64,000 nucleotides of DNA from Gordonibacter sp. An230. Its GTDB lineage: Bacteria > Actinomycetota > Coriobacteriia > Coriobacteriales > Eggerthellaceae. The position numbers and the translations under genes were made by a program. The stretch is from contig NZ_NFJP01000010.1 of the NCBI RefSeq assembly GCF_002159915.1, positions 1 to 64,000 on the forward strand, written 5' to 3'. Below are positions 1 to 64,000 of the stretch, in pieces (position 1 is the first letter of the stretch; every line of letters begins with the position of its first letter). Under the pieces are notes generated by a model. The model saw only the letters and a list, made by a program, of their open reading frames with translations, did no database searches and had not been told where the DNA came from.

Positions 1-953
1 TACCTCGTGATGACCGTGCCGGTCTCGCCGCGCAGGCCCGCCGCGGCGCACTCGAGGCTGGTGATGAGCGCCCTGCCGGCCGGGTACTGCTCGACGTAGT
101 CGATGCAGGCCTCGACCTTGGGCAGCATCGAGCCGGGGGCGAACTGGCCCTGGGCGATGTACTCCTCGGCCTCGGCCACGCTCATCTGGTCGATGGCCCT
201 CTGGTCGGGCCCGCCGAAGTTCACGCACACCTTCTCCACCGCGGTGAGGATGACGAGCATGTCGGCCTTGAGCTTGCGGGCCAGAAGCGCGCTCGAGCGG
301 TCCTTGTCGATGACGGCCGGGACGCCCTCGTACTGGCCGCCCGCCTCGAACACCGGCACGCCGCCGCCCCCCGTGGAGATGACCACGTAGCCGTCGTTGA
401 CCAGGTCGCGCACCGCGTCGAGCTCGACGATGCGCACGGGCTTCGGGGAGGCCACCACCTGCCTCCAGCCGCGGCCGGCGTCCTCCTTGTAGGTCCAGCC
501 GGTCTCGGCGGCCTTGGCGCGGGCCTCCTCCTCGGTGAGGAAGGCCCCCACGGGCTTGGTGGGGTTCCGGAACGCCGGGTCGTCGGGGTCGACGACCGTC
601 TGCGTGATCACGTTGGCCGTGGAGCGCAGGATGCCGCGGGCCTTGAGCTCGTTGAGGATGGCCTGGCTGAGCTGGTAGCCGATGTAGCCCTGGGACATGG
701 CGCCGGCCTCGGGGAAGGGCATCTCCGGGGTCTTGCCGTCGCCGGCGCTCGCGTGGGCGAACGCGTTGTTGATCATGCCGACCTGCGGGCCGTTGCCGTG
801 GGAGACCACGACGTTGGTGCCGTCCTCGATCATGTCCACGATGTGGGCGGCCGTGTTCTTCACGAGCTCGAGCTGCTCCTGGGGCGTGTTGCCCAGCGCG
901 TTGCCGCCGAGCGCGATGACGACGGTCTTACCTTCGCCGATAGTGTAAGGCAT
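1..953 (-). CDS. arcC: Carbamate kinase, 3' end at window edge
   Basis: Last step of the arginine deiminase pathway: carbamoyl phosphate plus ADP gives ATP, ammonia and CO2, in the cytoplasm. Translation from the ATG at 953 gives MPYTIGEGKTVVIALGGNALGN, with the nucleotide-binding GGNALG motif, followed by VVSHGNGPQVGM, both typical of amino-acid kinase family carbamate kinases. The frame stays open for 317 codons to the left edge and ends ...GTVITR plus the bases TA, so the stop codon probably lies right at the edge and the gene is nearly complete. An AAGGTGA ribosome binding site lies 6 nt upstream of the ATG. The gap to argF is 21 bp, so the two are co-transcribed. The long ORF on the opposite strand is a high-GC shadow. 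Confidence 0.93.
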   Translation of the reverse strand, partial: MPYTIGEGKTVVIALGGNALGNTPQEQLELVKNTAAHIVDMIEDGTNVVVSHGNGPQVGMINNAFAHASAGDGKTPEMPFPEAGAMSQGYIGYQLSQAILNELKARGILRSTANVITQTVVDPDDPAFRNPTKPVGAFLTEEEARAKAAETGWTYKEDAGRGWRQVVASPKPVRIVELDAVRDLVNDGYVVISTGGGGVPVFEAGGQYEGVPAVIDKDRSSALLARKLKADMLVILTAVEKVCVNFGGPDQRAIDQMSVAEAEEYIAQGQFAPGSMLPKVEACIDYVEQYPAGRALITSLECAAAGLRGETGTVITR

Positions 954-974
954 ATCGATTCACCTTCGACTTTC

Positions 975-1970
975 TTAGGAAAGTGTCGCGTACATGACGG
1001 CCTTGATGGTGTGCATGCGGTTCTCGGCCTCGTCGAACACCTTGGACTGCTTGGACTCGAACACCTCGTCCTCGACCTCCATCTCCGTGACGCCGAAGCG
1101 CTCGGCGATGTCGGCGCCGATGGTGGTGTTGGTGTCGTGGAACGACGGCAGGCAGTGCAGGAAAATGGCGGAGGGGTCGGCCATGGCCATGACCTCCTTC
1201 GTCACACGATAAGGCTCGAGCAGGCGGATACGCTCGGCCCAGACCTCGTCGGGCTCGCCCATGGACACCCACACGTCGGCGTAGATGACATGAGCGCCCG
1301 TGCAAGCATCTTTGATGTCCTCGGTCAGCTTGACCGTAGAGCCGTTTTCGGCGGCGATGGCCTCGCAGGTCTTCACGAGCTCGGCATCGGGCATGTTCTC
1401 CTTGGGGCCGCAAGCAACGAAGTTCACGCCCAGCTTGGAGCACACCACCATGAGGGAGCGAGCCACGTTGTTGGCGGCATCGCCCATGAACACGAACGTC
1501 TTGCCCTTGATGTCGTAGTTGAAGTTCTCCTGCATCGTGAGGATGTCTGCGAGCATCTGGGTGGGATGCCACTCGTTGGTCAACCCGTTCCACACCGGCA
1601 CGCCGGCGTTGGCGGCCAGCTCCTCGACATCGGTCTGGGCGAAGCCGCGGAACTCGATGCCGTCGTAGAAGCGGCCGAGCACGCGCGCCGTGTCCTCGAT
1701 GGACTCCTTCTTGCCCATCTGGGAGCTGCCGGGGTCGAGGTAGGTCACGCCCATGCCGAGGTCCATGGCGCCGACCTCGAACGCGCAGCGGGTGCGGGTG
1801 GACGTCTTCTGGAACAGGAGGACGATGTTCTTGCCCTCGAGGTAGCGGTGCGGAGTGCCCGTCAGCTTCAGGTTCTTGAATTCGCGAGACAGCTTCAGGA
1901 GGTACTCGATCTCCTCGGTGGTGAAATCGAGAAGCCTCAGGAAATGGCGACCACTCAAGCTAGTAGGCAT
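975..1970 (-). CDS. argF: Catabolic ornithine carbamoyltransferase
   Basis: 331 residues, full length for the family. Converts citrulline plus phosphate to ornithine plus carbamoyl phosphate (or the reverse) in the cytoplasm. The carbamoyl-phosphate loop STRTR is at residues 57-61, and the ornithine/catalytic HCLP motif is at 272-275. WHPTQMLAD near 135 is also conserved. It lies between arcA and arcC, so the catabolic role (often called arcB) is favoured over biosynthesis. AAAGGA lies 8 nt before the ATG. The 135-bp gap to arcA contains GC-rich dyads but no convincing terminator, so read-through from arcA is likely. Confidence 0.95.
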   Translation of the reverse strand: MPTSLSGRHFLRLLDFTTEEIEYLLKLSREFKNLKLTGTPHRYLEGKNIVLLFQKTSTRTRCAFEVGAMDLGMGVTYLDPGSSQMGKKESIEDTARVLGRFYDGIEFRGFAQTDVEELAANAGVPVWNGLTNEWHPTQMLADILTMQENFNYDIKGKTFVFMGDAANNVARSLMVVCSKLGVNFVACGPKENMPDAELVKTCEAIAAENGSTVKLTEDIKDACTGAHVIYADVWVSMGEPDEVWAERIRLLEPYRVTKEVMAMADPSAIFLHCLPSFHDTNTTIGADIAERFGVTEMEVEDEVFESKQSKVFDEAENRMHTIKAVMYATLS

Positions 1971-2105
1971 GGTTCGTTCCTTTCATCGTGCGTGTCCAAC
2001 AACAAACGATATCGACAGGCTGCGCCAAGTATTCAGCCCGCCTCCTTTTCGGCTTTGGAACCGAAGCGGCTCCGACAGCCGGAAAAGACACAAGGGATCC
2101 TCGGA

Positions 2106-3323
2106 CTAGTCCTCGCGCCAGATGGGCATGCTCATGCAGCGCGGACCGCCTCGACCGCGAGAAAGCTCCGCCGAAGGAATCTCGATGACGTTGATGCCTT
2201 TCTCCTTGAGCAGGGCGTTCGTCACGTCGTTGCGCTCGTACACCACCACGGTGCCCGGCGCGATGCACAGCGTGTTGCTTCCGTCGTTCCACTGCTCGCG
2301 CTCGGCCGCGATGCGGTCGCCGCCGCCGCAGGGGATGAGCTCCACCGAACGGCCGACGTACTTTTCGAGGATGTCCTCGAGCTTGCCGCTCATCTCACGC
2401 ACCTTGATGCCAGCTCCCTCAGGAGTGATCTCGAATACCGTGAGCGGCCCCATTATGCCGGGGTGGATGGTGAACTTGTCCACGTCGATCTGCGTGAACA
2501 CCGTGTCGAGATGCATCATGGCGCGATTGTTGGGAATGTTGAACGCCAAAATGGTGTCCACGGGGGACGTCTCGTCATTGAAGATGTTGTGGGCGATCTC
2601 GTCGATGGCGTCGGGCTCCGTGCGCTGCGAGATCCCGATGGCCAGCACGTGCTCGTTAATGTTGAGGATGTCGCCGCCTTCGATATGGAACGCGCTGTAG
2701 CGGCTGTAGTACTGCGGGACGTCCTTGAAGTCGGGATGGTGCGTGAAAATGTACTCAGCGAAGATCGTCTCCCGATTGCGCGTGACCGAGTACATGCGGT
2801 TGATGGACACGCCGTTGCCGATCATCGCGAACGGGTCGCGGGTGAAGTAGAGGTTCGGCATGGGTGCGATGACCATCTTGGAAGCCTCGGAGACGAGGTC
2901 GACGAGCGAGTTCGACTTGTCCGTGTGCAGCTCGGTGAGGTTGATGCCCTCCATCGTCTTGAGCACGAGATCGAAGTTGTCGGGATAGTTGTCGTTGAGG
3001 TAGTCGTAGATGATCTTCTGGTAGCGCTCAGTTCGGATGCCCGCCTCTTCGATGAACTGCTTGAGGAATTTCTCGCGCAGCTCGGGGTTTTGGTCGAGGA
3101 CCTCGGCCATGAGCCTCTCGAGGTAGACGACCTCCACGCCGTTGTCCCGAAGGGCCTGGGCGAAAGCGTCATGCTCCTCCTGGGCCACCTTCAGAAACGG
3201 GATGTCGTCGAACAGCAGCTCCTCGAGCGTGTTCGGCGTCAGGTTCAGAAGCTCTCGGCCCGGGCGGTGCAACAACACTTTTTTCAAGGGCTTGATCTCG
3301 CTCTTGACGTTCACACCAGCCAT
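2106..3323 (-). CDS. arcA: Arginine deiminase
   Basis: 405 residues, the normal size. Hydrolyses arginine to citrulline and ammonia, giving ATP through the pathway and protection from acid. Recognisable segments are the N-terminal KKVLLHRPG, FTRDPF, HIEGGDILNI, MHLDTVFTQID, and the C-terminal GGPRCMSMPI with the nucleophilic cysteine near residue 398. It is the first gene of the operon (arcA-argF-arcC on the minus strand). AGGAGGG lies 7 nt upstream of the ATG. The preceding region carries a 14-bp perfect palindrome that could be an operator. Confidence 0.97.
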   Translation of the reverse strand: MAGVNVKSEIKPLKKVLLHRPGRELLNLTPNTLEELLFDDIPFLKVAQEEHDAFAQALRDNGVEVVYLERLMAEVLDQNPELREKFLKQFIEEAGIRTERYQKIIYDYLNDNYPDNFDLVLKTMEGINLTELHTDKSNSLVDLVSEASKMVIAPMPNLYFTRDPFAMIGNGVSINRMYSVTRNRETIFAEYIFTHHPDFKDVPQYYSRYSAFHIEGGDILNINEHVLAIGISQRTEPDAIDEIAHNIFNDETSPVDTILAFNIPNNRAMMHLDTVFTQIDVDKFTIHPGIMGPLTVFEITPEGAGIKVREMSGKLEDILEKYVGRSVELIPCGGGDRIAAEREQWNDGSNTLCIAPGTVVVYERNDVTNALLKEKGINVIEIPSAELSRGRGGPRCMSMPIWRED

Positions 3324-3869
3324 AGCAACCCTCCTTCTTCTTCGATTTTATGCATTTTCCAGATTTGCGACCATCGGATCAGCCCGTTGCGCACCGGACG
3401 TCCGGTTGACAGGGTCAAAATCTCACGGTTCCGGTCAAATTGCAACCACAAAAACGAAACAAAACCGCCCCTCGGTGATTACCGCATGTTTTTTCGGCGA
3501 ACGGTTTACCCGAACACGACCTTTCTCCACTTTTTCTTCAAATTTAGGCACATCCGATAGCACGAATCAGAGATGGAACGACAGCGCACAACGGTTGTTT
3601 TCAAAGCGATGGAGCATCATCTCGCTGAAAAAGCGATCGACCTGAATGCATAAAAATTCAGAAACATGCAGTTTCGGTGCAAACGCCGTTCCGCACTGCG
3701 GCACCCGAAGGGCAAACTGCGAGACCCTCATCCGCCCCAAACCTGTCATTTTTATCGTAATACCTGATGAAATCCTATATTTATCCGCTCATCCAGCAAA
3801 TGAGGGTCCTTGCGCATCGAAAAGGTCCTGCGAGGGATTTTGCGGTATAATACCGACAGCGGCCGAAAT
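3324..3869. other. Intergenic region upstream of arcA and tRNA-Arg
   Basis: No gene recognised in 546 bp of AT-richer sequence. It should contain the minus-strand promoter for arcA; a weak TAAAAT (-10-like, minus strand) lies just upstream of the arcA ribosome binding site. On the plus strand a TATAAT at 3846-3851 sits about 20 bp before the tRNA-Arg gene and is its likely -10 box. No good -35 partner was found. ORFs here are short and have no recognisable features. Confidence 0.5.
3393..3406. promoter_or_regulatory. 14-bp perfect palindrome upstream of arcA
   Basis: ACCGGACGTCCGGT is a perfect inverted repeat about 70 bp upstream of the arcA start. Its place in the promoter region fits a dimeric regulator site, but no regulator is assigned and the site could be chance in a GC-rich genome. 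Confidence 0.35.
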
Positions 3870-3945
3870 GCGCCCATGGCTCAATGGATAGAGCAACGGA
3901 CTTCTAATCCGTCGGTTGCAGGTTCGAGTCCTGCTGGGCGCACCA
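3870..3945 (+). tRNA. tRNA-Arg (UCU)
   Basis: Cloverleaf with acceptor GCGCCCA (3870-3876) pairing with TGGGCGC (3935-3941). The anticodon stem ACGGA/TCCGT encloses the loop CTTCTAA (anticodon TCT), and the T arm contains GGTTCGAGTCC. The CCA end is encoded (3943-3945). TATAAT lies about 20 bp upstream. Confidence 0.97.
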
Positions 3946-4227
3946 TCGGCTTTCAATCGCTCTGTTCAATCTGAACTATTTTGCTTAAAAGCGTTTAATT
4001 ATCCCATATTTAAAAATTATTGACAATGTTTTTTTGTGAAACAATTCGAACAGGCGATGCGCTCGCAGAACGTGAGGCGCATTTGTCGTGCGCATCAGAA
4101 CGATTGGCAACCGATTGGCAACGATACGCTTACGACACAATAGCCAATGAACCTCATGTCTTATCATTATAGGCTCTATCGATGAATGCTCATTCGTTCG
4201 CTGAACGAGCATCGAGAGGAGCTTTGC

Positions 4228-4470
4228 ATGCCTTATCTGGAAAACCACACGCTTTATTACAAAAAGACCTGCCCCTACTGCCAAAAGGTCCTGCGCTTCA
4301 TGGACGAGCAGAGGATCACCATGAATACGCGCGACACCCTGCAGCCCGGCAATCAGAACGACCTCGTGCGCATCGGGGGCAAAAAGCAGGTGCCATGCCT
4401 GGTCATCGATGGCAAGGCTCTGTACGAATCCGACGACATCATCGCCTACCTGCGAAAGGCGAACGTTTAA
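4228..4470 (+). CDS. Glutaredoxin-like protein
   Basis: 80 residues from the ATG at 4228, chosen because AGAGGAG lies 7 nt before it; the frame is open 14 codons further upstream without a good site. A CPYC redox motif sits near residue 14, followed by the thioredoxin-fold segments GKKQVPCLVIDG (cis-proline) and YESDDIIAYL, as in glutaredoxins and GST N-terminal domains. Expected to be a small cytoplasmic thiol-disulfide oxidoreductase. A strong hairpin follows, so it looks monocistronic. Confidence 0.88.
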   Translation: MPYLENHTLYYKKTCPYCQKVLRFMDEQRITMNTRDTLQPGNQNDLVRIGGKKQVPCLVIDGKALYESDDIIAYLRKANV

Positions 4471-4489
4471 ATCAAGGCGCGCACCTTTC

Positions 4490-4525
4490 GGAAGGCCCCG
4501 GTCGCACGTGCAGCCGGGGCCTTCC
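4490..4525 (+). terminator. Hairpin terminator after glutaredoxin
   Basis: Perfect 12-bp stem GGAAGGCCCCGG / CCGGGGCCTTCC with a 12-nt loop, 20 bp after the glutaredoxin stop. There is no clear T-run, so it is a strong hairpin of less certain termination type. Confidence 0.65.
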
Positions 4526-4835
4526 CCATATGCGGACGAAGTCGCCACCAAAAACGCAGATCGGCACCCCTCCCTTTTTGTCCCACCATAGCACGCCAAG
4601 CAGGCAGTGCCCATCGAAGAGGAAGCGGAAGGCGGAATCCGAAGCAGCGTATCCCGCGGCGACCGGATCGGAGCCCTATGCGCCGGATCCGGCCAAACGG
4701 TGAGAGACCACGGGGCGTCGGAGGCGCGCTCCGCGGAATCGGCAGGAGCGAGTTTCGTGCTTTGATTGAACGCCATGATCACGTGCCAGCAAGGCATGCG
4801 AACCGGGATAAGGCCCGGAAAGCAAGAAGGGGCGC
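4526..4835. other. Intergenic, nothing recognised
   Basis: 310 bp between two terminator hairpins. Only short overlapping frames with no recognisable protein, RNA or repeat. Confidence 0.4.
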
Positions 4836-4875
4836 AAAAAAGCCAGGCAGAATGCGCGCTTCCGACCTGGCTTTT
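4836..4875 (-). terminator. Terminator downstream of tRNA-Gly
   Basis: Read on the minus strand, AAAAGCCAGG pairs with CCTGGCTTTTTT, ending in a six-T run. It lies just after the 3' end of tRNA-Gly and fits an intrinsic terminator for it. Confidence 0.8.
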
Positions 4876-4882
4876 CGTTTGA

Positions 4883-4956
4883 TGGAGCGGGTGACGGGAA
4901 TCGAACCCGCGTCATGAGCTTGGAAGGCTCAGGTTCTGCCATTGAACTACACCCGC
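4883..4956 (-). tRNA. tRNA-Gly (UCC)
   Basis: Minus-strand cloverleaf with 5' acceptor GCGGGTG (4956-4950), anticodon loop CTTCCAA (anticodon TCC) and T arm GGGTTCGATTCCC. The 3' CCA is encoded at 4885-4883. A terminator follows. Confidence 0.97.
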
Positions 4957-5378
4957 ATGACGCGTCGGCTATTGTACCGCAACATCGGCCGTCGTGCGCG
5001 AGATTCCCTGGGAGTTTCCACCAGATTCCGCATAAACCCGATAGCAGAGCCGTCCGCGCCGAGGGAATCGGCAACTTCGAAGGCTTCCCGCGCCGCAACG
5101 GCCTCGTCGCGCGCAGACGCCTGATCGACGCCCAACGTCGAGAAGGTCGACGGCCGCCGTGCAGACAGCCGTCCCCGCCCCCGCCCCGAGGGCGTCGCCA
5201 TTGACGGCGCGGTCGTCGCGAGCCCTGGAAAGCCCCTATCCGAAAGCTCCGCGCCTCGAAGGAAGGCGGCGCGGCAGCTTCTCCCGCACCGCTCCGGTTG
5301 CTCCCTGCGCGGACGGGCGCGTCCTGAGCGTCGCGCCGCGCTCGCCGTGCGCCCATCCCAGCGCGCGGCGGCGATGCG
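4957..5378. other. Intergenic, no recognisable gene
   Basis: About 420 bp of GC-rich sequence between tRNA-Gly and the ABC permease stop codon. An 84-codon minus-strand frame (4947-5201) overlaps the tRNA and has no features I recognise. It may be a remnant or nothing. Confidence 0.4.
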
Positions 5379-6709
5379 TCACTCCCGCGCGGCAAGCGCG
5401 GGCACCGCCCCTTTCCGCAGCACGGAGATCGTGGGGGCAAGCTCGGCGGCAAGCACCAGGACGAGCCCCGCAAGCGACACTGTCGCGCCCTGCACGAAGG
5501 AAAGGCCCTCGAGCGGAGGGAGGCCGAGGGCGAAGGCGACGGCGGCGTTCGAGGCAACAGCGCAGAGCATCCCCGCCAAGGTGGCGGTGACCGCATGGAT
5601 AAGCGCCTCACAGACGGAGGACGCCAGCACCGTTCGAAAGCTCGCCCCGCACGCGACGAGGAGCGCGACATCGCGCACGCGCGCCCTCGACGACATCGCC
5701 ATGCTCGCCGCCGCGCCGACGACGGCGAGCAGCACGGGCCCGCCGAGCAGAAGCACGCTCGACGTCCAGTCGAGCGAGGTGCTGTAGCCGACCGCGCTCC
5801 GTGAAGCCACGAAAGCCCCCAGCAGGTTGGAAAGCGAGAAGACGCCCGCCACCACGCCGAAGCCCACCACGACGGGAGTCTCGACCGACGTCGAGGCGGC
5901 CAGGCCGAAACGGGCCGCACGGCGCGCGAGGAACCAGGCGTTCCAGCGGCCCCGCGAAACAAGCGCCGTCCAAGCGCCCAGCAGCGCAGGCAGCGCCACC
6001 GGAGCCGCAGCCGCAAGCGTCGCAGTCGCGAGAAGGGGCACGAACAACGAGCCCGACAAAGAATCCAGATCTCCCCCCGACAGGGACGCCGCAACCTGCC
6101 AGGTCGAGAACGCCAGGATCGCGCACAGCGCAGCGCGCGCCCACGTCATCCCCCTGCGCGCCTCCTCCGGCTCGCGCAGGGCGGCCACGGGCGGCGTCTT
6201 CGCCGCGCTGCAGGCGCCCCTCAGCCCTCCGATCAGGAACACCACGGCGACCGCGAGCCACACCGCCGGCATCGTCGGCAAGCCGACTTCGAGCGCCACC
6301 TGGTCGATGGGCTGGTAGAACGGCGAGCTGAACACCCAGGGGAACAGCGGCTCGAACGCAGCCGCCTCGGCCAGCGTCCCGCAGAGCGACCCCAGAAGCG
6401 CCACTGCGGCGATCTGCCCCAGCACCACCGCGCGCACCTGGCAGGGGCTCGCGTTCGCCAGCTGCCACAGGGCGTAGGAGCGCCGCTGGGCCGTCACGGC
6501 CAGGCTCGCCGTCTGCGCAGCCACCGGCACCGCGGCGATCGCCGAGAAGGCGATCACGGTGACGGCGAAGCTCTGCATGTTCGGATACGTCCTCGCCGTC
6601 TCCGCAAGCGACACGCCCCAGCCTCCGACGAACCCGCAGACCGCAGCGACCATGAACGCGCCGATCCAGGTGGTCGCATGGTCGCGCAGGTCGCAAAGCG
6701 CAAGCCGGA

Positions 6710-6713
<4 letters not shown>
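5379..6713 (-). CDS. FtsX-like ABC transporter permease
   Basis: 444 residues, hydrophobic, with about eight predicted membrane segments in two FtsX-like halves (residues about 15-165 and 275-440) separated by further membrane helices. The N-terminus MIRLALCDLRDHATTWIG resembles the start of exporter permeases partnered with LolD/MacB-type ATPases. It overlaps the upstream ATPase gene by ATGA, which indicates translational coupling. The substrate cannot be told from sequence. Peptide or antibiotic export or sensing is common for such pairs. Confidence 0.82.
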
Positions 6714-7471
<758 letters not shown>

Positions 7472-7642
7472 GCGCCCTCCCTTCCTTGGGTTTTCCGCAG
7501 CCTGCGCAAACGGCACGGAGCGCACGGCTCCGCACGGCCTTTCCGGCCGCATGCGGTCCCGCACAGCTCTCCGCACCCTGCGCGGCGCCCTTCGTTCGAC
7601 GACGAACTTCTCCAACGATGATCGAAATGCGCGGCGCGCGGG

Positions 7643-8614
7643 TTACGCGCCGCTTTTCAGAAGACGGAACGCCCTGATCGCTCCGTACACGAGGCCGCCG
7701 ATGGGCCACGCGATCCAAAACCAACCTCCCGCGCCGAGCGCTGGCACGAACAAAAGCGCAAGGCCGACGGCGGTGGATATGCTCATGACGAGCTTGAGAA
7801 GGGCGCGATTACGGCGGGCCTCGCGAGCTCGGTCGCCAAGCGCGCCATCGCCCAAAGCCTCGATGTCGGCTTCGTCAAGAACCCCAAGCGACGCGCGGTT
7901 GTAAGCCTCCAGATCGCAGCGCTTCGCCATGAGGCAGCCGTGGACGACGAAGAGAACCCCCAGCCCCGCGCCCAGCAGAGCCGCCGCTTCCGCAAGCCAC
8001 GCCGTCCCCTGCGCAAGCACGGCCACCGCGCATCCCGCCAGGAAGCATCCGATGCCCGTCGCCGCCTCCGTCGCCACAGCCGCGCGCATGCGCGCCTTCT
8101 GATCGACCGTGTAGAAGTCCTCGACGAAAGGATGCGCCCTGCGAAAACCCCTGCGTTTCGAGAAGGCCGGCAAAACGAGGGCGAGGCAGACGGCGACAGC
8201 CGCGAGCCCCGCCGCGCCGACAAGGCTCCACAGATCTATCGCGGAGGCGAGCGCAAAGCCCCAGAGGAGCAGCGCCGCCGCGATGCCCGCGAACGGCACG
8301 GCGAAGCCGAGGGCGGCGCGCCCGGCGAAGGAGCGCATGGCTTCGTCGTAGCCCGTCACATCCTGCGGCGAGCCCGTCTGCGGCATCCGAACCGCCTCTT
8401 CGACCTCGCGTGCGGACAGGTCGCCGGACACGAGCTCGTCGAGCGTGCAGCCGAACAGGTCGCATAGCTTGAGCAGCTTGTCCATCTCTGGATAGGCACG
8501 CTCGGCCTCCCACTTCGACACGGATTGGCGGCTTACGCCAAGCAGCATGGCAAGCTGTTCCTGCGTCATGTTGCGCGCAGCGCGCAGATGCTGCAAGTTG
8601 TCCCGAAAACTCAT
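7643..8614 (-). CDS. Membrane-anchored XRE-family regulator
   Basis: 323 residues from the second ATG (8614), which has AAAGG 9 nt upstream; the ATG three codons earlier abuts that site. Residues about 1-60 form a Cro/C1 helix-turn-helix (MTQEQLAMLLGVSRQSVSKWE). The rest has about six hydrophobic segments in three pairs (near 100-150, 190-235 and 275-315). Such HTH-plus-membrane proteins are often encoded beside transporters and may sense the membrane or the transporter. It lies 171 bp upstream of the ABC ATPase on the same strand and is a candidate regulator of it. Confidence 0.8.
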   Translation of the reverse strand: MSFRDNLQHLRAARNMTQEQLAMLLGVSRQSVSKWEAERAYPEMDKLLKLCDLFGCTLDELVSGDLSAREVEEAVRMPQTGSPQDVTGYDEAMRSFAGRAALGFAVPFAGIAAALLLWGFALASAIDLWSLVGAAGLAAVAVCLALVLPAFSKRRGFRRAHPFVEDFYTVDQKARMRAAVATEAATGIGCFLAGCAVAVLAQGTAWLAEAAALLGAGLGVLFVVHGCLMAKRCDLEAYNRASLGVLDEADIEALGDGALGDRAREARRNRALLKLVMSISTAVGLALLFVPALGAGGWFWIAWPIGGLVYGAIRAFRLLKSGA

Positions 8615-9199
8615 GGCGACCATCCTTTACGATTCCGTTCACATGCAACGTGCCGGGCATCGCGCACCATCCGCACGACCCGCGAATGCGGTTCGACGCA
8701 GCGGACGAACGCCCGTCTGCCGCCCTATGGTGCGGGCGCGCCGCCCTCCGATCAACCAACTTGCGGCTTCCTTTTCGAACGCCGCGGCGCGACCTCCGGT
8801 AGCTTACCGCAGGTCGCGAAAGCGCAACCTGCAAAACCGCGCAAAAAGCGAACCGGGCAGGACCGAAAACCGCGGCGAGCCGAGACGGACCGCAGGCAGG
8901 ACGGTCGGGAGCCCGCAAAGAAGGGAGAGGTCGAGGGGGGGGGTCGATGCGAGGGGACGGAGCGAACCATGGTGCCTCGCACACTCGCGAAAGGGCGGGC
9001 GCCGCTCCATCGGCCCCTTGAGACAAGCGTCCCTTCCGTTCGAGAGAGCTCATACGGCCCGCCCTCCTTCGACAGGCGCGAAAGGACGGACGCCGCGCTG
9101 AAGGCGGAAAGCGAAGAGAGGGGGAAGAAGGGGACGCCCGGATTCGAAGCCTCCATGCAACGGGGAAGGGCCGCAGCCCTCCCCCGAAAGAACCCGTAC
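8615..9199. other. Intergenic between XRE regulator and tRNA-Pro
   Basis: About 585 bp without a recognised gene. It holds a 29-bp interrupted palindrome (listed separately) and a G-run near 8935-8942. The promoter of the XRE gene should lie at the left side. Open frames on both strands look like GC-rich shadows. Confidence 0.4.
8789..8817. promoter_or_regulatory. 29-bp dyad upstream of XRE regulator
   Basis: GCGACCT (8789-8795) and CGGTA (8797-8801) are mirrored by TACCG (8805-8809) and AGGTCGC (8811-8817) around GCT, with two unpaired positions. No T-run follows, so it reads more like an operator or RNA hairpin than a terminator. It lies about 175 bp upstream of the XRE gene. Confidence 0.4.
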
Positions 9200-9276
9200 T
9201 GGTCGGGACGACAGGATTCGAACCTGCGACATCCTGCTCCCAAAGCAGGCGCGCTACCAGACTGCGCCACGTCCCG
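9200..9276 (-). tRNA. tRNA-Pro (UGG)
   Basis: Minus-strand cloverleaf with acceptor CGGGACG (9276-9270) paired with CGTCCCG, anticodon stem CCTGC/GCAGG around TTTGGGA (anticodon TGG), T arm AGGTTCGAATCCT and encoded CCA (9202-9200). Confidence 0.97.
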
Positions 9277-9489
9277 ACGAAAACGGCAGCTGCCAGTATA
9301 GCAGAAGACCGACGGCGCGAGCCCGACGAAACGAAGGTCGGCCCGCGACGCGCGAGCACCCGCGGCGCAAGGCTCGACGGACGCTCACCATCCCGCTCGA
9401 AAGACGCGCTGAGCCACACGCTCCGAAGGCGCGCAGTACGCGACGTTTCCGCAGATGCGGCGTTGCTCGCAGATCAGGCCGCAGCGCCT

Positions 9490-10095
9490 TTACGCCGCCC
9501 CCTCGATCCGGGCGCGCAAAGCGCGCAGGGCGTTTCCGCGATGCGAGACAGCGTTCTTCTCCTCAGGCAGCGCCTCGGCAAGCGTGCGCTCGCCTCCGAA
9601 CACGTCGGGCAAAAACAGCGGGTCGTAACCGAACCCGTGCTCGCCGCGCCCCTCATGCCCGATGCGCCCTTCGACGGCGCCGCAAGCCACCGTCTCGGAG
9701 CCGTCCTCGTCTATGAACACGAGCGTGCACACGAAACGCGCCGTGCGCTTCTCGTCGGGCACCCCGGCCAACTCGGAGAGCAGCTTCGCGTTGTTCGCCG
9801 CATCGTCGCAGGGATCTCCCGCGTAGCGCGCCGAGCGCACGCCGGGCGCTCCATCGAGCGCGTCCACGGCCAAACCCGAGTCGTCGGCGAGCACCGCCCT
9901 GCCGCCGCTCGCCTCGCGCGCCGCGCGAGCCTTGATGCGGGCGTTGCCCTCGAACGTATCAGCGTCCTCCTCGGGATCTGAGACAATCCCCACCTCGCGC
10001 AGAGTGCGGAACCTCCAACCGGGAAAATCCAGCGCTTCGGCGATCTCGCTTACCTTGTGCGCGTTGTTGCTGGCGATGACGACGATTTTCTCCAT
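9490..10095 (-). CDS. rdgB: dITP/XTP pyrophosphatase (RdgB/HAM1)
   Basis: 201 residues from the ATG at 10095. Removes non-canonical purine nucleoside triphosphates from the pool. The family pattern is clear: VIASNNAHKVSEI at the N-terminus, DTFEGNARIKA, LADDSGLAVDAL with catalytic acidic residues, GVRSARYAG, and HGFGYDPLF. AGAGGA precedes the start. It lies 83 bp downstream of murI on the same strand, a common pairing. Confidence 0.94.
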   Translation of the reverse strand: MEKIVVIASNNAHKVSEIAEALDFPGWRFRTLREVGIVSDPEEDADTFEGNARIKARAAREASGGRAVLADDSGLAVDALDGAPGVRSARYAGDPCDDAANNAKLLSELAGVPDEKRTARFVCTLVFIDEDGSETVACGAVEGRIGHEGRGEHGFGYDPLFLPDVFGGERTLAEALPEEKNAVSHRGNALRALRARIEGAA

Positions 10096-10178
10096 TTCCT
10101 CTTCCTTCTCCTGCCTGCGCCGCACCCCGGCATCTCGCAGCCCTCGCTCGCGCGAATCGAAGCCTCCCGCATGCACGC

Positions 10179-11075
10179 TCACGCCCCGAAGTCCACCCGA
10201 GCAACCGAATCGATAGGCGCACTGAACACGCGGCCGCCGAATCGTCCGAACTCCTCCACGTCGTCTCCCGTTGTGTAGAACTCGTAGCGAGGGACGCCAT
10301 CGGGCCGAGCGAGCGCGTTGCGCTCGCGCAGGATGGCGGCCACGTCGCGCGCCGTCTCCTTCCCCGACGAGATGAGCGTCACATCGCGGCCCACAACACC
10401 CCCGATAAGCGCCTTGAGCAACGGAAAATGCGTGCATCCCAGCACGAGCGCATCGATGTTGCAGCGACGCAGCGGCTCAAGGTACTCTCTCGCTATCTCC
10501 TCGAACGCAGGGCGGATGTACACCTTTGACGCGAGCGAGGTGAAATCCTCCACCGGCCCCTCGGCCATACGCACGCCCTGCTCGGCGATCTCGACGAACC
10601 GCGGCGTAGCCGTCGAGAACACCGTGATGCCAGGATCTATGGCGCGGATGGCGCTTGTGTACGCTCCCGACTCCACCGTCGCCTTCGTGGCGATGACGCC
10701 CACCCTGTTGCTGCTCGTGGCACGCGCGGCCGCACGCGCCCCCGGCTCCACGACGCCCACAACCGGAACGGGAAGCGTCTGACGCGCATGCGCAAGGCCC
10801 GCAGCCGTTGCCGTATTGCATGCGATGACGATGATCTTCACGCCTCGCTCGACGAGCCAGCCGCCGATCTGCTGCACGAAGCCATCCACCTCTTCGAGAG
10901 GACGGGGTCCGTACGGGCAGCGCGCCGAGTCCCCCACGTAGACGATGGATTCCCTTGGCAGCGCCTTTGCGATCTCCCGCGCCACGGTGAGTCCGCCGAA
11001 ACCGGAGTCGAACACGCCAATTGGCGCATCATCGTAACAAGCGGCGATACCGGGCGATGTCTGCTTCTTGTCCAT
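10179..11075 (-). CDS. murI: Glutamate racemase
   Basis: 298 residues. Makes D-glutamate for peptidoglycan. The two catalytic cysteines are in ACNTATA (near residue 87) and LGCTHFPLL (near 213). The N-terminus IGVFDSGFGGLTVAREI and GDSARCPYG are typical. About 15 extra residues precede the family's usual start. Likely co-transcribed with rdgB. Confidence 0.95.
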   Translation of the reverse strand: MDKKQTSPGIAACYDDAPIGVFDSGFGGLTVAREIAKALPRESIVYVGDSARCPYGPRPLEEVDGFVQQIGGWLVERGVKIIVIACNTATAAGLAHARQTLPVPVVGVVEPGARAAARATSSNRVGVIATKATVESGAYTSAIRAIDPGITVFSTATPRFVEIAEQGVRMAEGPVEDFTSLASKVYIRPAFEEIAREYLEPLRRCNIDALVLGCTHFPLLKALIGGVVGRDVTLISSGKETARDVAAILRERNALARPDGVPRYEFYTTGDDVEEFGRFGGRVFSAPIDSVARVDFGA

Positions 11076-11237
11076 AACGACAGTATAGCGCAGGGCCTGT
11101 TCGTTGTTTGCAAACCGTCACGCCGGGCCATAGTATCTGCTAATCTGTCAGCAACGCGCAAAGCAAGATCAACGCGCCGAAGGCGGATCGGGCACGATGT
11201 TCGACGACCGCAGGAAGCCGCGGGAGAAGGAGCTGTC

Positions 11238-11852
11238 ATGAAGGTTCTGCTCATCAACGGAAGTCCGAACGAGAAGCGCTGCACGCGCACGGCCCTCGAC
11301 GAAGTGGCGAGCGCCCTTGAGGTCGAAGGCGTAGCGACGGAAACAGCTTGGATCGGCCGCAACCCTGTACGGGGCTGCTTGGGCTGTGGCGGCTGCGCCA
11401 AACGAGGAGATGCGCGATGCGTGTTCGACGACGATGTGGTGAACGACCTCATCGCCAAGGCGGAAGGATCCGACGGCCTCGTAGTGGGCACGCCCGTGTT
11501 CTACGCCGGAGCGAACGGAGCGCTCCTCGCCGTGCTCGACAGGATGTTCTACGCAGCTTCCGCGCGGCTTCGCTTCAAACCAGCCGCCGCCGTGGCCTCG
11601 GCACGACGCGCGGGCACGACGCCGGCCATCGACCAGATCAACAAATATTTCCAGATCAACTGCATGCCCGTCGCCTCCTCCACCTACTGGCCCATGGTGC
11701 ATGGCCAAAGCATCGAAGAGGTGCGCCAGGACGGCGAGGGACTGCACACCATGCGCATGCTCGGCCGCAACCTCGCCTGGCTCATGCGCGCTGTCGCAAA
11801 CGTGCCTGATCCCGATGTGGAGCCCAAGATCAGGACGAACTTCATCCGCTGA
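11238..11852 (+). CDS. NADPH-dependent FMN reductase / flavodoxin-like oxidoreductase
   Basis: 204 residues from the ATG at 11238, after GAGAAGGAG. Flavodoxin-fold start MKVLLINGSPNEKRCTRTAL with the FMN phosphate-binding loop. A cysteine-rich stretch CLGCGGCAKRGDARC (about residues 49-63) resembles iron-sulfur flavoproteins. GTPVFYAGANGALLAVLDR is typical of the family. Substrate unknown. The ybaK gene starts 2 bp after its stop, so the two form an operon. Confidence 0.85.
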   Translation: MKVLLINGSPNEKRCTRTALDEVASALEVEGVATETAWIGRNPVRGCLGCGGCAKRGDARCVFDDDVVNDLIAKAEGSDGLVVGTPVFYAGANGALLAVLDRMFYAASARLRFKPAAAVASARRAGTTPAIDQINKYFQINCMPVASSTYWPMVHGQSIEEVRQDGEGLHTMRMLGRNLAWLMRAVANVPDPDVEPKIRTNFIR

Positions 11853-11854
11853 GC

Positions 11855-12352
11855 ATGTCCAAGGAGCATCGCAAGACCAACGCGATACGCGCCCTTGATG
11901 CGGCAGGGGCGCGCTACGAGGCGCGGTTCTTCGAATGCCCTGAGGCGCTTTCGGGGGTCGAGGTGGCGCGGCGTCTCGGGCTCGATCAGGATCGCGTGTT
12001 CAAAACGCTTGTCGCTGAAGGGCGCTCGGGCGCCCACTACGTGTTCATGATACCCGTTGCCTGCGAGCTCGATCTCAAAAAGGCGGCGGAAGCCACAGGC
12101 GAGAAATCCGTCTCCATGGTGCGCTCCCGCGAGCTTCTGCCGCTCACAGGCTATGTGCACGGAGGCTGCTCACCTATCGGAATGAAGCGCCCCTTCCCCA
12201 CCACCATTGACGAAACCTGCGAACTCCATGAGCGCATCGCGTTCTCGGGAGGGCGCATCGGCTGCCAAATAGAGATGGCGCCCGACGACCTCGCCCGCAT
12301 CATCCCGCTTGCGCGAGCAGATTTGACCGTAACGAGGAAACCGGCAGATTGA
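11855..12352 (+). CDS. ybaK: Cys-tRNA(Pro)/Cys-tRNA(Cys) deacylase YbaK
   Basis: 165 residues. Trans-editing enzyme of the YbaK/EbsC family that hydrolyses mischarged aminoacyl-tRNA. Seen are the N-terminal TNAIRALDAAGARYEARFF, RVFKTLV with the catalytic lysine region, and GYVHGGCSPIGMKRPFPT, the diagnostic loop. It starts 2 bp after the flavoprotein gene. Confidence 0.92.
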   Translation: MSKEHRKTNAIRALDAAGARYEARFFECPEALSGVEVARRLGLDQDRVFKTLVAEGRSGAHYVFMIPVACELDLKKAAEATGEKSVSMVRSRELLPLTGYVHGGCSPIGMKRPFPTTIDETCELHERIAFSGGRIGCQIEMAPDDLARIIPLARADLTVTRKPAD

Positions 12353-12520
12353 CGCAGCCGGCCGGACAAGATCGAGCGGCACCGACCGGCTGCGCGAGCG
12401 AACACGGCTCCGACTCCGAAGAAAGATGAGGAGGTCCGAGCTTTTTCGACGCGGGAAGGAAACCTCGGCAGCGAACCACGCCCTTGTCAAGGAGCAGACA
12501 ACGAAGCCCTTCCGCGATGG

Positions 12521-14209
12521 CTACCAGTGGCAGACCACCACATCGCCCCCCTCTATGAGGCCGTACAGCTCGGCCGCCTTCGACGAGGGCAGATTGACGC
12601 AGCCATGGCTGCCGTAACCATCCTTGTACATCGTCCCCCCGAAATTCGGCTGCCAATCCGCATCGTGAAGGCCTATGGCGTTTCCGACGAACGGCATCCA
12701 ATACTGCACTTCGGTTTCGTATATCTTCGTGTTTCCGCTATAGCCGATCAGGGTCGAGGGGCTCTGCTTTTGGTTGAGCCAGTACACGCCGCTCGGCGTG
12801 TCGTGTTCGCCGTTGGGCGTGCCCGTCACGCAGTCGGACTCCCATACGAGCCCGCCCGACTCATCGTAGAAGCGAACATGCTGCTCGGACAGATCGATGT
12901 CGAGGTAGCGATCGCCCCAGTCGCGCGCGCCTGCTCCGTTGTAGGCGGTGCCAGTGGTGGAGCAAGGCACGTCCACCGCGCCCGCACGACCCGATTTCAC
13001 ACCATCTTTCACTGTGCTGAGCAGCGTTTCGCGATCCACCGACCAACCGTACACGCCTCCCGACACCGTGACCTCCTTGCCGTCGGCGCGCGTGTAAGTG
13101 CGTTCGGTGCCCACAGTGTCGCATCGCGAGGCGAGCTCGTCCAGCCAAGCAGACAGCGCCCCCTCGTCGAGCGCGGCGTTGAGGTCGCCGTCCAAACTGA
13201 CCCATTGCGACACGAGCTCGGCGTTCACCTCCCCCACCGTCATTCCCGACATCTGCAGAACGAGATCGGTCTTGATCATGGTGTTCGCCTCGTCAACCGC
13301 CTTGGCGAGGCGCTCGTCCGACTCGAAAACAGAAGGTTGGAGCAGATAGCTTTCGGTGAGGCTCACATGCTCTTCAAGGTTCGCGAGCGCCTCGTCGGCT
13401 GCTTTGACCACGGCTTCAGCGTCGAGCGCAGTGCCTATCTGTTCGGGCACAATGGAGAACGAGCCCGCGCTTTCATCATAGGAGACCGTCGCGTTCTCGG
13501 GAGCAACCGCCGTCGCGTTGAAGTCCTCCACCGCATCGCGAACGAGCTCTTCGAGCCCCGCCTCGCTGTAGCGGGCCACAAGCTTGTCCGTTTCATCGTG
13601 CTCGCGTCCCAGCTCAAACGGCCATGCCCATGGATTCGAATCAGCCAGCATATCTCCCACCACGGCGGGGCCGTCAAAGAACACGCCTGCATCAGAAGCA
13701 GAAAGAACCAGATCGAAGCCCTGACCCTCGATGGAAAGCTCGTAGCTGTCGATCACCTCCCCGAGACGCTCTTGAACCTCCGAGGAGGACATGAGCGACA
13801 CGTCCATATCGCCGACAGTCGAGTTCGGCATGAAGCGTCCGGTGAAGTACACGGCCACGCCAACATACGCGACAAGGAGAAGCGAGGCAAGCACAGCAAG
13901 GCCGATGCCAATCACTTTAGGCGCACGGTGGCTTGCTCCAGGCGAAGGCGCCTGCATCGCATCGACCGGCCTTACGGGGCCTCCAGGAGCAAAGGCGCCT
14001 TCCGGCACGTAGCGCGAGGGGCGAGCCCCCCGCTGTGGCTTCTGACGCATGACGCTTGCCGGACGCATGGGCTTGGGCATCGAAGAAGTCGCACCGGACG
14101 AACGACGAACGGACGAAGAAGAACCATCACCCGAGACGGAACCAGCCGGCACAGGCTCGCTCCCGGCATGAAGGCTGTCACTGCTGCTTTCAGATATATT
14201 CTCGCTCAT
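12521..14209 (-). CDS. L,D-transpeptidase (YkuD) with peptidoglycan-binding domains
   Basis: 562 residues from the ATG at 14209, preceded by GAGGGTGG. A long Ser/Pro-rich cytoplasmic tail is followed by one membrane segment at about 99-122. The extracytoplasmic part (about 130-400) looks like two PG_binding_4-type domains. A C-terminal YkuD domain has GLHDADW and the catalytic SHGCVNL (cysteine near 537). It should form 3-3 cross-links or attach proteins in the cell wall. Divergent from the surface-protein gene. Confidence 0.9.
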   Translation of the reverse strand: MSENISESSSDSLHAGSEPVPAGSVSGDGSSSSVRRSSGATSSMPKPMRPASVMRQKPQRGARPSRYVPEGAFAPGGPVRPVDAMQAPSPGASHRAPKVIGIGLAVLASLLLVAYVGVAVYFTGRFMPNSTVGDMDVSLMSSSEVQERLGEVIDSYELSIEGQGFDLVLSASDAGVFFDGPAVVGDMLADSNPWAWPFELGREHDETDKLVARYSEAGLEELVRDAVEDFNATAVAPENATVSYDESAGSFSIVPEQIGTALDAEAVVKAADEALANLEEHVSLTESYLLQPSVFESDERLAKAVDEANTMIKTDLVLQMSGMTVGEVNAELVSQWVSLDGDLNAALDEGALSAWLDELASRCDTVGTERTYTRADGKEVTVSGGVYGWSVDRETLLSTVKDGVKSGRAGAVDVPCSTTGTAYNGAGARDWGDRYLDIDLSEQHVRFYDESGGLVWESDCVTGTPNGEHDTPSGVYWLNQKQSPSTLIGYSGNTKIYETEVQYWMPFVGNAIGLHDADWQPNFGGTMYKDGYGSHGCVNLPSSKAAELYGLIEGGDVVVCHW

Positions 14210-14850
14210 AACCACCCTCAGACACTCGGACCATGCGCCAATTGTACCAAGGAGCGCAACCTCCTTCGGCAACAAAACCCTCGTATGGTGCCCGCCATGC
14301 CGAACTTCGCAAATTCGACACGGCGAGCGCACGGAGCGTGCGCATTTACCATCGAAGCGCGTCGGATCGCCGGAAAGCGTCACGCCGACAGCATCTTCTC
14401 CAAGGCTCCGAGATCCACATCAACCTCGCACTGCCCGATCTGCGATCTCCATGCATATATATCGAATCGTGACAAGGCTCGCCAAGCGTTCTGCAGCCCC
14501 TCCCTGCGTCACCGAAAGGACGGGGTTATTTGGGAACGAATCGGACAACCACCTTCGGAAAGCCCATACCCACGCACACCGCCCCTCCGCCAAGAATGAA
14601 AGGCGCTGGGACCCTGACGAAGTTTTCCGTCGCCGCGTCGCGCTCCCGAACGTCGAGCACGCACTCGGCGGACCCTCCTGCACGACCGCACCCCTTGGGC
14701 TTCGCGCGGCAGTGCCCACTGCGGAAATCTCCCGCACCATTAGCGCTCCATCTCCGCCGCACGCATCGTCGGCGCACAGCCCGCTCTGCCTCCTGCTGCG
14801 GCCGCTCTTCCCCGATTGCACGCCGTTTCCTGAATATGCCCTTTTCGGTA
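14210..14850. other. Intergenic between divergent LDT and surface-protein genes
   Basis: About 640 bp with no recognised gene. Must contain the minus-strand promoter for the L,D-transpeptidase. Overlapping frames on both strands show no protein features and cross the promoter region. Confidence 0.4.
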
Positions 14851-14878
14851 TTGATGAAGACTTGCGTTTTCGTATGAT
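14851..14878 (+). promoter_or_regulatory. Candidate sigma-70 promoter of surface protein
   Basis: TTGATG (14851-14856), a 16-nt spacer, then TATGAT (14873-14878). This predicts a transcription start near 14885 and a 5' UTR of about 70 nt before the ATG at 14953. Found by eye. Confidence 0.5.
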
Positions 14879-14952
14879 TGGAGTAACCTATTTTAAAGTG
14901 TGCGAACCCTCATGTTCCAATATGTCGCGTTTCGCGCTGGAAAGGAGTATAT

Positions 14953-17774
14953 ATGCAGAGAGAGAGAAAGAGAGAGAGAGAGCCGCGCTCTCCCGCGTCA
15001 TAGCGGGCGCCGCAGCGGTGCTTCTCGCGAGCTTTTTCGTGCTCTCGGTGCGCCCACCTGAGGCGTGGGCGTCAGAGTGGACGAAGCAAGGTTCGGGAGC
15101 CTCGGTCGACGATCCGTTCATCATCTCCGAGTCGCTGACACCCGATGCGTTCCACTTCTCAAACGATACCGAACTGGAATACATCGATAAGATATGGGGG
15201 GCGGCCAATCTTGACGACAAGCAATACGTCGCGATTGAGATCCCCGAGAAAACGACTGAAATCACGAGCAACACGCTTTTCGGAACCTCATATTACGGAG
15301 CCCAAATCGCCGACAAGGTGGTTGCCGTCGACTTTTCCAAGGCAACGAATCTCGAGGTCATCGAAGGTGGCTTGACAAAGGCGCCTCACCTTGGCGAAGG
15401 TTCGCTTCCGGATGGACGGAAGGGCATCATTGACCTGAGCGCCACGAAGGTTTGGAAGATACGAGGAAACACCTTCAAGGAAAATCCTGAGCTTGTCGGT
15501 GTCGTGCTTCCCGATACGCTGACCGAGATCGGCACGAATGGCATGAACATGCCAACATTCGGGGACTGTCCCAAGCTCGAATGGGTTCTCTCTGCGTCCG
15601 AGTACAACGCCCGCATGCAGAGCGGGGAAACGCTTTCGGGCATCGTGCTTCCAGAAGGCATAAAGAACGTGTACGAGGCGGCATTCGACCTCGATCCATG
15701 CCCCTTGCTCGACGATATCGCAAACGGATCGATCTTCGTCGTCGTCCCCGAGAGCGTCGAGATCATAGGGGAGCGTGGATTTCAGTTTCCCGGCAGTCAA
15801 GACGCTCCAACCAAGGCGACCATCGTGCTTAAGAGCGCCGAGCACCTCGAAGGGTTCGATAATAAGGCCTTCTCATCGAGCACCCACTCTTTTAACTTCC
15901 CAACGGTCATCCTCCCGGATTTCCAAGACTATGGGGACCATCAAGCGAAAGTCGAGGAGCTCGAGAGTTACGCACACTTGAGCTGGCCGGTCGATCTGCA
16001 GTTCATGAAAGCCGACGGGACGACGGTGATGACGACCGAAAGGAAGCTGCGCGGGTTTTCTTTGCAATACGAGCTCGTCGATGGCGAGTGGGTCTGGAAC
16101 GACGGGTATCGCCTCCCTTCCGCTCCCTCTGATGCGCCCGAACCGCAAGACGGCTTTGTCGGAGCCTGGACCATCACCGGCACGACGACCCTTGAGGACG
16201 GCGCTCTTCTCAACAGCGAAATCCTCGGCTCCGCTCCCCAGGGAACATATCAGGTCACATGGAGCGTCGATGACTTCATCGAGGAGCCGACGATATGGCT
16301 GTCCATCAACGGGAAGAAAATGCAAGACATCACCGCATCCACCGCGACGACGCCCACGCTTCAGGCGCGTCGCCTCGATACGGTCGGAGTGACGGTCGAC
16401 CATCCGCTCCTCAAGACGGAATCCACGGGAAGCGAGGATACTTACGTCGAGTTCAAGTATCTGTGGTACGACCGCATGAAAAGTGCCGACAGCATCGTTT
16501 CAGGCGCACGCACCCAAGCGTCCGACGGCGAACACGAGGACTTCTTCTATACTCCCGCCGAGTTCGATACGCCTATTACCGCCGATAGGCTGAGCGCGGT
16601 AAACGAGATTCCGCTGCGCACGCTCGAAGACGCGCGCAATGACGGCTCGATATTCCCCAACGATACCGGCGACGATCATTACTTCTGGGGTAATCCCGCC
16701 TACGGCGTCCAGATATTCGGCACAGTTTATAAAAACGGAGTGGCGCAGGACACGTTTTATTTCAAATCGGCGGTGCCGCTCATGCCCCTTGGAACCGGCA
16801 ATTATAGCTGCAACGACGACGTGACGACATGGAACAGCTACGATTTCGCCGTCAACGTCGAGCCGGCGCAATACACGATCACGTTCGATTCCGCAGGCGG
16901 CTCTGAGGTCGACCCCGTCATCGCAAACGAGGGCGAGACCATCACCGAGCCTGCGATCCCTGTGCGCGATGGCTACGAATTTGCAGGTTGGTACGACGAG
17001 GACGGCTCCCTTTACGACTTCTCCCAGCCGCTTCCGATGAGGCAGTCCGCCGACGACGGCGCAATGACGCTCACGGCGAGCTGGACACCTGTGGCCACGT
17101 CGTTCGAGGTGAGCTACTCGTTCCGGAGCGCCACGCCCGGCCTCGAGCTGCCCGCCGAGGTCCTGGCGCTGCTGCCCCCGGCGACCTCCGCCGCCGCCGG
17201 CAGCACGGTGACCCCCGAGCAGCCCGGCCAGACCTCGGTGAGGGTCGCGGGCGGAACCTGGACGTTCGCCGGGTGGGACCGCGACCAGGCCGTGGCCGAC
17301 GCCCCCGTCGAGTTCGTGGGCACCTGGCAGTTCGCGGCCGACGCGTCGTTCGAGGTGAGCTACTCGTTCCGGAGCGCCACGCCCGGCCTCGAGCTGCCCG
17401 CCGAGGTCCTGGCGCTGCTGCCCCCGGCGACCTCCGCCGCCGCCGGCAGCACGGTGACCCCCGAGCAGCCCGGCCAGACCTCGGTGAGGGTCGCGGGCGG
17501 AACCTGGACGTTCGCCGGGTGGGACCGCGACCAGGCCGTGGCCGACGCCCCCGTCGAGTTCGTGGGCACCTGGCAGTTCGCGGCCGACGCGTCGTCGTCC
17601 AGCCCAGACACGAATCCCAGCAACCCCAAGCCAGGTTCTGACGACGCCAATGCGGACCAAGGAGGCACGCTTGCCGCGACCGGCGATTCAACGGGAATCC
17701 CCGCAGCACTGCCCATAGCACTTTCCGCGCTCGCCACAATGACTGCGGCGAGCGCCCTCAAGCGGCGTATCTAG
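14953..17774 (+). CDS. LRR/SHIRT-like surface protein, start out of frame (candidate phase-variable)
   Basis: The best start is the ATG at 14953 with AAAGGAG 5 nt upstream. From there the frame hits TAG after 16 codons because of the AG tract (14957-14982). Removing one AG unit, or adding two, joins it to a frame open to 17774. The 939-residue product would start MQRERKRERAALSRV, a basic n-region, followed by a hydrophobic core and an AWAS cleavage site. The body has BspA-like leucine-rich segments (about residues 70-310), a Listeria-Bacteroides-type repeat (YTITFDSAGG...YEFAGWYDEDG), two identical 82-residue SHIRT-like domains, a Ser/Pro/Asp linker, then LAATGD, a hydrophobic helix and KRRI, a sortase-anchoring signal. 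The only in-frame upstream ATG (14922) lacks a ribosome binding site. Probable adhesin. Confidence 0.75.
14957..14982 (+). repeat. AG dinucleotide repeat tract in start region
   Basis: (AG)5-AA-(AG)7 begins one base after the ATG of the surface-protein gene. Such tracts change length by slipped-strand mispairing. The present length leaves the ATG frame one AG unit too long for the main frame. Confidence 0.9.
17100..17591 (+). repeat. Two identical 246-bp tandem repeats (SHIRT-like domains)
   Basis: 17100-17345 and 17346-17591 match base for base by eye. Each encodes 82 residues (FEVSYSFRSATPGLELP ... GGTWTFAGWDRD ... FVGTWQF). The pattern fits SHIRT domains of long streptococcal adhesins. 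GC content is higher than in the LRR part of the gene. Perfect identity implies recent duplication and easy copy-number change. Confidence 0.85.
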
Positions 17775-17802
17775 GTGCTTCTTTCCTGCACCCGCATATG
17801 AT

Positions 17803-17850
17803 CGGGCAGGACAATCGTAAGTCAGCTTTGCTCAACGGTTGTCCTGCCCG
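17803..17850 (+). terminator. Hairpin after surface-protein gene
   Basis: CGGGCAGGACAATCG (17803-17817) pairs with CGGTTGTCCTGCCCG (17836-17850) with one G-T pair. No T-run, but it lies 30 bp after the stop codon and is a likely terminator. Confidence 0.65.
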
Positions 17851-19100
17851 CCTGCATTTCCACCCACCTTTCGACGTGCCGCGCAATCGCTAAGCAGCCC
17901 ACTGCAGGAGCGGCACCACGTTCATGTTCCGCAATCCAATCCGCCGATGCCATTGCAAAGCTCTTGGCGCGCCCATCATGGAAACCTCGGCTTCATTGAC
18001 CCTCGCCCTGTGCAACGCACCGCTTCGAACATGTGAATTACTGAAATGCGCATCGGAAGTCCGAACGCCCGAGCGATTACGCGGCCGCGCCGACACGAGA
18101 GGCTTTCCCAACGCCTTTCCGCCCATGCGCCATAAACGCCTTTCGACTCTCTTATCGCACGCTCATCCGCTCTGACAGCGTTTCCGCGACAGCCCGCACG
18201 CCTCGCGACACCGCCGTAAGCGCCGTCATCCGAACAGGGTCATGCAAGAACGCCAGTCGCAGAATCATCCAAACGACGAATCGGGCCAAAGAGCGCAATG
18301 GGCCGGAAGCGAGGAGCTCCGCTACACGATGCCCGATGGCTACGCGAACTTTCTCGACACCGCCAACAAGAGCATGCGATTTCACTCGGAATGCTCCCGA
18401 CACCGAAGGCGCCGAGGATGATCGGAGCAGCGCATCCGTCGGCCAACGATGATCGCCGCAGGAACCGCATCCCGAAAACGATACGGCTCTTTTTCCGCAC
18501 GGTCAGCTGCTTCATCGCGAATACCCAACACCGCAGCGAATCACGCCGCAAGGCACGGGAACGCCAACAAGGCCCAAAAGGTGCCGCTTGCGAGCCGGGG
18601 AAAGAAAACTCGACATACGACGAGGGAGGAGAAGGAATGGGGGTTGCAGTCACTCGAGCACGCCCCACGTCCTTGCCCCACCAAAGCGAGAGGGCTTGAA
18701 CGATGCCGAAAGACGATGCGAAGATGCGCTGCCACAAGAAGCCGCATTGCACCCGACAAGGCAGAGGCTACCTGAAACGCCCTTCAAGCCTAAATCGACC
18801 GAATCCAAGATCAGAATTGGCACCGAACAGAAAAAAGGGGTGCGCCTGCACGGCGCCACCCCATCTATGAATCAGCGCGACACGTTCTCGCAAAACGAGT
18901 CGACGCTTCCTACTCTGGTGGAGCTTATGAGAAAAACGGCGAACTCCACAAGCACCGCCAACCGCGCAGCTATCCAGCTTGATACTTGCATAGTTAGAGT
19001 ATCGAAAAACTGGTTTGTTGTCGTTGGCACGTGCCAAAAATAGCAATTTCCGGTGTTTGCAAAACACCAGATGGGCGGCTTGCTGTAAGCCCGTCTAACG
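17851..19100. other. Gene-free 1.25 kb left of the prophage
   Basis: No intact gene. Minus-strand frames around 18240-18760 contain hydrophobic scraps (SGTFWALLAFPCLAA, IILGAFGVGSIPSEIA) broken by stops, which could be a decayed transporter gene. I cannot name it. TGGTGGAG at 18916-18923 also occurs at the 3' end of ssrA (51904-51911) and is a weak attL candidate. Short hairpins at 19051-19070 lie just before the first prophage terminator. Confidence 0.4.
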
Positions 19101-19105
19101 CCAGA

Positions 19106-19138
19106 AAGCGGGGCACCCCTTGTCAGGGTACCCCGCTT
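19106..19138 (-). terminator. Terminator after the lysin gene
   Basis: AAGCGGGGTACCC pairs with GGGTGCCCCGCTT (one wobble pair) just after the lysin stop on the minus strand, followed by TTCT. Ends the late operon. Confidence 0.75.
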
Positions 19139-19143
19139 GAACA

Positions 19144-20208
19144 CTAATAAGAAAGCTTCTGGCCGGGGTAGATCGTATAAGGTGCCCCAATGCCGTTCTT
19201 GCTTGCGATGGTGTGCCAGTCGATACCGAGCGAAGCGCCAATCTCGCTGAGCGTGTCTCCGCTCTTGACGGTGTAGACGCGCGCAGCGCCAACGCCCGCC
19301 CTCTGGTTGACGATTGCCTGAACCTCGCTGAAGCGGTCGCCCAGAACGTCGCTGCGCGTCGGCACAACGCCGAACATTCCGCGTTCCACATCATCTGCGA
19401 GCTGAGAAGCGGAAGCGCCGTCAATGTAGTTGATGAGGTCTTGCACCTCTTGGTAACGGTCGCCGAGCTTTTCGCGGCGCTCATCGTCAACGCCATACTC
19501 GCCGCGCATGACCGCTGCTGCAAGGTCAAGCGTCGTGCCCTCCGGCGAAGGCTCGGCGACCTCTGCGGGCGGAACGTCGGGCGCTGCCGCGCCGGACGGG
19601 TTGGCAAACTTGCCCCACGCTTCGCGCGTCATATAGGCGATATCGAGATCAAGCGGCGCGTTGAAGCCATTGAGACGGCCATTCGACGTGTACTGGTGGA
19701 TTGCGCAGCTACCCCAAGCGCCGAAGCCGCCATCGGGAAGCCACGGCGAAGACTGGTAGCCGGTGCGGTTGTTGTTAGCGTACTGCGCAACCCAGAGCGC
19801 GTGATTCGGCGCGATCTTCGACCAATCCTCTTCGGTGCAAACGCTACGGCTCATATAGACGATGCAGCGAACGCCGGTCTGATCGTAGACGTAATCGAGG
19901 AACTGCTTTGCCTTGTCGGTTCCGATGCGCCCATACATCTCATAATCGAGAACGGGAATGCCGTTGCCGAAGTAGTTACGGCAGCTTGCGACGAAGTGCT
20001 TAGCCTGAGCTATGGGGTCTTCTCCGTTCATGAAGTGATAGAAGCCCCAGAGCTTGCCGAGTTTGATAGCCTGCTGAATCCACGGGTCGCAGGTGTTGTG
20101 AACGATGGTGGTTCCCTCTGTCGCCTTGCAGATAACAAAATCGCAAGGCACCTGCGCGAGGTCAAGCCCGCGCTGGTAGTTAGAAATATCAATGCCGTTG
20201 AGTGCCAT
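19144..20208 (-). CDS. Endolysin: GH25 muramidase with Cpl-7 repeats and LysM
   Basis: 354 residues. Residues 1-200 are a glycoside hydrolase 25 domain (GIDISNYQRGLDL, VLDYEMYG with the catalytic acids, DLDIAYM). Two Cpl-7-type repeats follow (VMRGEYGVDDERREKLGDRYQEVQDLIN and VERGMFGV...LGDRFSEVQAIVN), then a C-terminal LysM (YTVKSGDTLSEIGASLGIDW). It degrades host peptidoglycan at lysis. Start ATG at 20208 follows GAGGGGG. It overlaps the upstream C39-like gene by 20 bp. Confidence 0.93.
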   Translation of the reverse strand: MALNGIDISNYQRGLDLAQVPCDFVICKATEGTTIVHNTCDPWIQQAIKLGKLWGFYHFMNGEDPIAQAKHFVASCRNYFGNGIPVLDYEMYGRIGTDKAKQFLDYVYDQTGVRCIVYMSRSVCTEEDWSKIAPNHALWVAQYANNNRTGYQSSPWLPDGGFGAWGSCAIHQYTSNGRLNGFNAPLDLDIAYMTREAWGKFANPSGAAAPDVPPAEVAEPSPEGTTLDLAAAVMRGEYGVDDERREKLGDRYQEVQDLINYIDGASASQLADDVERGMFGVVPTRSDVLGDRFSEVQAIVNQRAGVGAARVYTVKSGDTLSEIGASLGIDWHTIASKNGIGAPYTIYPGQKLSY

Positions 20209-20899
20209 AGAAGCCCCCTCTGATGCAGTAGAAGTAGTGAAAATCGACCTGCTCTAGCTCTTCGAGCGTGAAGGCGCGCGCTGAGTTCCCAGCGCTCGCC
20301 GGGTCGCGTATCCAGTAGCCGTCATCGTCGGCGCGCCAGATAAGCACGACGTGCCCGCCGTAGTCCCTATCGCCGAGCGTTCCGCTCATGCCAGCGAAGG
20401 CAAGCCACCCATCGGACACGTTTTGAAGGACGGGTGCGAGATCGTAAGAAATCGGCGTGCTCTCGATGCCGTATTCCGGGTAATGCTCGGCAATCCACGC
20501 GCAGAACTTGCCGGGGTCGTTAACGCCATCGGTAAGGCACGTGTCACCCACGAACGATGCGAGCGTGAGCGGCGTAATGTCCTGAAGCGTCATGTATTTG
20601 ACAGCCATAGCGGCGCATGTAAGGCCGCAGCCGTGGTCGCCGATGGTGCCGCCCGCATATGGTATGTAGTCCCATTGCGGGTCGGTCTGAAGCCATATCG
20701 GCATGCTGTTACCCTCGGCAATCGGCCTATCGGCAACGATTGCTAGGCGGTCTTCCTCAGCGGCAGCGTAGCCCTCTTCGTGCGCTTCAGCGAGCGCGCC
20801 CGCGTCGCTCTCGATATGGCCGACGATGAGCCAGCCGCAGAAGAGCATTGACGCGAGCGCGCCGGAAAGCACGAGGGCGACAGCCTTTAGCCTACTCAT
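20189..20899 (-). CDS. Membrane-anchored C39-like cysteine peptidase
   Basis: 236 residues from the ATG at 20899, which overlaps the holin stop (the longer frame starts at a TTG inside holin). An N-terminal membrane segment or signal anchor (about 5-27) precedes a papain-like domain with DHGCGLTCAAMAVKY (catalytic Cys), GGHVVLIWR (His) and IRDPA (Asp). It probably acts on cell-wall peptides, helping lysis. Confidence 0.8.
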   Translation of the reverse strand: MSRLKAVALVLSGALASMLFCGWLIVGHIESDAGALAEAHEEGYAAAEEDRLAIVADRPIAEGNSMPIWLQTDPQWDYIPYAGGTIGDHGCGLTCAAMAVKYMTLQDITPLTLASFVGDTCLTDGVNDPGKFCAWIAEHYPEYGIESTPISYDLAPVLQNVSDGWLAFAGMSGTLGDRDYGGHVVLIWRADDDGYWIRDPASAGNSARAFTLEELEQVDFHYFYCIRGGFYGTQRH

Positions 20900-21152
20900 C
20901 GCGCTTCGGCTCGGTGTAGGTGAGCGCTTGCGCGGAATCGCCAACGCCCGCCGTGGTCGGGTCGGTCACGATGCCAAGAATCGCGAGCACGGCGAAAAGC
21001 GCGTTGATGATCGCGGCCAACTGCTCGTTCAGAACTCCAAAGTCCCACTGGTAGCCGAACGGCGCGGCGACCACCTGCACGAGCAGCAGGACGGCGGGAA
21101 TGAGAGTAAGCCAGAACGTCTTGTTCTTGATTCGTGCAGTGAAGTTAATCAT
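20892..21152 (-). CDS. Phage holin, phi LC3 family
   Basis: 86 residues from the ATG at 21152, with AAGGAG 7 nt upstream. INFTARIKNKTFWLTLIPAVLLLVQ is characteristic of phi-LC3 holins. Two membrane segments (about 15-33 and 48-66) and a charged C-terminus. Forms the membrane lesion that releases the lysin. It sits directly upstream of the lysis enzymes. Confidence 0.88.
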   Translation of the reverse strand: MINFTARIKNKTFWLTLIPAVLLLVQVVAAPFGYQWDFGVLNEQLAAIINALFAVLAILGIVTDPTTAGVGDSAQALTYTEPKRDE

Positions 21153-21153
21153 T

Positions 21154-21600
21154 TCAGTTCTCCTTTTCATAGATGAGGTCTACGCGGTCGTAGATGTGAT
21201 CGACCTTGTTTGCCATGTCGTGCGAGTGCTCGCGCGATTCCCTGATTTCGTCGTGCAGCGCCGCCGTGGAAGCCCTGAGAGATTCCATAGCTGCTTGCAG
21301 CCCTTCCGAAATGTTGTTGCTACGCTCCATCTGCGCAGCGATGCGGCCTTCCATTTCCGAGCGCTCGCGGTCGCGCTGCGCGCGCTCGTTGAGTTCGTCG
21401 CGCTTGCGCTCTTCGCGCTTCAGCTCTAGTTCTGCCTGCCGCGCCGCGTTTCGCTCTTCAAGCTCTGCCTTGCGCTCGTTGTTGCGCTGGTACTCGTTAA
21501 GCAACTGCTTTGCGAGTATTCCGAAACCGATAGCAACGAGGAACGCGAAGAACCATTCGGCACCGAAGGCCGCTGCATGGTCTAAAACGCTCTCCGCCAC
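21154..21600 (-). CDS. Membrane protein with long coiled coil, lysis module
   Basis: 148 residues, GTG start at 21600 after GGAGGG. One N-terminal membrane segment (about 12-33), then a highly charged coiled coil (about 35-140). Similar layouts occur in XhlA-like or tail-anchored phage proteins. Its stop abuts the holin start. Function inferred only from position. Confidence 0.6.
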   Translation of the reverse strand: MAESVLDHAAAFGAEWFFAFLVAIGFGILAKQLLNEYQRNNERKAELEERNAARQAELELKREERKRDELNERAQRDRERSEMEGRIAAQMERSNNISEGLQAAMESLRASTAALHDEIRESREHSHDMANKVDHIYDRVDLIYEKEN

Positions 21601-21601
21601 G

Positions 21602-22048
21602 TCAGCCCTCCGTCACCTCTCGCCAGACGGTTTCTGTGCCGACAGCCCCCGGCTCCCAGACGTTGTTTGCAACGAGGGATTCCCAGACCTTGCCGTTGTG
21701 CTTGACGCGGGCACCGAGCGGGTAGGGATTCGTAGAATCGGGCTGCACCCATTCGGGCACTTCCTCTGTCGGCGTGTCGGGCGTGCCAGCTTCAAGCACC
21801 TGCGCCCAAAGGCTCGGCGCTGCCGTGGGTGCCCAATCGGTCTGCGACGTGTGCGCCTGAAGGCACGTGTAAAGCTCGCCCTCATAGCTCACGCGCTCGC
21901 CCTCGGCGTAGGCGCGGCCGTTGCTGTCCCACGCGGCGAAGAGCGCGGCGGCTCGGCTCGCCACGTCGGTTGAGAGAGACGGCGCTTGTGTCTTGTAAAT
22001 CGCGATGATCGCGCGCACCATGCTCTCTTCGTCTTCGGTGAGTGCCAT
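21602..22048 (-). CDS. Tail protein with two chitin-binding-like modules
   Basis: 148 residues. Two CBM5/12-like segments are visible: YAEGERVSYEGELYTCLQAH and YPLGARVKHNGKVWESLVAN, each followed by W and a WxP-type end. Phage tail appendages and depolymerases often carry such modules for glycan binding. First gene after the DGR terminator. Confidence 0.65.
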   Translation of the reverse strand: MALTEDEESMVRAIIAIYKTQAPSLSTDVASRAAALFAAWDSNGRAYAEGERVSYEGELYTCLQAHTSQTDWAPTAAPSLWAQVLEAGTPDTPTEEVPEWVQPDSTNPYPLGARVKHNGKVWESLVANNVWEPGAVGTETVWREVTEG

Positions 22049-22075
22049 TTGTTGCCCCTTTCTCTCGGTAACGAA

Positions 22076-22101
22076 AAAGCCCCCGCGTCTGCGAGGGCTT
22101 T
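22076..22101 (-). terminator. Terminator downstream of DGR reverse transcriptase
   Basis: On the minus strand AAAGCCCTCG pairs with CGGGGGCTTT around a short loop, followed by a T-run. It lies about 25 bp after the reverse-transcriptase stop. Confidence 0.8.
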
Positions 22102-22126
22102 GGTACCTGATAGTGTGTGTTCGCTC

Positions 22127-23236
22127 TTAGCTGAAGAGCTGCTTATAGAGCGCGTCCATGCGCCTTACCGTCTCGTGAGCGTCAAGCCGCTTCATGCCTC
22201 CGCGCCACGATTGGTAAGACTGGTTGACTTGCTCGACGGTCATAACGCCGCGAGCGACCAGCGCCGCTTGCTTCTTCAGCTTGCGCCGCTGCCGCGTCAC
22301 GGAAGAGCGGCAAGGGCGAACAACCACCTTTTCACCCTCGCCATATGAAAACCTCTTCTTCAGGAAAACGAAGCCGCGCGACAGCTTCACTACGCGCGTC
22401 TTCTTGCGGTTGATGATGATTCCCAGATCGTCGCAGAGCGCTTCGATGCGCGAAAGCGCGTCCCAAAGCGTCTGCTTGTCAAGCGCGATGCAATAGCTAT
22501 CGTCCATGTAGCGACCGCTCGCGAGGATGCCCGGAAGCGAAAGCATCAGATGGTCTATCGGCGACGGCAAGGCCACCGCTAGAATCTGGTTCGGCTCGCT
22601 GCCAAGACCAAGCCCGCGCGCACCGTGAGCGTCTATCTGGTCGCCCATGACGCGCTTAACGCGCTCATCGTCAATGGCTCTGTCAATGATGCGCTTGCAA
22701 GCGTCGTGGTCGATGTTCGCGAAATAGTCCGAGAAATCGACCTGCAAGATGTAGCCTTCCGCCCCGTGCTTTCGCCGGTGGGCTACAAGCTGACGCTTCA
22801 TGCGCTTGATTGCGTACTCGGTGCCGCGCCCCTTCACGTTTGCGGCGCATCCCTCTGTCAGGGTAGGCCAGATCGCGGGTGCGAGCGCGTGACGGCTTAA
22901 AGACTTCTGTATGACACGCTCCGAGAAGTGGACAGAGCAGATATGACGAAGCTTTCCGCGCTCGAAAAGGTCAAACTCGATGAAGCCGCGCCGGAAGTCA
23001 GCGCCCGTGAGCAGGTCGCGGCGCGCCCGCATGATGTTTGGCATGACACGCCCCATGTAGCGCTGGACGCTTGCCTTCCAGCGAACGCCCGCAGCAGCGC
23101 CGTTCGCCGCGCTGTATAGGTTATCGAGGTCTGCGACGGCTTCTAGCGTGCATCCTTCGATGCGCCTAGCCCTATTCTCCGCGCGCTTGGCATCTCGCCT
23201 TGCGCGGCGTGCTACGCGTCGCTCTTCAGAGTTCAT
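22127..23236 (-). CDS. DGR reverse transcriptase
   Basis: 369 residues from the ATG at 23236 (GGGGTG upstream); the frame extends 57 codons further up into the spacer after the template repeat. The catalytic YMDD is at 243-246, the other catalytic aspartate is in VDFSDYF (D167), and motif 4 reads GLGLGSEPNQ (208-217), with NQ where most bacterial RTs have SQ. A very basic N-terminus (RRVARRARRDAKRAENRARR) may bind the template RNA. There is no maturase or endonuclease domain, so it is not a group II intron RT. It copies the template RNA with adenine errors and directs the product to the variable repeat. Confidence 0.93.
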   Translation of the reverse strand: MNSEERRVARRARRDAKRAENRARRIEGCTLEAVADLDNLYSAANGAAAGVRWKASVQRYMGRVMPNIMRARRDLLTGADFRRGFIEFDLFERGKLRHICSVHFSERVIQKSLSRHALAPAIWPTLTEGCAANVKGRGTEYAIKRMKRQLVAHRRKHGAEGYILQVDFSDYFANIDHDACKRIIDRAIDDERVKRVMGDQIDAHGARGLGLGSEPNQILAVALPSPIDHLMLSLPGILASGRYMDDSYCIALDKQTLWDALSRIEALCDDLGIIINRKKTRVVKLSRGFVFLKKRFSYGEGEKVVVRPCRSSVTRQRRKLKKQAALVARGVMTVEQVNQSYQSWRGGMKRLDAHETVRRMDALYKQLFS

Positions 23237-23452
23237 GAGGGCACCCCGCGCGGCTTGCAGTCGGCATCCAGCAGCCGCTTGACGGTTGACCATGAAACGC
23301 GGTCGGAAGCCGAGAACCGCGCCATGCAAGCAGCGAACGGCAACCGTCGCGGGGTGCATATTTACGGGCGCATGCCCGGTGGTCGCCCCTTCCTTCCTCA
23401 AATGCACGGCGCGCGGCGCTTACGGCCGCGTGGTCTGGCAAAGCTTGGGAAT

Positions 23453-23576
23453 CACGGCAGCGGGCGTATCCAGTCGTTCGTCGGCGCGTTGTTGTTGGCA
23501 TTGCCGTTGTTGTTGACATTGCACGCGTTGGACGAAGAACCACCCATGACAGACCGCAGCCACCAATTGACGCGAC
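23453..23576 (-). ncRNA. DGR template repeat (TR)
   Basis: A 124-bp non-coding copy of the 3' end of the target gene (24107-24230), between avd and the RT. It matches the variable repeat except at 17 positions; 16 of these are adenines in the TR coding-sense strand and one is a thymine. The TR would encode asparagine-rich residues (NVNNNGNANNN), the AAC/AAT-codon pattern typical of DGR templates. It should be transcribed as part of the avd-TR-RT RNA. Confidence 0.95.
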
Positions 23577-23604
23577 GATTTCCAAGGGACAACTCGCGAA
23601 CATT

Positions 23605-24015
23605 TTACCCCTTTCCTATGAGTTTCACGCCAGCGCGAGCGCCCTTTATCAGCTTAATGTCGCTGTCGATTCGGTCTAGGATTCCTTCGAGCCGCGCGGC
23701 CTTGATGGGAAGCCCCATAGTCAGAAGGCTTTGCATGTCTTGGTAGAGCTGGTTTAGATCTGCCAGCGCAAGCGTCATGTAGCGCTTCCGCTCATCGACG
23801 TTGCGCGCCGTGTTCGGATAGAATGCGTCGGCCTTAACCAGATTGAAGACAACGCTTCGCGCCGTCTCTGCCATAGGCACCGCGAAGATGAAGCGGTAGG
23901 ATTTCGGAACGTCGCGCGACGTTACAAGGCGCGTCACGTCGTTTCTGATCGCAACCGCCGTGTTGAAATACTCGAAAGAGCTTAGGTTGCGGTTGCGCAT
24001 GTATACGCCGCTCAC
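23605..24015 (-). CDS. avd: DGR accessory variability determinant (Avd-like)
   Basis: 136 residues from the GTG at 24015, chosen because AGGAGGTG lies 7 nt upstream; an ATG five codons later lacks a site. The protein is all-helical (FEYFNTAVAIRNDVTRLVTSRDVPKSYRFIFAVPMAETARSVV...RYMTLALADLNQLYQDMQSLLTMGLPIKAARLEGILDRID), as expected for the four-helix-bundle Avd family. Avd forms a pentamer that binds RT and template RNA. Position between target gene and TR is the classical order. Confidence 0.85.
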   Translation of the reverse strand: MSGVYMRNRNLSSFEYFNTAVAIRNDVTRLVTSRDVPKSYRFIFAVPMAETARSVVFNLVKADAFYPNTARNVDERKRYMTLALADLNQLYQDMQSLLTMGLPIKAARLEGILDRIDSDIKLIKGARAGVKLIGKG

Positions 24016-24043
24016 TTCGCGGCACCTCCTAATCTGCGACGGT

Positions 24044-24068
24044 TGGCGCATGCGCAAGGCATGCGCCA
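24044..24068. repeat. Hairpin just downstream of the DGR variable repeat
   Basis: Perfect 9-bp arms TGGCGCATG and CATGCGCCA around a 7-nt loop, 38 bp beyond the end of the variable repeat on its 3' side. In the Bordetella phage DGR a hairpin or cruciform at this side of VR helps target recognition. No T-run, so a terminator is less likely. Confidence 0.6.
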
Positions 24069-24090
24069 GCGCGGTACTGTGTACGGCTTA

Positions 24091-24993
24091 TCAGCCTATG
24101 AGGAAGCACGGCAGCGGGCGTATCCAGTCGTACGCCGGCGCGGCGTAGTAGGCAGAGCCGCCGCCGTCGCCAGAGCACGCGTTGGACGAAGAACCACCCA
24201 TGACAGACCGCAGCCACCAAATGACGCGACCGCCCGCGATGCGGCTTGCCGTATCGCTGAAGATGGGGAACTGGCTATCGAAGCCGACAGAGTAGCCCTT
24301 GGTGCCCCATACCGGACAGCCGTAAACCTCCATCTCTGAGGGCGACCAGACCTTGCCCAAATCCGCCCAGCTCCAACCGCTCGATTCGGTGAGCTTTTCG
24401 CTCGAAGAATAGCGCTCTTCGAGAAGCACGCGCTGCGCCATGATCGCGTTCTGAAGCGCGGTCGGCAGCGCTGGCAGGAAGTCGTTGATTTCCCAGTCGT
24501 GCAGCTTCGAAACCAAGTAAGGGTGCTTTTCCTCGGCGGTACCGTTGTTGTCGTTCGTATCTCGCCACTGAAGGTAGCTGGTGTTTGATGCCTTGTCTCC
24601 GGTGACGCTCACGGGCGCGAGCGGCACCATGACGATATGGTGCCCCTTCGCTGTGTCGCCGCACTGGTAATAGTGGTCGATAGCGCCGATGCGGTAGCGC
24701 ACCGTCTGCGACGGCACGTTAGCGCCCGCCGTGATGGGAACGTCGATGTAATCGCCGATACGAAGACCGGCGAAGTTGGCGCTTCGAGCGCGGTTCCGAA
24801 GCCATGTGTAAACGTCGGTGCTCCCGATCTCGCTTGCGAAGACCGAAGCGAGCGAGCGACCGCCGTATGCGTTGATGATGTGCTGCCGGTCGTATTCCTC
24901 GGCAGTCGTTACGGCGTTCGCCGTGTTGCGCGCAGAAGAATCCTTCAGATTGTAGGCGGTTCCGCCGATAGAGAACTTCGACAAGTCGGCCAT
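24091..24993 (-). CDS. DGR target: variable tail/receptor-binding protein
   Basis: 300 residues. The N-terminus (FSIGGTAYNLKDSSARN) looks like a phage tail-fibre attachment motif. The C-terminal half (GDYIDVPITAG ... YRIGAIDHYYQCGD ... WWLRSVMGGSSSNAC) fits the C-type-lectin-like DUF6273 fold seen in DGR targets. The variable repeat (24107-24230) encodes residues about 255-296. Compared with the template-encoded sequence, 12 residues differ, nearly all former asparagines (now Ser, Asp, Gly, Tyr, Ala, Ile). Good AGGAG precedes the ATG. Likely the adhesin that meets the host receptor. Confidence 0.9.
   Translation of the reverse strand: MADLSKFSIGGTAYNLKDSSARNTANAVTTAEEYDRQHIINAYGGRSLASVFASEIGSTDVYTWLRNRARSANFAGLRIGDYIDVPITAGANVPSQTVRYRIGAIDHYYQCGDTAKGHHIVMVPLAPVSVTGDKASNTSYLQWRDTNDNNGTAEEKHPYLVSKLHDWEINDFLPALPTALQNAIMAQRVLLEERYSSSEKLTESSGWSWADLGKVWSPSEMEVYGCPVWGTKGYSVGFDSQFPIFSDTASRIAGGRVIWWLRSVMGGSSSNACSGDGGGSAYYAAPAYDWIRPLPCFLIG
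24107..24230 (-). repeat. DGR variable repeat (VR)
   Basis: Aligned without gaps to the template repeat at 23453-23576. The last 27 bp at the 3' side (24107-24131 and 2 more) have no substitutions, as expected for the initiation-of-mutagenic-homology end. Substitutions cluster at 24132-24174, with one more at 24221. Confidence 0.95.
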
Positions 24994-25008
24994 TGCTTTT
25001 CTCCTTCC

Positions 25009-26010
25009 TTAGTTGAGCGTCGCCGTCTCGCCGCTCACGTTCGCCTGAGCGACGGTTACGGTCTCGCTAGAAAGTGCAGTGCGTCTGTTGGTGGGCATGT
25101 ACGCAGTTTCGCCAAGAACTATGTAGCCGTCCTGTAGCTCCACAAGCGCCGTCGCAAGCGTCGCGTTCTCTTCGCGCAGCTCTTGCACCTCGTCATCTGA
25201 GGGCGGCTCGATAGAAGCGATAGAGTTTGCGATGTTAAGCGCGTTCTGCGCAGCGGCGGTGGCATCCTCCGCCGCGCCGTTTGCCGCAGCAGCGGCGGCG
25301 TTGGCACTTGAAGCGGCAGTGTTCGCCGCGCTCGCGGCGGCGTTGGCGTTGGATGTTGCCGCGTCGGCGTTCTGCTTGGCGGTGTTGGCGGCTGATGCCG
25401 CGTTGTTCGCAGCCGTGGTTGCAGCGTCGGCGTTCTGCTTGGCGGTGTTCGCCTCCGAAGCTGCGCTTGTCGCCGACGCTGCGGCATCGTTTGCAGCCTT
25501 CGCGGCGTTGGTCGCGCTCGTAGAAGCCGAGTTCGCCTTGCTCGCGGCGCTGTTCGCCGCGCTGGCCGCGCTGTTGGCTGAGCTTACGGCCTGATTGCCA
25601 CGGTCGATGAGGTCTTGAACGGCATCGTCCCAGTTCTGCGCGGGCTGCTGCCCGTCAAGAGCGCTGCGCAGGATTTCGATAGCGAACCGCTCCGTTGAGT
25701 AGGTGTTTCCGCCCTTCGTTATCGTGAAGTAGGCTTCGTCGGTGTAGCCGGGGACGCTGCAAAGCTTGGATTCGTCAACCGTGATCGTGGCGGCGTTGCC
25801 GCTGACTGAGCATTGCCCGCGATAGTAGTTGCGCTTGTTCGGCAGAAGCGCCACGAGCCACACCGTAGCGCCCGAAAGCGAGAACTCGGCTCCGTTGTCG
25901 TAGATAAGCGCGTTGATGGTCGTTCCGCCATCGTCGCCCTGACCCACCTTAATACAAGTTCCCGCTCCCTCCTTCGAGATATCGAGTTCAAGCGTCCGCG
26001 TGTTGCTCAT
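25009..26010 (-). CDS. BppU-like baseplate/tail protein with Ala-rich stalk
   Basis: 333 residues. Residues about 1-120 resemble the BppU N-terminal domain (LELDISKEG...AEFSLSGATVWLVALLPN). A long Ala/Ser/Asn repeat region (about 140-265, units such as AAxAANxA and AKQNADAAT) predicts a trimeric coiled-coil shaft; the DNA there is itself repetitive. The C-terminus is short. It overlaps the upstream gene by ATGA and precedes the DGR target, so both probably build the host-binding tip. Confidence 0.8.
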   Translation of the reverse strand: MSNTRTLELDISKEGAGTCIKVGQGDDGGTTINALIYDNGAEFSLSGATVWLVALLPNKRNYYRGQCSVSGNAATITVDESKLCSVPGYTDEAYFTITKGGNTYSTERFAIEILRSALDGQQPAQNWDDAVQDLIDRGNQAVSSANSAASAANSAASKANSASTSATNAAKAANDAAASATSAASEANTAKQNADAATTAANNAASAANTAKQNADAATSNANAAASAANTAASSANAAAAAANGAAEDATAAAQNALNIANSIASIEPPSDDEVQELREENATLATALVELQDGYIVLGETAYMPTNRRTALSSETVTVAQANVSGETATLN

Positions 26011-26408
26011 TGCGCGCCGCCTTCCTCGCCGGTTCCGTAGGCGAGTGCGCGGAGGGCTTCGAGCGCTTCGGCGAAGCTCATAGCAGACCGCGCCTTGCTA
26101 GACACGGGCTGCACGTCCGCACTCGCGGCGACGGCTGGCACGCTCGCGGCCAGAGCATCGAATACGTCAACGACAGCTCTAACCCTGTCATCGACGTATA
26201 TGGGCTGAACGATGGTGAACGAGCCTTCGCGGTTCTCAGGCTCCTTTACGTCGTCAACGGGAACGATGGAACGGCTTCCATCATCGTCAACGGCGATGAA
26301 TACAATTCCGCCCTCAGCGGCTTTCTTAAGAAGCTCGCTGTCGTACTCAGTAATGACTGCTTCCGAGTTGCTTAGCGGGTCGTGAGCAACGTAATAAATA
26401 GTCGCCAT
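26007..26408 (-). CDS. Phage tail-region protein, unknown
   Basis: 133 residues from the ATG at 26408 after GGAGGTATTTC. No family recognised with certainty; begins MATIYYVAHDPLSNSEAV and ends in an acidic/alanine-rich helix. Lies between the tail lysin-like protein and the BppU-like protein, overlapping the latter by 4 bp. Confidence 0.6.
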   Translation of the reverse strand: MATIYYVAHDPLSNSEAVITEYDSELLKKAAEGGIVFIAVDDDGSRSIVPVDDVKEPENREGSFTIVQPIYVDDRVRAVVDVFDALAASVPAVAASADVQPVSSKARSAMSFAEALEALRALAYGTGEEGGAQ

Positions 26409-26419
26409 GAAATACCTCC

Positions 26420-28981
26420 CTAGTCCAGTCCGCAGTATGTGCATAACCCGTTCTTGAAGTTGATGGATCGCGTTTTCCAAGACCAAGAAATTGTTCCGTC
26501 TCCGTCATCTCTAATCTCGCTAATGTACGTGACACTCGAATCTTTCGTTGTGCAGATGGTCGCTGTCGTACTCTGATTGCTTGATACGGCAGTCGAAATC
26601 TGCGGCGAACTGATGCGCACCGTTCCTTCTGCCGTAATCTGAATGCCGCGATACTTGATTGACGGATCGTCAATGTTGTACGAGTGGGCGGAGAAGTCAA
26701 TCTTTCCTATCTGCGTGCTGTTCTCATACCCGTAGATAGCACCGCTGACAATGCGAAGAAGGTTCGACACCGTACCGCATTCGAACGTTCCGCTTGCGTT
26801 TATGTTGTTCGCGGTCATGTAGTTAGTCGTGAGCTTTCCCGTGCTCAGGTTCCACGTGTTACGCCCCAGACGGTCGCTGATCGTGCCGGTCTCGATGTAG
26901 GTAGCGTTGATATAGAGCAGACCGCCGCTTAGGTAGATTCCCTGCGTAGCGCCGTTGTTCGTCAGCCGGTTGAAAACCTCACGTTGCGTGAGGGAATCGT
27001 CCAGCTCGTCCACCTTGTCTTGCGCTTGCGCCTGCTCAATAATGCTCTTCGCCTGACGGGCTGCTGAGTTGTACGTCTTGATGGTATCTGAATAGTCGCT
27101 GTATGCGATTTCGTAGAGCTGCATAGCGTCCGACAGCTCTTCAGCCGTCGTTGTCCCAAGCACGTTTTGGATGCGCAGTTCTAGCTTCGCATGCGTGCCG
27201 TTGACACTAAACACCGCTTCGTACTGAGTTCTGAGAACTTGCTTGAATTGGTAGTTGAGGTATTCGCTGTTGTATAGGCTTTCGTACTCGTTTTCGAGGT
27301 CTACGCGCTCCTTCTCGACGGTCTGCATGATCTTAGACACCGCCGCGTGCTCGGCTTCCGTTATGATGCCGTCTTCGGCTATGCCGTCCATCGTCTTATC
27401 GAGTTCGTCAAGCCCGGTGAAAAGGTCTTCAACGCTCGTGTCGCCCAGTTTCGCGCCAGCGGAAAGCGAGAACTCGCCGCTGGTCAAGTCCCAGAAGTTG
27501 TTTCCCTTCTCGTCGGTCAGCAGACCGGCGCGCACGCGGTCGGCCTTCATGGTTCCAGCGTTGATAACGTCGGCAGTAACCATGCCACCCGTGAAGAACG
27601 TTCGCCAATCCCATTGACCGTCTGACGTAAGGCCAGCAGCCAACCGCTGACCGCGACCGTTGACGTTGATAGCCCACATGTCGGCGGTTGACTTGACCGG
27701 CAAACCCGTTTCGGGGTTCAGCGGTACGTTGCTCCAAATCTCGCCCAGCTCGAACGTCTCGACATGGTAGGTGCCAACCGCGTTGAACTGAGCGTTGAGC
27801 GCCTGCTGAAGCTGAATTAGCCACGATACCGACGTGCCAGCCGCAGCGTCGTAGAGCGCGTTTTGCTGGCTGTTGCTCTTCAGGGCGCTGCTAACGCTCT
27901 GCCACATGTCGGCCATCGTGTCCGTAAGCGTGCCGAACGTCACGGTCGCGTCGCCGGTGAGCAAGTCGCGCTCAATCTGAGACACGCGGCCATGAAGGCG
28001 CACGCCTTCGGCAGAAAAGCCCTTGTCGATGATCGCAACGTCATCGCCCACGCCCACGCCCTCCCACGAGCGCCCGAACGCGTATAGGTCGATAACCGAA
28101 GCGGTGTAGGTTACTTTCGGCTCCTTCACTTGCTCTAGGTAGTCTTTCGTTTCCTGCAAGAGCTGCGCCGCGTCCTCGCACTGCTCGTTGACGTATGACG
28201 CGACAGCGGGAAGAATGCCGCCCTCTCCGTCGGGGTGCCCCCAAACGGCGGTAGCTTCGGCATCCTCCACGTAGTCTTTGCCGCCGTTGATATCGCCGAA
28301 AGTGAGACGGCGACCGTAGCCGCCGCCTTCCGTCTCAACGCCCTTGCCGTAGCCGTATACGCGCGTTTTCGGGTTGTCGCTCGCTATTGAGCGCTTGACC
28401 GAAACGAGGTCTTTAGTCCACGTGAAGCGCTTTGCGCTGCTCTGGTTCCCGCGAAGGGCGCGAATGTTCACGCGCCGCGCGACGATGCCAGCGCCGTTGT
28501 GAACGATGGTCGTTTCAAGCTCGCCGCCCCACGTTTCCAGCAGCTCGGCTATGCCCTCGCGCACGCTGATGTGGTAGAAGGTGTGCGAAGCTCTGCCGCC
28601 CTGATCGCAGGTGCCAACCTCCCAGCGCGTGTCAGCGAGAATGGATGAGAGGGCTACCGACACGCTGCCAGAAGGCCGCTTATCGTCCAACCAGTCATCC
28701 CACGTCTCGTTAACCGAGTTGATGCAGACCGCTTGCGTCTCTGGCGCGCCGTCATCGTCGTGTACGCGGTCTACGGTGTCAACGATGTGTTCGTGGCAAA
28801 CTCCCTGAAGGTCAATCCAAACTACGCGGTCGCCCTTCACGAGGTCTTCGGCGCACGTGATTTTCAGCTCGTCGGTGCCGTCCAGCGCGTCGGCGTGCGT
28901 CGCGGCGCTCACCGTGAGCCGCCCCAGATTGTCGCCCCAGCGGTTGAAGCGGGTGAAGCTGATACGTCTAACTAAAGCCAT
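26420..28981 (-). CDS. Tail spike / prophage endopeptidase tail protein
   Basis: 853 residues from the ATG at 28981 (a GTG four codons earlier is also possible). The N-terminal part resembles the prophage tail (Tal-like) proteins that follow Dit in siphoviruses (RISFTRFNRWGDNLGRLTVSAATH...). A long helical middle (about 520-690) and a C-terminal beta-rich part (NNGATQGIYLSGGLLYINATYIETGTI ... TIS) suggest a trimeric tip. Overlaps the Dit gene by 10 bp. Confidence 0.78.
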   Translation of the reverse strand: MALVRRISFTRFNRWGDNLGRLTVSAATHADALDGTDELKITCAEDLVKGDRVVWIDLQGVCHEHIVDTVDRVHDDDGAPETQAVCINSVNETWDDWLDDKRPSGSVSVALSSILADTRWEVGTCDQGGRASHTFYHISVREGIAELLETWGGELETTIVHNGAGIVARRVNIRALRGNQSSAKRFTWTKDLVSVKRSIASDNPKTRVYGYGKGVETEGGGYGRRLTFGDINGGKDYVEDAEATAVWGHPDGEGGILPAVASYVNEQCEDAAQLLQETKDYLEQVKEPKVTYTASVIDLYAFGRSWEGVGVGDDVAIIDKGFSAEGVRLHGRVSQIERDLLTGDATVTFGTLTDTMADMWQSVSSALKSNSQQNALYDAAAGTSVSWLIQLQQALNAQFNAVGTYHVETFELGEIWSNVPLNPETGLPVKSTADMWAINVNGRGQRLAAGLTSDGQWDWRTFFTGGMVTADVINAGTMKADRVRAGLLTDEKGNNFWDLTSGEFSLSAGAKLGDTSVEDLFTGLDELDKTMDGIAEDGIITEAEHAAVSKIMQTVEKERVDLENEYESLYNSEYLNYQFKQVLRTQYEAVFSVNGTHAKLELRIQNVLGTTTAEELSDAMQLYEIAYSDYSDTIKTYNSAARQAKSIIEQAQAQDKVDELDDSLTQREVFNRLTNNGATQGIYLSGGLLYINATYIETGTISDRLGRNTWNLSTGKLTTNYMTANNINASGTFECGTVSNLLRIVSGAIYGYENSTQIGKIDFSAHSYNIDDPSIKYRGIQITAEGTVRISSPQISTAVSSNQSTTATICTTKDSSVTYISEIRDDGDGTISWSWKTRSINFKNGLCTYCGLD

Positions 28982-29709
28982 CGTTCCACCCACTCAAGAA
29001 TCGCGGTGCCGTTGGTGATGTTCAGGTGGCATCGTCCGTTGATTTCGAAGTAATCCGAATCAATCGTTACCGGCGCGGTCTGGTTGTTAACCGTCGCGTG
29101 CTCGGTCTCCATGTCAAGCCTGATGGTGCTTGAAGACGTGAGCGCGGTGTTGATAGCCACGAACTCGCCGGTATCGACGTTCGTAATCCGCCACGCGCTG
29201 CCAGCGGAGGGCTTCGCCGTGACCTTCAGGTAAGCGGGGCGGTTGCCGCCAGCGTTTACGTAGACGTTGCCCGCCGAAACCTCCATGCGGCGCTTCTGCC
29301 CGTAATAGTCGGGGTCGCCGACATGGAAAGTCACGGTGGTTGTCGGGCAATCGTCCGTGATCTCGTCTAGGTCGGTGCTGCCGCTCACGATTGCGAGCAG
29401 GTAGCGCGTCGGGTCATCGGGAAGGTAGAGCGGCGCGGGTTCTTCAGTCCAGAGAGCCGCCGCGAGCTTGTGCCGCATCTCCGCGACCTCGCGGCGGTCT
29501 TCAGTCCTAAGCCAAATCTCAACGGGGAGGTCGTAGCCGCCACGGTAGGCGCTCTTGAAAACCTCGCCGTGCCGCCCCGGCACGCTCTCGAACGTCGCGT
29601 TGACGGTCGCCATGATGGGGCGGCGCACCTTGCAGTAAACCAGCTTCGATAGGTCGGTGCCGTTGAAGATGATTCGGTCGTGCTGGTTCCTAGTCCGTCT
29701 AAGTTGCAA
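28972..29709 (-). CDS. Distal tail protein (Dit)
   Basis: 245 residues, TTG start with GGGGGTG upstream. IIFNGTDLSKLVYCKVRRP, then GRHGEVFKSAYRGGYDLPVEIWLRTEDRREVAEMRHKLAAAL..PLYLPDDPTRYLLAIVSGSTDLDE is the classical siphovirus Dit pattern. Forms the hub linking tail tube and tip. Overlaps the tape measure gene by 11 bp. Confidence 0.85.
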   Translation of the reverse strand: MQLRRTRNQHDRIIFNGTDLSKLVYCKVRRPIMATVNATFESVPGRHGEVFKSAYRGGYDLPVEIWLRTEDRREVAEMRHKLAAALWTEEPAPLYLPDDPTRYLLAIVSGSTDLDEITDDCPTTTVTFHVGDPDYYGQKRRMEVSAGNVYVNAGGNRPAYLKVTAKPSAGSAWRITNVDTGEFVAINTALTSSSTIRLDMETEHATVNNQTAPVTIDSDYFEINGRCHLNITNGTAILEWVERWL

Positions 29710-32353
29710 CTGGCACCCCCCTTTGCTTCAGCTTGCTTGCGATGCCAGCGCCGATCTGCTGGCCTGTCTCGTATGCGTCCACTCCGTCAGCGACCGTGGC
29801 GTAAACCGTCACGGCGACGTTAACGGGCTGGCTCGGCGTGTCGGCGAACCGCGAGAAGGCGCGGTTGACCGACGTTTCGATGAAGCCTTGCAGCTGCTTC
29901 TCAGGCGCGATGAACTCGCCGCCCGCCTCGCCAACGCCGACGATTGAAGGCTCATCGAAATAGCCGCCGCGCGCGTACCAACTAACGCTTACGCTGGGAA
30001 GGCGAACCGGTCCCAAATCCCACCAGCTAACGGAGAAATGGGGCAACTTCACCTTCGGTATGCTGATCCTGATTCCGCTGAAGGCGTTCATGATCTTCTG
30101 CGGAATGCTCGAAATCGCGTTCCATGCGCTTTCGATAGGGTTCTCTATGAAGCCCCGAATGCTGTTGAACACGCCCTGCACCTTCGAGCCAAGGCCGGGG
30201 AATCCCAGCTTGTCGCCGATGCGGTCTGCGATGCTAACCGCCGTGCTCTCGGCAGCGTCAAGCTTCGAGCCGATGTTGTCTTTGATCGCGTTGAAGGCGT
30301 TTGCCGCTTGGCTCTTCGCCGTCTCCCAGTCGCCGTTCATTGCGGCTTGCAGAGCGCCAGCCGCCGAGCTGCCAACGGTCTTCGCGGTGTTCATGTCGTT
30401 CTGAACCGTGGAAGCGATTTGCCCGAAGGCCGAATCGGTGTTGCCGGTTAGGTTGTTCCACCAGTTAGACACGGTATCGACTGCGCCTTGTGCGAGGTTC
30501 CCGACGTTGGTTTTAAGATCATTCCAAGCGTTCGAAGCGCCGGTTTTGATGTTCTCCCACGTGTCGGAAGCGCCTTGCTTCAACTGCTCCCACTTCTCGC
30601 CAACGCCGGTGCAGAAATCCGAAACGCCGGTGCTGACCTGCTCCCAGATTCCGCCCCAGAACTCAGGCACGCCAGCGAAGAAATCCTGCACGGCTTGCCA
30701 CTTCTCCGAAATCCAGCCGGTGAAGTCAGACCACATCTGCTTACCCGTCTCGGTCTGCGTGAAGAACCACGTAAGGCCAGCGACGGCGGCTGACACGGCG
30801 GCAACGCCAAGGCCGATAGGATGCGCGGCGATAAGCCCGGTAAATCCCGTCCAGCCGCTAGATAGCGTGCCGGTGAGCATGCTTCCAAGACCGCCCGCCT
30901 TGGTGACGATGTTAGAGAAGCCGGTTCCGATCTTGCTTAGAAAGCCCGTGTCGCCCATGAGCTTCTTAGCGCCGCCCCAAAGCTCGCCAGCGGTCTTGAA
31001 GGCGCTTCCCACGCCCTCTGCGGCTTCCATCGTCTTACCAATGGCGGTTGTCACGCCGCCGAATGCGACCGCGCCGAGCGCGAGGTTATTAACAAGCGTC
31101 TGCTGCTCTGGCGTTAGGTTCTTGTACCAACCCGTGACGGCTTCGAGCGCGGGCGCGAGCGTGTTAAGAAGGCTCGTGCCGATCTCGGTAACGGCGGTCT
31201 TGACGGGCAAGGCCGCTTCGCCGAGTTCCTGCATGCTCTGGTTCATCTCGTTCTGCGCGTCGCGCGAAGCGAGAAGGTCTTTGTTCGTCTCTTGGTACTG
31301 CCGCCCCGCGTCCGCGTAAAGCCCGGTAAGCGTCTCGGTGATGAGCTGCGAGCGCTCCTGCTCGCTTCCGCACGCGGCAAGAGCAGCGTTGAAAGCGTCT
31401 TCTTTGGTCTGACCCTCGGCGACCGCCTGATTGAACGCGGCCTGAGCCGAAGAGTGTCCGGAAAGCGCCGCGCTCCACTGCTCGGCGGATGCCGTAGACC
31501 AGTTGAGCGCGTCGGCAAGACCGCCAGTGACGGTGCCCGTGTGCGCCGTCTCCTGCGCTGCTTCCGCCAAGTTCTGAAGCGGCAGAGCGTCGCCGAATGT
31601 CGCGTAAGCGCCAGCGGCAATGTCCGTCCACTGCTGCAATTCCTGCTCGTTGGTTGTCAGGCGCGCTAGGTTCTGGCTCGCTTCCGTGGCAGACGAAGAA
31701 TCGCCAAGGATGCGGTAGAAGCTCGCATAGGTCGAAGATGCTTGCTCGGCGGTGCCGCCAGCGCTCACCCATGCCGTTTCGAGCTGCCCGCTCTGCTGTA
31801 TCGCTTCCTCTTGGCTCGATGCAAGGCCGGTGAGCGCTCCAGCCGCGCCGATGATGCCGCCAGACAATGCCGTTCCCGCGCTCGAGATCTTAGACCCGGC
31901 GTTTGAAAGCTTGTCGGCGTTGTCCTCGATGGTCTGACCAACCTTGTAAAGCGCCGTGCGCGATGCGTCCGCTTCGCGCGCCGTGTCCGCAAGCTCGCTG
32001 CCGTAGCTGTCAAGCTGGCGCTCGCACTGCATGATCGCGCGCTTCAGGCTGTCGTACTGCCGTTCCTCCTGAGCCGTGAGCTGCGCGCCGCTCTGCTTCT
32101 TGCTCTCCAACTGAGCGAGCGCTTGCTTGTAAGCATCAAGCTTCTGCTTCGTCTCGCCGTAGGCAGAGTTGAGCGCCTTTACCTTCTGCTCTAGCAGCTC
32201 GGTGTTTCCTGGGTCGAACTTCAGCGCCTTGTTGATATCGCGCAAGTCGCTTTGGGTGTCGCGCGATGCTTGCTGAACCTTCTTCAGGGCGCTTTGAAGC
32301 TCGGTAGTGTCGCCGCCGAACTTGATAACAAGCCCCTTGTAAGTGACCGCCAC
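29699..32353 (-). CDS. Tail tape measure protein
   Basis: 884 residues, GTG start after GAGGGGTGA. The N-terminus MAVTYKGLVIKFGGDTTELQSALKKVQQASRD is typical, followed by coiled coil (about 20-130). There are hydrophobic segments around 165-190, 430-450 and 525-545, and a C-terminal basic/proline part. At about 2.65 kb it predicts a tail of roughly 130 nm by the usual rule of thumb (inference). Confidence 0.92.
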   Translation of the reverse strand: MAVTYKGLVIKFGGDTTELQSALKKVQQASRDTQSDLRDINKALKFDPGNTELLEQKVKALNSAYGETKQKLDAYKQALAQLESKKQSGAQLTAQEERQYDSLKRAIMQCERQLDSYGSELADTAREADASRTALYKVGQTIEDNADKLSNAGSKISSAGTALSGGIIGAAGALTGLASSQEEAIQQSGQLETAWVSAGGTAEQASSTYASFYRILGDSSSATEASQNLARLTTNEQELQQWTDIAAGAYATFGDALPLQNLAEAAQETAHTGTVTGGLADALNWSTASAEQWSAALSGHSSAQAAFNQAVAEGQTKEDAFNAALAACGSEQERSQLITETLTGLYADAGRQYQETNKDLLASRDAQNEMNQSMQELGEAALPVKTAVTEIGTSLLNTLAPALEAVTGWYKNLTPEQQTLVNNLALGAVAFGGVTTAIGKTMEAAEGVGSAFKTAGELWGGAKKLMGDTGFLSKIGTGFSNIVTKAGGLGSMLTGTLSSGWTGFTGLIAAHPIGLGVAAVSAAVAGLTWFFTQTETGKQMWSDFTGWISEKWQAVQDFFAGVPEFWGGIWEQVSTGVSDFCTGVGEKWEQLKQGASDTWENIKTGASNAWNDLKTNVGNLAQGAVDTVSNWWNNLTGNTDSAFGQIASTVQNDMNTAKTVGSSAAGALQAAMNGDWETAKSQAANAFNAIKDNIGSKLDAAESTAVSIADRIGDKLGFPGLGSKVQGVFNSIRGFIENPIESAWNAISSIPQKIMNAFSGIRISIPKVKLPHFSVSWWDLGPVRLPSVSVSWYARGGYFDEPSIVGVGEAGGEFIAPEKQLQGFIETSVNRAFSRFADTPSQPVNVAVTVYATVADGVDAYETGQQIGAGIASKLKQRGVPVAT

Positions 32354-32443
32354 GTAATCACCCCTCTTCGGTTGTCAAAGTCCCATGAGTGCTTGAAGCA
32401 ACGCGCCCTCGCGGGTGCGCTGCCGTCAAGAACTCACTTCACG

Positions 32444-32713
32444 TCATGACCAGAACGCGGCTTCTGCCTTGCGCGCCTTCTCGTCCTCGTCGTAGTGCGC
32501 CGCAGCGTCGGCGTAGAACGCGTTAATCTCCAGAAGGTCTTTAACCTGCCGGTAGCTCATCATCTGAAGGTCTGAGAGCGTCAGTCCGCATTGCTGGCAG
32601 TTGTAGATGTATCGCGCGTCGCACGCGTCTTGCAGGTTACTTGGAAGCGGCGGGGCTGGCCTTTTCGGCTCCCTCGGCTTCCACTGCATCTTTCGCGGCG
32701 CTTGGAAAAAAGT
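32444..32713 (-). CDS. Tail assembly chaperone, downstream frame (gpT-like)
   Basis: Open frame whose only possible independent start is a weak TTG at 32725. It overlaps the end of the upstream chaperone frame and is probably reached by +1 frameshifting at the run TTTTTTC (32711-32705): Phe-tRNA would slip from UUU to UUC. It encodes a Cys-containing region (YIYNCQQCGLTLSDLQMMSYRQVKDLLEI) typical of the gpT part of chaperones in actinophages. The tape measure gene follows. Confidence 0.65.
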   Translation of the reverse strand, partial: TFFQAPRKMQWKPREPKRPAPPLPSNLQDACDARYIYNCQQCGLTLSDLQMMSYRQVKDLLEINAFYADAAAHYDEDEKARKAEAAFWS

Positions 32714-33047
32714 TGTCCTCGACAATGCGCATCACGTCGGAAGCCCAACCGTCCCTGCGCTCCAAGTTGTACGCGTCCGATGGGAAGGAAGAAACCTACT
32801 CATCGAATCCGGTATCGAACTTCGGCGTTGCGGTCTTGATGCACGCGTAGAAGATTTCGAGAAGCGGGACGATAGCGGGCACGTCGCTAGTCATGAGAGA
32901 ACCGGCGATCTTGGAAACCGCGTCCGCAATGTCCTTCGGTCGCTTCCTCCCTCCATCGACAACCTCATTGAAGCATCGAGAATAGGCAATCGGCGTGAAC
33001 GCGTTGAAGGTCGCTTCGAACTCATTTTCGCCAACCTTGATAACCAT
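32637..33047 (-). pseudogene. Tail assembly chaperone gpG with in-frame amber codon
   Basis: From the ATG at 33047 (AGGAGG upstream) the frame reads MVIKVGENEFEATFNAFTPI... and stops at TAG (32798-32796) after 83 codons. The same frame stays open for 52 more codons (VSSFPSDAYNLERRDGWASDVMRIVEDNFFPSAAKD...) up to TAA at 32639-32637. That extension looks like the normal end of the protein and contains the frameshift run, so TAG probably arose from TGG (Trp). Either the prophage tail gene is broken, the codon is suppressed, or there is a sequencing error. Confidence 0.65.
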
Positions 33048-33057
33048 TCGCAACCTC

Positions 33058-33651
33058 CTACTCGGACGGGGTCTTGTGCGCAAGCTCGATATCGACCGCA
33101 TCAAAGAAGGTGTCGTAATCGGCAAGGCCGGTGAAGCTGTCATAGCCGCTCGTGCGAATGTCGGTGCTCGGGATGGTGACGGGTCGCCACGTGAACGGGT
33201 AATCGAGCTGCGTAATCTCCGGCGTATCCTGAATGGTGTTAAGCTCCTGCGTCGGCTTCGAGAGCTGGCACATGAGAAGGCAGCGGCGGCGACCGAGCAC
33301 GTGCCCCGGCTGCTCGCACATGAAGGCGAACTTTTTAGGCGTTCGGTCTGCGCTCAGGATGGTTCGCCCGTCCTGCGCGATCTCGTAGCCCACGAGGTCT
33401 GCGATGAGCTGGCGAAGATCAGCCGTCCCCTCGGTGTCGTAGAAGCTCATGGTGCCGCTTCCGCCGTTGTCCTGCTGCTTGTCAAGCCAAACCTCGTTGT
33501 CGGCGTAGCTAGAAGCCGTCTCAACGGTCGGCTCCATGCTGATAGCGACGGTGCCCGCGACGTGCACGGGGTCTTCGTAGGTAAGCGCGTCTTCGTCGGT
33601 GCAGATCGCGAAATGCGAGTTCTTCACGCCGAAGAATCCGTTTCGTGCCAT
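33058..33651 (-). CDS. Major tail protein
   Basis: 197 residues. Start MARNGFFGVKNSHFAICTDE, GTVAISMEPTVETASSYADNEVW and the length match phi13-type major tail tube proteins. Position directly before the chaperone genes supports it. AGGAGAG precedes the ATG. Confidence 0.85.
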   Translation of the reverse strand: MARNGFFGVKNSHFAICTDEDALTYEDPVHVAGTVAISMEPTVETASSYADNEVWLDKQQDNGGSGTMSFYDTEGTADLRQLIADLVGYEIAQDGRTILSADRTPKKFAFMCEQPGHVLGRRRCLLMCQLSKPTQELNTIQDTPEITQLDYPFTWRPVTIPSTDIRTSGYDSFTGLADYDTFFDAVDIELAHKTPSE

Positions 33652-33661
33652 TTGGTCTCTC

Positions 33662-33991
33662 CTAACTCTCGGCGACGTTCACGGTGAACGCCGCTTCGGT
33701 AAGCTCTTCTGAATCAATGTTCGTGATGCTCAGCATGAACGGGCACTCTGCGGCTTCGAGCGCATCGCGTATGCGTTTCTCGGTCGCGTAGTCGCGGTGC
33801 CGCGTGTAGAGCGCGATATCGTAGGGCATCCACGAAAGGTAGGTGCCGTTGTCCGCGTAGGCCGCTTCGTTGTAGCCCGCGACAAGGCAGATGAAGGGCG
33901 GTGCCGGTTCCTCACCGTCAGCGAAGCGCTGGTTAGCCCACGGGATGCCGAGCGAATCGAGAACGCCGCAGAGCGCCTTTAGCTCAATCAT
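33662..33991 (-). CDS. Head-tail/tail completion protein
   Basis: 109 residues from the ATG at 33991, overlapping the upstream gene by ATGA. Segments LDSLGIPWANQRF, PPFICLVAGYNEAAYADNGTY and YDIALYTRHRDYATEKRIRDALEAA fit small tail-completion proteins. It precedes the major tail protein. Confidence 0.68.
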   Translation of the reverse strand: MIELKALCGVLDSLGIPWANQRFADGEEPAPPFICLVAGYNEAAYADNGTYLSWMPYDIALYTRHRDYATEKRIRDALEAAECPFMLSITNIDSEELTEAAFTVNVAES

Positions 33992-34359
33992 CGTCCGTCG
34001 CCCCCCATCTCCGCGAACTCTCGCGCCACTTGGTCTGCAACCTTCCTGATAACGCCGTCGCCGGGAACGGTGCCGTAATCCTCGCCAGTCTGGTCCGTGA
34101 TCTGGTGGCCGTTCTCCAACAGGTGCGTTAGCTGGTATCGCCGGTTGTGCACGGTGCATTCGGTGCCCGTCTCATCGGTCTTAACGTCGGCCTTCCAGCC
34201 CTTCTTGTAAGCACCGGTGCGCACCTTGCTTTCTTGCTTCAACAGCTTTACGGCGCGCCTTCCTGCTTCGCCCGCGTTCTCAGCGAGCGCGGAAACGTTG
34301 TCTTCCACGCACTCTTTCATGCAGCTGCTTATGAACCGCTCGATGCTCTGCTCAGCCAC
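33988..34359 (-). CDS. HK97 gp10-like head-tail protein
   Basis: 123 residues, GTG start. RRAVKLLKQESKVRTGAYKKGW is typical of gp10-like proteins (residue-rich TGxYxxGW motif), as is the later HLLENGHQI. Neck component between head and tail. Confidence 0.82.
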   Translation of the reverse strand: MAEQSIERFISSCMKECVEDNVSALAENAGEAGRRAVKLLKQESKVRTGAYKKGWKADVKTDETGTECTVHNRRYQLTHLLENGHQITDQTGEDYGTVPGDGVIRKVADQVAREFAEMGGDGR

Positions 34360-34663
34360 GGTCGCCCACCACCTCAGCGAGCGTCAGGCGCACGAAGTCG
34401 GGGCTTGACCTGTCAACGCGCGCGACCGTGAGCCGCGCGCCGTCGAACTCGACTAGCCGCTCACCTTCGTATGCGCTCTTGCGAATCTGCAATACGGCTT
34501 CGGGGTGTACGCCAGCGGCAGCGGCGGCGTAATAGGCCGCGTCGCCCATAGAGAAGACGTTGCAGAACACCTTGCGCTTTGTTTCCTCCGTCTGCTGCAC
34601 GCCGTATTCGTCCTTCTTGACGGTCTTAGCGATGAGCTGGCACGTGCCAGCCCACATGCTCAT
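34352..34663 (-). CDS. Head closure protein
   Basis: 103 residues. Small beta-rich protein (QLIAKTVKKDEYGVQQTEETKRKVFCNVFSM ... YEGERLVEFDGARLTVARVDRSSPDFVRLTLAE), like SPP1 gp16/HK97 head-closure proteins. Position between connector and gp10-like supports this. Confidence 0.7.
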   Translation of the reverse strand: MSMWAGTCQLIAKTVKKDEYGVQQTEETKRKVFCNVFSMGDAAYYAAAAAGVHPEAVLQIRKSAYEGERLVEFDGARLTVARVDRSSPDFVRLTLAEVVGDRG

Positions 34664-34962
34664 TTCACGCCCCCGAACTCCGAGCTGCCGCGCATCATGG
34701 TTAGCAAATCGTCGAAGCTCTGAGTAAGGCGGTCGGCATCGGGGTTGTCCATGCCGAAGGTCGCCTTGCAGTAGACCTTCACCGCGAGCCGAACCGTGCT
34801 GTTCGAATCGTCGGCGGCTACGGTATCGGCAACGCCGCCCGCGCGCATCGCGGCGCGGGCGGCTTCGATGAGGTCTTCGATCTCAGCGTCAAAGTCGGTG
34901 CAGTCGGCGGGAATCCTCAGCGCTTCGCGGCACGCGTCAAGCAGCTTCGGCTTCTCTGCCAT
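34660..34962 (-). CDS. Head-tail connector (gp6-like)
   Basis: 100 residues. All-helical, DACREALRIPADCTDFDAEIEDLIEAARAAM then a second helical pair, matching gp6-like DNA-packaging connectors. Overlaps the next gene by 4 bp. Confidence 0.75.
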   Translation of the reverse strand: MAEKPKLLDACREALRIPADCTDFDAEIEDLIEAARAAMRAGGVADTVAADDSNSTVRLAVKVYCKATFGMDNPDADRLTQSFDDLLTMMRGSSEFGGVK

Positions 34963-34976
34963 CTGTCACCACCTCG

Positions 34977-36257
34977 TTACTTTGCGGCGGTGCCGATGGT
35001 GAGCTGGCCGAAAGACTTAGGCACGACAAGCCCGCCGTCGAAGAGCAGGTATCCGTCAAAGCAGCGCTTCTGCGTACCCGGCTCGACGTAGGGCGTAATG
35101 TCCACTCCGTCGAAGATGTTTCCACGGAACAGGTCGGGATAGCCCGCCTTGATGATACCGTCCGCCATCGAATCGTCGCGCTTAACGAGCTTGCCGAAGA
35201 TATGACCCTCAACGGCGGGGTCTTCGGTCTTCTCGTCCACGAAGTAAGAGCGCCCGTTGGCATCCTCGACCATAGCAATGTGGTTCCAAATAGTGTTGCC
35301 GTTGGCGTAGATAATGCAGCCCTTCGGCGCGGGGTTGCCGTAGGTGTAGAGCAGGCCAAGAAGCTTGGTGATATCCGCCTTGGCAAGCGTGCCAGCGGTG
35401 GCGCAGTTAATCTTGTTGCCGGAATCCATGCCGAGCGTGCCGTCAACAGTCTTGGCGTGGACACGCGCGTTGGCGGCGACGGCAAGGCGCGCGCCAGTCT
35501 CGTTGACGATGTACTGCTCAAAGCCGTTGATAGACTGAACCGCCATCTTGCGGCTCATCTTGACGGTCTTCTTGATCTCCTCGCCCGTAAGGGTGATGGT
35601 GTCGAACTCGTTCTGCTCCTCATCGGTGGGCGCTGCGCCCTCATCGGTCTTCGCCGCGTCGCCAGCCTTGATGCTCTTATGGCGGATAAGCTCGAACTGA
35701 TGCGGGAAGTTGTCCTTGTGGATGTCGCCGTAGAGAACAGCCGTGTTGTCAATCAGCGTGAAAATCTGCGTCTGAAGCTCGACGGGGATAACCGCATCGG
35801 TGTTGCTGGTCAGATGCGTAAACGCCGTGCGCTGCTCGATAAGGTGGTTGTACGCGTCGCGCTCAACCTGCGTAAGCTCGGTGCCACCGATGAGCTGCAC
35901 GCCGGAACGGCTGGCAATGTCCTTCACCCACGCGCGGCGGGCGGCGGCGTTGTAGTCGGTGGTGTCGCGCACCTGCGGAAGGGCACCGCGAGCGCTCGCG
36001 GAAGTCCCCAGCGGCACGGAATCGACACGGCGGGCGGTGCCGTTCTCGATAGCGGCGCGCGCAGCTGCAACGGTCGCGGTGTGGCTGTCGCGGCGCTGAG
36101 CGGCGGCGGCGTTGCGCTTCTCGATCTCGGCGGTAAGCGCGCTCATGCGCTCTGCGTCCTGCTCGGTCGGCTCGGTGTCGGTGCCGTCATCGGCCTTGTA
36201 CTTATCGACAAGACCCTGAAGCTCGTTAAGCAGGTCATCCATAGTCATCTCGTCCAT
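34977..36257 (-). CDS. HK97-type major capsid protein
   Basis: 426 residues from the ATG at 36257. The helical N-terminal delta domain (about 1-110: MDDLLNELQGLVDKYKAD...) would serve as scaffold and be removed by the protease encoded just upstream. The body has GGTELTQVERDAYNHL, VIPVELQTQIFTLI, and SRKMAVQSINGFEQYIV, the E-loop/A-domain pattern of HK97 capsids. Preceded by AAAGG. Confidence 0.9.
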   Translation of the reverse strand: MDEMTMDDLLNELQGLVDKYKADDGTDTEPTEQDAERMSALTAEIEKRNAAAAQRRDSHTATVAAARAAIENGTARRVDSVPLGTSASARGALPQVRDTTDYNAAARRAWVKDIASRSGVQLIGGTELTQVERDAYNHLIEQRTAFTHLTSNTDAVIPVELQTQIFTLIDNTAVLYGDIHKDNFPHQFELIRHKSIKAGDAAKTDEGAAPTDEEQNEFDTITLTGEEIKKTVKMSRKMAVQSINGFEQYIVNETGARLAVAANARVHAKTVDGTLGMDSGNKINCATAGTLAKADITKLLGLLYTYGNPAPKGCIIYANGNTIWNHIAMVEDANGRSYFVDEKTEDPAVEGHIFGKLVKRDDSMADGIIKAGYPDLFRGNIFDGVDITPYVEPGTQKRCFDGYLLFDGGLVVPKSFGQLTIGTAAK

Positions 36258-36261
36258 CGTT

Positions 36262-36897
36262 CTAAACCTTTCTGCTCTTGGCGATTGCCAGTGTCGCCCT
36301 CGCAACGGCAAGGGCACTCTTACGGCGCGCAAGCTCCTTGCGCGACTGCTCAATCGCTCCGTTGAGCAGGTTTCTTGCTGATATCTCGGTGTTCGGGTCA
36401 GCCGGAAGGCTGACGGCGGACACGTCGAAAACCTTTTTGACGCGCGTAATGGTCGTAGTATGCGTCTCGCGGTCGTATTCGTCTGCCGCTACCGTGAAAG
36501 CCCATGACATGCGCGTGATAAGACCGGCCTTTATCTCTTCGAAGAGATCGCGCGCGCCCTGAGAGCGCGACAGGTCGGCGGCGATGAAAAGCCCGTGCTC
36601 GTCCGGCTCCACAATGAGCGTCCCGTTGCTCATGCGGGCGTACACTCTGCCCGCATGGTCGAACTGAAGGATAACGTCGCTCATGTCCGCGCCGTCGAAA
36701 GCGCCCGGGTCGATGATCTCGCGATACTCGTTGCCGTCCCAGTCGGTGAAAAGCACGTATGGGTCGTTGAATGTCGATGCGTAGCCCTCGACGTAGTAAT
36801 CAGTGTCAAAGCGCTTGTTCGCGCTTCCGTCAGCCGTCCGCACGTTGAGCGGCACGGCAAGGGAACGGTATTGCCGCTCACTCGGTTTCGCTGGCAT
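36262..36897 (-). CDS. HK97 prohead protease
   Basis: 211 residues. VEGYASTFNDPYVLF and ILQFDHAGRVYARMSNGTLIVEPDEHGLFIAADL with the catalytic His, and TRMSWAFTV with the catalytic Ser, identify a U35 prohead protease. Basic helical C-terminus. Overlaps portal by 20 bp. Confidence 0.92.
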   Translation of the reverse strand: MPAKPSERQYRSLAVPLNVRTADGSANKRFDTDYYVEGYASTFNDPYVLFTDWDGNEYREIIDPGAFDGADMSDVILQFDHAGRVYARMSNGTLIVEPDEHGLFIAADLSRSQGARDLFEEIKAGLITRMSWAFTVAADEYDRETHTTTITRVKKVFDVSAVSLPADPNTEISARNLLNGAIEQSRKELARRKSALAVARATLAIAKSRKV

Positions 36898-38155
36898 CGT
36901 CTACCTCCTTGCTGGTTCCAACGCCGCTGCTCGCGTCGATAGCGGCTATGTTCGCGTTCGTCTGCGCGGCTTGCGCCGCCTGTTCCGCCGTGTGCTCGCT
37001 GATGAGCGCAAGGTCGATGTACTCGCCGCGTATGACGTGGCGCTCGCCGCCGTCGTAGTGCGGCGATTGGAAAACATCGGCAACCTGATTGCCGTTCCAG
37101 ATGCCACGGTCGAAGAGCGCGACCGAGACGTTAAGCTTCGTCGTGTTGCTGGCGAACTCTAGTCGGTTCGCGCTGAACATGATTGAGTTTCCGTGCGCTA
37201 TCTCGTTCGCCGTGTACGTCATGGAGGTGATAACGAAGCCGAGCTGAACAGCGAACGGCTCGATGCGTCCTTCGTAGTAGCTGTTGAAGGTGTCTTCGTC
37301 CGCGCGGTTCGTGACGATATCCTCATTGGAGCCGAAGAAGCGGTAAGCGCTCTTCTCGATTCGCTCCATCTGCGCCGCATCGACCGTGTAACTGTTCGGC
37401 GTTATCTGCTTCACGTCTGAAAACAGCTTGTCATATACGGCGATGCCGCCCGCGTTGTCTGCGGAAAGCTGAGCGTTGAACGCCTTGCGCGCCTTCTCTT
37501 GGTCGCCCTCGTTGCGGTTCTGGCTGAGCTTGCCGATGAACCGCACCGCCGCGCCCTGATTGATAGCCGACTGCTCGGCTTCGTTCTGTGCGTGCATCAG
37601 CTCCAACGTCGGCTGAAGAACGTTCGTGCCGTCGCCGAACAAATCGCTTTGGTACTGGTGGCGCGTCATAACGCCCACGCGCGACCACTCTACAAGCACG
37701 CTGTCGCCGGTCGGAAACGTGAGCTTCAGCCAAAGATCGCCGTCAACGTCGTATGCTTCGCACTGGCTCGGAAGAACGGGGTAATAGCCCGTTATAGTGG
37801 TGCCGTCTCCCGCGTCTATCGGGATGATGAGCGCCGTGTCGTTCACCTGAAGAATCGTCCAAACGCGCTTGATGAACTGCGGCGTTGTCATCCAAGGGTT
37901 AGGCTGCTGTCGCAGCGCTCGCGCAGCCGTCGGCTGAGCCGTGCCCGATACTTCGGGCTTCAGCTTGCTTGCGTGGTCTGCGCCGCTCTCGATGATGCTG
38001 CGCGTAAGCTCGGCTTCGTAAAGACCGCCCTGCCATGTCGTGAACGACGGCGCATAGGCCGTGAACGTGGAGAAATAGCCGTTGACAGCCTGCATCTGCG
38101 GACGGTGGAACACCGCATCGAAGAGCGAGCGCACGAACGGTTGTGATCTGCTCAA
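36878..38155 (-). CDS. Phage portal protein
   Basis: 425 residues from a TTG at 38155 chosen for AGGAGG 6 nt upstream. ALRQQPNPWMTTPQFIKRVWTILQVNDTALIIPI and GGIAVYDKLFSDVKQI are HK97-type portal segments. Ring at the capsid vertex for DNA entry. Starts 2 bp after the terminase stop. Confidence 0.9.
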   Translation of the reverse strand: MSRSQPFVRSLFDAVFHRPQMQAVNGYFSTFTAYAPSFTTWQGGLYEAELTRSIIESGADHASKLKPEVSGTAQPTAARALRQQPNPWMTTPQFIKRVWTILQVNDTALIIPIDAGDGTTITGYYPVLPSQCEAYDVDGDLWLKLTFPTGDSVLVEWSRVGVMTRHQYQSDLFGDGTNVLQPTLELMHAQNEAEQSAINQGAAVRFIGKLSQNRNEGDQEKARKAFNAQLSADNAGGIAVYDKLFSDVKQITPNSYTVDAAQMERIEKSAYRFFGSNEDIVTNRADEDTFNSYYEGRIEPFAVQLGFVITSMTYTANEIAHGNSIMFSANRLEFASNTTKLNVSVALFDRGIWNGNQVADVFQSPHYDGGERHVIRGEYIDLALISEHTAEQAAQAAQTNANIAAIDASSGVGTSKEVDDASETE

Positions 38156-38157
38156 CT

Positions 38158-39894
38158 CTAACCTCCTATCATCGCGCGGTAATCGTCCGCAATGTTCTTC
38201 ATCGCAATGAACGCGTCGCACTCAGCCGCCCACGCGTCTATGCGGTTGCGCGGGTCTTGGTTCTTCTTGTCGGGCTGAATGTTTCCGTTCACGTCGGTTC
38301 GAATGGCGACGTTCGAACGGCACCATTCGGCAATCGGGTTGGCGTTGTCAACGATGCGCCCTTCCTTGTAGAGCGCTCGAAGCTCCTTCATCGGCATTGA
38401 CAGCGTTTGTGCGCCCTGAATGACCTTTTGCAGGTTGTCAGCGCCGAAATAGTCTTCGTATGCTTCCACGGTCGGCACGTCTCGCATGTGCCACGGGTCG
38501 TAGCCGCAAGAAACGGCATAGATGCCGTACTTGTCCTGAACCTCAGCCACCCAATCCAGAACGTCGCGCTTGTCCATGATGGGCGTTTCACATGTGCGCA
38601 TAAGACCGCGAGCAATCCACGCGTCGTAGGGCACGCCGTCGCGCCCTCCGCGCCGCCCCTCCTTCTCCGCCTGCTCCAACGCTCGAAGCGGAATCCAAGC
38701 CATGTGCAGCGCGTAGAAGTTCGGATCGTTAGGCCGCTGCATGAGAAGGCAAGCGGCGGTAAGGTCGGTCGTGTCCGCAGCGTCAACGCCGAGCACGGCA
38801 TACGTAAACGTTCCGTCGCCGGGGTCGAAAGTGGCTTCGTTGTGAATCTCAGACCACGTAAGCCAAGCCTGAGACTGGTTTTCAATGAGGTTGAAGTCCT
38901 TAACTAGCAGGGTGGGAAGGTATGTCGCATCGTCCTTCGCCTTAGAAACGTTCTGGCGAAGCGCCGAAAGCGATTTGATGGTGCCAAGGCCGGGGTTAGC
39001 CTTGACCCAAGCGCCTTCGTCCTGCCATTCCTCGCGCTCGTCAAGCTCGAAGATGAACGCTATGAAGCGCTCTGCCTTCTCGCCGGTCGCCTTGCCGTCA
39101 AGCCATTTGGTCGCGTACTCGTATTGCGCATCGAAGATGCCGTTTCGCACGAAACCGTTAGTCGTGATCTCCAATACGAGCGGCTGGCGGCGCGCGGACG
39201 TTCCCTGCATCGTAAGGTCGTAAAGGTCGCGGTTCTTCATCGCGGCCAGCTCGTCAACGATAGCGCCGGAAATGTCCAGACCGTCTAGGTGGTTCGTGTT
39301 GGCGCTCAGCGCCTTGATGGTGCCCATGTTCAGATCGCAGTAAAGGTCTGACACGCGCTTTCTTATGTGCTTCGCCAGCGCGGGGCTTGTGAGCACCATG
39401 CGCCACGCGTTGTTGAATCCCTTTGCCGCCTGATCGTGGGCGGTGGCGACGTTGTATACCTCCGGCGCGCCCTCATCGTCGTTCACGAGCAAGTCAAGCT
39501 CTATCGCAGACGCAAGCGCGGTCTTTCCGTTCTTGCGCCCCATAATCCAGAGCACTTCGCGGTATTGCCGCACGCCCTCGGCATCAACGAAGCCGAAGAC
39601 AACCGACAGAATGGCGCGTTGGAAAAGCTCTAGCTTGAAATCGTGCCCTAAGCGCCCGGACGGTAGGCGGCAAAAGCTTTCGATGAAACGAACGTGCTTC
39701 TGCGCGAACTCTTCGCGGTAGTGGTACGGATAGAGCGGGTCGGTGTTGTCCATGTCGCGCAGGACATGAGCGGCAACCTGCTTCATCTTCTCCCACGCTA
39801 TAATCTCGCCGCTCAGTATGCCGCCGAAGTATTCGCGTATCGCGCGCTCGCACGAGCCGCCCTTAGACTTCGCCCTAGCCGTACCGCGTTTCAT
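38158..39894 (-). CDS. terL: Terminase large subunit
   Basis: 578 residues from the ATG at 39894 (a TTG at 39906 is also possible). ATPase motifs: GRKNGKTALASA (Walker A) near 120, IVDELAAMKN (Walker B) near 210. The nuclease half has VLGVDAADTTDLTAACLL and CGYDPWHMRD. HK97/phage-1-type packaging motor. Overlaps small terminase by 20 bp. Confidence 0.95.
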   Translation of the reverse strand: MKRGTARAKSKGGSCERAIREYFGGILSGEIIAWEKMKQVAAHVLRDMDNTDPLYPYHYREEFAQKHVRFIESFCRLPSGRLGHDFKLELFQRAILSVVFGFVDAEGVRQYREVLWIMGRKNGKTALASAIELDLLVNDDEGAPEVYNVATAHDQAAKGFNNAWRMVLTSPALAKHIRKRVSDLYCDLNMGTIKALSANTNHLDGLDISGAIVDELAAMKNRDLYDLTMQGTSARRQPLVLEITTNGFVRNGIFDAQYEYATKWLDGKATGEKAERFIAFIFELDEREEWQDEGAWVKANPGLGTIKSLSALRQNVSKAKDDATYLPTLLVKDFNLIENQSQAWLTWSEIHNEATFDPGDGTFTYAVLGVDAADTTDLTAACLLMQRPNDPNFYALHMAWIPLRALEQAEKEGRRGGRDGVPYDAWIARGLMRTCETPIMDKRDVLDWVAEVQDKYGIYAVSCGYDPWHMRDVPTVEAYEDYFGADNLQKVIQGAQTLSMPMKELRALYKEGRIVDNANPIAEWCRSNVAIRTDVNGNIQPDKKNQDPRNRIDAWAAECDAFIAMKNIADDYRAMIGG

Positions 39895-40297
39895 TGATGA
39901 AGTCAATGAGCGCGTCGGCAGCGGCGGTGCCGTTCGGCATCATGTCGGTAAGCTGCTTCACGCCGCGCGAAAACGTAGTGAACAGCTTGTTGTATGCACT
40001 GAATCCGGGGTGCTCGCGCAGCCCGGTTTGCCCACCGCCGTTGTCATACTCGGTGAAGATATCTTCGTAGAGCAGATCGGCGCGGGCATCGTCAAGCTTG
40101 ACCTTCAGAAAAGCGAGGTTCGCAAGCAGCGGCATGACGGTTTTTCGCTTCTCGTCGGGGATAGCGCCCTTGGTGATCTCGCGCAGCTTTCGAATCTCGC
40201 TCTCTACGCGCTTCTCCTTGGCAACTCGCCGCTTCGGCGGGCTATTCCCCGCTACTGCGGGCGAAACTTTCGAAGTATTGCCTACTTTTGCCGTCAT
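39875..40297 (-). CDS. terS: Terminase small subunit (P27 family)
   Basis: 140 residues. Basic, helical: RRVAKEKRVESEIRKLREITKGAIPDEKRKTVMPLLANLAFLKVKLDDARADL then EYDNGGGQTGLREHPGFSAYNKL, the P27-type signature. Recognises the packaging site. GGGGGTGG precedes the ATG. Confidence 0.88.
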   Translation of the reverse strand: MTAKVGNTSKVSPAVAGNSPPKRRVAKEKRVESEIRKLREITKGAIPDEKRKTVMPLLANLAFLKVKLDDARADLLYEDIFTEYDNGGGQTGLREHPGFSAYNKLFTTFSRGVKQLTDMMPNGTAAADALIDFINETRYG

Positions 40298-40467
40298 CGC
40301 AAGACCACCCCCTTTCGAAAATCCGTCACGCGCAAGAAATTACCTCCCGGCGTTGGTGCCCTAGGCACCGTCTGCGTTTTTCAGACCGGGGGGATTGTCA
40401 CGCGGGTCTACCTGCGGTTTTGCGTTCGATTTCCCGCGCTTGCGCCGCGTTGTGTCGTGTTTGTGTG
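40298..40467. other. Non-coding gap between HNH gene and terS (candidate cos)
   Basis: 170 bp without a gene. Contains GGTGCCTAGGGCACC-type dyad near 40355-40370 and a GACCGGGGGGA run near 40384-40393. In HK97-like phages with an HNH endonuclease beside terS the cohesive-end site lies here. Inferred from position only. Confidence 0.35.
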
Positions 40468-40785
40468 TCAGTCTGAAAGCGATATCAAGTTCCCGTCGCT
40501 GTCGAAAGCCAACCCTTGACGCGTTGAGCCTTGCCTTATCCAACCATGCACCTTCTTATGGCATCGGTCGCAAAGGCTAACGAGGTTGTCTAGGTTGGTC
40601 GCAACGTTCGGGTCGTTGACGTTCGCTGGTGTCAGCTCCGTGATGTGATGCACCATGACGGCGGGCGTGATCTCTCCTTGCTGCAAGCAGTGCTGGCATA
40701 GGTGAGCGTCGCGCGTCAGCGCCGCGTCTCTGGCGTGTTCCCAGTCGGCGGATGAGTAGAAGGCACGCGAGAAGTCCTTAGCCAT
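40468..40785 (-). CDS. HNH endonuclease
   Basis: 105 residues. CQHCLQQGEITPAVMVHHITELTPAN ... NLVSLCDRCHKKVHG shows both zinc-binding CxxC pairs and the HH..N..H catalytic pattern. Phage HNH proteins next to terminase assist DNA cleavage at packaging. AGGGGGTG precedes the ATG. Confidence 0.92.
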   Translation of the reverse strand: MAKDFSRAFYSSADWEHARDAALTRDAHLCQHCLQQGEITPAVMVHHITELTPANVNDPNVATNLDNLVSLCDRCHKKVHGWIRQGSTRQGLAFDSDGNLISLSD

Positions 40786-40803
40786 GGCGCACCCCCTGAG
40801 ATA

Positions 40804-40891
40804 TGGCGGAGCGTGTAGGATTCGAACCTACGGGCGCTGGCGCGCCACACGGTTAGCAACCGTGCGCAATAAGCCACTCTGCCAACGCTCC
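40804..40891 (-). tRNA. Phage-encoded tRNA-Ser (GCU)
   Basis: Minus-strand type II tRNA: acceptor GGAGCGT (40891-40885) with ACGCTCC, anticodon stem CGGTT/AACCG around GCT, a long variable arm, T arm TAGGTTCGAATCCTA, and encoded GCCA end (40807-40804). Lies within the prophage between the HNH gene and an early-gene terminator. Confidence 0.93.
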
Positions 40892-40895
40892 AAAC

Positions 40896-40928
40896 AAAAA
40901 GGCCACGAGCGCGACTGCCCGTGGCCTT
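40896..40928 (-). terminator. Terminator between early and late prophage genes
   Basis: On the minus strand AAGGCCACG pairs with CGTGGCCTT, followed by TTTTG. Ends the early operon just before tRNA-Ser and the packaging genes. Confidence 0.85.
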
Positions 40929-40988
40929 GACCTAATCCACCGTACCGAATTCTAGCAGAAGTAGTGAACTGATGTGAACAACGATTTA

Positions 40989-41438
40989 TCAGGCGCTTTT
41001 CACATGCGCCCATCCAACTTCGTCAATGTACGCAAAACCTACATCGCAAAGCGCGTGGCACCACCGCACCGAACCTTGCATGATTTCGGCAATCTCACTC
41101 CATGGCTGCGCTTGCAGATACCCCATGCAGATAGCGTCTGCGTATCGCGTGCCCTTCAGCTTCGCAAGCCCTCCGCGACCGTCAGCACCGTATAGCACTT
41201 CGCACGCTTCGTCTATGGCTTCCTCTGCATCGGCAATGCGCTTCTTCAACCTTCCCTCGAAGTCTATGCGGCGCGATATCGAATCCATAGGGTCGCTGAC
41301 GTCTCCACTCCCGCCGCCAGCCTGATAGCTCTGCGCCTTGGCTCCTTCACGCGCCTTCATGCGTTCGAGCATTTCCCGCGCCCTGTCGGTCTTCACCACC
41401 TCGGCGCGGATGCCCTCGAAATACTCCTTTGCCCTCAC
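40989..41438 (-). CDS. Phage DUF1492/ArpU-like late transcription regulator
   Basis: 149 residues, GTG start overlapping the upstream stop. Helical, with a C-terminal sigma-70 region 4-like HTH (ICMGYLQAQPWSEIAEIMQGSVRWCHALCDVG). Such proteins sit at the end of early operons in phages of Gram-positive bacteria and switch on the late genes. Assignment by pattern and position. Confidence 0.7.
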   Translation of the reverse strand: MRAKEYFEGIRAEVVKTDRAREMLERMKAREGAKAQSYQAGGGSGDVSDPMDSISRRIDFEGRLKKRIADAEEAIDEACEVLYGADGRGGLAKLKGTRYADAICMGYLQAQPWSEIAEIMQGSVRWCHALCDVGFAYIDEVGWAHVKSA

Positions 41439-41821
41439 ATGCCGTCACCGCCAGATCGCGCGCGCTTGAGCTCTGAGCGCCAAAGCTTGAAGGCTTCCCA
41501 CATCCCAAGCTTCGCAAGGTCGGTGCTCGGCGGCTGAGCCTTAACCAGAGCAACGCCGTCTATTGAAGCCGCTACCACTTCTGCGCCCGTAATGCACTCG
41601 ATGAGCAATCCCACCTCATCAACAATGACGCGCTCGCCCTTCATGACGTAGCTAGAAGGCGTAATCACTGGCGGAATTTCCTTGTGCATCCTTCGAGCCA
41701 TAAGCTCGATGCTCTCCGCCATGCCGCGCGTCGCGGTCAGGATTGGATAGCCAGTCTCGTTCGACATTTCGATAAGGCACGTTGTCTTGCCCGTTTGCCT
41801 TCCACCGATTATTGCCAGCAT
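41435..41821 (-). CDS. P-loop NTPase, unknown role
   Basis: 128 residues from the ATG at 41821 (TAGGTGG upstream). LAIIGGRQTGKTTCLIE is a Walker A; GERVIVDEVGLL a Walker B. Short single-domain ATPase among replication genes. Could be a small helicase-like or kinase-like protein; function not determined. Confidence 0.65.
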   Translation of the reverse strand: MLAIIGGRQTGKTTCLIEMSNETGYPILTATRGMAESIELMARRMHKEIPPVITPSSYVMKGERVIVDEVGLLIECITGAEVVAASIDGVALVKAQPPSTDLAKLGMWEAFKLWRSELKRARSGGDGM

Positions 41822-41833
41822 GACAGCCACCTA

Positions 41834-42271
41834 CTAAACGCCCGTGCTGCCGAAACCGCCAGTGCCGCGCTCGGTGTCGCTAAGCTCATCGACCGGCACG
41901 AGATCGCACGGCACATAGGGCATAACGACAAGCTGGCAGACGCGCGTTCCAGCTTCGAGCGTAACTGTCTCGTAGCTCTGGTTTATGAGAGCCGCGCAGA
42001 CCTCGCCGCGATAGCCGCTGTCGATAACGCCAACGCTATTCGAAAGCGTGATGCCCTGTTTTGCCGCAAGGCCGCTGCGCGGGAACACCAGCCCCACGCA
42101 ACCGCTCGGAATCTCGACGGCAAGGCCGCAACCGACAACGCACTTCTGCATCGGCTCGAGCGTGACAGTCTCGGTAATGCGAAGGTCAAGCCCAGCATCG
42201 CCCTCATGCGCATAGCGCGGCATCTCGATTCCCTCATTGACCTTCTTAGCGCGAAGCTTCCTGCCAATCAT
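41834..42271 (-). CDS. dut: dUTPase
   Basis: 145 residues. All five trimeric dUTPase motifs: AGLDLRI, PRSGLAAKQGI, NSVGVIDSGYRGEV, AGTRVCQLVVMP, and the C-terminal RGTGGFGSTG. Keeps uracil out of phage DNA. TAATG overlap with the upstream gene. Confidence 0.95.
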   Translation of the reverse strand: MIGRKLRAKKVNEGIEMPRYAHEGDAGLDLRITETVTLEPMQKCVVGCGLAVEIPSGCVGLVFPRSGLAAKQGITLSNSVGVIDSGYRGEVCAALINQSYETVTLEAGTRVCQLVVMPYVPCDLVPVDELSDTERGTGGFGSTGV

Positions 42272-42555
42272 TAGCGCACCCCCAGAACATGACGCGTGAC
42301 GCGCACGCTTCCAGCCTTAACCCACTTGCCGCCGTAAGTCTGACCCTTCGGACGGATAACAACCTTGTTTCGGTGGCTCATCGCGACAACCTGATATTCG
42401 CTGCCCTCATGCTCCACCGTGTCGTTGAGAAAAACGAGCTTACCCGCCGAATCTACCGGGAACGAAGCGGCACTGGCGTATGCCGCGACCTCCGGCACGA
42501 GCACGACATAAACGGGCTGCTTGATCTCTGCGCCCTTCTTCTTGATTCCGAACAT
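42271..42555 (-). CDS. Hypothetical phage protein
   Basis: 94 residues. Not recognised. Beta-rich small protein (FLNDTVEHEGSEYQVVAMSHRNKVVIRPKGQTYGGKWVKAGSVRVT). Lies between ssb and dut in the early operon. Confidence 0.6.
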   Translation of the reverse strand: MFGIKKKGAEIKQPVYVVLVPEVAAYASAASFPVDSAGKLVFLNDTVEHEGSEYQVVAMSHRNKVVIRPKGQTYGGKWVKAGSVRVTRHVLGVR

Positions 42556-42566
42556 CCTTCTTCCTC

Positions 42567-43022
42567 CTAAAACGGTACGTCATCGTCGTAAAGGTCTGGC
42601 GCTGCCGGTTGCACTGACGCAACGGGCGACGGGTCGCCGGTAGCCATCGCAAGACCGGGCGCGGCTGCGTTCGCTTGTGCTGGCGATTGCGCGTCGCGCT
42701 TGTACTGCATGAGTTCCACATCATCAACGCGCACTTCCCAGCGTTTGATGCTCTGTCCGTCCTTCTGGTAGCTGCGCGTGTGTATGCGTCCGAGAAGCGA
42801 AATCTTGGTACCCTTGCGAAGCCACGGCGCGAGCGCTTCGGCGCGCTTGCCGAACATAACGCAATCAGGCCAGTTGGTGTATTCGCCCCACGTTCCGTCT
42901 CCGTTCGGCGTGCGCTCGTTGACAGCAAGCGAGAACGAAACGACAGGGTTTCCGCTCTTCGTATAGCGCAGCTCGGCATCTGCACCGAGATTTCCAGATA
43001 GCGTGATCTTGTTAAGGCTCAC
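42567..43022 (-). CDS. ssb: Single-stranded DNA-binding protein
   Basis: 151 residues, GTG start overlapping the mIHF stop. OB-fold LNKITLSGNLGADAELRYTKSGNPVVSFSLAVNE, then KISLLGRIHTRSYQKDG. Ala/Pro-rich linker and the acidic tip DDDVPF that recruits partner proteins. Phage replication. Confidence 0.95.
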   Translation of the reverse strand: MSLNKITLSGNLGADAELRYTKSGNPVVSFSLAVNERTPNGDGTWGEYTNWPDCVMFGKRAEALAPWLRKGTKISLLGRIHTRSYQKDGQSIKRWEVRVDDVELMQYKRDAQSPAQANAAAPGLAMATGDPSPVASVQPAAPDLYDDDVPF

Positions 43023-43336
43023 CGCGCACCCCCGAACAGTTCGACAAGCGCCGCTCGCTGATTCGCCCCAAGACCGCGAAGGCGACGCGATTCGGAAATG
43101 TGGAGCTTGCGCATGGTCTGCTGCGTGCGGGCAAATCCGTAGCCCGGTGCAGCCTTGATGAGAGTGAACACCTTCATTCGCGACACCGCATCATCGGTGA
43201 AAGCCATGTTGAGCACGTCGGGGACGGTATAGGAGCCGTCGGCAACGCCCTTCAAGATCGCGGCGCGGCGCTGCCGTGCCGCCTTGGCCTTTTCAAGGTT
43301 TTCTCTGCGTTGCTCAGTTGTCAATGTCGGAATCAT
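43019..43336 (-). CDS. mihF: Actinobacterial-type integration host factor (mIHF)
   Basis: 105 residues from the ATG at 43336. TLTTEQRRENLEKAKAARQRRA, then MKVFTLIKAAPGYGFARTQQTM and ISESRRLRGLGANQRAALVELF match the mIHF family: helix-two-turn-helix DNA binding and the RRxRGLG C-terminal motif. In mycobacteria mIHF is the host cofactor for the tyrosine integrase of phage L5. Here it is carried by the prophage, 0.7 kb from a tyrosine recombinase gene. Confidence 0.85.
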   Translation of the reverse strand: MIPTLTTEQRRENLEKAKAARQRRAAILKGVADGSYTVPDVLNMAFTDDAVSRMKVFTLIKAAPGYGFARTQQTMRKLHISESRRLRGLGANQRAALVELFGGAR

Positions 43337-43493
43337 CTTTCTTCCCTTCGTGTTCGTAAATCGTTTCTTCGGTTCCGTCCTCGTTGCGGACGGAAATTGA
43401 GAACTGCAAATCGCAGTCTTTGAAGATTTCTGGTGCCCTGTCAGCAACACCGTTGAAGATACGTTTCCATTGCTCATTCGTTAGACCGCTCAT
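43314..43493 (-). CDS. Small hypothetical phage protein
   Basis: 59 residues from the ATG at 43493. MSGLTNEQWKRIFNGVADRAPEIFKDCDLQFSISVRNEDG. Not recognised. Overlaps genes on both sides in the early operon. Confidence 0.55.
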   Translation of the reverse strand: MSGLTNEQWKRIFNGVADRAPEIFKDCDLQFSISVRNEDGTEETIYEHEGKKDDSDIDN

Positions 43494-43650
43494 TGTCTTC
43501 TTCACCCCCTGTTTCGTAGGTGATGTATTCGTTGCCGTGCGTAAGCTTGACGGGCGGCGTGTAGTCCTTCATGGCATCGTCAACGCTCTGCGTCATGAGC
43601 TTGCGTTTGAGCCGTGCCCAGTCATCGTCGTTAAGCTCAATGGTCTTCAT
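43474..43650 (-). CDS. Small acidic phage protein
   Basis: 58 residues, start ATG at 43650 after GAGGTG. MKTIELNDDDWARLKRKLM then YTPPVKLTHGNEYITYETGG. Acidic, helical N-terminus, unknown function. Overlaps the next gene by about 20 bp. Confidence 0.55.
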   Translation of the reverse strand: MKTIELNDDDWARLKRKLMTQSVDDAMKDYTPPVKLTHGNEYITYETGGEEDNERSNE

Positions 43651-43656
43651 CGCACC

Positions 43657-43908
43657 TCATTTCTTCGTGACGCGGTAGGTTCCGGAAACCCGAATCGCCT
43701 TCAGTGACTTCAAGACGTGCTCCGCGTGCTCCTTGCCAACGATGGTCAGCGTTTGGGCGGGAATCGTGATCTCGTAGACCGTCTGCGCTTCCTGCTTCTC
43801 GCGCTCCCACATCCGCTTCAGGGCGGCTTCGGTCTTAGCCAACGTCGCTTGCATTTCCTTGCTTAGCTTCGGCGCGTCAGGCTTGAAATCGAACGTTTGC
43901 GGCTCCAC
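43657..43908 (-). CDS. Small hypothetical phage protein
   Basis: 83 residues from a GTG at 43908 with AGGG upstream. A lysine-rich helix (LSKEMQATLAKTEAALKRMWEREKQEAQ) then beta strands. Not recognised. Confidence 0.5.
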   Translation of the reverse strand: MEPQTFDFKPDAPKLSKEMQATLAKTEAALKRMWEREKQEAQTVYEITIPAQTLTIVGKEHAEHVLKSLKAIRVSGTYRVTKK

Positions 43909-44061
43909 TGGCACCCTCCCTTCTCACGATTGCCTGATAATTACTTCTTATCTGGCACGGGCGGTCTTAACCCGTGTCGAAAGCGGCGGTTTATCTCGCG
44001 TTTCGTCCTCGGTCGCCGCGATGCCCGAAAACGGCGTTTTGGTTCACCTTTGGCACACCTC

Positions 44062-45240
44062 CTAACCCGCCGCGCGGCGCTTCGCTTCGCTGAAGAGCTG
44101 AGCCGCCGCCGCGTCTCGTCCGGGCATCAGGTGGCCGTAGATTCGAAGCGTCGTTGCTTCGTCCGCGTGCCCCATGCGCTCCGATAGCGTCTTCAGGTCG
44201 CAGCCGTTGGCGATGAGCCACGAAGCGTGCGTGTGCCGCAGGCTGTGAAACGTGATCTCTCGCGGCAGTCCGCATGCGTCGCGTATGCGGCTGAAAGCCC
44301 GTGAAATCGTCGTTGGGCGCATGTAAGAGCCGTCTAGCGTCACCAGTGGGCAATCAGCGCCCAAGCGCCCCAGAACGTCGCCCTGAAGCTTCGTGAAGGC
44401 ATCAATGACCGCGATATCGTCTTGCGTGAGCGCGATGTTGCGGCACTTGCGGCCTTTGGTCACGTTGCGGCGATAAGGCTTCTTGCCTTTGCCCTCAATG
44501 ACATTGCCGCCGACGTGGACGTAAGACAGGGCGCGCTTAACGTCGATGCGCTGCACCGCGCAGACCTCGCCAACGCGCATTCCGGTAACGAGCGACAGCC
44601 ACGAAGCGAAGGCGTAGACGGCGGCGCGGTAATCGGCTCTCGTCTCGACCTCCTTGCTAAGCGCGCCCTCTAGCTTCCCGTTGAAGCCCTCGAAGTCCCA
44701 TTCGGTTAGCGCCGAAGCTTCGTGCCGTTCCGGCGATGGTTTGGCGACGTACACCAGCGGGTTGGCGTCGCAAATGCCAGCGTCTACGAAGTGGTTATAA
44801 GCGCCGCGCAAGAAGTTGTGGACGTTGATAACGCTGTTGCGGCAAAGACCTTGCCCGCCTTCGTCCTTCGCCATGAGCAAGCGTTGCTCAAAGCGGTTGA
44901 AGTCCATAACGCCAAGATCGCGCGCGTTTGCAGTCTTCAGATAACGTGCGACGTAGCGGCAAAACAGCCGATAGCTCTTAATGCTGTTCGGGCTTGCTCC
45001 GTTGCGCTCGCGCAGTTGCACGTAGTCTTCGAGCAAATCGGTCAAGCGGGCGCTTCTAACCGTTCCGTCAGCCGTCACGTAAGCCGCCCACGTCTCAGCG
45101 AGGGCTTGCGCTTCCTCTTCGGTTGCCGCATTCGGAAACCGCTTGTAAGGGCGAATCGCCTTGCCGTCGATGCTGCGCCCAAGGTACAACCGGCACTCGA
45201 AAACGCCATCTGCACCGCGCTTGACCTTAACGCCCATCAT
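44062..45240 (-). CDS. Tyrosine recombinase / integrase
   Basis: 392 residues from the ATG at 45240, overlapping the upstream stop by ATGA. N-terminal AP2-like and SAM-like core-binding domains (KRGADGVFECRLYLG ... LTDLLEDYVQLRERNGASPNSIKSYRLFCRYVARYL). Catalytic domain with TGMRVGEV (first Arg), HSLRHTHAS (His-x-x-Arg) and TLRIYGHLM (Tyr nucleophile). Looks intact. Unusually it lies inside the early region rather than at the prophage end, where a serine recombinase sits instead. It may be the original integrase, or act in excision or dimer resolution. Confidence 0.9.
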   Translation of the reverse strand: MMGVKVKRGADGVFECRLYLGRSIDGKAIRPYKRFPNAATEEEAQALAETWAAYVTADGTVRSARLTDLLEDYVQLRERNGASPNSIKSYRLFCRYVARYLKTANARDLGVMDFNRFEQRLLMAKDEGGQGLCRNSVINVHNFLRGAYNHFVDAGICDANPLVYVAKPSPERHEASALTEWDFEGFNGKLEGALSKEVETRADYRAAVYAFASWLSLVTGMRVGEVCAVQRIDVKRALSYVHVGGNVIEGKGKKPYRRNVTKGRKCRNIALTQDDIAVIDAFTKLQGDVLGRLGADCPLVTLDGSYMRPTTISRAFSRIRDACGLPREITFHSLRHTHASWLIANGCDLKTLSERMGHADEATTLRIYGHLMPGRDAAAAQLFSEAKRRAAG

Positions 45241-45458
45241 GACCACTCGCAGTTTTCACGAATCCGCGAAGGGCAGTTATCGTCGTGGCAGTCCGCGCAA
45301 TCCAACGGCTCTTTCCTGATGTTGAACTCAACGATTCGGTACTTCAGAGATAATCGGATGAGCAGCAGCAGAGCATGAGCAAGCGAGTTGGTAAATTGAC
45401 CGTCCCAGAACGGGCAAAGTCCGCTCATCGCGCCGCGAACCTCGTACTTGCCGCCCAT
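45237..45458 (-). CDS. Small Cys-rich phage protein
   Basis: 73 residues. CADCHDDNCPSRIRENCEW at the C-terminus suggests metal binding. Overlaps the recombinase start by ATGA. Unknown function. Confidence 0.5.
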   Translation of the reverse strand: MGGKYEVRGAMSGLCPFWDGQFTNSLAHALLLLIRLSLKYRIVEFNIRKEPLDCADCHDDNCPSRIRENCEWS

Positions 45459-45459
45459 G

Positions 45460-45657
45460 CTACTTGCCAACCTTCATGAACGCGCGCATAACGCAGGTGA
45501 GCGCGAACACGACGAACACGGCAAAGGCGATAAGCCCGAAACCAGCGCCGAAGAACACGCCAACCGCGATGCTCACAACGAGCGCCAGAATGGAAAGCAG
45601 GACGATTGCGGCGCATCCGTATGCGCCCTGCTCGATCTCTCTATCTTCTTTCAGCAT
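45460..45657 (-). CDS. Small membrane protein
   Basis: 65 residues, two hydrophobic segments (about 15-35 and 37-57), AGGAGG before the ATG. Unknown; superinfection exclusion proteins often look like this, but nothing specific supports that. Confidence 0.55.
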   Translation of the reverse strand: MLKEDREIEQGAYGCAAIVLLSILALVVSIAVGVFFGAGFGLIAFAVFVVFALTCVMRAFMKVGK

Positions 45658-45667
45658 GTGAAACCTC

Positions 45668-45814
45668 CTAAAACGTGAGCGCTATAAGCGCGAGAAACAC
45701 TAGGAACAGCGCGATTGCCAAAAGCGCTTGATAAGCCCAGTAACAGACGCACCAGAACGCGGCTACGGTCGCGGCGGTGGCAATGGCGCAAAGTACGATC
45801 TGGTAGCGCTTCAC
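45668..45814 (-). CDS. Very small membrane protein
   Basis: 48 residues from the GTG at 45814, preceded by AAGG. Two hydrophobic segments (VLCAIATAATVAAFWCVCYWAY and LLAIALFLVFLALIAL). GTGA overlap with the upstream gene. Unknown. Confidence 0.5.
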   Translation of the reverse strand: MKRYQIVLCAIATAATVAAFWCVCYWAYQALLAIALFLVFLALIALTF

Positions 45815-46092
45815 TTCTTGCCTTCCGTCTCGGAAATCAGGTAGTCGATGCACTGCTTGCACTTCTGCAAGTCCTGAACGCCGTTCTTGCGCCGCCAGCG
45901 CCAAAGGTATTTGAATGCGCAGCCCCACCAGTAGGCCGATTGGGCGGGCAAGGCGTACTGGTCGCCGCTCATCATCGAGCGCATAGCGTCCATGCACTCA
46001 ATCTGGCCGTCTCCCGCGTAATGGTCGGGATGCTCGACGGCATCACCGCGCGAAAGCTCGCCAAGGCTCTTCGCGTGCTTCGTCTCAATCAT
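45811..46092 (-). CDS. DUF3310 family phage protein
   Basis: 93 residues from the ATG at 46092. VEHPDHYAGDGQIECMDAMRSM ... YWWGCAFKYLWRWRRKNGVQDLQKCKQCIDYL is the DUF3310 pattern, a family related to T7 gp1.7 nucleotide kinase. Probably nucleotide metabolism. Overlaps the upstream gene by ATGA. Confidence 0.8.
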   Translation of the reverse strand: MIETKHAKSLGELSRGDAVEHPDHYAGDGQIECMDAMRSMMSGDQYALPAQSAYWWGCAFKYLWRWRRKNGVQDLQKCKQCIDYLISETEGKK

Positions 46093-46481
46093 CGGTAGGT
46101 AACTCCAATCATCCACTCACAAACCCACTTGTGAAACGCTCTGAGAAATGGCTGAACGTTCGTGTCATCAGCCCAGCCCGCAATGCCTATGAATCCGTCT
46201 TCGTTGAACGAGATAGCTTCACGGCCTGAGAAGTAGAAGCCGCTAACGCACAGAAACGCGCTTTTGATTCCTCTACCGCCATCGGCAAGGTTGATTTGCG
46301 GCTGGTACTTCTTGCGATAGCACGGGTGCATTTCCATGTGCTCGCCGTTGCGCTCATGATGCGCGTACTCGATTGCAAGGAATCCTTCGAGCGCTCGAAT
46401 GTCGTTCGTCGTGATCTGCTCATAGGAAAGCTTGCTTGCGAACAGCTCGCGCGCGCCGTCTCGTGTTGTTGGCGCAATCAT
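46089..46481 (-). CDS. Hypothetical phage protein
   Basis: 130 residues from the ATG at 46481, GGGGGTGA upstream. MIAPTTRDGARELFASKLSYEQIT ... GWADDTNVQPFLRAFHKWVCEW. Not recognised. Its start region, ribosome binding site included, is duplicated in the 118-bp tandem repeat just upstream. Confidence 0.6.
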   Translation of the reverse strand: MIAPTTRDGARELFASKLSYEQITTNDIRALEGFLAIEYAHHERNGEHMEMHPCYRKKYQPQINLADGGRGIKSAFLCVSGFYFSGREAISFNEDGFIGIAGWADDTNVQPFLRAFHKWVCEWMIGVTYR

Positions 46482-46693
46482 GCAGTCACCCCCATTTCGT
46501 GCCATTGTTGAAAACTCTGTTGAAAACCTGTGGAAAGTCGTTTTTCTGGCGCTCGAATGAGCCGCACAAAACAAGGTCTCGTGTTGTTGGCGCAATCATG
46601 CAGTCACCCCCATTTCGTGCCATTGTTGAAAACTCTGTTGAAAACCTGTGGAAAGCCGTTTTGCTGGCGCTCGAATGAGTCGCACAAAACAAG
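46458..46693. repeat. 118-bp tandem duplication, two copies
   Basis: 46458-46575 and 46576-46693 are nearly identical (differences around 46540-46546 and near 46562). Each holds a ribosome binding site, start codon and the first eight codons of the hypothetical gene, plus, on the minus strand, CTTTCCACAGG followed by two TTTTCAACA boxes, reminiscent of DnaA boxes or iterons. Confidence 0.9.
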
Positions 46694-46900
46694 ACCGCAA
46701 AGAGAAGAAGCAAGAGAAAGAACCTTGCTTGTAAGGTTGACTAACAAGCAAGTACGGTGGGTTTTGGTTTTGGTTCGAGGAACCAAAACCCACCTCATCT
46801 TGTTTTGTTTTGTTTTGTTTTGTTTTATGGTTAGGCGACCATTTGCGAGTGGGTTTAGCACACCTAAAACCACTGGTTTTGCCTTGGGTTTGGCAATCAT
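46604..46900 (-). CDS. Doubtful ORF crossing the origin-like region
   Basis: 98 codons from the ATG at 46900 with a good AGGAGGTG site. The product is low-complexity (KQNKTKQNK) and crosses hairpins and half of the tandem repeat. It may be translated only as a short leader, or not be a real gene. Confidence 0.25.
   Translation of the reverse strand: MIAKPKAKPVVLGVLNPLANGRLTIKQNKTKQNKMRWVLVPRTKTKTHRTCLLVNLTSKVLSLASSLCGLVLCDSFERQQNGFPQVFNRVFNNGTKWG
46724..46825. other. Candidate phage replication origin
   Basis: Two perfect inverted repeats: CTTGCTTGT/ACAAGCAAG (46724-46732, 46744-46752) and GGTGGGTTTTGGTT/AACCAAAACCCACC (46756-46769, 46781-46794). Five copies of TGTTT follow (46801-46825), an easily melted tract. 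Together with the adjacent DnaA-box-like repeats and the neighbouring replication gene this fits a replication origin. Inferred. Confidence 0.5.
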
Positions 46901-46904
46901 GCTT

Positions 46905-47360
46905 TTACACCTCCTGACCTGCTGAATTGTTGTTCTGTGAGTTCTTGCGCGGTCTTCCGCCCTTGCGCCCGTTGGCGCGTTGGCGACCGAAATAAAGCGC
47001 GTTTTTGAGCATGCGAAAGTTCGTCAAGAAGCCGTCTTCGTCGCGTTCGAGAAGCCCTATATCCAACAGCTCTTCGACAAAGGATTTGCAATCCTTTGTC
47101 GCCATGTACTCATCGAACGCGCCAGACTGTCCGAAGCCCAGAACGCCCGCGAGAATAAGCTCGTCTTCCTCCGTCTCGAACGCTATACGGTGCCCCTTGG
47201 TAGCCGCCAGATATTCGCAGAGCCGCCACCAGCGCCCGTAGCCGTCATATCCCCGGCGATGAATGAGACGTTGGCACTTCACGTCTTGCGAAGCGTTGGA
47301 ATCGTGCGAGAAGAAGGCCATAGGCTCTTGCGCGGCGGTCGTTTCCTCCCTTGTAGGCAT
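46905..47360 (-). CDS. Lin1244/DUF4373-type replication protein
   Basis: 151 residues from the ATG at 47360, AGGGGGTGA upstream. FFSHDSNASQDVKCQRLIHRRGYDGYGRWWRLCEYLAATKGHRI is the DUF4373/Lin1244 N-terminal domain found in phage replisome organisers (winged helix). Basic C-terminus GRKGGRPRKN. Probable origin-binding initiator; the origin-like repeats follow directly. Confidence 0.78.
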   Translation of the reverse strand: MPTREETTAAQEPMAFFSHDSNASQDVKCQRLIHRRGYDGYGRWWRLCEYLAATKGHRIAFETEEDELILAGVLGFGQSGAFDEYMATKDCKSFVEELLDIGLLERDEDGFLTNFRMLKNALYFGRQRANGRKGGRPRKNSQNNNSAGQEV

Positions 47361-47371
47361 GTTGTCACCCC

Positions 47372-47599
47372 CTAACCGTCTTCCTCGTCGCCGAACTCGC
47401 ATGCCTTGCTGCGTTGGTTCCATCCGCTCCATACGCAGCGCCCTATCTCCCGGCAGCTCGTCCAAATGTCGCGCCCGCGAAACGTGCAGCAGGTCTTGCC
47501 CTTCCAGCGCAGCGTTTCGAACTCGCATGCTTCGGGGTCTGGCATGGACGGTTCGCCGAAATCGAGCGGCAAGGTTTCCTGCGCGCTATTCCTCTTCAT
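47372..47599 (-). CDS. Small phage protein with Cys/Trp-rich C-terminus
   Basis: 75 residues from the ATG at 47599, overlapping the upstream gene. TLRWKGKTCCTFRGRDIWTSCREIGRCVWSGWNQRS. May bind metal. Unknown. Confidence 0.5.
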   Translation of the reverse strand: MKRNSAQETLPLDFGEPSMPDPEACEFETLRWKGKTCCTFRGRDIWTSCREIGRCVWSGWNQRSKACEFGDEEDG

Positions 47600-47864
47600 C
47601 GCTCGAAATGTCGTAGGCAATCGAGCTGCCAACGTAGGTGAGCAGCTTTTGCATGTGCTTAACGGTGCTCTGCTCTGGCTTCGCGTCATCTTCAAGCAGG
47701 GTGTCAACCCATGCGAGGGTGCCGCGAACGATTGCGAGCGTTGCGCCCATATCAACGTCGAAGCCCTCGCCGGTCTTGGGGTTGATAAGCGACATGCTGC
47801 CGTTGAGGGCGAAGGTGCCAGCGCCAACCTTGGCGATAGTCTCGGTGATCTCCTTACGCTTCAT
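47586..47864 (-). CDS. Hypothetical phage protein
   Basis: 92 residues. INPKTGEGFDVDMGATLAIVRGTLAWVDTLLEDDAKPEQSTVKHMQKLLTYVGSSIAYD. Not recognised; acidic tail. Overlaps neighbours. Confidence 0.6.
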   Translation of the reverse strand: MKRKEITETIAKVGAGTFALNGSMSLINPKTGEGFDVDMGATLAIVRGTLAWVDTLLEDDAKPEQSTVKHMQKLLTYVGSSIAYDISSDEEE

Positions 47865-48255
47865 GGTTGTTCTCCATTTCGTCGAATAGTGAGTGCTTAG
47901 TCCAGATGTTCATTTCGGGGTGACGTTCAAGCAGCCAACGCGCCAGAATCGGCGTGATGGTGTTGCATATTCCGTATGTGTGCGGGTTGCCCTGATCGTC
48001 GTAGAACGTCACGGGATTGAGCTTCGCGCCGCCTTCGTAACGCTGCTTCTCGATGAGGTATTTAGTCGAAACTCGGATGCCGCGAGCGTCGATAGCGAGC
48101 GCGGTAAGCTCGATTTCGCGCATAGCGTCCGGGTTGATTCGCACCCACTCTTCGAAAAGCTCCATATGGTCGCGCGCCTTCAGCGGCAGCGGGCGCGGCC
48201 TGCGCTCTTCGCGCATGACCTTTTCGAGTGGCTGCGCGTAGTTATCGGTGTCCAT
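47854..48255 (-). CDS. Hypothetical phage protein
   Basis: 133 residues from the ATG at 48255 (GAGGTG upstream). WVRINPDAMREIELTALAIDARGIRVSTKYLIEKQRYEG ... NPHTYGICNTITPILARWLLERHPEMN; a pattern seen in early phage regions, function unknown. Confidence 0.65.
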   Translation of the reverse strand: MDTDNYAQPLEKVMREERRPRPLPLKARDHMELFEEWVRINPDAMREIELTALAIDARGIRVSTKYLIEKQRYEGGAKLNPVTFYDDQGNPHTYGICNTITPILARWLLERHPEMNIWTKHSLFDEMENNHEA

Positions 48256-48451
48256 GGCGCGGGCACCTCGCTTCACGGCTCATGACGCGGCGCAAGGCCG
48301 CTTCTGCTTCCGCCTTGCTCGCCGATGGTGCGACGGGTAGCATCTGGCGGCGGTAGACCCTGCCGATGCCCCGGTTTTCCGGCGTGCTCGCGTCTTCCTC
48401 TATGCGCGCCATCCAGAAGCCCGCGTTGTCGCGGTAGACTTCGGCCTTCAT
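48242..48451 (-). CDS. Hypothetical phage protein
   Basis: 69 residues from the ATG at 48451 overlapping the upstream stop by ATGA. MKAEVYRDNAGFWMARIEED ... EAEAALRRVMSREA; resembles small HicB-like or Arc-type fragments but not enough to name. Confidence 0.5.
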   Translation of the reverse strand: MKAEVYRDNAGFWMARIEEDASTPENRGIGRVYRRQMLPVAPSASKAEAEAALRRVMSREARCPRHGHR

Positions 48452-48837
48452 GACCACATCACGCGCCAGAGAGCGCGCCCAACCACGACGTAGAGCGGAA
48501 CGAGAAGCCACCAGCCCACGCTTTCGCATAGCCAGAGAAGCGCGTTGCACGCAAGCGCCGGGATGATTCCCGACATGGTGAGAGCCGCGAGCGCATACAA
48601 TCCCCAGCGCTGCCAGCGCGGCATGCGCGCTATACTGTCTTCTGTCAATTGGTAAGCCCCATTTGACGCGCCCGTTCGGTGCTGCAACACCGGGCGGGCA
48701 TCTTTCTTCGCAGCCACCACGCGATAACGAGAGCCGCAATCGCGCGGTAGAACTGCCGTTGCGCGGCATCTAGGCCGCACGGTTCGTGCATCCGTAAAAC
48801 CACCCACAAAACCACCGGTTTTCTTATCGGTTTTCAT
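48448..48837 (-). CDS. Phage membrane protein
   Basis: 129 residues from the ATG at 48837 (GGAGG upstream). Basic N-terminal half, then two hydrophobic segments (GLYALAALTMSGIIPALACNALLWL and WWLLVPLYVVVGRALW). A shorter start at MPRWQRW is possible. Unknown. Confidence 0.45.
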   Translation of the reverse strand: MKTDKKTGGFVGGFTDARTVRPRCRATAVLPRDCGSRYRVVAAKKDARPVLQHRTGASNGAYQLTEDSIARMPRWQRWGLYALAALTMSGIIPALACNALLWLCESVGWWLLVPLYVVVGRALWRVMWS

Positions 48838-49084
48838 CGTCTGAAACCTCCGTTTTTGAATCGGCTTTGTTAGCGATCGTGCTGAAAAGGTCGAAGAGCG
48901 AGCGAGATGCAACGAAGACGAAGAACGCAAGCGCCGATACCGCTAGAGCTGCGTAAATCAAGCTTCCTAATACCGGGTTCAGCAGATACGAGCCGACAAG
49001 CAATCCAACAAACAGCCCGACAGCGGCAAACGGAAGAATCGCCGCGATCAGGATTGAAGCAGCCATCATTAAGAAACGCTTCAT
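48824..49084 (-). CDS. Phage membrane protein
   Basis: 86 residues with two long hydrophobic segments (about 5-33 and 37-60) and an acidic tail. Possible superinfection or membrane-associated early protein. Unknown. Confidence 0.55.
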   Translation of the reverse strand: MKRFLMMAASILIAAILPFAAVGLFVGLLVGSYLLNPVLGSLIYAALAVSALAFFVFVASRSLFDLFSTIANKADSKTEVSDDENR

Positions 49085-49359
49085 TCCTCACACCGTCCAT
49101 CGTTGCCCATCTTGGCGAACTTCTCTCGTATCCTTGGCGCGTTCGAGAGAACCGAGCCAGCCCAGCGCACGAACAGGCTCGTGACGCTCGACGCGAGCGG
49201 GTCAACGATGCCAAGCCGCGCAAGCTCGCCCTTGAACCAATCGGATGCAATCGAGAGGTTCCATCCGTCCGCCCCGTGAACATCCAGACCGAGGAAATCG
49301 CCTAGGTACTCTTCGTGATCCTTGACTGCTTCGGTAATCCGCTTCTCTACAACGTCCAT
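49081..49359 (-). CDS. Hypothetical phage protein
   Basis: 92 residues. EKRITEAVKDHEEYLGDFLGLDVHGADGWNLSIASDWFKGELARLGIVD; second gene after the Cro-like regulator. Not recognised. Confidence 0.6.
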   Translation of the reverse strand: MDVVEKRITEAVKDHEEYLGDFLGLDVHGADGWNLSIASDWFKGELARLGIVDPLASSVTSLFVRWAGSVLSNAPRIREKFAKMGNDGRCEE

Positions 49360-49362
49360 GTC

Positions 49363-49584
49363 CTAAACCTCCTTCGGGAACGCGCAAAGATCGTTGGGCG
49401 TGCAGCCCAGCGCTTCCGCGAGCTTGCAAGCCGTCTCCAAAAGCGGCGCAGTCTCGCCGCGCAGGTACTGGCGCACCGCATCGACAGAAACGCCAGAAGC
49501 CGAAGAAAGCTGCTCGGCGTTCATGTCTGCTTCGGCCATGAGAACGCGAAGCCGCTTGCGCACAACCTGTTTGAACTCAGGCAT
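49363..49584 (-). CDS. Cro-like XRE regulator
   Basis: 73 residues. Helix-turn-helix MNAEQLSSASGVSVDAVRQYLRGE. First gene of the leftward early operon, divergent from the cI-like repressor. Likely controls the lysis-lysogeny switch. GGAGGT precedes the ATG. Confidence 0.82.
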   Translation of the reverse strand: MPEFKQVVRKRLRVLMAEADMNAEQLSSASGVSVDAVRQYLRGETAPLLETACKLAEALGCTPNDLCAFPKEV

Positions 49585-49725
49585 CGTTTACCTCCTTCCA
49601 AAGTAATAACTTCTTAGTACACCGGAAACTCTACTACCAAGATTCTATTAGCGCAAGCGAAAAGTAATAAAAAGTTGGTATCTAGTGAGAGAATGGCTTA
49701 TACTTACCGCTAGGAGGTGCTAGAA
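49585..49725. promoter_or_regulatory. Lysogeny switch: divergent promoters and operators
   Basis: AT-rich 141-bp gap. Plus-strand promoter TTGGTA (49675-49680), 18 nt, TATACT (near 49699-49704) for the repressor. AAAGTAATAA occurs twice (near 49598 and 49661) and TACCAA (49635-49640) is inverted to TTGGTA; these are operator candidates for the two XRE proteins. Confidence 0.55.
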
Positions 49726-50100
49726 ATGAGTTACCGACTGAAGTTAAAAGAGATGCGCAAGGCAAGCGGATTGACGCAAAAAGAGGTCGCAGAGCGAGCA
49801 GATGTAAAGCTCGCAACCTATAGAACATGGGAACAGGGCGTTTCTGGTATCTCGCTCGAAAAAGCCTATGCACTTGCAATGGTTCTTGGCTGTAGCGTCA
49901 ACGATTTGTGCGGCTGGCCTAAAGGTAAGAACGAAGGTCGCGAGTTCGAAGACGATTTCGAAGCCGAACTGCTGAGGTGCTACCGAGCAAGCACGCCGGA
50001 CAGGCAAGACAGGATTCTAGATACCGCCCGCGATGCTGCGGGCATGTCTAAAGAAATGGCCGAACGTCATATGTCTGAAGCCAAGCAGCAGACGGCATAG
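49726..50100 (+). CDS. cI-like phage repressor (XRE)
   Basis: 124 residues from the ATG at 49726 after AGGAGGTG. HTH SGLTQKEVAERADVKLATYRTWEQG at about 16-40. Helical C-terminus without a peptidase domain, so it is not a LexA-type self-cleaving repressor; induction would need another signal. Divergent from the Cro-like gene. Confidence 0.82.
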   Translation: MSYRLKLKEMRKASGLTQKEVAERADVKLATYRTWEQGVSGISLEKAYALAMVLGCSVNDLCGWPKGKNEGREFEDDFEAELLRCYRASTPDRQDRILDTARDAAGMSKEMAERHMSEAKQQTA

Positions 50101-50115
50101 AAGGAGGTAATAAGC

Positions 50116-50370
50116 ATGACCGCAGAAGAACGCTACGACGCGGCATTCAACGAGTTCATGGATGCTGTAGAGAGTAGCACCCTCGATGAAAAGCAGCGCA
50201 GCGAATACAAGGAGCTGATGCGCCGCGTTTCCTTGTATTCCGACACATTCGACCACCTTTTCGAAAACATCGAAAAGGTGAAGCGCTATGCGAAATGTGC
50301 GCCGGAAACGCTGCCAAGCATGCTCGTTCTTTCAGGCCGAATCGCCGAGCTGAACGAGATCAGGCAATAA
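50116..50370 (+). CDS. Hypothetical protein of the lysogeny operon
   Basis: 84 residues, helical and charged. MTAEERYDAAFNEFMDAVESSTLDEKQRSEYKELMRR. AAGGAGG before ATG. Between repressor and serine recombinase. Could be an excision-control or accessory factor; not recognised. Confidence 0.6.
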   Translation: MTAEERYDAAFNEFMDAVESSTLDEKQRSEYKELMRRVSLYSDTFDHLFENIEKVKRYAKCAPETLPSMLVLSGRIAELNEIRQ

Positions 50371-50373
50371 AAA

Positions 50374-50409
50374 TCCCCGCGCGGCTTCTTGGCGGTTGGC
50401 GCGCGGGGA
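50374..50409. terminator. Strong hairpin between hypothetical gene and recombinase
   Basis: TCCCCGCGCG/CGCGCGGGGA, 10-bp perfect stem, 16-nt loop. A T-run follows on the minus strand only. It may attenuate read-through into the recombinase gene. Confidence 0.6.
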
Positions 50410-50462
50410 ATAGGTGAAAAGCAGGTCGCTTTGTCGCGCCCGCTCTAAGAGGTGATTTTAGC

Positions 50463-51953
50463 ATGACGAAGAACCGAGCCGCCATATATGCGCGCTTCAG
50501 CTCGCACAATCAGCGTTCGGAAAGCATAGAGATACAAGTTGAGAACTCGCGTGCATACTGCGAGCGCGAGGGATTGCAGGTCGTGCGCGAATACTGCGAC
50601 TATGCGCAGACGGGGCGCAACATCGACCGTGCAGAGTTCCAGCGAATGATGAGCGATGCGCGACACGGCCTGTTTGACTACGTAGTGATCTACAAGGTTA
50701 CGCGCATCATGCGCAACCGAGACGAAATGTCGCTTGCCCGCATTATGCTTCGCAAGGCTGGCGTAGAAATCCTATACGCTGGCGAAGACATTTCCAGCGG
50801 GTCAAGCGGCGTGTTGCAGCTCGGCATGCTCGAAGTTCTCGCCGAGTATGAGAGCGCGCTTGATAGCGAGCGAATTAGAGACGGTATCCAGAAGAACGCC
50901 GAACGCTGCATGGCGAACGGGCGCACTCTGTACGGGTGGGATATCGTAGAAGGTCGCTACGTCATCAACGAGCGTGAAGCATCGGTGCTTCGCAGGATGA
51001 AGAACATGTTGTTTGCCGGTAGCTCTGTCGCCGATATCGTACGCGCCGTGAGCGCTGAGCGAAGCAAGCGTGGTGCCAAGTTCAATCAGGATACCGTCAC
51101 GAAGCTTCTAAAGCGCGTCCAGAACGCGGGTGTATACAAGTACGCCGGTCATGAAGTGCCGGACGGGATGCCCGCCATCTGGTCGCAGGCCGAACAAGAT
51201 ATGATAGACAACATCCTTGGCGACCGTCACAAGCCGCGCCGCAAGATCAACTCAACGCTAGAGTTCCCGTTGTCCGGTAAGCTCTACTGCGCAAAGTGCG
51301 GCGCTCCAATGGCGGGAACAAGCGGCACGTCATGCACTGGCGCGACGTATCACTACTACAAGTGCCGGAAGTGCCGCCGAACCGTGCGGCGTGATCTCGT
51401 AGAAGACGTTGTTTGTGATATGACCCTGCAAGCCGTTGCGCGCGAAGACGTTAGGCAGCGCATAGCAAGCGGCATGGTGACGTTTCAAGCCGAGCAACCG
51501 AAAGAGCAATCGAGAAGCTACGCGATAAAGAAGGAACTGAAGCGGATTGACCGCACCTTTGAGCGCATCTGGCAAGCGATAGAAGACGGCATCGCTCCGC
51601 CCGGTGGCAGAGAGCGCACCGAAGAGCTGAAGCAGCGCAAGAGCGAGCTTGAAGCAGAGCTGCGCATTGCAGAGAGAGAAGAAGCGTTCAACATCGGCGT
51701 TGACGAACTCATGCTGTGGCTCGATGATGCGGCGGAAAACCTAACGCCAGAAGTGATCTTAGGCACCTTCGTTCGATTCGTTGAAATCGACGGGAAGACG
51801 CTAAACGTCTACTTTGCTTTTGACCACTACGGCGATGATTTCAGGCCGAAACAGAAAAAGGCCGAACCATGCCCCGAAGGGCATAGTTCGACCAATTATC
51901 CTATGGTGGAGGCGCGGAGAATCGAACTCCGGTCCATACTAGATCGTCCATGA
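50463..51953 (+). CDS. Large serine recombinase (prophage integrase)
   Basis: 496 residues. Catalytic domain AAIYARFSSHNQRSESIEIQVE with the serine nucleophile (residue 13 or 14), then VVIYKVTRIMRN and GVLQLGMLEVLAEYES. The recombinase domain (about 160-260) is followed by a zinc ribbon (CAKCGAPM ... CRKC near 280-310) and a coiled coil (about 360-420). All features of phage large serine integrases. The last 16 residues (MVEARRIELRSILDRP) are encoded by sequence antisense to the 3' end of ssrA, so the stop codon lies inside the tmRNA gene. This suggests that integration at ssrA rebuilt or extended the C-terminus. Confidence 0.92.
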   Translation: MTKNRAAIYARFSSHNQRSESIEIQVENSRAYCEREGLQVVREYCDYAQTGRNIDRAEFQRMMSDARHGLFDYVVIYKVTRIMRNRDEMSLARIMLRKAGVEILYAGEDISSGSSGVLQLGMLEVLAEYESALDSERIRDGIQKNAERCMANGRTLYGWDIVEGRYVINEREASVLRRMKNMLFAGSSVADIVRAVSAERSKRGAKFNQDTVTKLLKRVQNAGVYKYAGHEVPDGMPAIWSQAEQDMIDNILGDRHKPRRKINSTLEFPLSGKLYCAKCGAPMAGTSGTSCTGATYHYYKCRKCRRTVRRDLVEDVVCDMTLQAVAREDVRQRIASGMVTFQAEQPKEQSRSYAIKKELKRIDRTFERIWQAIEDGIAPPGGRERTEELKQRKSELEAELRIAEREEAFNIGVDELMLWLDDAAENLTPEVILGTFVRFVEIDGKTLNVYFAFDHYGDDFRPKQKKAEPCPEGHSSTNYPMVEARRIELRSILDRP

Positions 51954-52272
51954 GGCTCTACAAGCTTAGTCGGCGGTCAGAATTCGGAAGCGCTCGGCTC
52001 GCCGACGAGCGTTGCGCCTCCTAGCCGGTTCGAACTTTGCCTGGGCCATACCGGCTACGTGCCCGAGCGCAGCCCCCTAGGTTGATGCCGAACCGCAGGT
52101 CGGGGACATCCCACGGACGACAGCCAGGCGCGATTAAGCAGCCATGGCGAGCGCCGGAGCGCTCTGAGTCTTAGCTTTGCCAATTAACTTGACGGTACCC
52201 CTGTTTAACGTGGCGAGGAGACCACGGCCTGCTCCTCATTTCAAACCTACCATGTCGAAACCAGTCGCCCCC
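51904..52272 (-). ncRNA. ssrA: Transfer-messenger RNA (tmRNA)
   Basis: 369 nt. The 5' end GGGGGCGACTGGTTTCGACA (52272 downwards) is canonical. Its 3' end CGCCTCC-A-CCA (51914-51904) pairs with GGGGGCG. The T arm reads GGAGTTCGATTCTCC. An upstream helix reads GACTAAGCTTGTAGAG. The tag frame ends ...AKTQSAPALAMAA then TAA at about 52140. Rescues stalled ribosomes with SmpB, encoded 1 kb away. The prophage abuts its 3' end. Confidence 0.95.
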
Positions 52273-52497
52273 ATGCATGCAAATGCGCATCCGCGCGTCG
52301 AACGCTTCGTAGGATGCAGGGTCGAAGGCCCCACCTTGTCAACGTGCAAGCGCGCCCGACCGTGCGCAAGCACTCATTCTATCGAGCATGCTCGGTTTGT
52401 CAAGCGCCGTCGCCCTCGATGTGCAACAGACGGGACATGCCGGACGCCGCAAAGCCGCCCACACTGCGAAAGACGTCGGTCACGACGCCCGGCAACG

Positions 52498-53205
52498 TCA
52501 CTTCTTGAGGAAGGAACCGAAGTCGAAGGCGTTCTTGATGTCGTCAAATGCGCCTTTGAGCTCGGTGGCTACGGCGATGCCGTCTTTGTAGATGGCGTTC
52601 ATATCGCTCGTCGCCTCGGCGACGCCCTCCTTCGTGATGCCGAAATCGAACTCGTTTCCGTCTGCGTCGGGCTCGCTTTCGTCCTCTCCGCCTTCATCGT
52701 CCTCAACGTAGAAGTACTCGACCTCCTCGCCGTCTTCGACGAGCACGAACCCGATAACGCGTCCGTCTTCATCCTCAAGATAGCGCACGATGTCGTCATC
52801 GGAAAGCTCGAGCTCCACCAATTCGTACGCCTCATCCGCATTGTCTTCGGCCTCTTCAAGCTCCTCGGCCGCCGCATCGTCCGCAAGCTCAGCTTCATCG
52901 ACGTCGCCGTCGCCGCCCACTAGATGGAAGCCCTCTTCGGACAGATCAACGCCCGCCTCCGAGCTGGCGACCGCCGCCAAACCTCCATCGTCGCCCGAAA
53001 GCGCCGTCTCGCCTTCGCCGTCAGGACCCTCCTCGTCGAAAAAGCCCTCGTAAGCGTCCTCGAGATCCTCCTCGTTGGCGTCGGGGTCGAAGCCCTCGTC
53101 GCTCTGGAACTCCTCGACGTCTTCGAGCTCTGAGGCTTCGTCGACCGCCTCGGCTTGCGTCAGACCGCCGTCCTCCATCTGCTCAAGCTCTTCGTCCAAG
53201 CCCAT
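52498..53205 (-). CDS. Very acidic hypothetical protein
   Basis: 235 residues from the ATG at 53205 after GGAGG. Over a third Asp/Glu. No signal peptide or membrane segment. A possible folded part at about 125-170 (LVELELSDDDIVRYLEDEDGRVIGFVLVEDGEEVEYFYVEDD) and a C-terminal helix (DGIAVATELKGAFDDIKNAFDFGSFLKK). Not recognised. Sits between smpB and ssrA on the same strand, probably co-transcribed with smpB. Confidence 0.7.
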   Translation of the reverse strand: MGLDEELEQMEDGGLTQAEAVDEASELEDVEEFQSDEGFDPDANEEDLEDAYEGFFDEEGPDGEGETALSGDDGGLAAVASSEAGVDLSEEGFHLVGGDGDVDEAELADDAAAEELEEAEDNADEAYELVELELSDDDIVRYLEDEDGRVIGFVLVEDGEEVEYFYVEDDEGGEDESEPDADGNEFDFGITKEGVAEATSDMNAIYKDGIAVATELKGAFDDIKNAFDFGSFLKK

Positions 53206-53291
53206 GAAAGACCTCCTTCGCCTTAGGCGCCGCATGTGCGGCGCTGGCTCTTCGTTCGATGCCCCGCTCGAAACGCCGTCAGGGGCGATGT

Positions 53292-53756
53292 TCAGCGACT
53301 GCGCTCCTTGAGCGCACGCTCGACCTCTCGGCGGCTGTCGCGCTCGGCCATGCTTGCGCGTTTGTCGTAGAGCTTTTTGCCCCGAGCAACGGCCAGCTCC
53401 ACCTTCACGAGCGCGTTTTCCTTGAAGTACATGCGCAAAGGTACGAGCGCCAAACCTTTCTCCCGTACCCGCTCTTGCAATTGCCGTATCTGCCTCTTGT
53501 GGAGCAGCAGCTTGCGTTTGCGATCAGGATCCGGATTGGCGATGTTGCCGTTTGCGTACGGAGGGATATGGACGTTATGCAGCCACACCTCGCCGCCACG
53601 AACGAGCGCGAAGCAATCCGTGAGCTGGCAATGATTGTCCCTCAGCGAGCGCACCTCGCAACCCGTGAGCTCGATACCCGCCTCGATCGTCTCGAGAACC
53701 TCGTACTCGTGCAGAGCCTTTCGGTTCTTGGCGATGGTCGTTTCCTCGCGCCTCAT
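53292..53756 (-). CDS. smpB: SsrA-binding protein SmpB
   Basis: 154 residues. IAKNRKALHEYEVLETIEAGIELTGCEVRSLR, NVHIPPYANGN, and the basic tail KLYDKRASMAERDSRREVER are diagnostic. Binds tmRNA and mimics tRNA parts on the stalled ribosome. Its stop lies 86 bp upstream of the acidic-protein gene. Starts 6 bp after the M42 peptidase stop. Confidence 0.96.
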   Translation of the reverse strand: MRREETTIAKNRKALHEYEVLETIEAGIELTGCEVRSLRDNHCQLTDCFALVRGGEVWLHNVHIPPYANGNIANPDPDRKRKLLLHKRQIRQLQERVREKGLALVPLRMYFKENALVKVELAVARGKKLYDKRASMAERDSRREVERALKERSR

Positions 53757-53762
53757 GGAAAA

Positions 53763-54923
53763 CTACCCCGCCACCGCTTCGAAACCTTCTGAATCCGCTT
53801 CGGATCGAAGGTCGTCATCGTCCCCGACCTCGCATGGAACCTGAAAACCGCCCATGCCCGGCACGAAGCACGCGTCTTCGTCAAGATCGCGAACGAAGCG
53901 CACGATGAGATCCACCGCCGCATCGAGGTCGTCGAGGCACACCACTTCGGTTGGCGTGTGCATGTAGCGCAGCGGCACGGACACGAGGCCTGTAGGAACG
54001 CCGCCGCGGGCCATCTGGATGGCACGCGCGTCAGTGCCCGTCACGCCCGGCTCGGCTTCGATCTGATACGGCAGCCCCTCGGCTTCGGCAGCGGCCACGA
54101 GGCGCTCGAACACCTCGGGGTTGATGTTGGGTCCGCGCGCGATGACAGGACCTTCACCGCAGACGATCTTCCCATGCTTGGCCCTGTCGATGCCCGGATA
54201 GTCGGTTGCATGCGTCACGTCGAAGGCCAGCCCCACGTCCGGACGCACCGAGTACGCGCTCGTCTGCGCGCCGCGCACGCCGATCTCCTCCTGCACGGTG
54301 GCGGCGAAGATGAAGTCGCCCGCCGGACGCGGTCCCTTCGCCAGCCGCTGAAGCACGCGCGTGCCGATCCACACCCCCGCCTTGTCGTCGAATGCTCGCG
54401 ACACGGCCATGTTCGCGCCGAAGCGCTCGAAACCGACGCCGAAGGTGACCACGTCGCCCACTCGGACGAGCTTCCTCACCTTCTTGGCGGGAAGGCCCAA
54501 GTCGATGACCAGCTTGTCGAGGGGGGTGACGTTTTTGCGCTCGTCGGGCTCGATGAGATGGATGGGCTTGCGCCCCACCACACCCCGTAACGGCACGAAG
54601 GAGTTCGAAGCGTGCACGTCCACGCGCAAGCCCGGCAAGATAGCAGCGTCCACGCCGCCCACCGCCGCGACGGAGAGAAAACCGTCGTCGGAGACATAGG
54701 TGACCATGAGGCCGATCTCGTCCATATGGGCCGACAGCATGAGCGAGGGACCGGCACCCGCTCCCTTGAGCCTGGCGTGCACCGAGCCCATCGCATCCGT
54801 CTCGACCTCGTCGGCCGCATCGGAGACCCGCTCGCGAACGAGCGCGGCGACGCCGATCTCCGAACCGGTGGCCGAGGGGGTCTCGAGCAATCGCTTGAGA
54901 AATTTCACCTGCTTGTTCTTCAT
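53763..54923 (-). CDS. M42 family metallo-aminopeptidase
   Basis: 386 residues from the ATG at 54923 (AGGGAG upstream). Two-metal site residues are in LSAHMDEIGLM, AFDDKAGVW, VQEEIGVRGA, GLAFDVTHATDYPG and RYMHTPTEVV. The PDZ-like insert domain (about 70-160) is present. Similar to YsdC/glutamyl aminopeptidase; some M42 members are endoglucanases by annotation only. Cytoplasmic peptide turnover. The C-terminus has an acidic extension. Confidence 0.9.
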   Translation of the reverse strand: MKNKQVKFLKRLLETPSATGSEIGVAALVRERVSDAADEVETDAMGSVHARLKGAGAGPSLMLSAHMDEIGLMVTYVSDDGFLSVAAVGGVDAAILPGLRVDVHASNSFVPLRGVVGRKPIHLIEPDERKNVTPLDKLVIDLGLPAKKVRKLVRVGDVVTFGVGFERFGANMAVSRAFDDKAGVWIGTRVLQRLAKGPRPAGDFIFAATVQEEIGVRGAQTSAYSVRPDVGLAFDVTHATDYPGIDRAKHGKIVCGEGPVIARGPNINPEVFERLVAAAEAEGLPYQIEAEPGVTGTDARAIQMARGGVPTGLVSVPLRYMHTPTEVVCLDDLDAAVDLIVRFVRDLDEDACFVPGMGGFQVPCEVGDDDDLRSEADSEGFEAVAG

Positions 54924-55085
54924 AACGCTCCCTGTTGTTCGGTCATGTCCGCGCACGGGTCGCGCAACGCGCCGACGCGACGGTTTTCGATCTGCCGCAT
55001 TATAGCGCCTCGCGAGGAAGACGAGCCCGCAGACGCGGGGATGAGGCGCAAACGTCACCGCGAAGGCATGCGGAAGGCCGTGCGG

Positions 55086-55367
55086 CTACCACCACTCTTT
55101 GCGCTTCGCGCGCTTGCGCTCGGGCTTCGGCGGCCTGAAGTCAAGCTCGAGCTGGCCGTCGGAAGCCGATGCGGTCGCCTTCTTCCGCTCGACGCGGTCG
55201 ATGTTCCACGACACGGCGTCTTTCCCGTACATCTCGAGCATCTTGAGGCGCGCGTCGCGCAGGTTGCCTTTCGTACCGGCACGCGAGTCGCTCTCGAACT
55301 CGAACAGACCCGTGCCACGCACGTCGGCGGCGGCGGGAGAGCGGTAGTGGGCGATATAGGTCTGCAT
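55086..55367 (-). CDS. Small hypothetical protein
   Basis: 93 residues. MQTYIAHYRSPAAADVRGTGLFEFESDSRAGTKGNLRDARLKMLEMYGKDAVSWNIDRVERK followed by a basic tail (PERKRAKRKEWW). Looks like a small alpha/beta protein, not recognised. 162 bp upstream of the M42 gene on the same strand. Confidence 0.6.
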   Translation of the reverse strand: MQTYIAHYRSPAAADVRGTGLFEFESDSRAGTKGNLRDARLKMLEMYGKDAVSWNIDRVERKKATASASDGQLELDFRPPKPERKRAKRKEWW

Positions 55368-55652
55368 GTCCTTCCCTCGATGAGATCGGCGGCGGGTAAT
55401 CGTCTGACGGCATCATAGCGCATAACGGGCGCGCGCGGAACGCGAAGGGGCGGAGCACCGAAAGAAGCGGACAGGACGAGACCCTTCTGAGTGTCGAAGA
55501 GCACCGACGCTTTCCGGCACGAACGCAGGCGGTCTCAGACGAGGCGCGCGGTTCACGACGGCCTGACGGGCCTGAAACGACCATGCAACCGCCGAAAAGG
55601 AAAGGCGCAAGGCTGCGTACAATGGCGAAAACGACAGCGAAGATGGAGCAGC

Positions 55653-57995
55653 ATGGACAAGACAGCACACGCATATGCGGTCGTCGCCGACCGCCCGAAG
55701 ACGTCTCCCCTCCCCCCGGCGCCCAAACTCGATCTCGCCAGCGCGCCGACCCCGCCTTCCGAAGCCTTCAAGCCGGGCGTGGCGGGGACGGATGCGACGG
55801 GAAGGAGGCTCGTCATCGTGTCGAACCGCCTCCCCTACCGCATCGAGGGCGATGGCACTGGCAGATTCTCTTTCGAACGCAGCGTCGGCGGGCTTTCGAC
55901 AGGCTTGGGACCATTGCATGAAAAAGCCGGGAACCTCTGGATAGGATGGGCCGACACGGACGGCAGCATCGAAAACCAAGAGCGTTCGGGGCTCGAAAGC
56001 GCACTCGGCGAGCGAGCATGCCGTCCCGTGTTCTTGGACGAGCGAGATGCCCAGCGCTACTACGAAGGATTCTCGAACTCCGCCGTCTGGCCTCTCTTCC
56101 ACGGATTCTCCCACCTCGCGCGCTTCGATAAAGAGGAGTGGGAAGCGTACCGTCGCGTGAACGAGCGTTTCCGCGATGCGGTGGTCGCCGAAGCACGGCC
56201 TGGCGACGTGCTCTGGGTGCAGGATTACCACCTCATGCTCCTGCCGTCGCTTCTGCGCGAAGCGCTGCCCGACGCGCGCATCGGCTTTTTCCTGCACATC
56301 CCCTTCCCCGATTACGAGACGTTCCGCATGCTGCCGTGGCGAGAGGAGATCGTTCGCGGCATGCTGGGTGCCGATCTCATAGGGTTCCATGCCTACGACT
56401 ACGTGAGGCACTTCCTCTCGAGCTGCAGGCGCGTAGCCGGCATAGAGAACGCAAGCGGTGCGCTCATGGTGAGCGGGCGGCTCGTGCAGGCAGACGCATT
56501 CCCCCTCGGCATCGATTACGAACGCTACCGCGATGCCGCTCGCACGCCCGCAGTGCGCCGCGCCGCTGCGGAGTTCACGTCGGAGAGAGGCCACGAGGGC
56601 TGCAAGGTTATGTTATCGGTGGAGCGGCTCGATTACTCCAAGGGCATCCCCGATCGCCTGAACGCCTACGACGCCTTCCTCGATCGCCACCCCGAATGGG
56701 CGGGAAAGGTCGTGCTTGTTCTCGTCACCGTGCCTTCGCGCGAGAACGTGGAGTCGTACCGCAAGCTCAAGAAGCGCATCGACGAGTTGGTGGGCCTCAT
56801 CAACGGCAAGCACTCGACGATGGATTGGACGCCCGTGGAGTACCATTACCGCTCGTTGCCGTTCGACCAGTTGGCAGGGCTGTACGTGGCGAGCGACATC
56901 ATGCTGGTCACCCCTTTGCGCGATGGAATGAACCTCGTGTGCAAAGAGTATCTGGCCTGTCACGATGGCGGCGCAGGCGTGCTCGTGCTATCCGAGATGG
57001 CCGGCGCATCCTCCGAACTGCACGAAGCGATCCTCGTGAACCCCTTCGACCTCGAAGGCATGGTATCGGCCATGGAGCAAGCGCTCGCCATGCCCGAAGA
57101 CGAGCAGCGCCGACGCAACGCGCCCATGCAGCAAAGGCTCGCGCGCTACACGTCGCAAAAATGGGCGCGCGAGTTTTTGAGCGCAATGGACGAGGCGAAA
57201 CAGAGGCAAGAAGGCCTGGGCGCTCGTCTGATCGGATCGGATTTTGCACGCAAACTGGCTGAAGCGTTCCTCAGAGCGCAAAGACGCGCGCTCCTGCTCG
57301 ATTACGACGGGACGCTTGCGCCGTTCTCGAACGAGCCCGAGCATGCGGAACCAGACGCTCGGCTGCTCGAACTCCTGAGGACATTGGCGGCCGCAAAGGA
57401 AACCGACGTGGTGGTGGTGTCGGGACGCGACCGCGCAACACTCGAAACTTGGCTAGGCGGCACGCCCGCAGAGCTGGTGGCCGAGCACGGCGCATGGTTC
57501 CTGGACCGCGCGCGCAACGGCTGGACGCTCGAAGAGCCTCTCGACAATTCTTGGAAAGATTCGATCCGACCGGTGCTCGCCGATTTCGTGGACCGAACGC
57601 CGGGAGCAATCCTTGAGGAGAAAGACTTCTCGCTTGTATGGCATTACCGCATGTGCGGACAAGAGCTGGCCGAGCGCCGCGTGATCGAGCTGAAAAACGC
57701 GCTCGGGGAATTGGCCGAAAGCGGACTTGCTCTCATGGACGGCAACAAGGTGCTCGAGATCAAGCCGAGCGGCGTGAGCAAAGGGCATGCGGCGCGTCGT
57801 TGGTTTTGCGATCCTTCGTACGGCTTCCTGCTAGTCGCAGGTGATGACCGCACCGACGAGGACATGTTCGAAGCCGCGCCGTCAAGTGCATGGACGGTGA
57901 AGGTGGGAGGCGGGCCGACGCGGGCCCGCTTCGCCCTGCGCGACTGCCACGAGATGCGCGCGCTGCTCGAAACGCTGGCGAAAACGGCGAGCTAG
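55653..57995 (+). CDS. otsAB: Fused trehalose-6-phosphate synthase/phosphatase
   Basis: 780 residues from the ATG at 55653 (GGAG upstream). About 50-510 is a GT20 synthase (LVIVSNRLPYRIE, GGLSTGL, WVQDYHLMLLPSLLRE, SVERLDYSKGIPDRL, PLRDGMNLVCKEYLA). About 545-775 is a HAD phosphatase (LLLDYDGTLAPFSNEP, VVVVSGRDRATLETWLG, LLVAGDDRTDEDMFE). Makes trehalose from UDP-glucose and glucose-6-phosphate in one polypeptide. The Pro-rich first 45 residues are not part of the usual domain. Confidence 0.95.
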   Translation: MDKTAHAYAVVADRPKTSPLPPAPKLDLASAPTPPSEAFKPGVAGTDATGRRLVIVSNRLPYRIEGDGTGRFSFERSVGGLSTGLGPLHEKAGNLWIGWADTDGSIENQERSGLESALGERACRPVFLDERDAQRYYEGFSNSAVWPLFHGFSHLARFDKEEWEAYRRVNERFRDAVVAEARPGDVLWVQDYHLMLLPSLLREALPDARIGFFLHIPFPDYETFRMLPWREEIVRGMLGADLIGFHAYDYVRHFLSSCRRVAGIENASGALMVSGRLVQADAFPLGIDYERYRDAARTPAVRRAAAEFTSERGHEGCKVMLSVERLDYSKGIPDRLNAYDAFLDRHPEWAGKVVLVLVTVPSRENVESYRKLKKRIDELVGLINGKHSTMDWTPVEYHYRSLPFDQLAGLYVASDIMLVTPLRDGMNLVCKEYLACHDGGAGVLVLSEMAGASSELHEAILVNPFDLEGMVSAMEQALAMPEDEQRRRNAPMQQRLARYTSQKWAREFLSAMDEAKQRQEGLGARLIGSDFARKLAEAFLRAQRRALLLDYDGTLAPFSNEPEHAEPDARLLELLRTLAAAKETDVVVVSGRDRATLETWLGGTPAELVAEHGAWFLDRARNGWTLEEPLDNSWKDSIRPVLADFVDRTPGAILEEKDFSLVWHYRMCGQELAERRVIELKNALGELAESGLALMDGNKVLEIKPSGVSKGHAARRWFCDPSYGFLLVAGDDRTDEDMFEAAPSSAWTVKVGGGPTRARFALRDCHEMRALLETLAKTAS

Positions 57996-58469
57996 GACGC
58001 TCGAACGGGAGTAATTCGAAGTCGCCGAGCGGTCTGCCAACTCCGGTCCGGAGAGACAATCCGCGTCGACTCCGTTTTGGCGTCGATGCGAAAGGGCATG
58101 AACGCGAGAGGAAGTTGGCGCGAAACCGAGCAGATCAAGCGCTGAATCCTTGACAGGCGATACCGCGAACAGGCGTTTTGCCTGCAACAAACCGAAAACG
58201 CACGTCTTTGAAGGCAGAACCGCCCCACAACGATCTTTCGTGCCCATAAATTGCGTCTTTTCCGCCAGGCCACCGCCGACGAGCGCTCAATCACCTTCGC
58301 GCGACGCCTCAGCCTCATCGGCCTCAAATGAGGGAATTCATGGCGGAAAGCTTCGGGCGAAACAGGTCGCGCCAACCCCTGCTCGACGGAAAGGGAAGCC
58401 GTCGAAGGCAATCGTCCGGCAGAAACCATTCGCGCACCGAAGCATTTCGCTCTCGCCCCATTACAGTTA
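57996..58469. other. Intergenic, no gene recognised
   Basis: About 475 bp between otsAB and the IS110 left side. Frames are short; no repeat or RNA recognised apart from the terminator that follows. Confidence 0.4.
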
Positions 58470-58497
58470 GACCTGGCTCTGCCGGGTCTTTTCTTTT
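58470..58497 (+). terminator. Intrinsic terminator left of IS110
   Basis: GACCTGGC/GCCGGGTC with a 3-nt loop followed by TTTTCTTTT. 475 bp beyond otsAB, just before the insertion sequence. Confidence 0.7.
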
Positions 58498-58539
58498 CCA
58501 GCTCGATTCGCAAGCGGATCACGATGAAGCGGACCCTGC

Positions 58540-58735
58540 GGGGTTGCTGGCCGACCCGCCCCGGATGGCCCTTCGTCCCTGCCTCTCACGAAGGCCCGGG
58601 GGGGTGTTGCCACCAGGGACGGGCGCCGCGGCGAAGGCTGATGGAAACCTGCCGGCCCGAAAGGGCGCGGCTCTGCAATGCGGGTGCCGAAGCTGCGGCC
58701 CGCGCGGTCAGCCAGCATGCCGAAAGGATAGCATC
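58540..58735 (+). ncRNA. Candidate IS110 bridge RNA region
   Basis: Non-coding sequence directly before the transposase. It can fold: GGCCCTTCGT (about 58567-58576) pairs with ACGAAGGCC (about 58588-58596), leaving an 11-nt internal loop CCCTGCCTCTC, with further GC-rich stems downstream. IS110 elements encode a guide (bridge) RNA on this side whose loops read donor and target DNA. Assignment rests on position and the fold. Confidence 0.4.
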
Positions 58736-59905
58736 ATGGAGGCCGCAAGGGCAATCTGCATCGGATTCGACGTGGGCAAGTCGGCGCATCGGGCGTGCGC
58801 CGTCTCCCGGGCGTCCGGGGAGATGCTCTTCAACGAGGCGCTTGAGGACAGGGAGGGGCCCATAGACGAGACGCTCGCGCTCGCGGGCGAAGGGGCGCTC
58901 GTCGTCGTCGACCAGAAGCGCAGCATCGGGGCCCTCGCGCTCGAGCGCGCGAGGGCCGCGGGCATGGAGGTCGCCTACCTGCCGGGCCTGGCGATGAAGC
59001 GCGCCCGGGACATGTTCCCCGGCGCCGCCAAGACCGACGAGATGGACGCCGAGGTCATCGCGCGCACCGCCATCGGGATGCCGCGGTGCCTGCGGCCCGC
59101 GGCCGAGGACGCCGACAGCGGCGCCGAGGTAAGGCTGCCCGCATCGCGGCGGCGCTTCCCGACGGAATGCTCCACGCAGTCGAAGGACCGCCTGCGCTCG
59201 GCGCTGCTCGAGGTCGATCCCGCCTTCGAGGCGGCCGTCGACCTGGGGGCGGCGTGGCAGGTGGGCGTCCTCTCCAGGTTCGGAGGGGCCCTCGGCATAG
59301 CCGCGGCGGGCAGGAGGGGCCACCGCGCCTTCGCCGTGAAGAAGTCGGGGGCGCCCGAGGCGGCGGCCGACGGGCTTTGGGACGCGGCCCTGGCTTCGGC
59401 GAAGTCGGGCGGGCCGCACACGGCCGCGGAGGACGCGGCGGTGAGGATGCTCGCCGAGCGGATAGCGGAAGACCTCGCCAGGGCGGCATCCGTCAGGGAG
59501 TCCATGGACGCGCCGCTCGCCGACGACGCCGTGTGCCGGGCGATGCTCGCCGTTCCGGGCATCGGCCCGAAGGCCGCCTCGGCGCTCGTCGCCGGAGTCG
59601 ACATCGGCCTGCTTTCGAGCCACGACAAGCTGGCGTCTTTTACCGGGCTCGCCCCGAGCAACAGGCGGTCGGGCACCTCCCTGGACTCGGCGTCGTCGTC
59701 GAAGGCCGGCAACAAGGAGCTCAAGAACCCGCTCGTCTTCTCCTGCAACTCCCTCGTCGGCGCTGACAACGGGTTCGGCCGCTACTACGATGCGTGCCGC
59801 GCGCGGGGAACGGGGCGCAACAAGGCCCTCAAGGCCGTGGCGCGAAAGAGGCTGAAGGTCGCCTTCGCCGTCATGCGGGACGCCCGCCCGTACGTCCGAG
59901 CCTAG
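58736..59905 (+). CDS. IS110-family transposase (DEDD)
   Basis: 389 residues from the ATG at 58736 (AAAGGA upstream). N-terminal RuvC-like DEDD domain: CIGFDVGKSAHRAC (first D), VVVDQKRSIGALAL, KTDEMDAEVIARTA (DxxD). C-terminal Tnp domain with AVPGIGPKAASALVAGV, SFTGLAPSNRRSGTS (serine) and GNKELKNPLVFSC. Appears intact; the stretch near residues 120-150 is less typical than the rest. Confidence 0.88.
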   Translation: MEAARAICIGFDVGKSAHRACAVSRASGEMLFNEALEDREGPIDETLALAGEGALVVVDQKRSIGALALERARAAGMEVAYLPGLAMKRARDMFPGAAKTDEMDAEVIARTAIGMPRCLRPAAEDADSGAEVRLPASRRRFPTECSTQSKDRLRSALLEVDPAFEAAVDLGAAWQVGVLSRFGGALGIAAAGRRGHRAFAVKKSGAPEAAADGLWDAALASAKSGGPHTAAEDAAVRMLAERIAEDLARAASVRESMDAPLADDAVCRAMLAVPGIGPKAASALVAGVDIGLLSSHDKLASFTGLAPSNRRSGTSLDSASSSKAGNKELKNPLVFSCNSLVGADNGFGRYYDACRARGTGRNKALKAVARKRLKVAFAVMRDARPYVRA

Positions 59906-60140
59906 CCCTCGGCCGAATCGCCGAAGAAAAGCCCTGTCGCCGGGGTTTGCGCGAGCATGCCCGAATCCAACGGCCCGATCCCGAAGAAGCAATTGACAAA
60001 ACCATAGAAACACCCCCCCCCTCCCCGAGCGCATCCGAGGTGGCCTTGACCAGCCTCGCTCGGAGGCACAACGCGACCTTGGAGGCGAGCGGAGCCGAAG
60101 CCGCGAAGAACGCGCCCCACCCGCGCTTCTCGAACACGTC

Positions 60141-60172
60141 GCATTTCCCACGCTCCCCACATGGGGAGCGAC
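60141..60172 (-). repeat. Solitary degenerate type I-C CRISPR repeat
   Basis: The 32 bp read on the minus strand as GTCGCTCCCCATGTGGGG followed by AGCGTGGGAAATGC. This is the classic type I-C repeat, with a changed 3' end. It lies 134 bp downstream of the cas2 remnant, where a leader and first repeat are expected; the sequence between is AT-rich like a leader. No second repeat was found. Confidence 0.7.
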
Positions 60173-60306
60173 CGCAATATATTGCGTTGATAGTATTTTG
60201 CTGTCAATATGCAGACCAAAGAAGAGTTGTTGTCCCGAAAAACGAGTCGCAAGGACCTCGAAGAGCCCGGATGCGACGCGAACCTCCCCCATGACGCTTG
60301 GGAGCC

Positions 60307-60615
60307 CTATGTTCGCACCGCAGACTGCAGTGCCGAGAAGCCCTCGGCTTCATGCGTCGGTTTCGCGCCCACGTGCTCTATCTTCGTTTGGTACTTGTTG
60401 CCCAGATAATAGAATCGCAAGCTATCCTTCGCAAAGTCGACGAGCTCCACCAGCTTGTTCTTGATGCGCACCATCTCAGCTGCATCGGCAACGCACTCGA
60501 ACACCGAGCTTTACACACGTTGATCATAGTTGACGCAGTGGCGCGCAACCTTCCTCGGCCGCCGTTGCCCCGTCGGATCCTCCGTGCTCACGTCGTACGT
60601 GACGACCGTCAACAT
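60307..60615 (-). pseudogene. cas2: cas2 with in-frame stop
   Basis: 102-codon frame MLTVVTYDVSTEDPTGQRRPRKVARHCVNY ... interrupted by TAA at 60513-60511 where the family has Gln, then SSVFECVADAAEMVRIKNKLVELVDFAKDSLRFYYLGNKY in the same frame to the end. Type I-C Cas2, normal length apart from the stop. AGGTGAG precedes the ATG. Confidence 0.85.
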
Positions 60616-60626
60616 CTCACCTAGCC

Positions 60627-61032
60627 TCACTTCCACAGAAACGGCGGATAGCCGTCCAAATCGCCCCGAATACAGCGCGCAAGCAGAAGCGCCTGCGCAT
60701 GAGGAACAAGTCCGCGAGGAATCTTCTCCTTCGGGAACGAATGCGCGATCGCCTCCCTCTTCCGCTTCTGCCACGCACCGAACAATGCGCCCCCCCCCCT
60801 CGTCGGTCAGACGCGCCTCGCCTGATTCCCGCCGTTCGAACCGCCCGGGCTGCACCACGCGGTTGTTCACCGCCGACAACACGAAGCGATCCGCCACGAC
60901 CGGTCGCAGCCCCTCCATCAGATCTAACGCAAGCAAGTGCCTTCCCGGCTGATCGGCATGCATGAACCAGACATACGGATCGAGCCCCACGCCCTCGAGC
61001 GCCGCCGCGCAATCGTGCGTCAGCACGGTGTT
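60627..61032 (-). pseudogene. cas1: cas1, 5'-truncated and frameshifted
   Basis: Only the C-terminal part of type I-C Cas1 remains: NTVLTHDCAAALEGVGLDP, DLMEGLRPVVADRFVLSAVN, then after a frame change ALFGAWQKRKREAIAHSF and GDLDGYPPFLWK, then stop. The change lies in a run of ten G (plus 60790-60799); nine would restore the frame. The 5' part of the gene and all other cas genes are missing; upstream sequence shows no cas similarity. Confidence 0.82.
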
Positions 61033-61233
61033 TCATGCGCCCTCGAAATTGCTCCCCCATACCGCTACTCGAAGCGCCGGACCCCGCCAAAGACCTATCG
61101 CATGGCTCTCGCAAAACGCAACGTTTGCGCATTCCGTCTGAGATCTTTCCGGAACTTGGGACGACAGACACGTCGACGCGCGATACTGGCCGCATCGCTT
61201 TTGCGCCCGCAACGTCGTCCGAAGGAGCCCGCC

Positions 61234-63042
61234 ATGATCAACGCGTTTTGCAAGAAGCCTTTATGGGAGTGCTCGAAAACGCTCGTCGCCGTCGCCCAAG
61301 GCCGCACGCCCGCCGACACGGTCATCAAGGGCGCGAAGCTCGTGAACGTGTGCACGGGCGAAGTCCAGGAGGGCATCGACGTGGCCATCGCCGAAGGTCG
61401 CATCGCCTACCTCGGTACGGCCGACCACTGCGTCGGCGAAGGCACGCGCATCATAGACGCGGAAGGCCAATGCATCGCCCCCGGATTCCTCGACGGGCAC
61501 ATCCATGTGGAATCGTCCATGATGGGCGCGGGAGAGTACGCGCGCGCCGTCGTCCCGCACGGCACCACGGGAATCTACTGGGATCCGCACGAGGTGTGCA
61601 ACGTGCTGGGCCTCGACGGCGTGCGGCTCATGGCCGAGGATGCGCGCCGCACACCCCTCAAGGCCATGATCACCACGCCGTCGTGCGTACCCGCCGTGCC
61701 CGGCTTCGAGGACACCGGGTCTTCCATCGGCCCCGAAGACATCGCTGAAACGATGGCGTGGCAAAACGTCGTGGGCCTCGGCGAGATGATGAACTTCCCC
61801 GGCATCCTCTCCGGCGCAGACCACGCGCACGGCGAAGTGGCAGAGACGCTGCGCGCCGGAAAAATCGCAACCGGCCACTACTCGCTTCCCGAAACCGACC
61901 GGGGCCTGAACGCCTACGTCGCCTCGGGTGTGCGCTGTTGCCACGAGTCCACGCGCGCGCAAGACGCGCTCGCGAAGATGCGCCTCGGCATGTACGCGCA
62001 ACTGCGCTTCGGCTCGGCCTGGCAGGATCTGCCCGCGCTCGCCGAAGCCGTCGCGTCGCGCGGCATCGACACGCGCTTCGCCAACCTCGTGAGCGACGAC
62101 ACGCATCCGCACACGCTTGTGGCCGACGGACACCTCGACCATATCGTGCGCACGGCTGTGAGCTTGGGCATCGACGCCGTCGTCGCCATCCAGATGGTCA
62201 CCATCAACTGCGCCCAGTGCTTCCAGATGGACCACGACCTGGGCTCCATCGCCCCCGGCAAGTGCGCCGACATCGTGTTCCTGGACGATCTAGAGAGCCT
62301 GCAGGTCACGCGCGTGCTCATCGACGGCGAGGTGGTGGCCGAGAACGGGCGCGCCCTGTTCGACCTGCCGCCCTACCACTACCCCGATTGGGCGACGCGC
62401 TCCATGCACCTGGGACGCGAGATCACGCCGGCAACGTTCGAAGTGGCCGCCCCCGAAGGCGCCTCTGACGGCGGCACCGTGCGCGTGCGCGCGATCGAGG
62501 TCATCCCCGGCAAAGTGGGCACGCTCGAGGCGCACGTCGATCTGCCCGTTAAGAACGGGCGCTTGGAGTCCGCTGCGGAAAAGGACGCGCTCAAGGCGTT
62601 CGTGTTCGAGCGGCACCATGGGACGGGCGCGTTCGGCAGAGGGTTCGTCAAAGGCTTCGGCATCAAACGCGGGGCGATGGCGTCCACCGTGGCGCACGAC
62701 GCGCACAACCTGCTCGTGCTGGGTGCGAACGACGAGGACATGGCCCTGGCCGCGAACACGCTCGCCGCGTGCGGCGGCGGCATGGCCGTGGTCGCCGACG
62801 GAGAGGTGCTGGGCCTTGTGGAGCTTCCCATCGCCGGCCTCATGGACGCGCTTCCCGCCGAGGAGATGAGCGCGAAGGTGCATGCCCTTGAGGACGCCTG
62901 GGCTGCTATCGGCTGCGCCATGCCCTCCCCTTTCATGACGATGGCCCTGATCCCGCTCGCCTGCCTCCCTGAGCTGAGGCTGACGAACCGAGGATTGGTC
63001 GATTGCACGAAGTTCGAGTTCGCGGATTTGGCGGTGGAATAG
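61234..63042 (+). CDS. ade: Adenine deaminase
   Basis: 602 residues from the ATG at 61234, GAAGGAG 7 nt upstream. Converts adenine to hypoxanthine. Metal-site motifs GFLDGHIHVESSMM, TTGIYWDPHEVCNVLGLDG, GLGEMMNFPGIL, IATGHYSLPE, SDDTHPHTL, plus the C-terminal domain with KRGAMASTVAHDAHNLLVLG and GGGMAVV. Two-metal amidohydrolase of the Ade/AdeC type. Purine salvage in the cytoplasm. Confidence 0.96.
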   Translation: MINAFCKKPLWECSKTLVAVAQGRTPADTVIKGAKLVNVCTGEVQEGIDVAIAEGRIAYLGTADHCVGEGTRIIDAEGQCIAPGFLDGHIHVESSMMGAGEYARAVVPHGTTGIYWDPHEVCNVLGLDGVRLMAEDARRTPLKAMITTPSCVPAVPGFEDTGSSIGPEDIAETMAWQNVVGLGEMMNFPGILSGADHAHGEVAETLRAGKIATGHYSLPETDRGLNAYVASGVRCCHESTRAQDALAKMRLGMYAQLRFGSAWQDLPALAEAVASRGIDTRFANLVSDDTHPHTLVADGHLDHIVRTAVSLGIDAVVAIQMVTINCAQCFQMDHDLGSIAPGKCADIVFLDDLESLQVTRVLIDGEVVAENGRALFDLPPYHYPDWATRSMHLGREITPATFEVAAPEGASDGGTVRVRAIEVIPGKVGTLEAHVDLPVKNGRLESAAEKDALKAFVFERHHGTGAFGRGFVKGFGIKRGAMASTVAHDAHNLLVLGANDEDMALAANTLAACGGGMAVVADGEVLGLVELPIAGLMDALPAEEMSAKVHALEDAWAAIGCAMPSPFMTMALIPLACLPELRLTNRGLVDCTKFEFADLAVE

Positions 63043-63153
63043 AGAGCGGGCGGATCGGAGACATCTTCTGGCCCGCTCGCCCCTTGGAACAAGAACCGCT
63101 CGCGCTCTCCGGGTTCGATCAGCCGCTGCCTTCATGCGAGCCCCTCGCGTGAG

Positions 63154-64000
63154 AGCTCTCGATCCGAACTCACGAAGGCTCGACACGACCCTCTCAAAGG
63201 TGCGCCGCACCGATGCGCATTCCAACCCGCGAGCCCGCGAGGACTCGACTACCCCGGCATCGCCGAGGTCGTGCGAACCGGCATGTTTCAACCCGCGAGC
63301 CCGTGAGGGCTCGACACGGCATGCCGCAGTCGTCGACCGCGGTCACGTCGTTTCAACCCGCGAGCCCGTGAGGGCTCGACCAAAAACCTTACGAGCAGCA
63401 CGCCCAGCACCATCGTTTCAACCCGCGAGCCCGTGAGGGCTCGACGATAATCACGCAGATAGTGCAGTTCGTCAATGAGTTTCAACCCGCGAGCCCGTGA
63501 GGGCTCGAAGTGTCCTCCAAGCTCTCCGGCGTTGCCGGCGCGGTGTTTCAACCCGCGGGCCCGTGAGGGCTCGACCAGGCGCCTACCTGCAGCAGATAAT
63601 CGACGGGCTGTTTCAACCCGCGAGCCCGTGAGGGCTCGACCGATGCTGTCGATCATCTGGTGCGCCGCCAGCCAGTTTCAACCCGCGAGCCCGTGAGGGC
63701 TCGACATCATGCTCAAGGACATCTATGCGGAGACGTTGGTTTCAACCCGCGAGCCCGTGAGGGCTCGACGTCGCGAACGACGAGACCGCCGCAACGCTGA
63801 CCGTGTTTCAACCCGCGAGCCCGTGAGGGCTCGACAAATCACCCACCGTCCACTCGCGGCGCCCGATAGGTTTCAACCCGCGAGCCCGTGAGGGCTCGAC
63901 GTACGAGAGCGACGAGGCCGTGCCCATGGCGAGGGTTTCAACCCGCGAGCCCGTGAGGGCTCGACGCCATGGTCGATTTGCCGTTTTGGCGCGCAACCAG
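63154..64000 (-). CRISPR. CRISPR array, type I-C-like repeats, runs off right edge
   Basis: Twelve repeats of 31 bp at 63219, 63285, 63350, 63415, 63479, 63545, 63610, 63675, 63739, 63805, 63870 and 63935, separated by 33-35 bp spacers. A thirteenth strongly decayed repeat at 63154-63184 keeps the register. On the minus strand the repeat begins GTCGAGCCCTCACGGGCTCG and ends GGTTGAAAC, the I-C pattern. Decay at the left (63154, 63219) marks the trailer end, so leader and newest spacers should lie to the right, beyond 64000. Variant repeats: last base A at 63509 and G in GCGGGC at 63545. No cas gene for this array is in the window. Confidence 0.95.

Follow-up and report, generated by a model that had tools for sequence, protein, structure and literature searches.

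A complete, probably functional diversity-generating retroelement in a siphovirus-like prophage of an Eggerthellaceae bacterium

The diversity-generating retroelement (DGR) of Bordetella phage BPP-1, with the reverse transcriptase (RT) bRT, the accessory protein bAvd and the target Mtd, acts by mutagenesis at template adenines, as stated in the available parts of PMC3240598 and PMC12875486, and the available part of the latter adds that a spacer RNA both brings in RT-Avd and serves as primer for the cDNA, and that a stem-loop lies after the IMH. DGRs comprising ert, avd and mtd have been described in five clades of Eggerthella lenta prophages, with active diversification in one (PMC8778435). 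Indeed, variation of the variable repeat (VR) of the clade 4 prophage DSM2243phi4 was demonstrated in a chemostat (PMC8778435). As for the targets, the accessible sections of two further papers place the VR in DUF6273 proteins, reported to be C-type-lectin-like in the gut phages nd4 and nd12 (PMC10743442) and carrying the VR at the C-terminus in Faecalibacterium phages (PMC11792537).

The window considered here is the whole stretch of 64,000 nucleotides analysed from Gordonibacter sp. An230. On its minus strand, a target gene with a VR at the 3' end is followed by a hairpin, avd, the template repeat (TR), a structured RNA and the RT:

22127..23236, minus strand: DGR reverse transcriptase, 369 aa, with the motif LGSEPNQ and YMDD
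23221..23443, minus strand: structured RNA RT-2 (RF03077), Infernal 101.4 bits, E 2.4e-22, and an alignment to the family
23453..23576, minus strand: TR, 124 bp alignment to VR
23605..24015, minus strand: avd-like accessory gene, 136 aa, four-helix bundle, AlphaFold2 mean pLDDT 89.7
24044..24068, no strand: inverted repeat beyond the end of VR, with a stem of 10 bp and a loop of 5 nt (CTTGC, sense strand)
24091..24993, minus strand: DGR target gene, 300 aa, VR at the C-terminal end, Pfam DUF6273 3.6e-7
24107..24230, minus strand: VR at the target gene 3' end, ungapped 124 bp to TR
24107..24129, minus strand: IMH-like 3' end of VR, identical to TR 23453-23475, then the C/A marker at 24106/23452

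The first-pass annotation had read the target gene with its VR, avd, TR and RT as a complete DGR aimed at a prophage tail protein. Its coordinates for them hold to the base, the RT-2 RNA and the hairpin are added here, and the reading fits the RT phylogeny, the adenine-biased TR/VR differences, the Avd-like fold, the probably C-type-lectin-like target, the IMH/IMH* and the hairpin after the VR. We are highly confident of a complete and probably working DGR here, carried by a siphovirus-like prophage of an Eggerthellaceae bacterium. The suggestion that the host group was new ground does not stand, as DGRs of E. lenta prophages, one of them active, are already published (PMC8778435). The element is of a known kind previously described in relatives of the host, but from a branch with RNA and DNA signals unlike the textbook ones; taken simply as a DGR it is unremarkable, one more member from a further genus of the Eggerthellaceae.

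The closest counterpart is DSM2243phi4, where mtd with the VR, avd, TR and RT lie in the same order (PMC8778435). The two RTs are 65% identical over 342 residues, with LGSEPNQ and YMDD in both, and an RT-2 RNA is likewise shared, whereas the host genus differs and, within the 8.6 kb of DSM2243phi4 compared, DNA similarity was found in the DGR stretch alone. With BPP-1, the window has in common the parts, their order, the 3' VR, the hairpin after it and the RT and Avd-like folds; however, the RTs are only 25% identical, the spacer RNA is RT-2 rather than Phage_DGR (RF03022), the hairpin loop is CTTGC (5 nt) rather than GAAA (4 nt), and the target is DUF6273 rather than Mtd. A VR-bearing DUF6273 is instead shared with nd4, nd12 and the Faecalibacterium phages in the accessible sections of PMC10743442 and PMC11792537. 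According to the same partial sources each of the phages nd4 and nd12 carries two targets, against one in the window; an additional VR at another genomic site was considered and rejected, since the host assembly (73 contigs, 3.88 Mb, completeness estimated at 96.7%) yielded neither such a VR nor any further repeat copy.

The TR and VR align over 124 bp without gaps, with 17 mismatches, 16 of which fall at the 27 template adenines (hypergeometric P = 3.7e-12), as first annotated; the remaining one is a T to G that turns GTC into GGC, Val into Gly. Template codons at the variable sites had been described as mostly AAC/AAT, and eleven AAY codons are indeed counted, each allowing up to 15 amino acids without stop codons. 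The variable residues, computed from the VR position, are 258 and 274-288. The last base of the target stop codon lies 16 bp beyond the end of the VR. Once a single A/C difference is allowed (GTGATTCC in TR, GTGCTTCC in VR), similarity reaches 23448/24102, a gain of 5 bp that brings the total to 129 bp. As this difference is constant in 8/8 close loci compared, it is better seen as an IMH*/IMH boundary marker than as a product of mutagenesis, and the 124 bp of the first-pass annotation are preferred as the repeat limit. On the 3' side both repeats close with 23 identical bp, followed by a fixed A/C.

The same pattern extends to related loci. A scan with equal penalty for every mismatch gave a TR/VR pair in 112 of 120 loci, the window included, and none in the other 8. 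With identical pairs counted once (100 distinct pairs), 1460 of 1529 mismatches lie at TR adenines, a count that includes the fixed A/C marker where a pair extends past it; without the last 9 columns, where the marker sits, the figure is 1378 of 1415. An open reading frame of at least 70 aa separates VR and TR in 102/112 pairs, like avd in the window. In particular, the 128-bp TRs of loci L003 and L083 match exactly, and each of the 11 sites that distinguish their VRs is a template adenine. Across 8 close loci, non-A differences between TRs are mirrored in the VRs in 530/530 cases, which speaks for copying from TR to VR, although the figure partly follows from the choice of pairs. VRs of related phages, compared here in place of isolates of this strain, differ, and mostly at template adenines, unlike the pattern that the first-pass annotation had named as evidence against a DGR. 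The T to G was also considered as a sign of a different mutagenesis, which was rejected because the change is derived in the window VR (GTC is kept in both TR and VR of L003, L004 and L083) and non-A differences are common, with at least one in 47/112 pairs. Collectively, comparison indirectly supports overwriting of the VR from the TR in this lineage, and activity of the isolate's own copy is putative.

The RT carries YMDD, as annotated, and matches Pfam RVT_1 at 8.3e-9. The consensus of DGR RTs has S before Q, where LGSEPNQ of the window RT has N; the same N is present in the active RT of DSM2243phi4. The accessory gene starts with GTG behind AGGAGG. Its modelled protein aligns to 8ub7_C of the BPP-1 DGR complex with a VIA-align Z of 14.8 (rmsd 1.9, 108 residues), although two other helical bundles score higher in this comparison. 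No significant sequence match to bAvd was obtained, just one of 36 family members matches the Pfam model (at 0.0093), and no Avd is among the matches of the family to PDB sequences; by predicted fold and by place, not by sequence, the protein is Avd-like.

Between TR and RT, RT-2 occupies the place of the BPP-1 spacer RNA. Rfam scans covered 44 window-type loci of about 120 and 20 of 67 BPP-1-type loci, picked for diversity; in 41 of the 44, RT-2 stands in the gap that separates TR from RT, or between the places where these two would be expected. The Phage_DGR spacer RNA is absent at the window locus, RT-2 being there instead, and BPP-1 itself gives RF03022. Limited literature searches returned no paper on RT-2 RNA under this name; the family reportedly stems from a structured-RNA paper. 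Within these searches, RT-2 as the spacer RNA of the window DGR's clade, where BPP-1 has Phage_DGR, is apparently unreported, and an Rfam family whose name makes no mention of DGRs gains a clear context.

The inverted repeat at 24044-24068 is likely the target-recognition hairpin or cruciform. Among 90 distinct regions (window included, regions under 100 nt and duplicates left out), 84 have a hairpin after the VR, compared with 3.4 expected from shuffles and 9 after the TR. Hairpin loops of DGRs are given in the accessible literature as GRNA, with GRA in archaea, and a GRNA loop is present in 18 of 23 BPP-1-type hairpins, one of which (L156) is BPP-1 itself; of the 67 loci behind this set 9 lack a pair and 7 a hairpin, and among the 23 hairpins are 4 at a distance above 60 nt, which are possibly not the true element. 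No GRNA tetraloop occurs in 69 distinct window-type hairpins (stem at least 6, loop 3-8, identical hairpins counted once, seven loci without hairpin), nor in that of the window with its 5-nt CTTGC, and 32 of the 69 have a 5-nt YTYRY loop. The counts on 90 regions and on 69 hairpins rank hairpins differently, so that another one is picked in some loci (e.g., L008). The 48 hairpins with a 5-nt loop are not independent, as they form 19 stem clusters, 16 of which have YTYRY in at least one member. Neither hairpin nor Rfam occurs in the main texts of Roux 2021 (PMC8144416) and of PMC8867640; within limited literature searches, the non-GRNA, often YTYRY, target hairpin of the window DGR's clade is apparently unreported.

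Other explanations must be weighed for the individual parts. The hairpin lies between two same-strand genes, target and avd, and stops 28 bp short of the start codon of the latter; it could be a terminator or attenuator of their mRNA with no role as a DGR target element. We regard this as unlikely, because TTTT follows within 12 nt in only 6 of the 69 distinct window-type hairpins, because variation is seen in the stems, with constraint on the loop and on the base that closes it, and because the position is that of the BPP-1 element needed for efficient homing, as given in the available part of PMC3240598. As for the RT, PADLOC models, which have no cut-off, match it weakly (best 7e-17) and a group II RT model reaches 9.6e-15, below its cut-off, which might mean that the RT is of the defence, retron or group II type and that the repeats near it are a duplicated tail gene end, decayed or present by chance. 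Curated models score far under their thresholds (54.5 bits against 300 for TIGR04416, 22 against 390 for Drt2 and 20.6 against 235 for retron St85). In a search of the PDB with the RT family profile, BPP-1 Brt (8ub7, 8.1e-35) comes 17 orders of magnitude in E-value ahead of the next match, a group II RT (1.1e-17), below which retron and defence RTs rank. The RT tree likewise has 46 rows on the DGR side, the window RT among them, and sets two group II rows apart at 100/99, although this outgroup is thin (one row is a fragment, and retron or defence RTs are not included). The tree omits L135 and L139 (no usable frame) and L123, L125, L126, L127 and L131 (frame misread), and its label rt2 on L136, L133, L128, L130 and some others stands without an RNA scan, while L079 was scanned without a match. 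The RT thus sits with DGR RTs and not outside them, and a group II, retron or defence identity was rejected on cut-offs, PDB ranking and tree; moreover, simple duplication would not concentrate the differences at A to this degree, a bias that is clade-wide, and this explanation is extremely improbable.

Activity is invisible in a single genome, and the T to G derived in the window VR could be the first drift in a decayed DGR that was active recently and whose present copy no longer works. However, RT, avd and target are open frames with YMDD kept, and non-A differences are frequent in the clade. Furthermore, all non-A TR differences from seven close loci are mirrored in the window VR, so that the last overwriting came later than those changes. 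Decay is therefore very unlikely, and a DGR that probably still functions is the preferred reading.

The branch holding the window DGR has RNA and DNA signals unlike those of BPP-1, and RT clade, RNA family and hairpin loop class go together in the two clades compared. We tentatively suggest, giving the idea slightly less than an even chance, that DGRs are matched sets, with RT-2 and a 5-nt pyrimidine-led loop in the RT clade of the window and Phage_DGR and GRNA in that of BPP-1. If so, the retrohoming complex of each clade would read the loop proper to it, which would do more than merely hold the DNA open, and the two sets should thus not be interchangeable. The link of loop class, RNA family and RT clade makes the way in which the DGR complex finds its target testable by loop exchange.

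The target scores 30.6 bits against the DUF6273 cut-off of 23.5, in agreement with the profile proposed at first. Its AlphaFold2 model (mean pLDDT 88.9) gives VIA-align Z values of 14.6 to 9qa6, the sole Foldseek match at E <=0.001, and, near the tool's middling level, of 8.0 to TvpA (2y3c), 6.9 to the mannose receptor CRD and 6.1 to CD23; the target family profile matched no PDB chain. On the model, the protein is probably C-type-lectin-like. By analogy with BPP-1 and from the adenine bias, the avd-TR-RT transcript would fold via the RT-2 RNA and bind RT and Avd, and reverse transcription of the TR would place random bases opposite template adenines. The cDNA would then replace the VR with which the DUF6273 tail-tip gene closes on its 3' side, at a site presumably marked by the 23-bp IMH/IMH* and the hairpin, and the AAY codons would let a protein patch vary without stop codons. 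The outcome would be a phage population with many receptor-binding variants, in line with the switch of phage receptor specificity that we infer, as did the first-pass annotation.

The genomic setting is that of a prophage, and the BppU-like and Tal-like tail neighbours first assigned to the target are confirmed by Pfam:

25009..26010, minus strand: BppU_N baseplate/tail protein, adjoining the target, Pfam 7.3e-7
26420..28993, minus strand: Tal/prophage endopeptidase tail protein, Pfam Prophage_tail 5.1e-30
28972..29709, minus strand: distal tail protein Dit
29699..32353, minus strand: tape measure protein, PHROG 58, 2.6e-61
18916..51903, no strand: prophage, approximate limits, from the end of similarity to a Collinsella prophage (left) to the tmRNA 3' end (right)

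No att repeats bracketing the prophage were found, and positions 18800-40500 had no near DNA match in the phage collection. Nearly the same prophage lies beside the tmRNA in Collinsella aerofaciens, a member of another bacterial order, with 94.7% nucleotide identity over 29367-40796. The tail-tip, DGR and lysis region is more diverged between the two than the main structural genes, and the near-identical Collinsella prophage may be an example from nature of a DGR phage that changed hosts.

The window's diversity-generating retroelement (DGR) is of interest mainly because RNA family and hairpin loop differ between two DGR clades. The first-pass annotation had read it as a complete DGR aimed at a prophage tail protein, which was right: the element is real, and the coordinates and counts for target, variable repeat (VR), avd, template repeat (TR) and reverse transcriptase (RT) were exact on recheck. 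Its components are:

24091-24993, minus strand: DGR target gene, with the VR at its 3' end
24107-24230, minus strand: VR
24044-24068: inverted repeat (10-bp stem, 5-nt loop) in the interval from target stop to avd start
23605-24015, minus strand: avd
23453-23576, minus strand: TR
23221-23443, minus strand: structured RNA RT-2 (RF03077, 101.4 bits), from the TR-RT interval into the RT start
22127-23236, minus strand: RT gene

The 124-bp alignment of TR and VR has 17 mismatches, 16 of them at template adenines (27 such adenines exist) and one at a T (hypergeometric P 3.7e-12 for 16/17 at template A). A search of the host assembly, 3.88 Mb in 73 contigs, gave no further repeat copy. A scan for TR/VR pairs upstream of the RT, with a single penalty for every mismatch, covered the window together with 80 IMG/VR and 39 GTDB-genome loci, 120 in all, and detected a pair in 112. 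Among the 100 distinct pairs, where A accounts for 3017 of 12432 template bases, 1460 mismatches lie opposite template A and 69 opposite a different base (26 C, 18 G and 25 T); part of the A mismatches represent a fixed A/C boundary marker behind the repeat, and the counts are 1378 and 37 once the last 9 columns are excluded. According to PMC8144416, template A accounts for 75% or more of the mismatches in nearly all DGRs, and DGR RTs make up a single clade. Since 47 of the 112 pairs, the window's included, contain at least one non-A mismatch, the T to G in the window VR is not unusual; it arose in the VR, because three relatives (L003, L004 and L083) carry GTC at this site in both TR and VR.

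Comparison of close relatives speaks for copying from TR into VR. In particular, L003, a metagenome virus contig, and L083, from Collinsella aerofaciens, share an identical 128-bp TR; the 11 differences between their VRs are all at template adenines, and their target genes 5' of the VR differ at 31 of 764 bases. Over eight close loci, each of the 530 non-A differences separating the TRs recurs, without exception, in the VR belonging to the same locus, a figure that is partly a consequence of selecting similar pairs. The base directly behind the repeat is A in the TR and C in the VR in 8/8 of these loci, as would be expected of an untransferred boundary between IMH* and IMH, the 3' ends of TR and VR.

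When the RT family profile was compared with the PDB, the top match was Brt of Bordetella phage BPP-1 (8ub7, 8.1e-35; identity as Brt confirmed with the BPP-1 gene), followed by a group II RT (1.1e-17). A maximum-likelihood tree of 48 rows, with two group II RTs as outgroup and without retron or defence RT rows, sets both group II sequences, of which one is a fragment, apart from the other rows (100/99) and divides the remainder into a BPP-1 side of 13 rows (98/80) and a window side of 33 (99/96). The RNA family follows this division. Indeed, RT-2 is present in 41 of the 44 window-type loci scanned (16/16, 11/14 and, among new ones, 14/14; misses L061, L062 and L079; L151 and L010 are one and the same place), and Phage_DGR (RF03022), the spacer RNA of BPP-1, in BPP-1 and 18/20 BPP-1-type loci scanned (misses L218 and L220); none of the loci scanned carries both. 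The viral contig of L065 holds two type II hammerhead ribozymes (10210-10275 and 10552-10615) a few kb downstream of its DGR RT.

The hairpin following the VR differs along the same lines. Under a criterion of at least 7 bp of stem and a 3-8 nt loop, it is found in 84 of 90 distinct regions after the VR from the window and its relatives, compared with 3.4 in shuffles and 9 after the TR, and TTTT follows 6 of 69 distinct hairpins. The loop measures 5 nt in 48/69, and in these 48 the loop-adjacent 5' base is C in 45, with six other examined stem positions variable. On the sense strand, the loop reads YTYRY in 32/69 window-type hairpins and GRNA in 0/69; in the contrast set of 67 BPP-1-type loci (TR/VR pair in 58; 23 distinct hairpins, including the known one of BPP-1, which the finder retrieves), GRNA occurs in 18/23 and YTYRY in 0/23. 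Stems of 7-10 bp with 4-nt GRNA loops are described for phage DGRs, loop size and sequence being important in BPP-1 (PMC3240598), and GRA triloops for archaeal ones (PMC4372165). The stem-loop has been proposed to hold the target strand open (PMC12875486); a loop specific to its clade would instead suggest recognition. As the loci are related by descent, the association of RNA and loop is one between two clades, not many independent events. The link of RNA family and loop class with clade was not found in the literature searched, which excluded most subscription journals and did not include the RT-2 source paper, and such matched cis-elements look new.

The Avd-like protein is a predicted four-helix bundle (pLDDT 89.7) that was not recognized as Avd at the sequence level; its model matches chain C of 8ub7, the BPP-1 DGR complex, with Z 14.8 over 108 residues, and 2gsc (17.9) and the S23-family 2rld (16.5) score higher. 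DUF6273, already published as a DGR-varied, lectin-like domain (PMC10743442, PMC11792537), is found in the target of 30/36 family members scanned. Matches of the target model (pLDDT 88.9) to 9qa6 (Z 14.6), to TvpA, a variable protein of Treponema (Z 8.0), and to several C-type lectin domains (Z 5.7 to 6.9) are suggestive, not proof, of a C-type lectin fold.

The host group, part of the point of interest at first pass, is not new ground: DGRs were described earlier in the same family, in Eggerthella lenta prophage clades 2, 3, 4, 7 and 10, and the VR of the clade 4 prophage DSM2243phi4 changed in the course of a chemostat run (PMC8778435). The DGR RT of one genome of the family (G055; 3,064,520-3,065,626) is taken to be that of DSM2243phi4, since it falls within the prophage coordinates given by PMC8778435; it shares 65% identity over 342 residues with the window RT, the two hosts being Eggerthellaceae of separate genera. 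Matches to the window RT at E 0.001 or better occur in 14/138 genomes of the host family, including the host and some distant RTs. The window DGR adds one more to those known in this host family. In one distant RT there (L141), the open frame holds an asparagine-rich stretch resembling a translated TR; in E. lenta clade 2 prophages the TR lies within the RT gene (PMC8778435).

The surrounding prophage is siphovirus-like, and the DGR occupies its tail-tip end (order tape measure, Dit, Tal, BppU_N, target); genes for terminase, portal, protease, capsid and endolysin lie around it. A near-identical prophage lies on a contig titled Collinsella aerofaciens, with 94.7% identity over 29367-40796, 96.0% over 44077-46481, 87-89% over 18916-29366 (tail-tip, DGR and lysis region), and 82-90% or less in several stretches between or beside the best-matching ones (only 75% over 40890-41449). 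The serine integrase stretch and tmRNA (by ARAGORN) likewise come next there (75% over 50362-52272). Collinsella and Eggerthella belong to separate orders (NCBI taxonomy), and this one assembly suggests, from sequence similarity, a phage lineage that may have changed host across orders. In two congeners of the host, similarity to the window starts at the tmRNA 3' end, the one exception being G002, where 41 bp of that end occur a second time.

Several further observations concern this region. The large serine integrase gene (50463-51953) ends inside the 3' portion of the tmRNA gene (51904-52272); with a tyrosine integrase encoded at 44062-45246, the prophage has two integrases within or next to it. 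The Collinsella contig (L150, G138:C6:36001-55900) also has, at contig positions ~41028-44237, another DGR-like stretch, inverted and ~8 kb away from its first one, with RT-2-like DNA at 42147-42307 (83%) and an RT region 67.5% identical to that of the window, which puts two DGR prophage pieces next to each other. A tRNA-Ser (GCT) at 40804-40891, within the prophage and upstream of the terminase gene, is precisely the stretch absent from the Collinsella counterpart, where similarity ends at 40796 and restarts at 40890 and no tRNA was found. The prophage also contains a 118-bp tandem duplication (46458-46693, copies 97% identical), and between congener-shared host DNA (up to 14357) and the prophage, a gene at 14451-17774 encodes a surface-like protein of 1107 aa, in which a repeat occurs twice, nearly unchanged, near the C-terminus.
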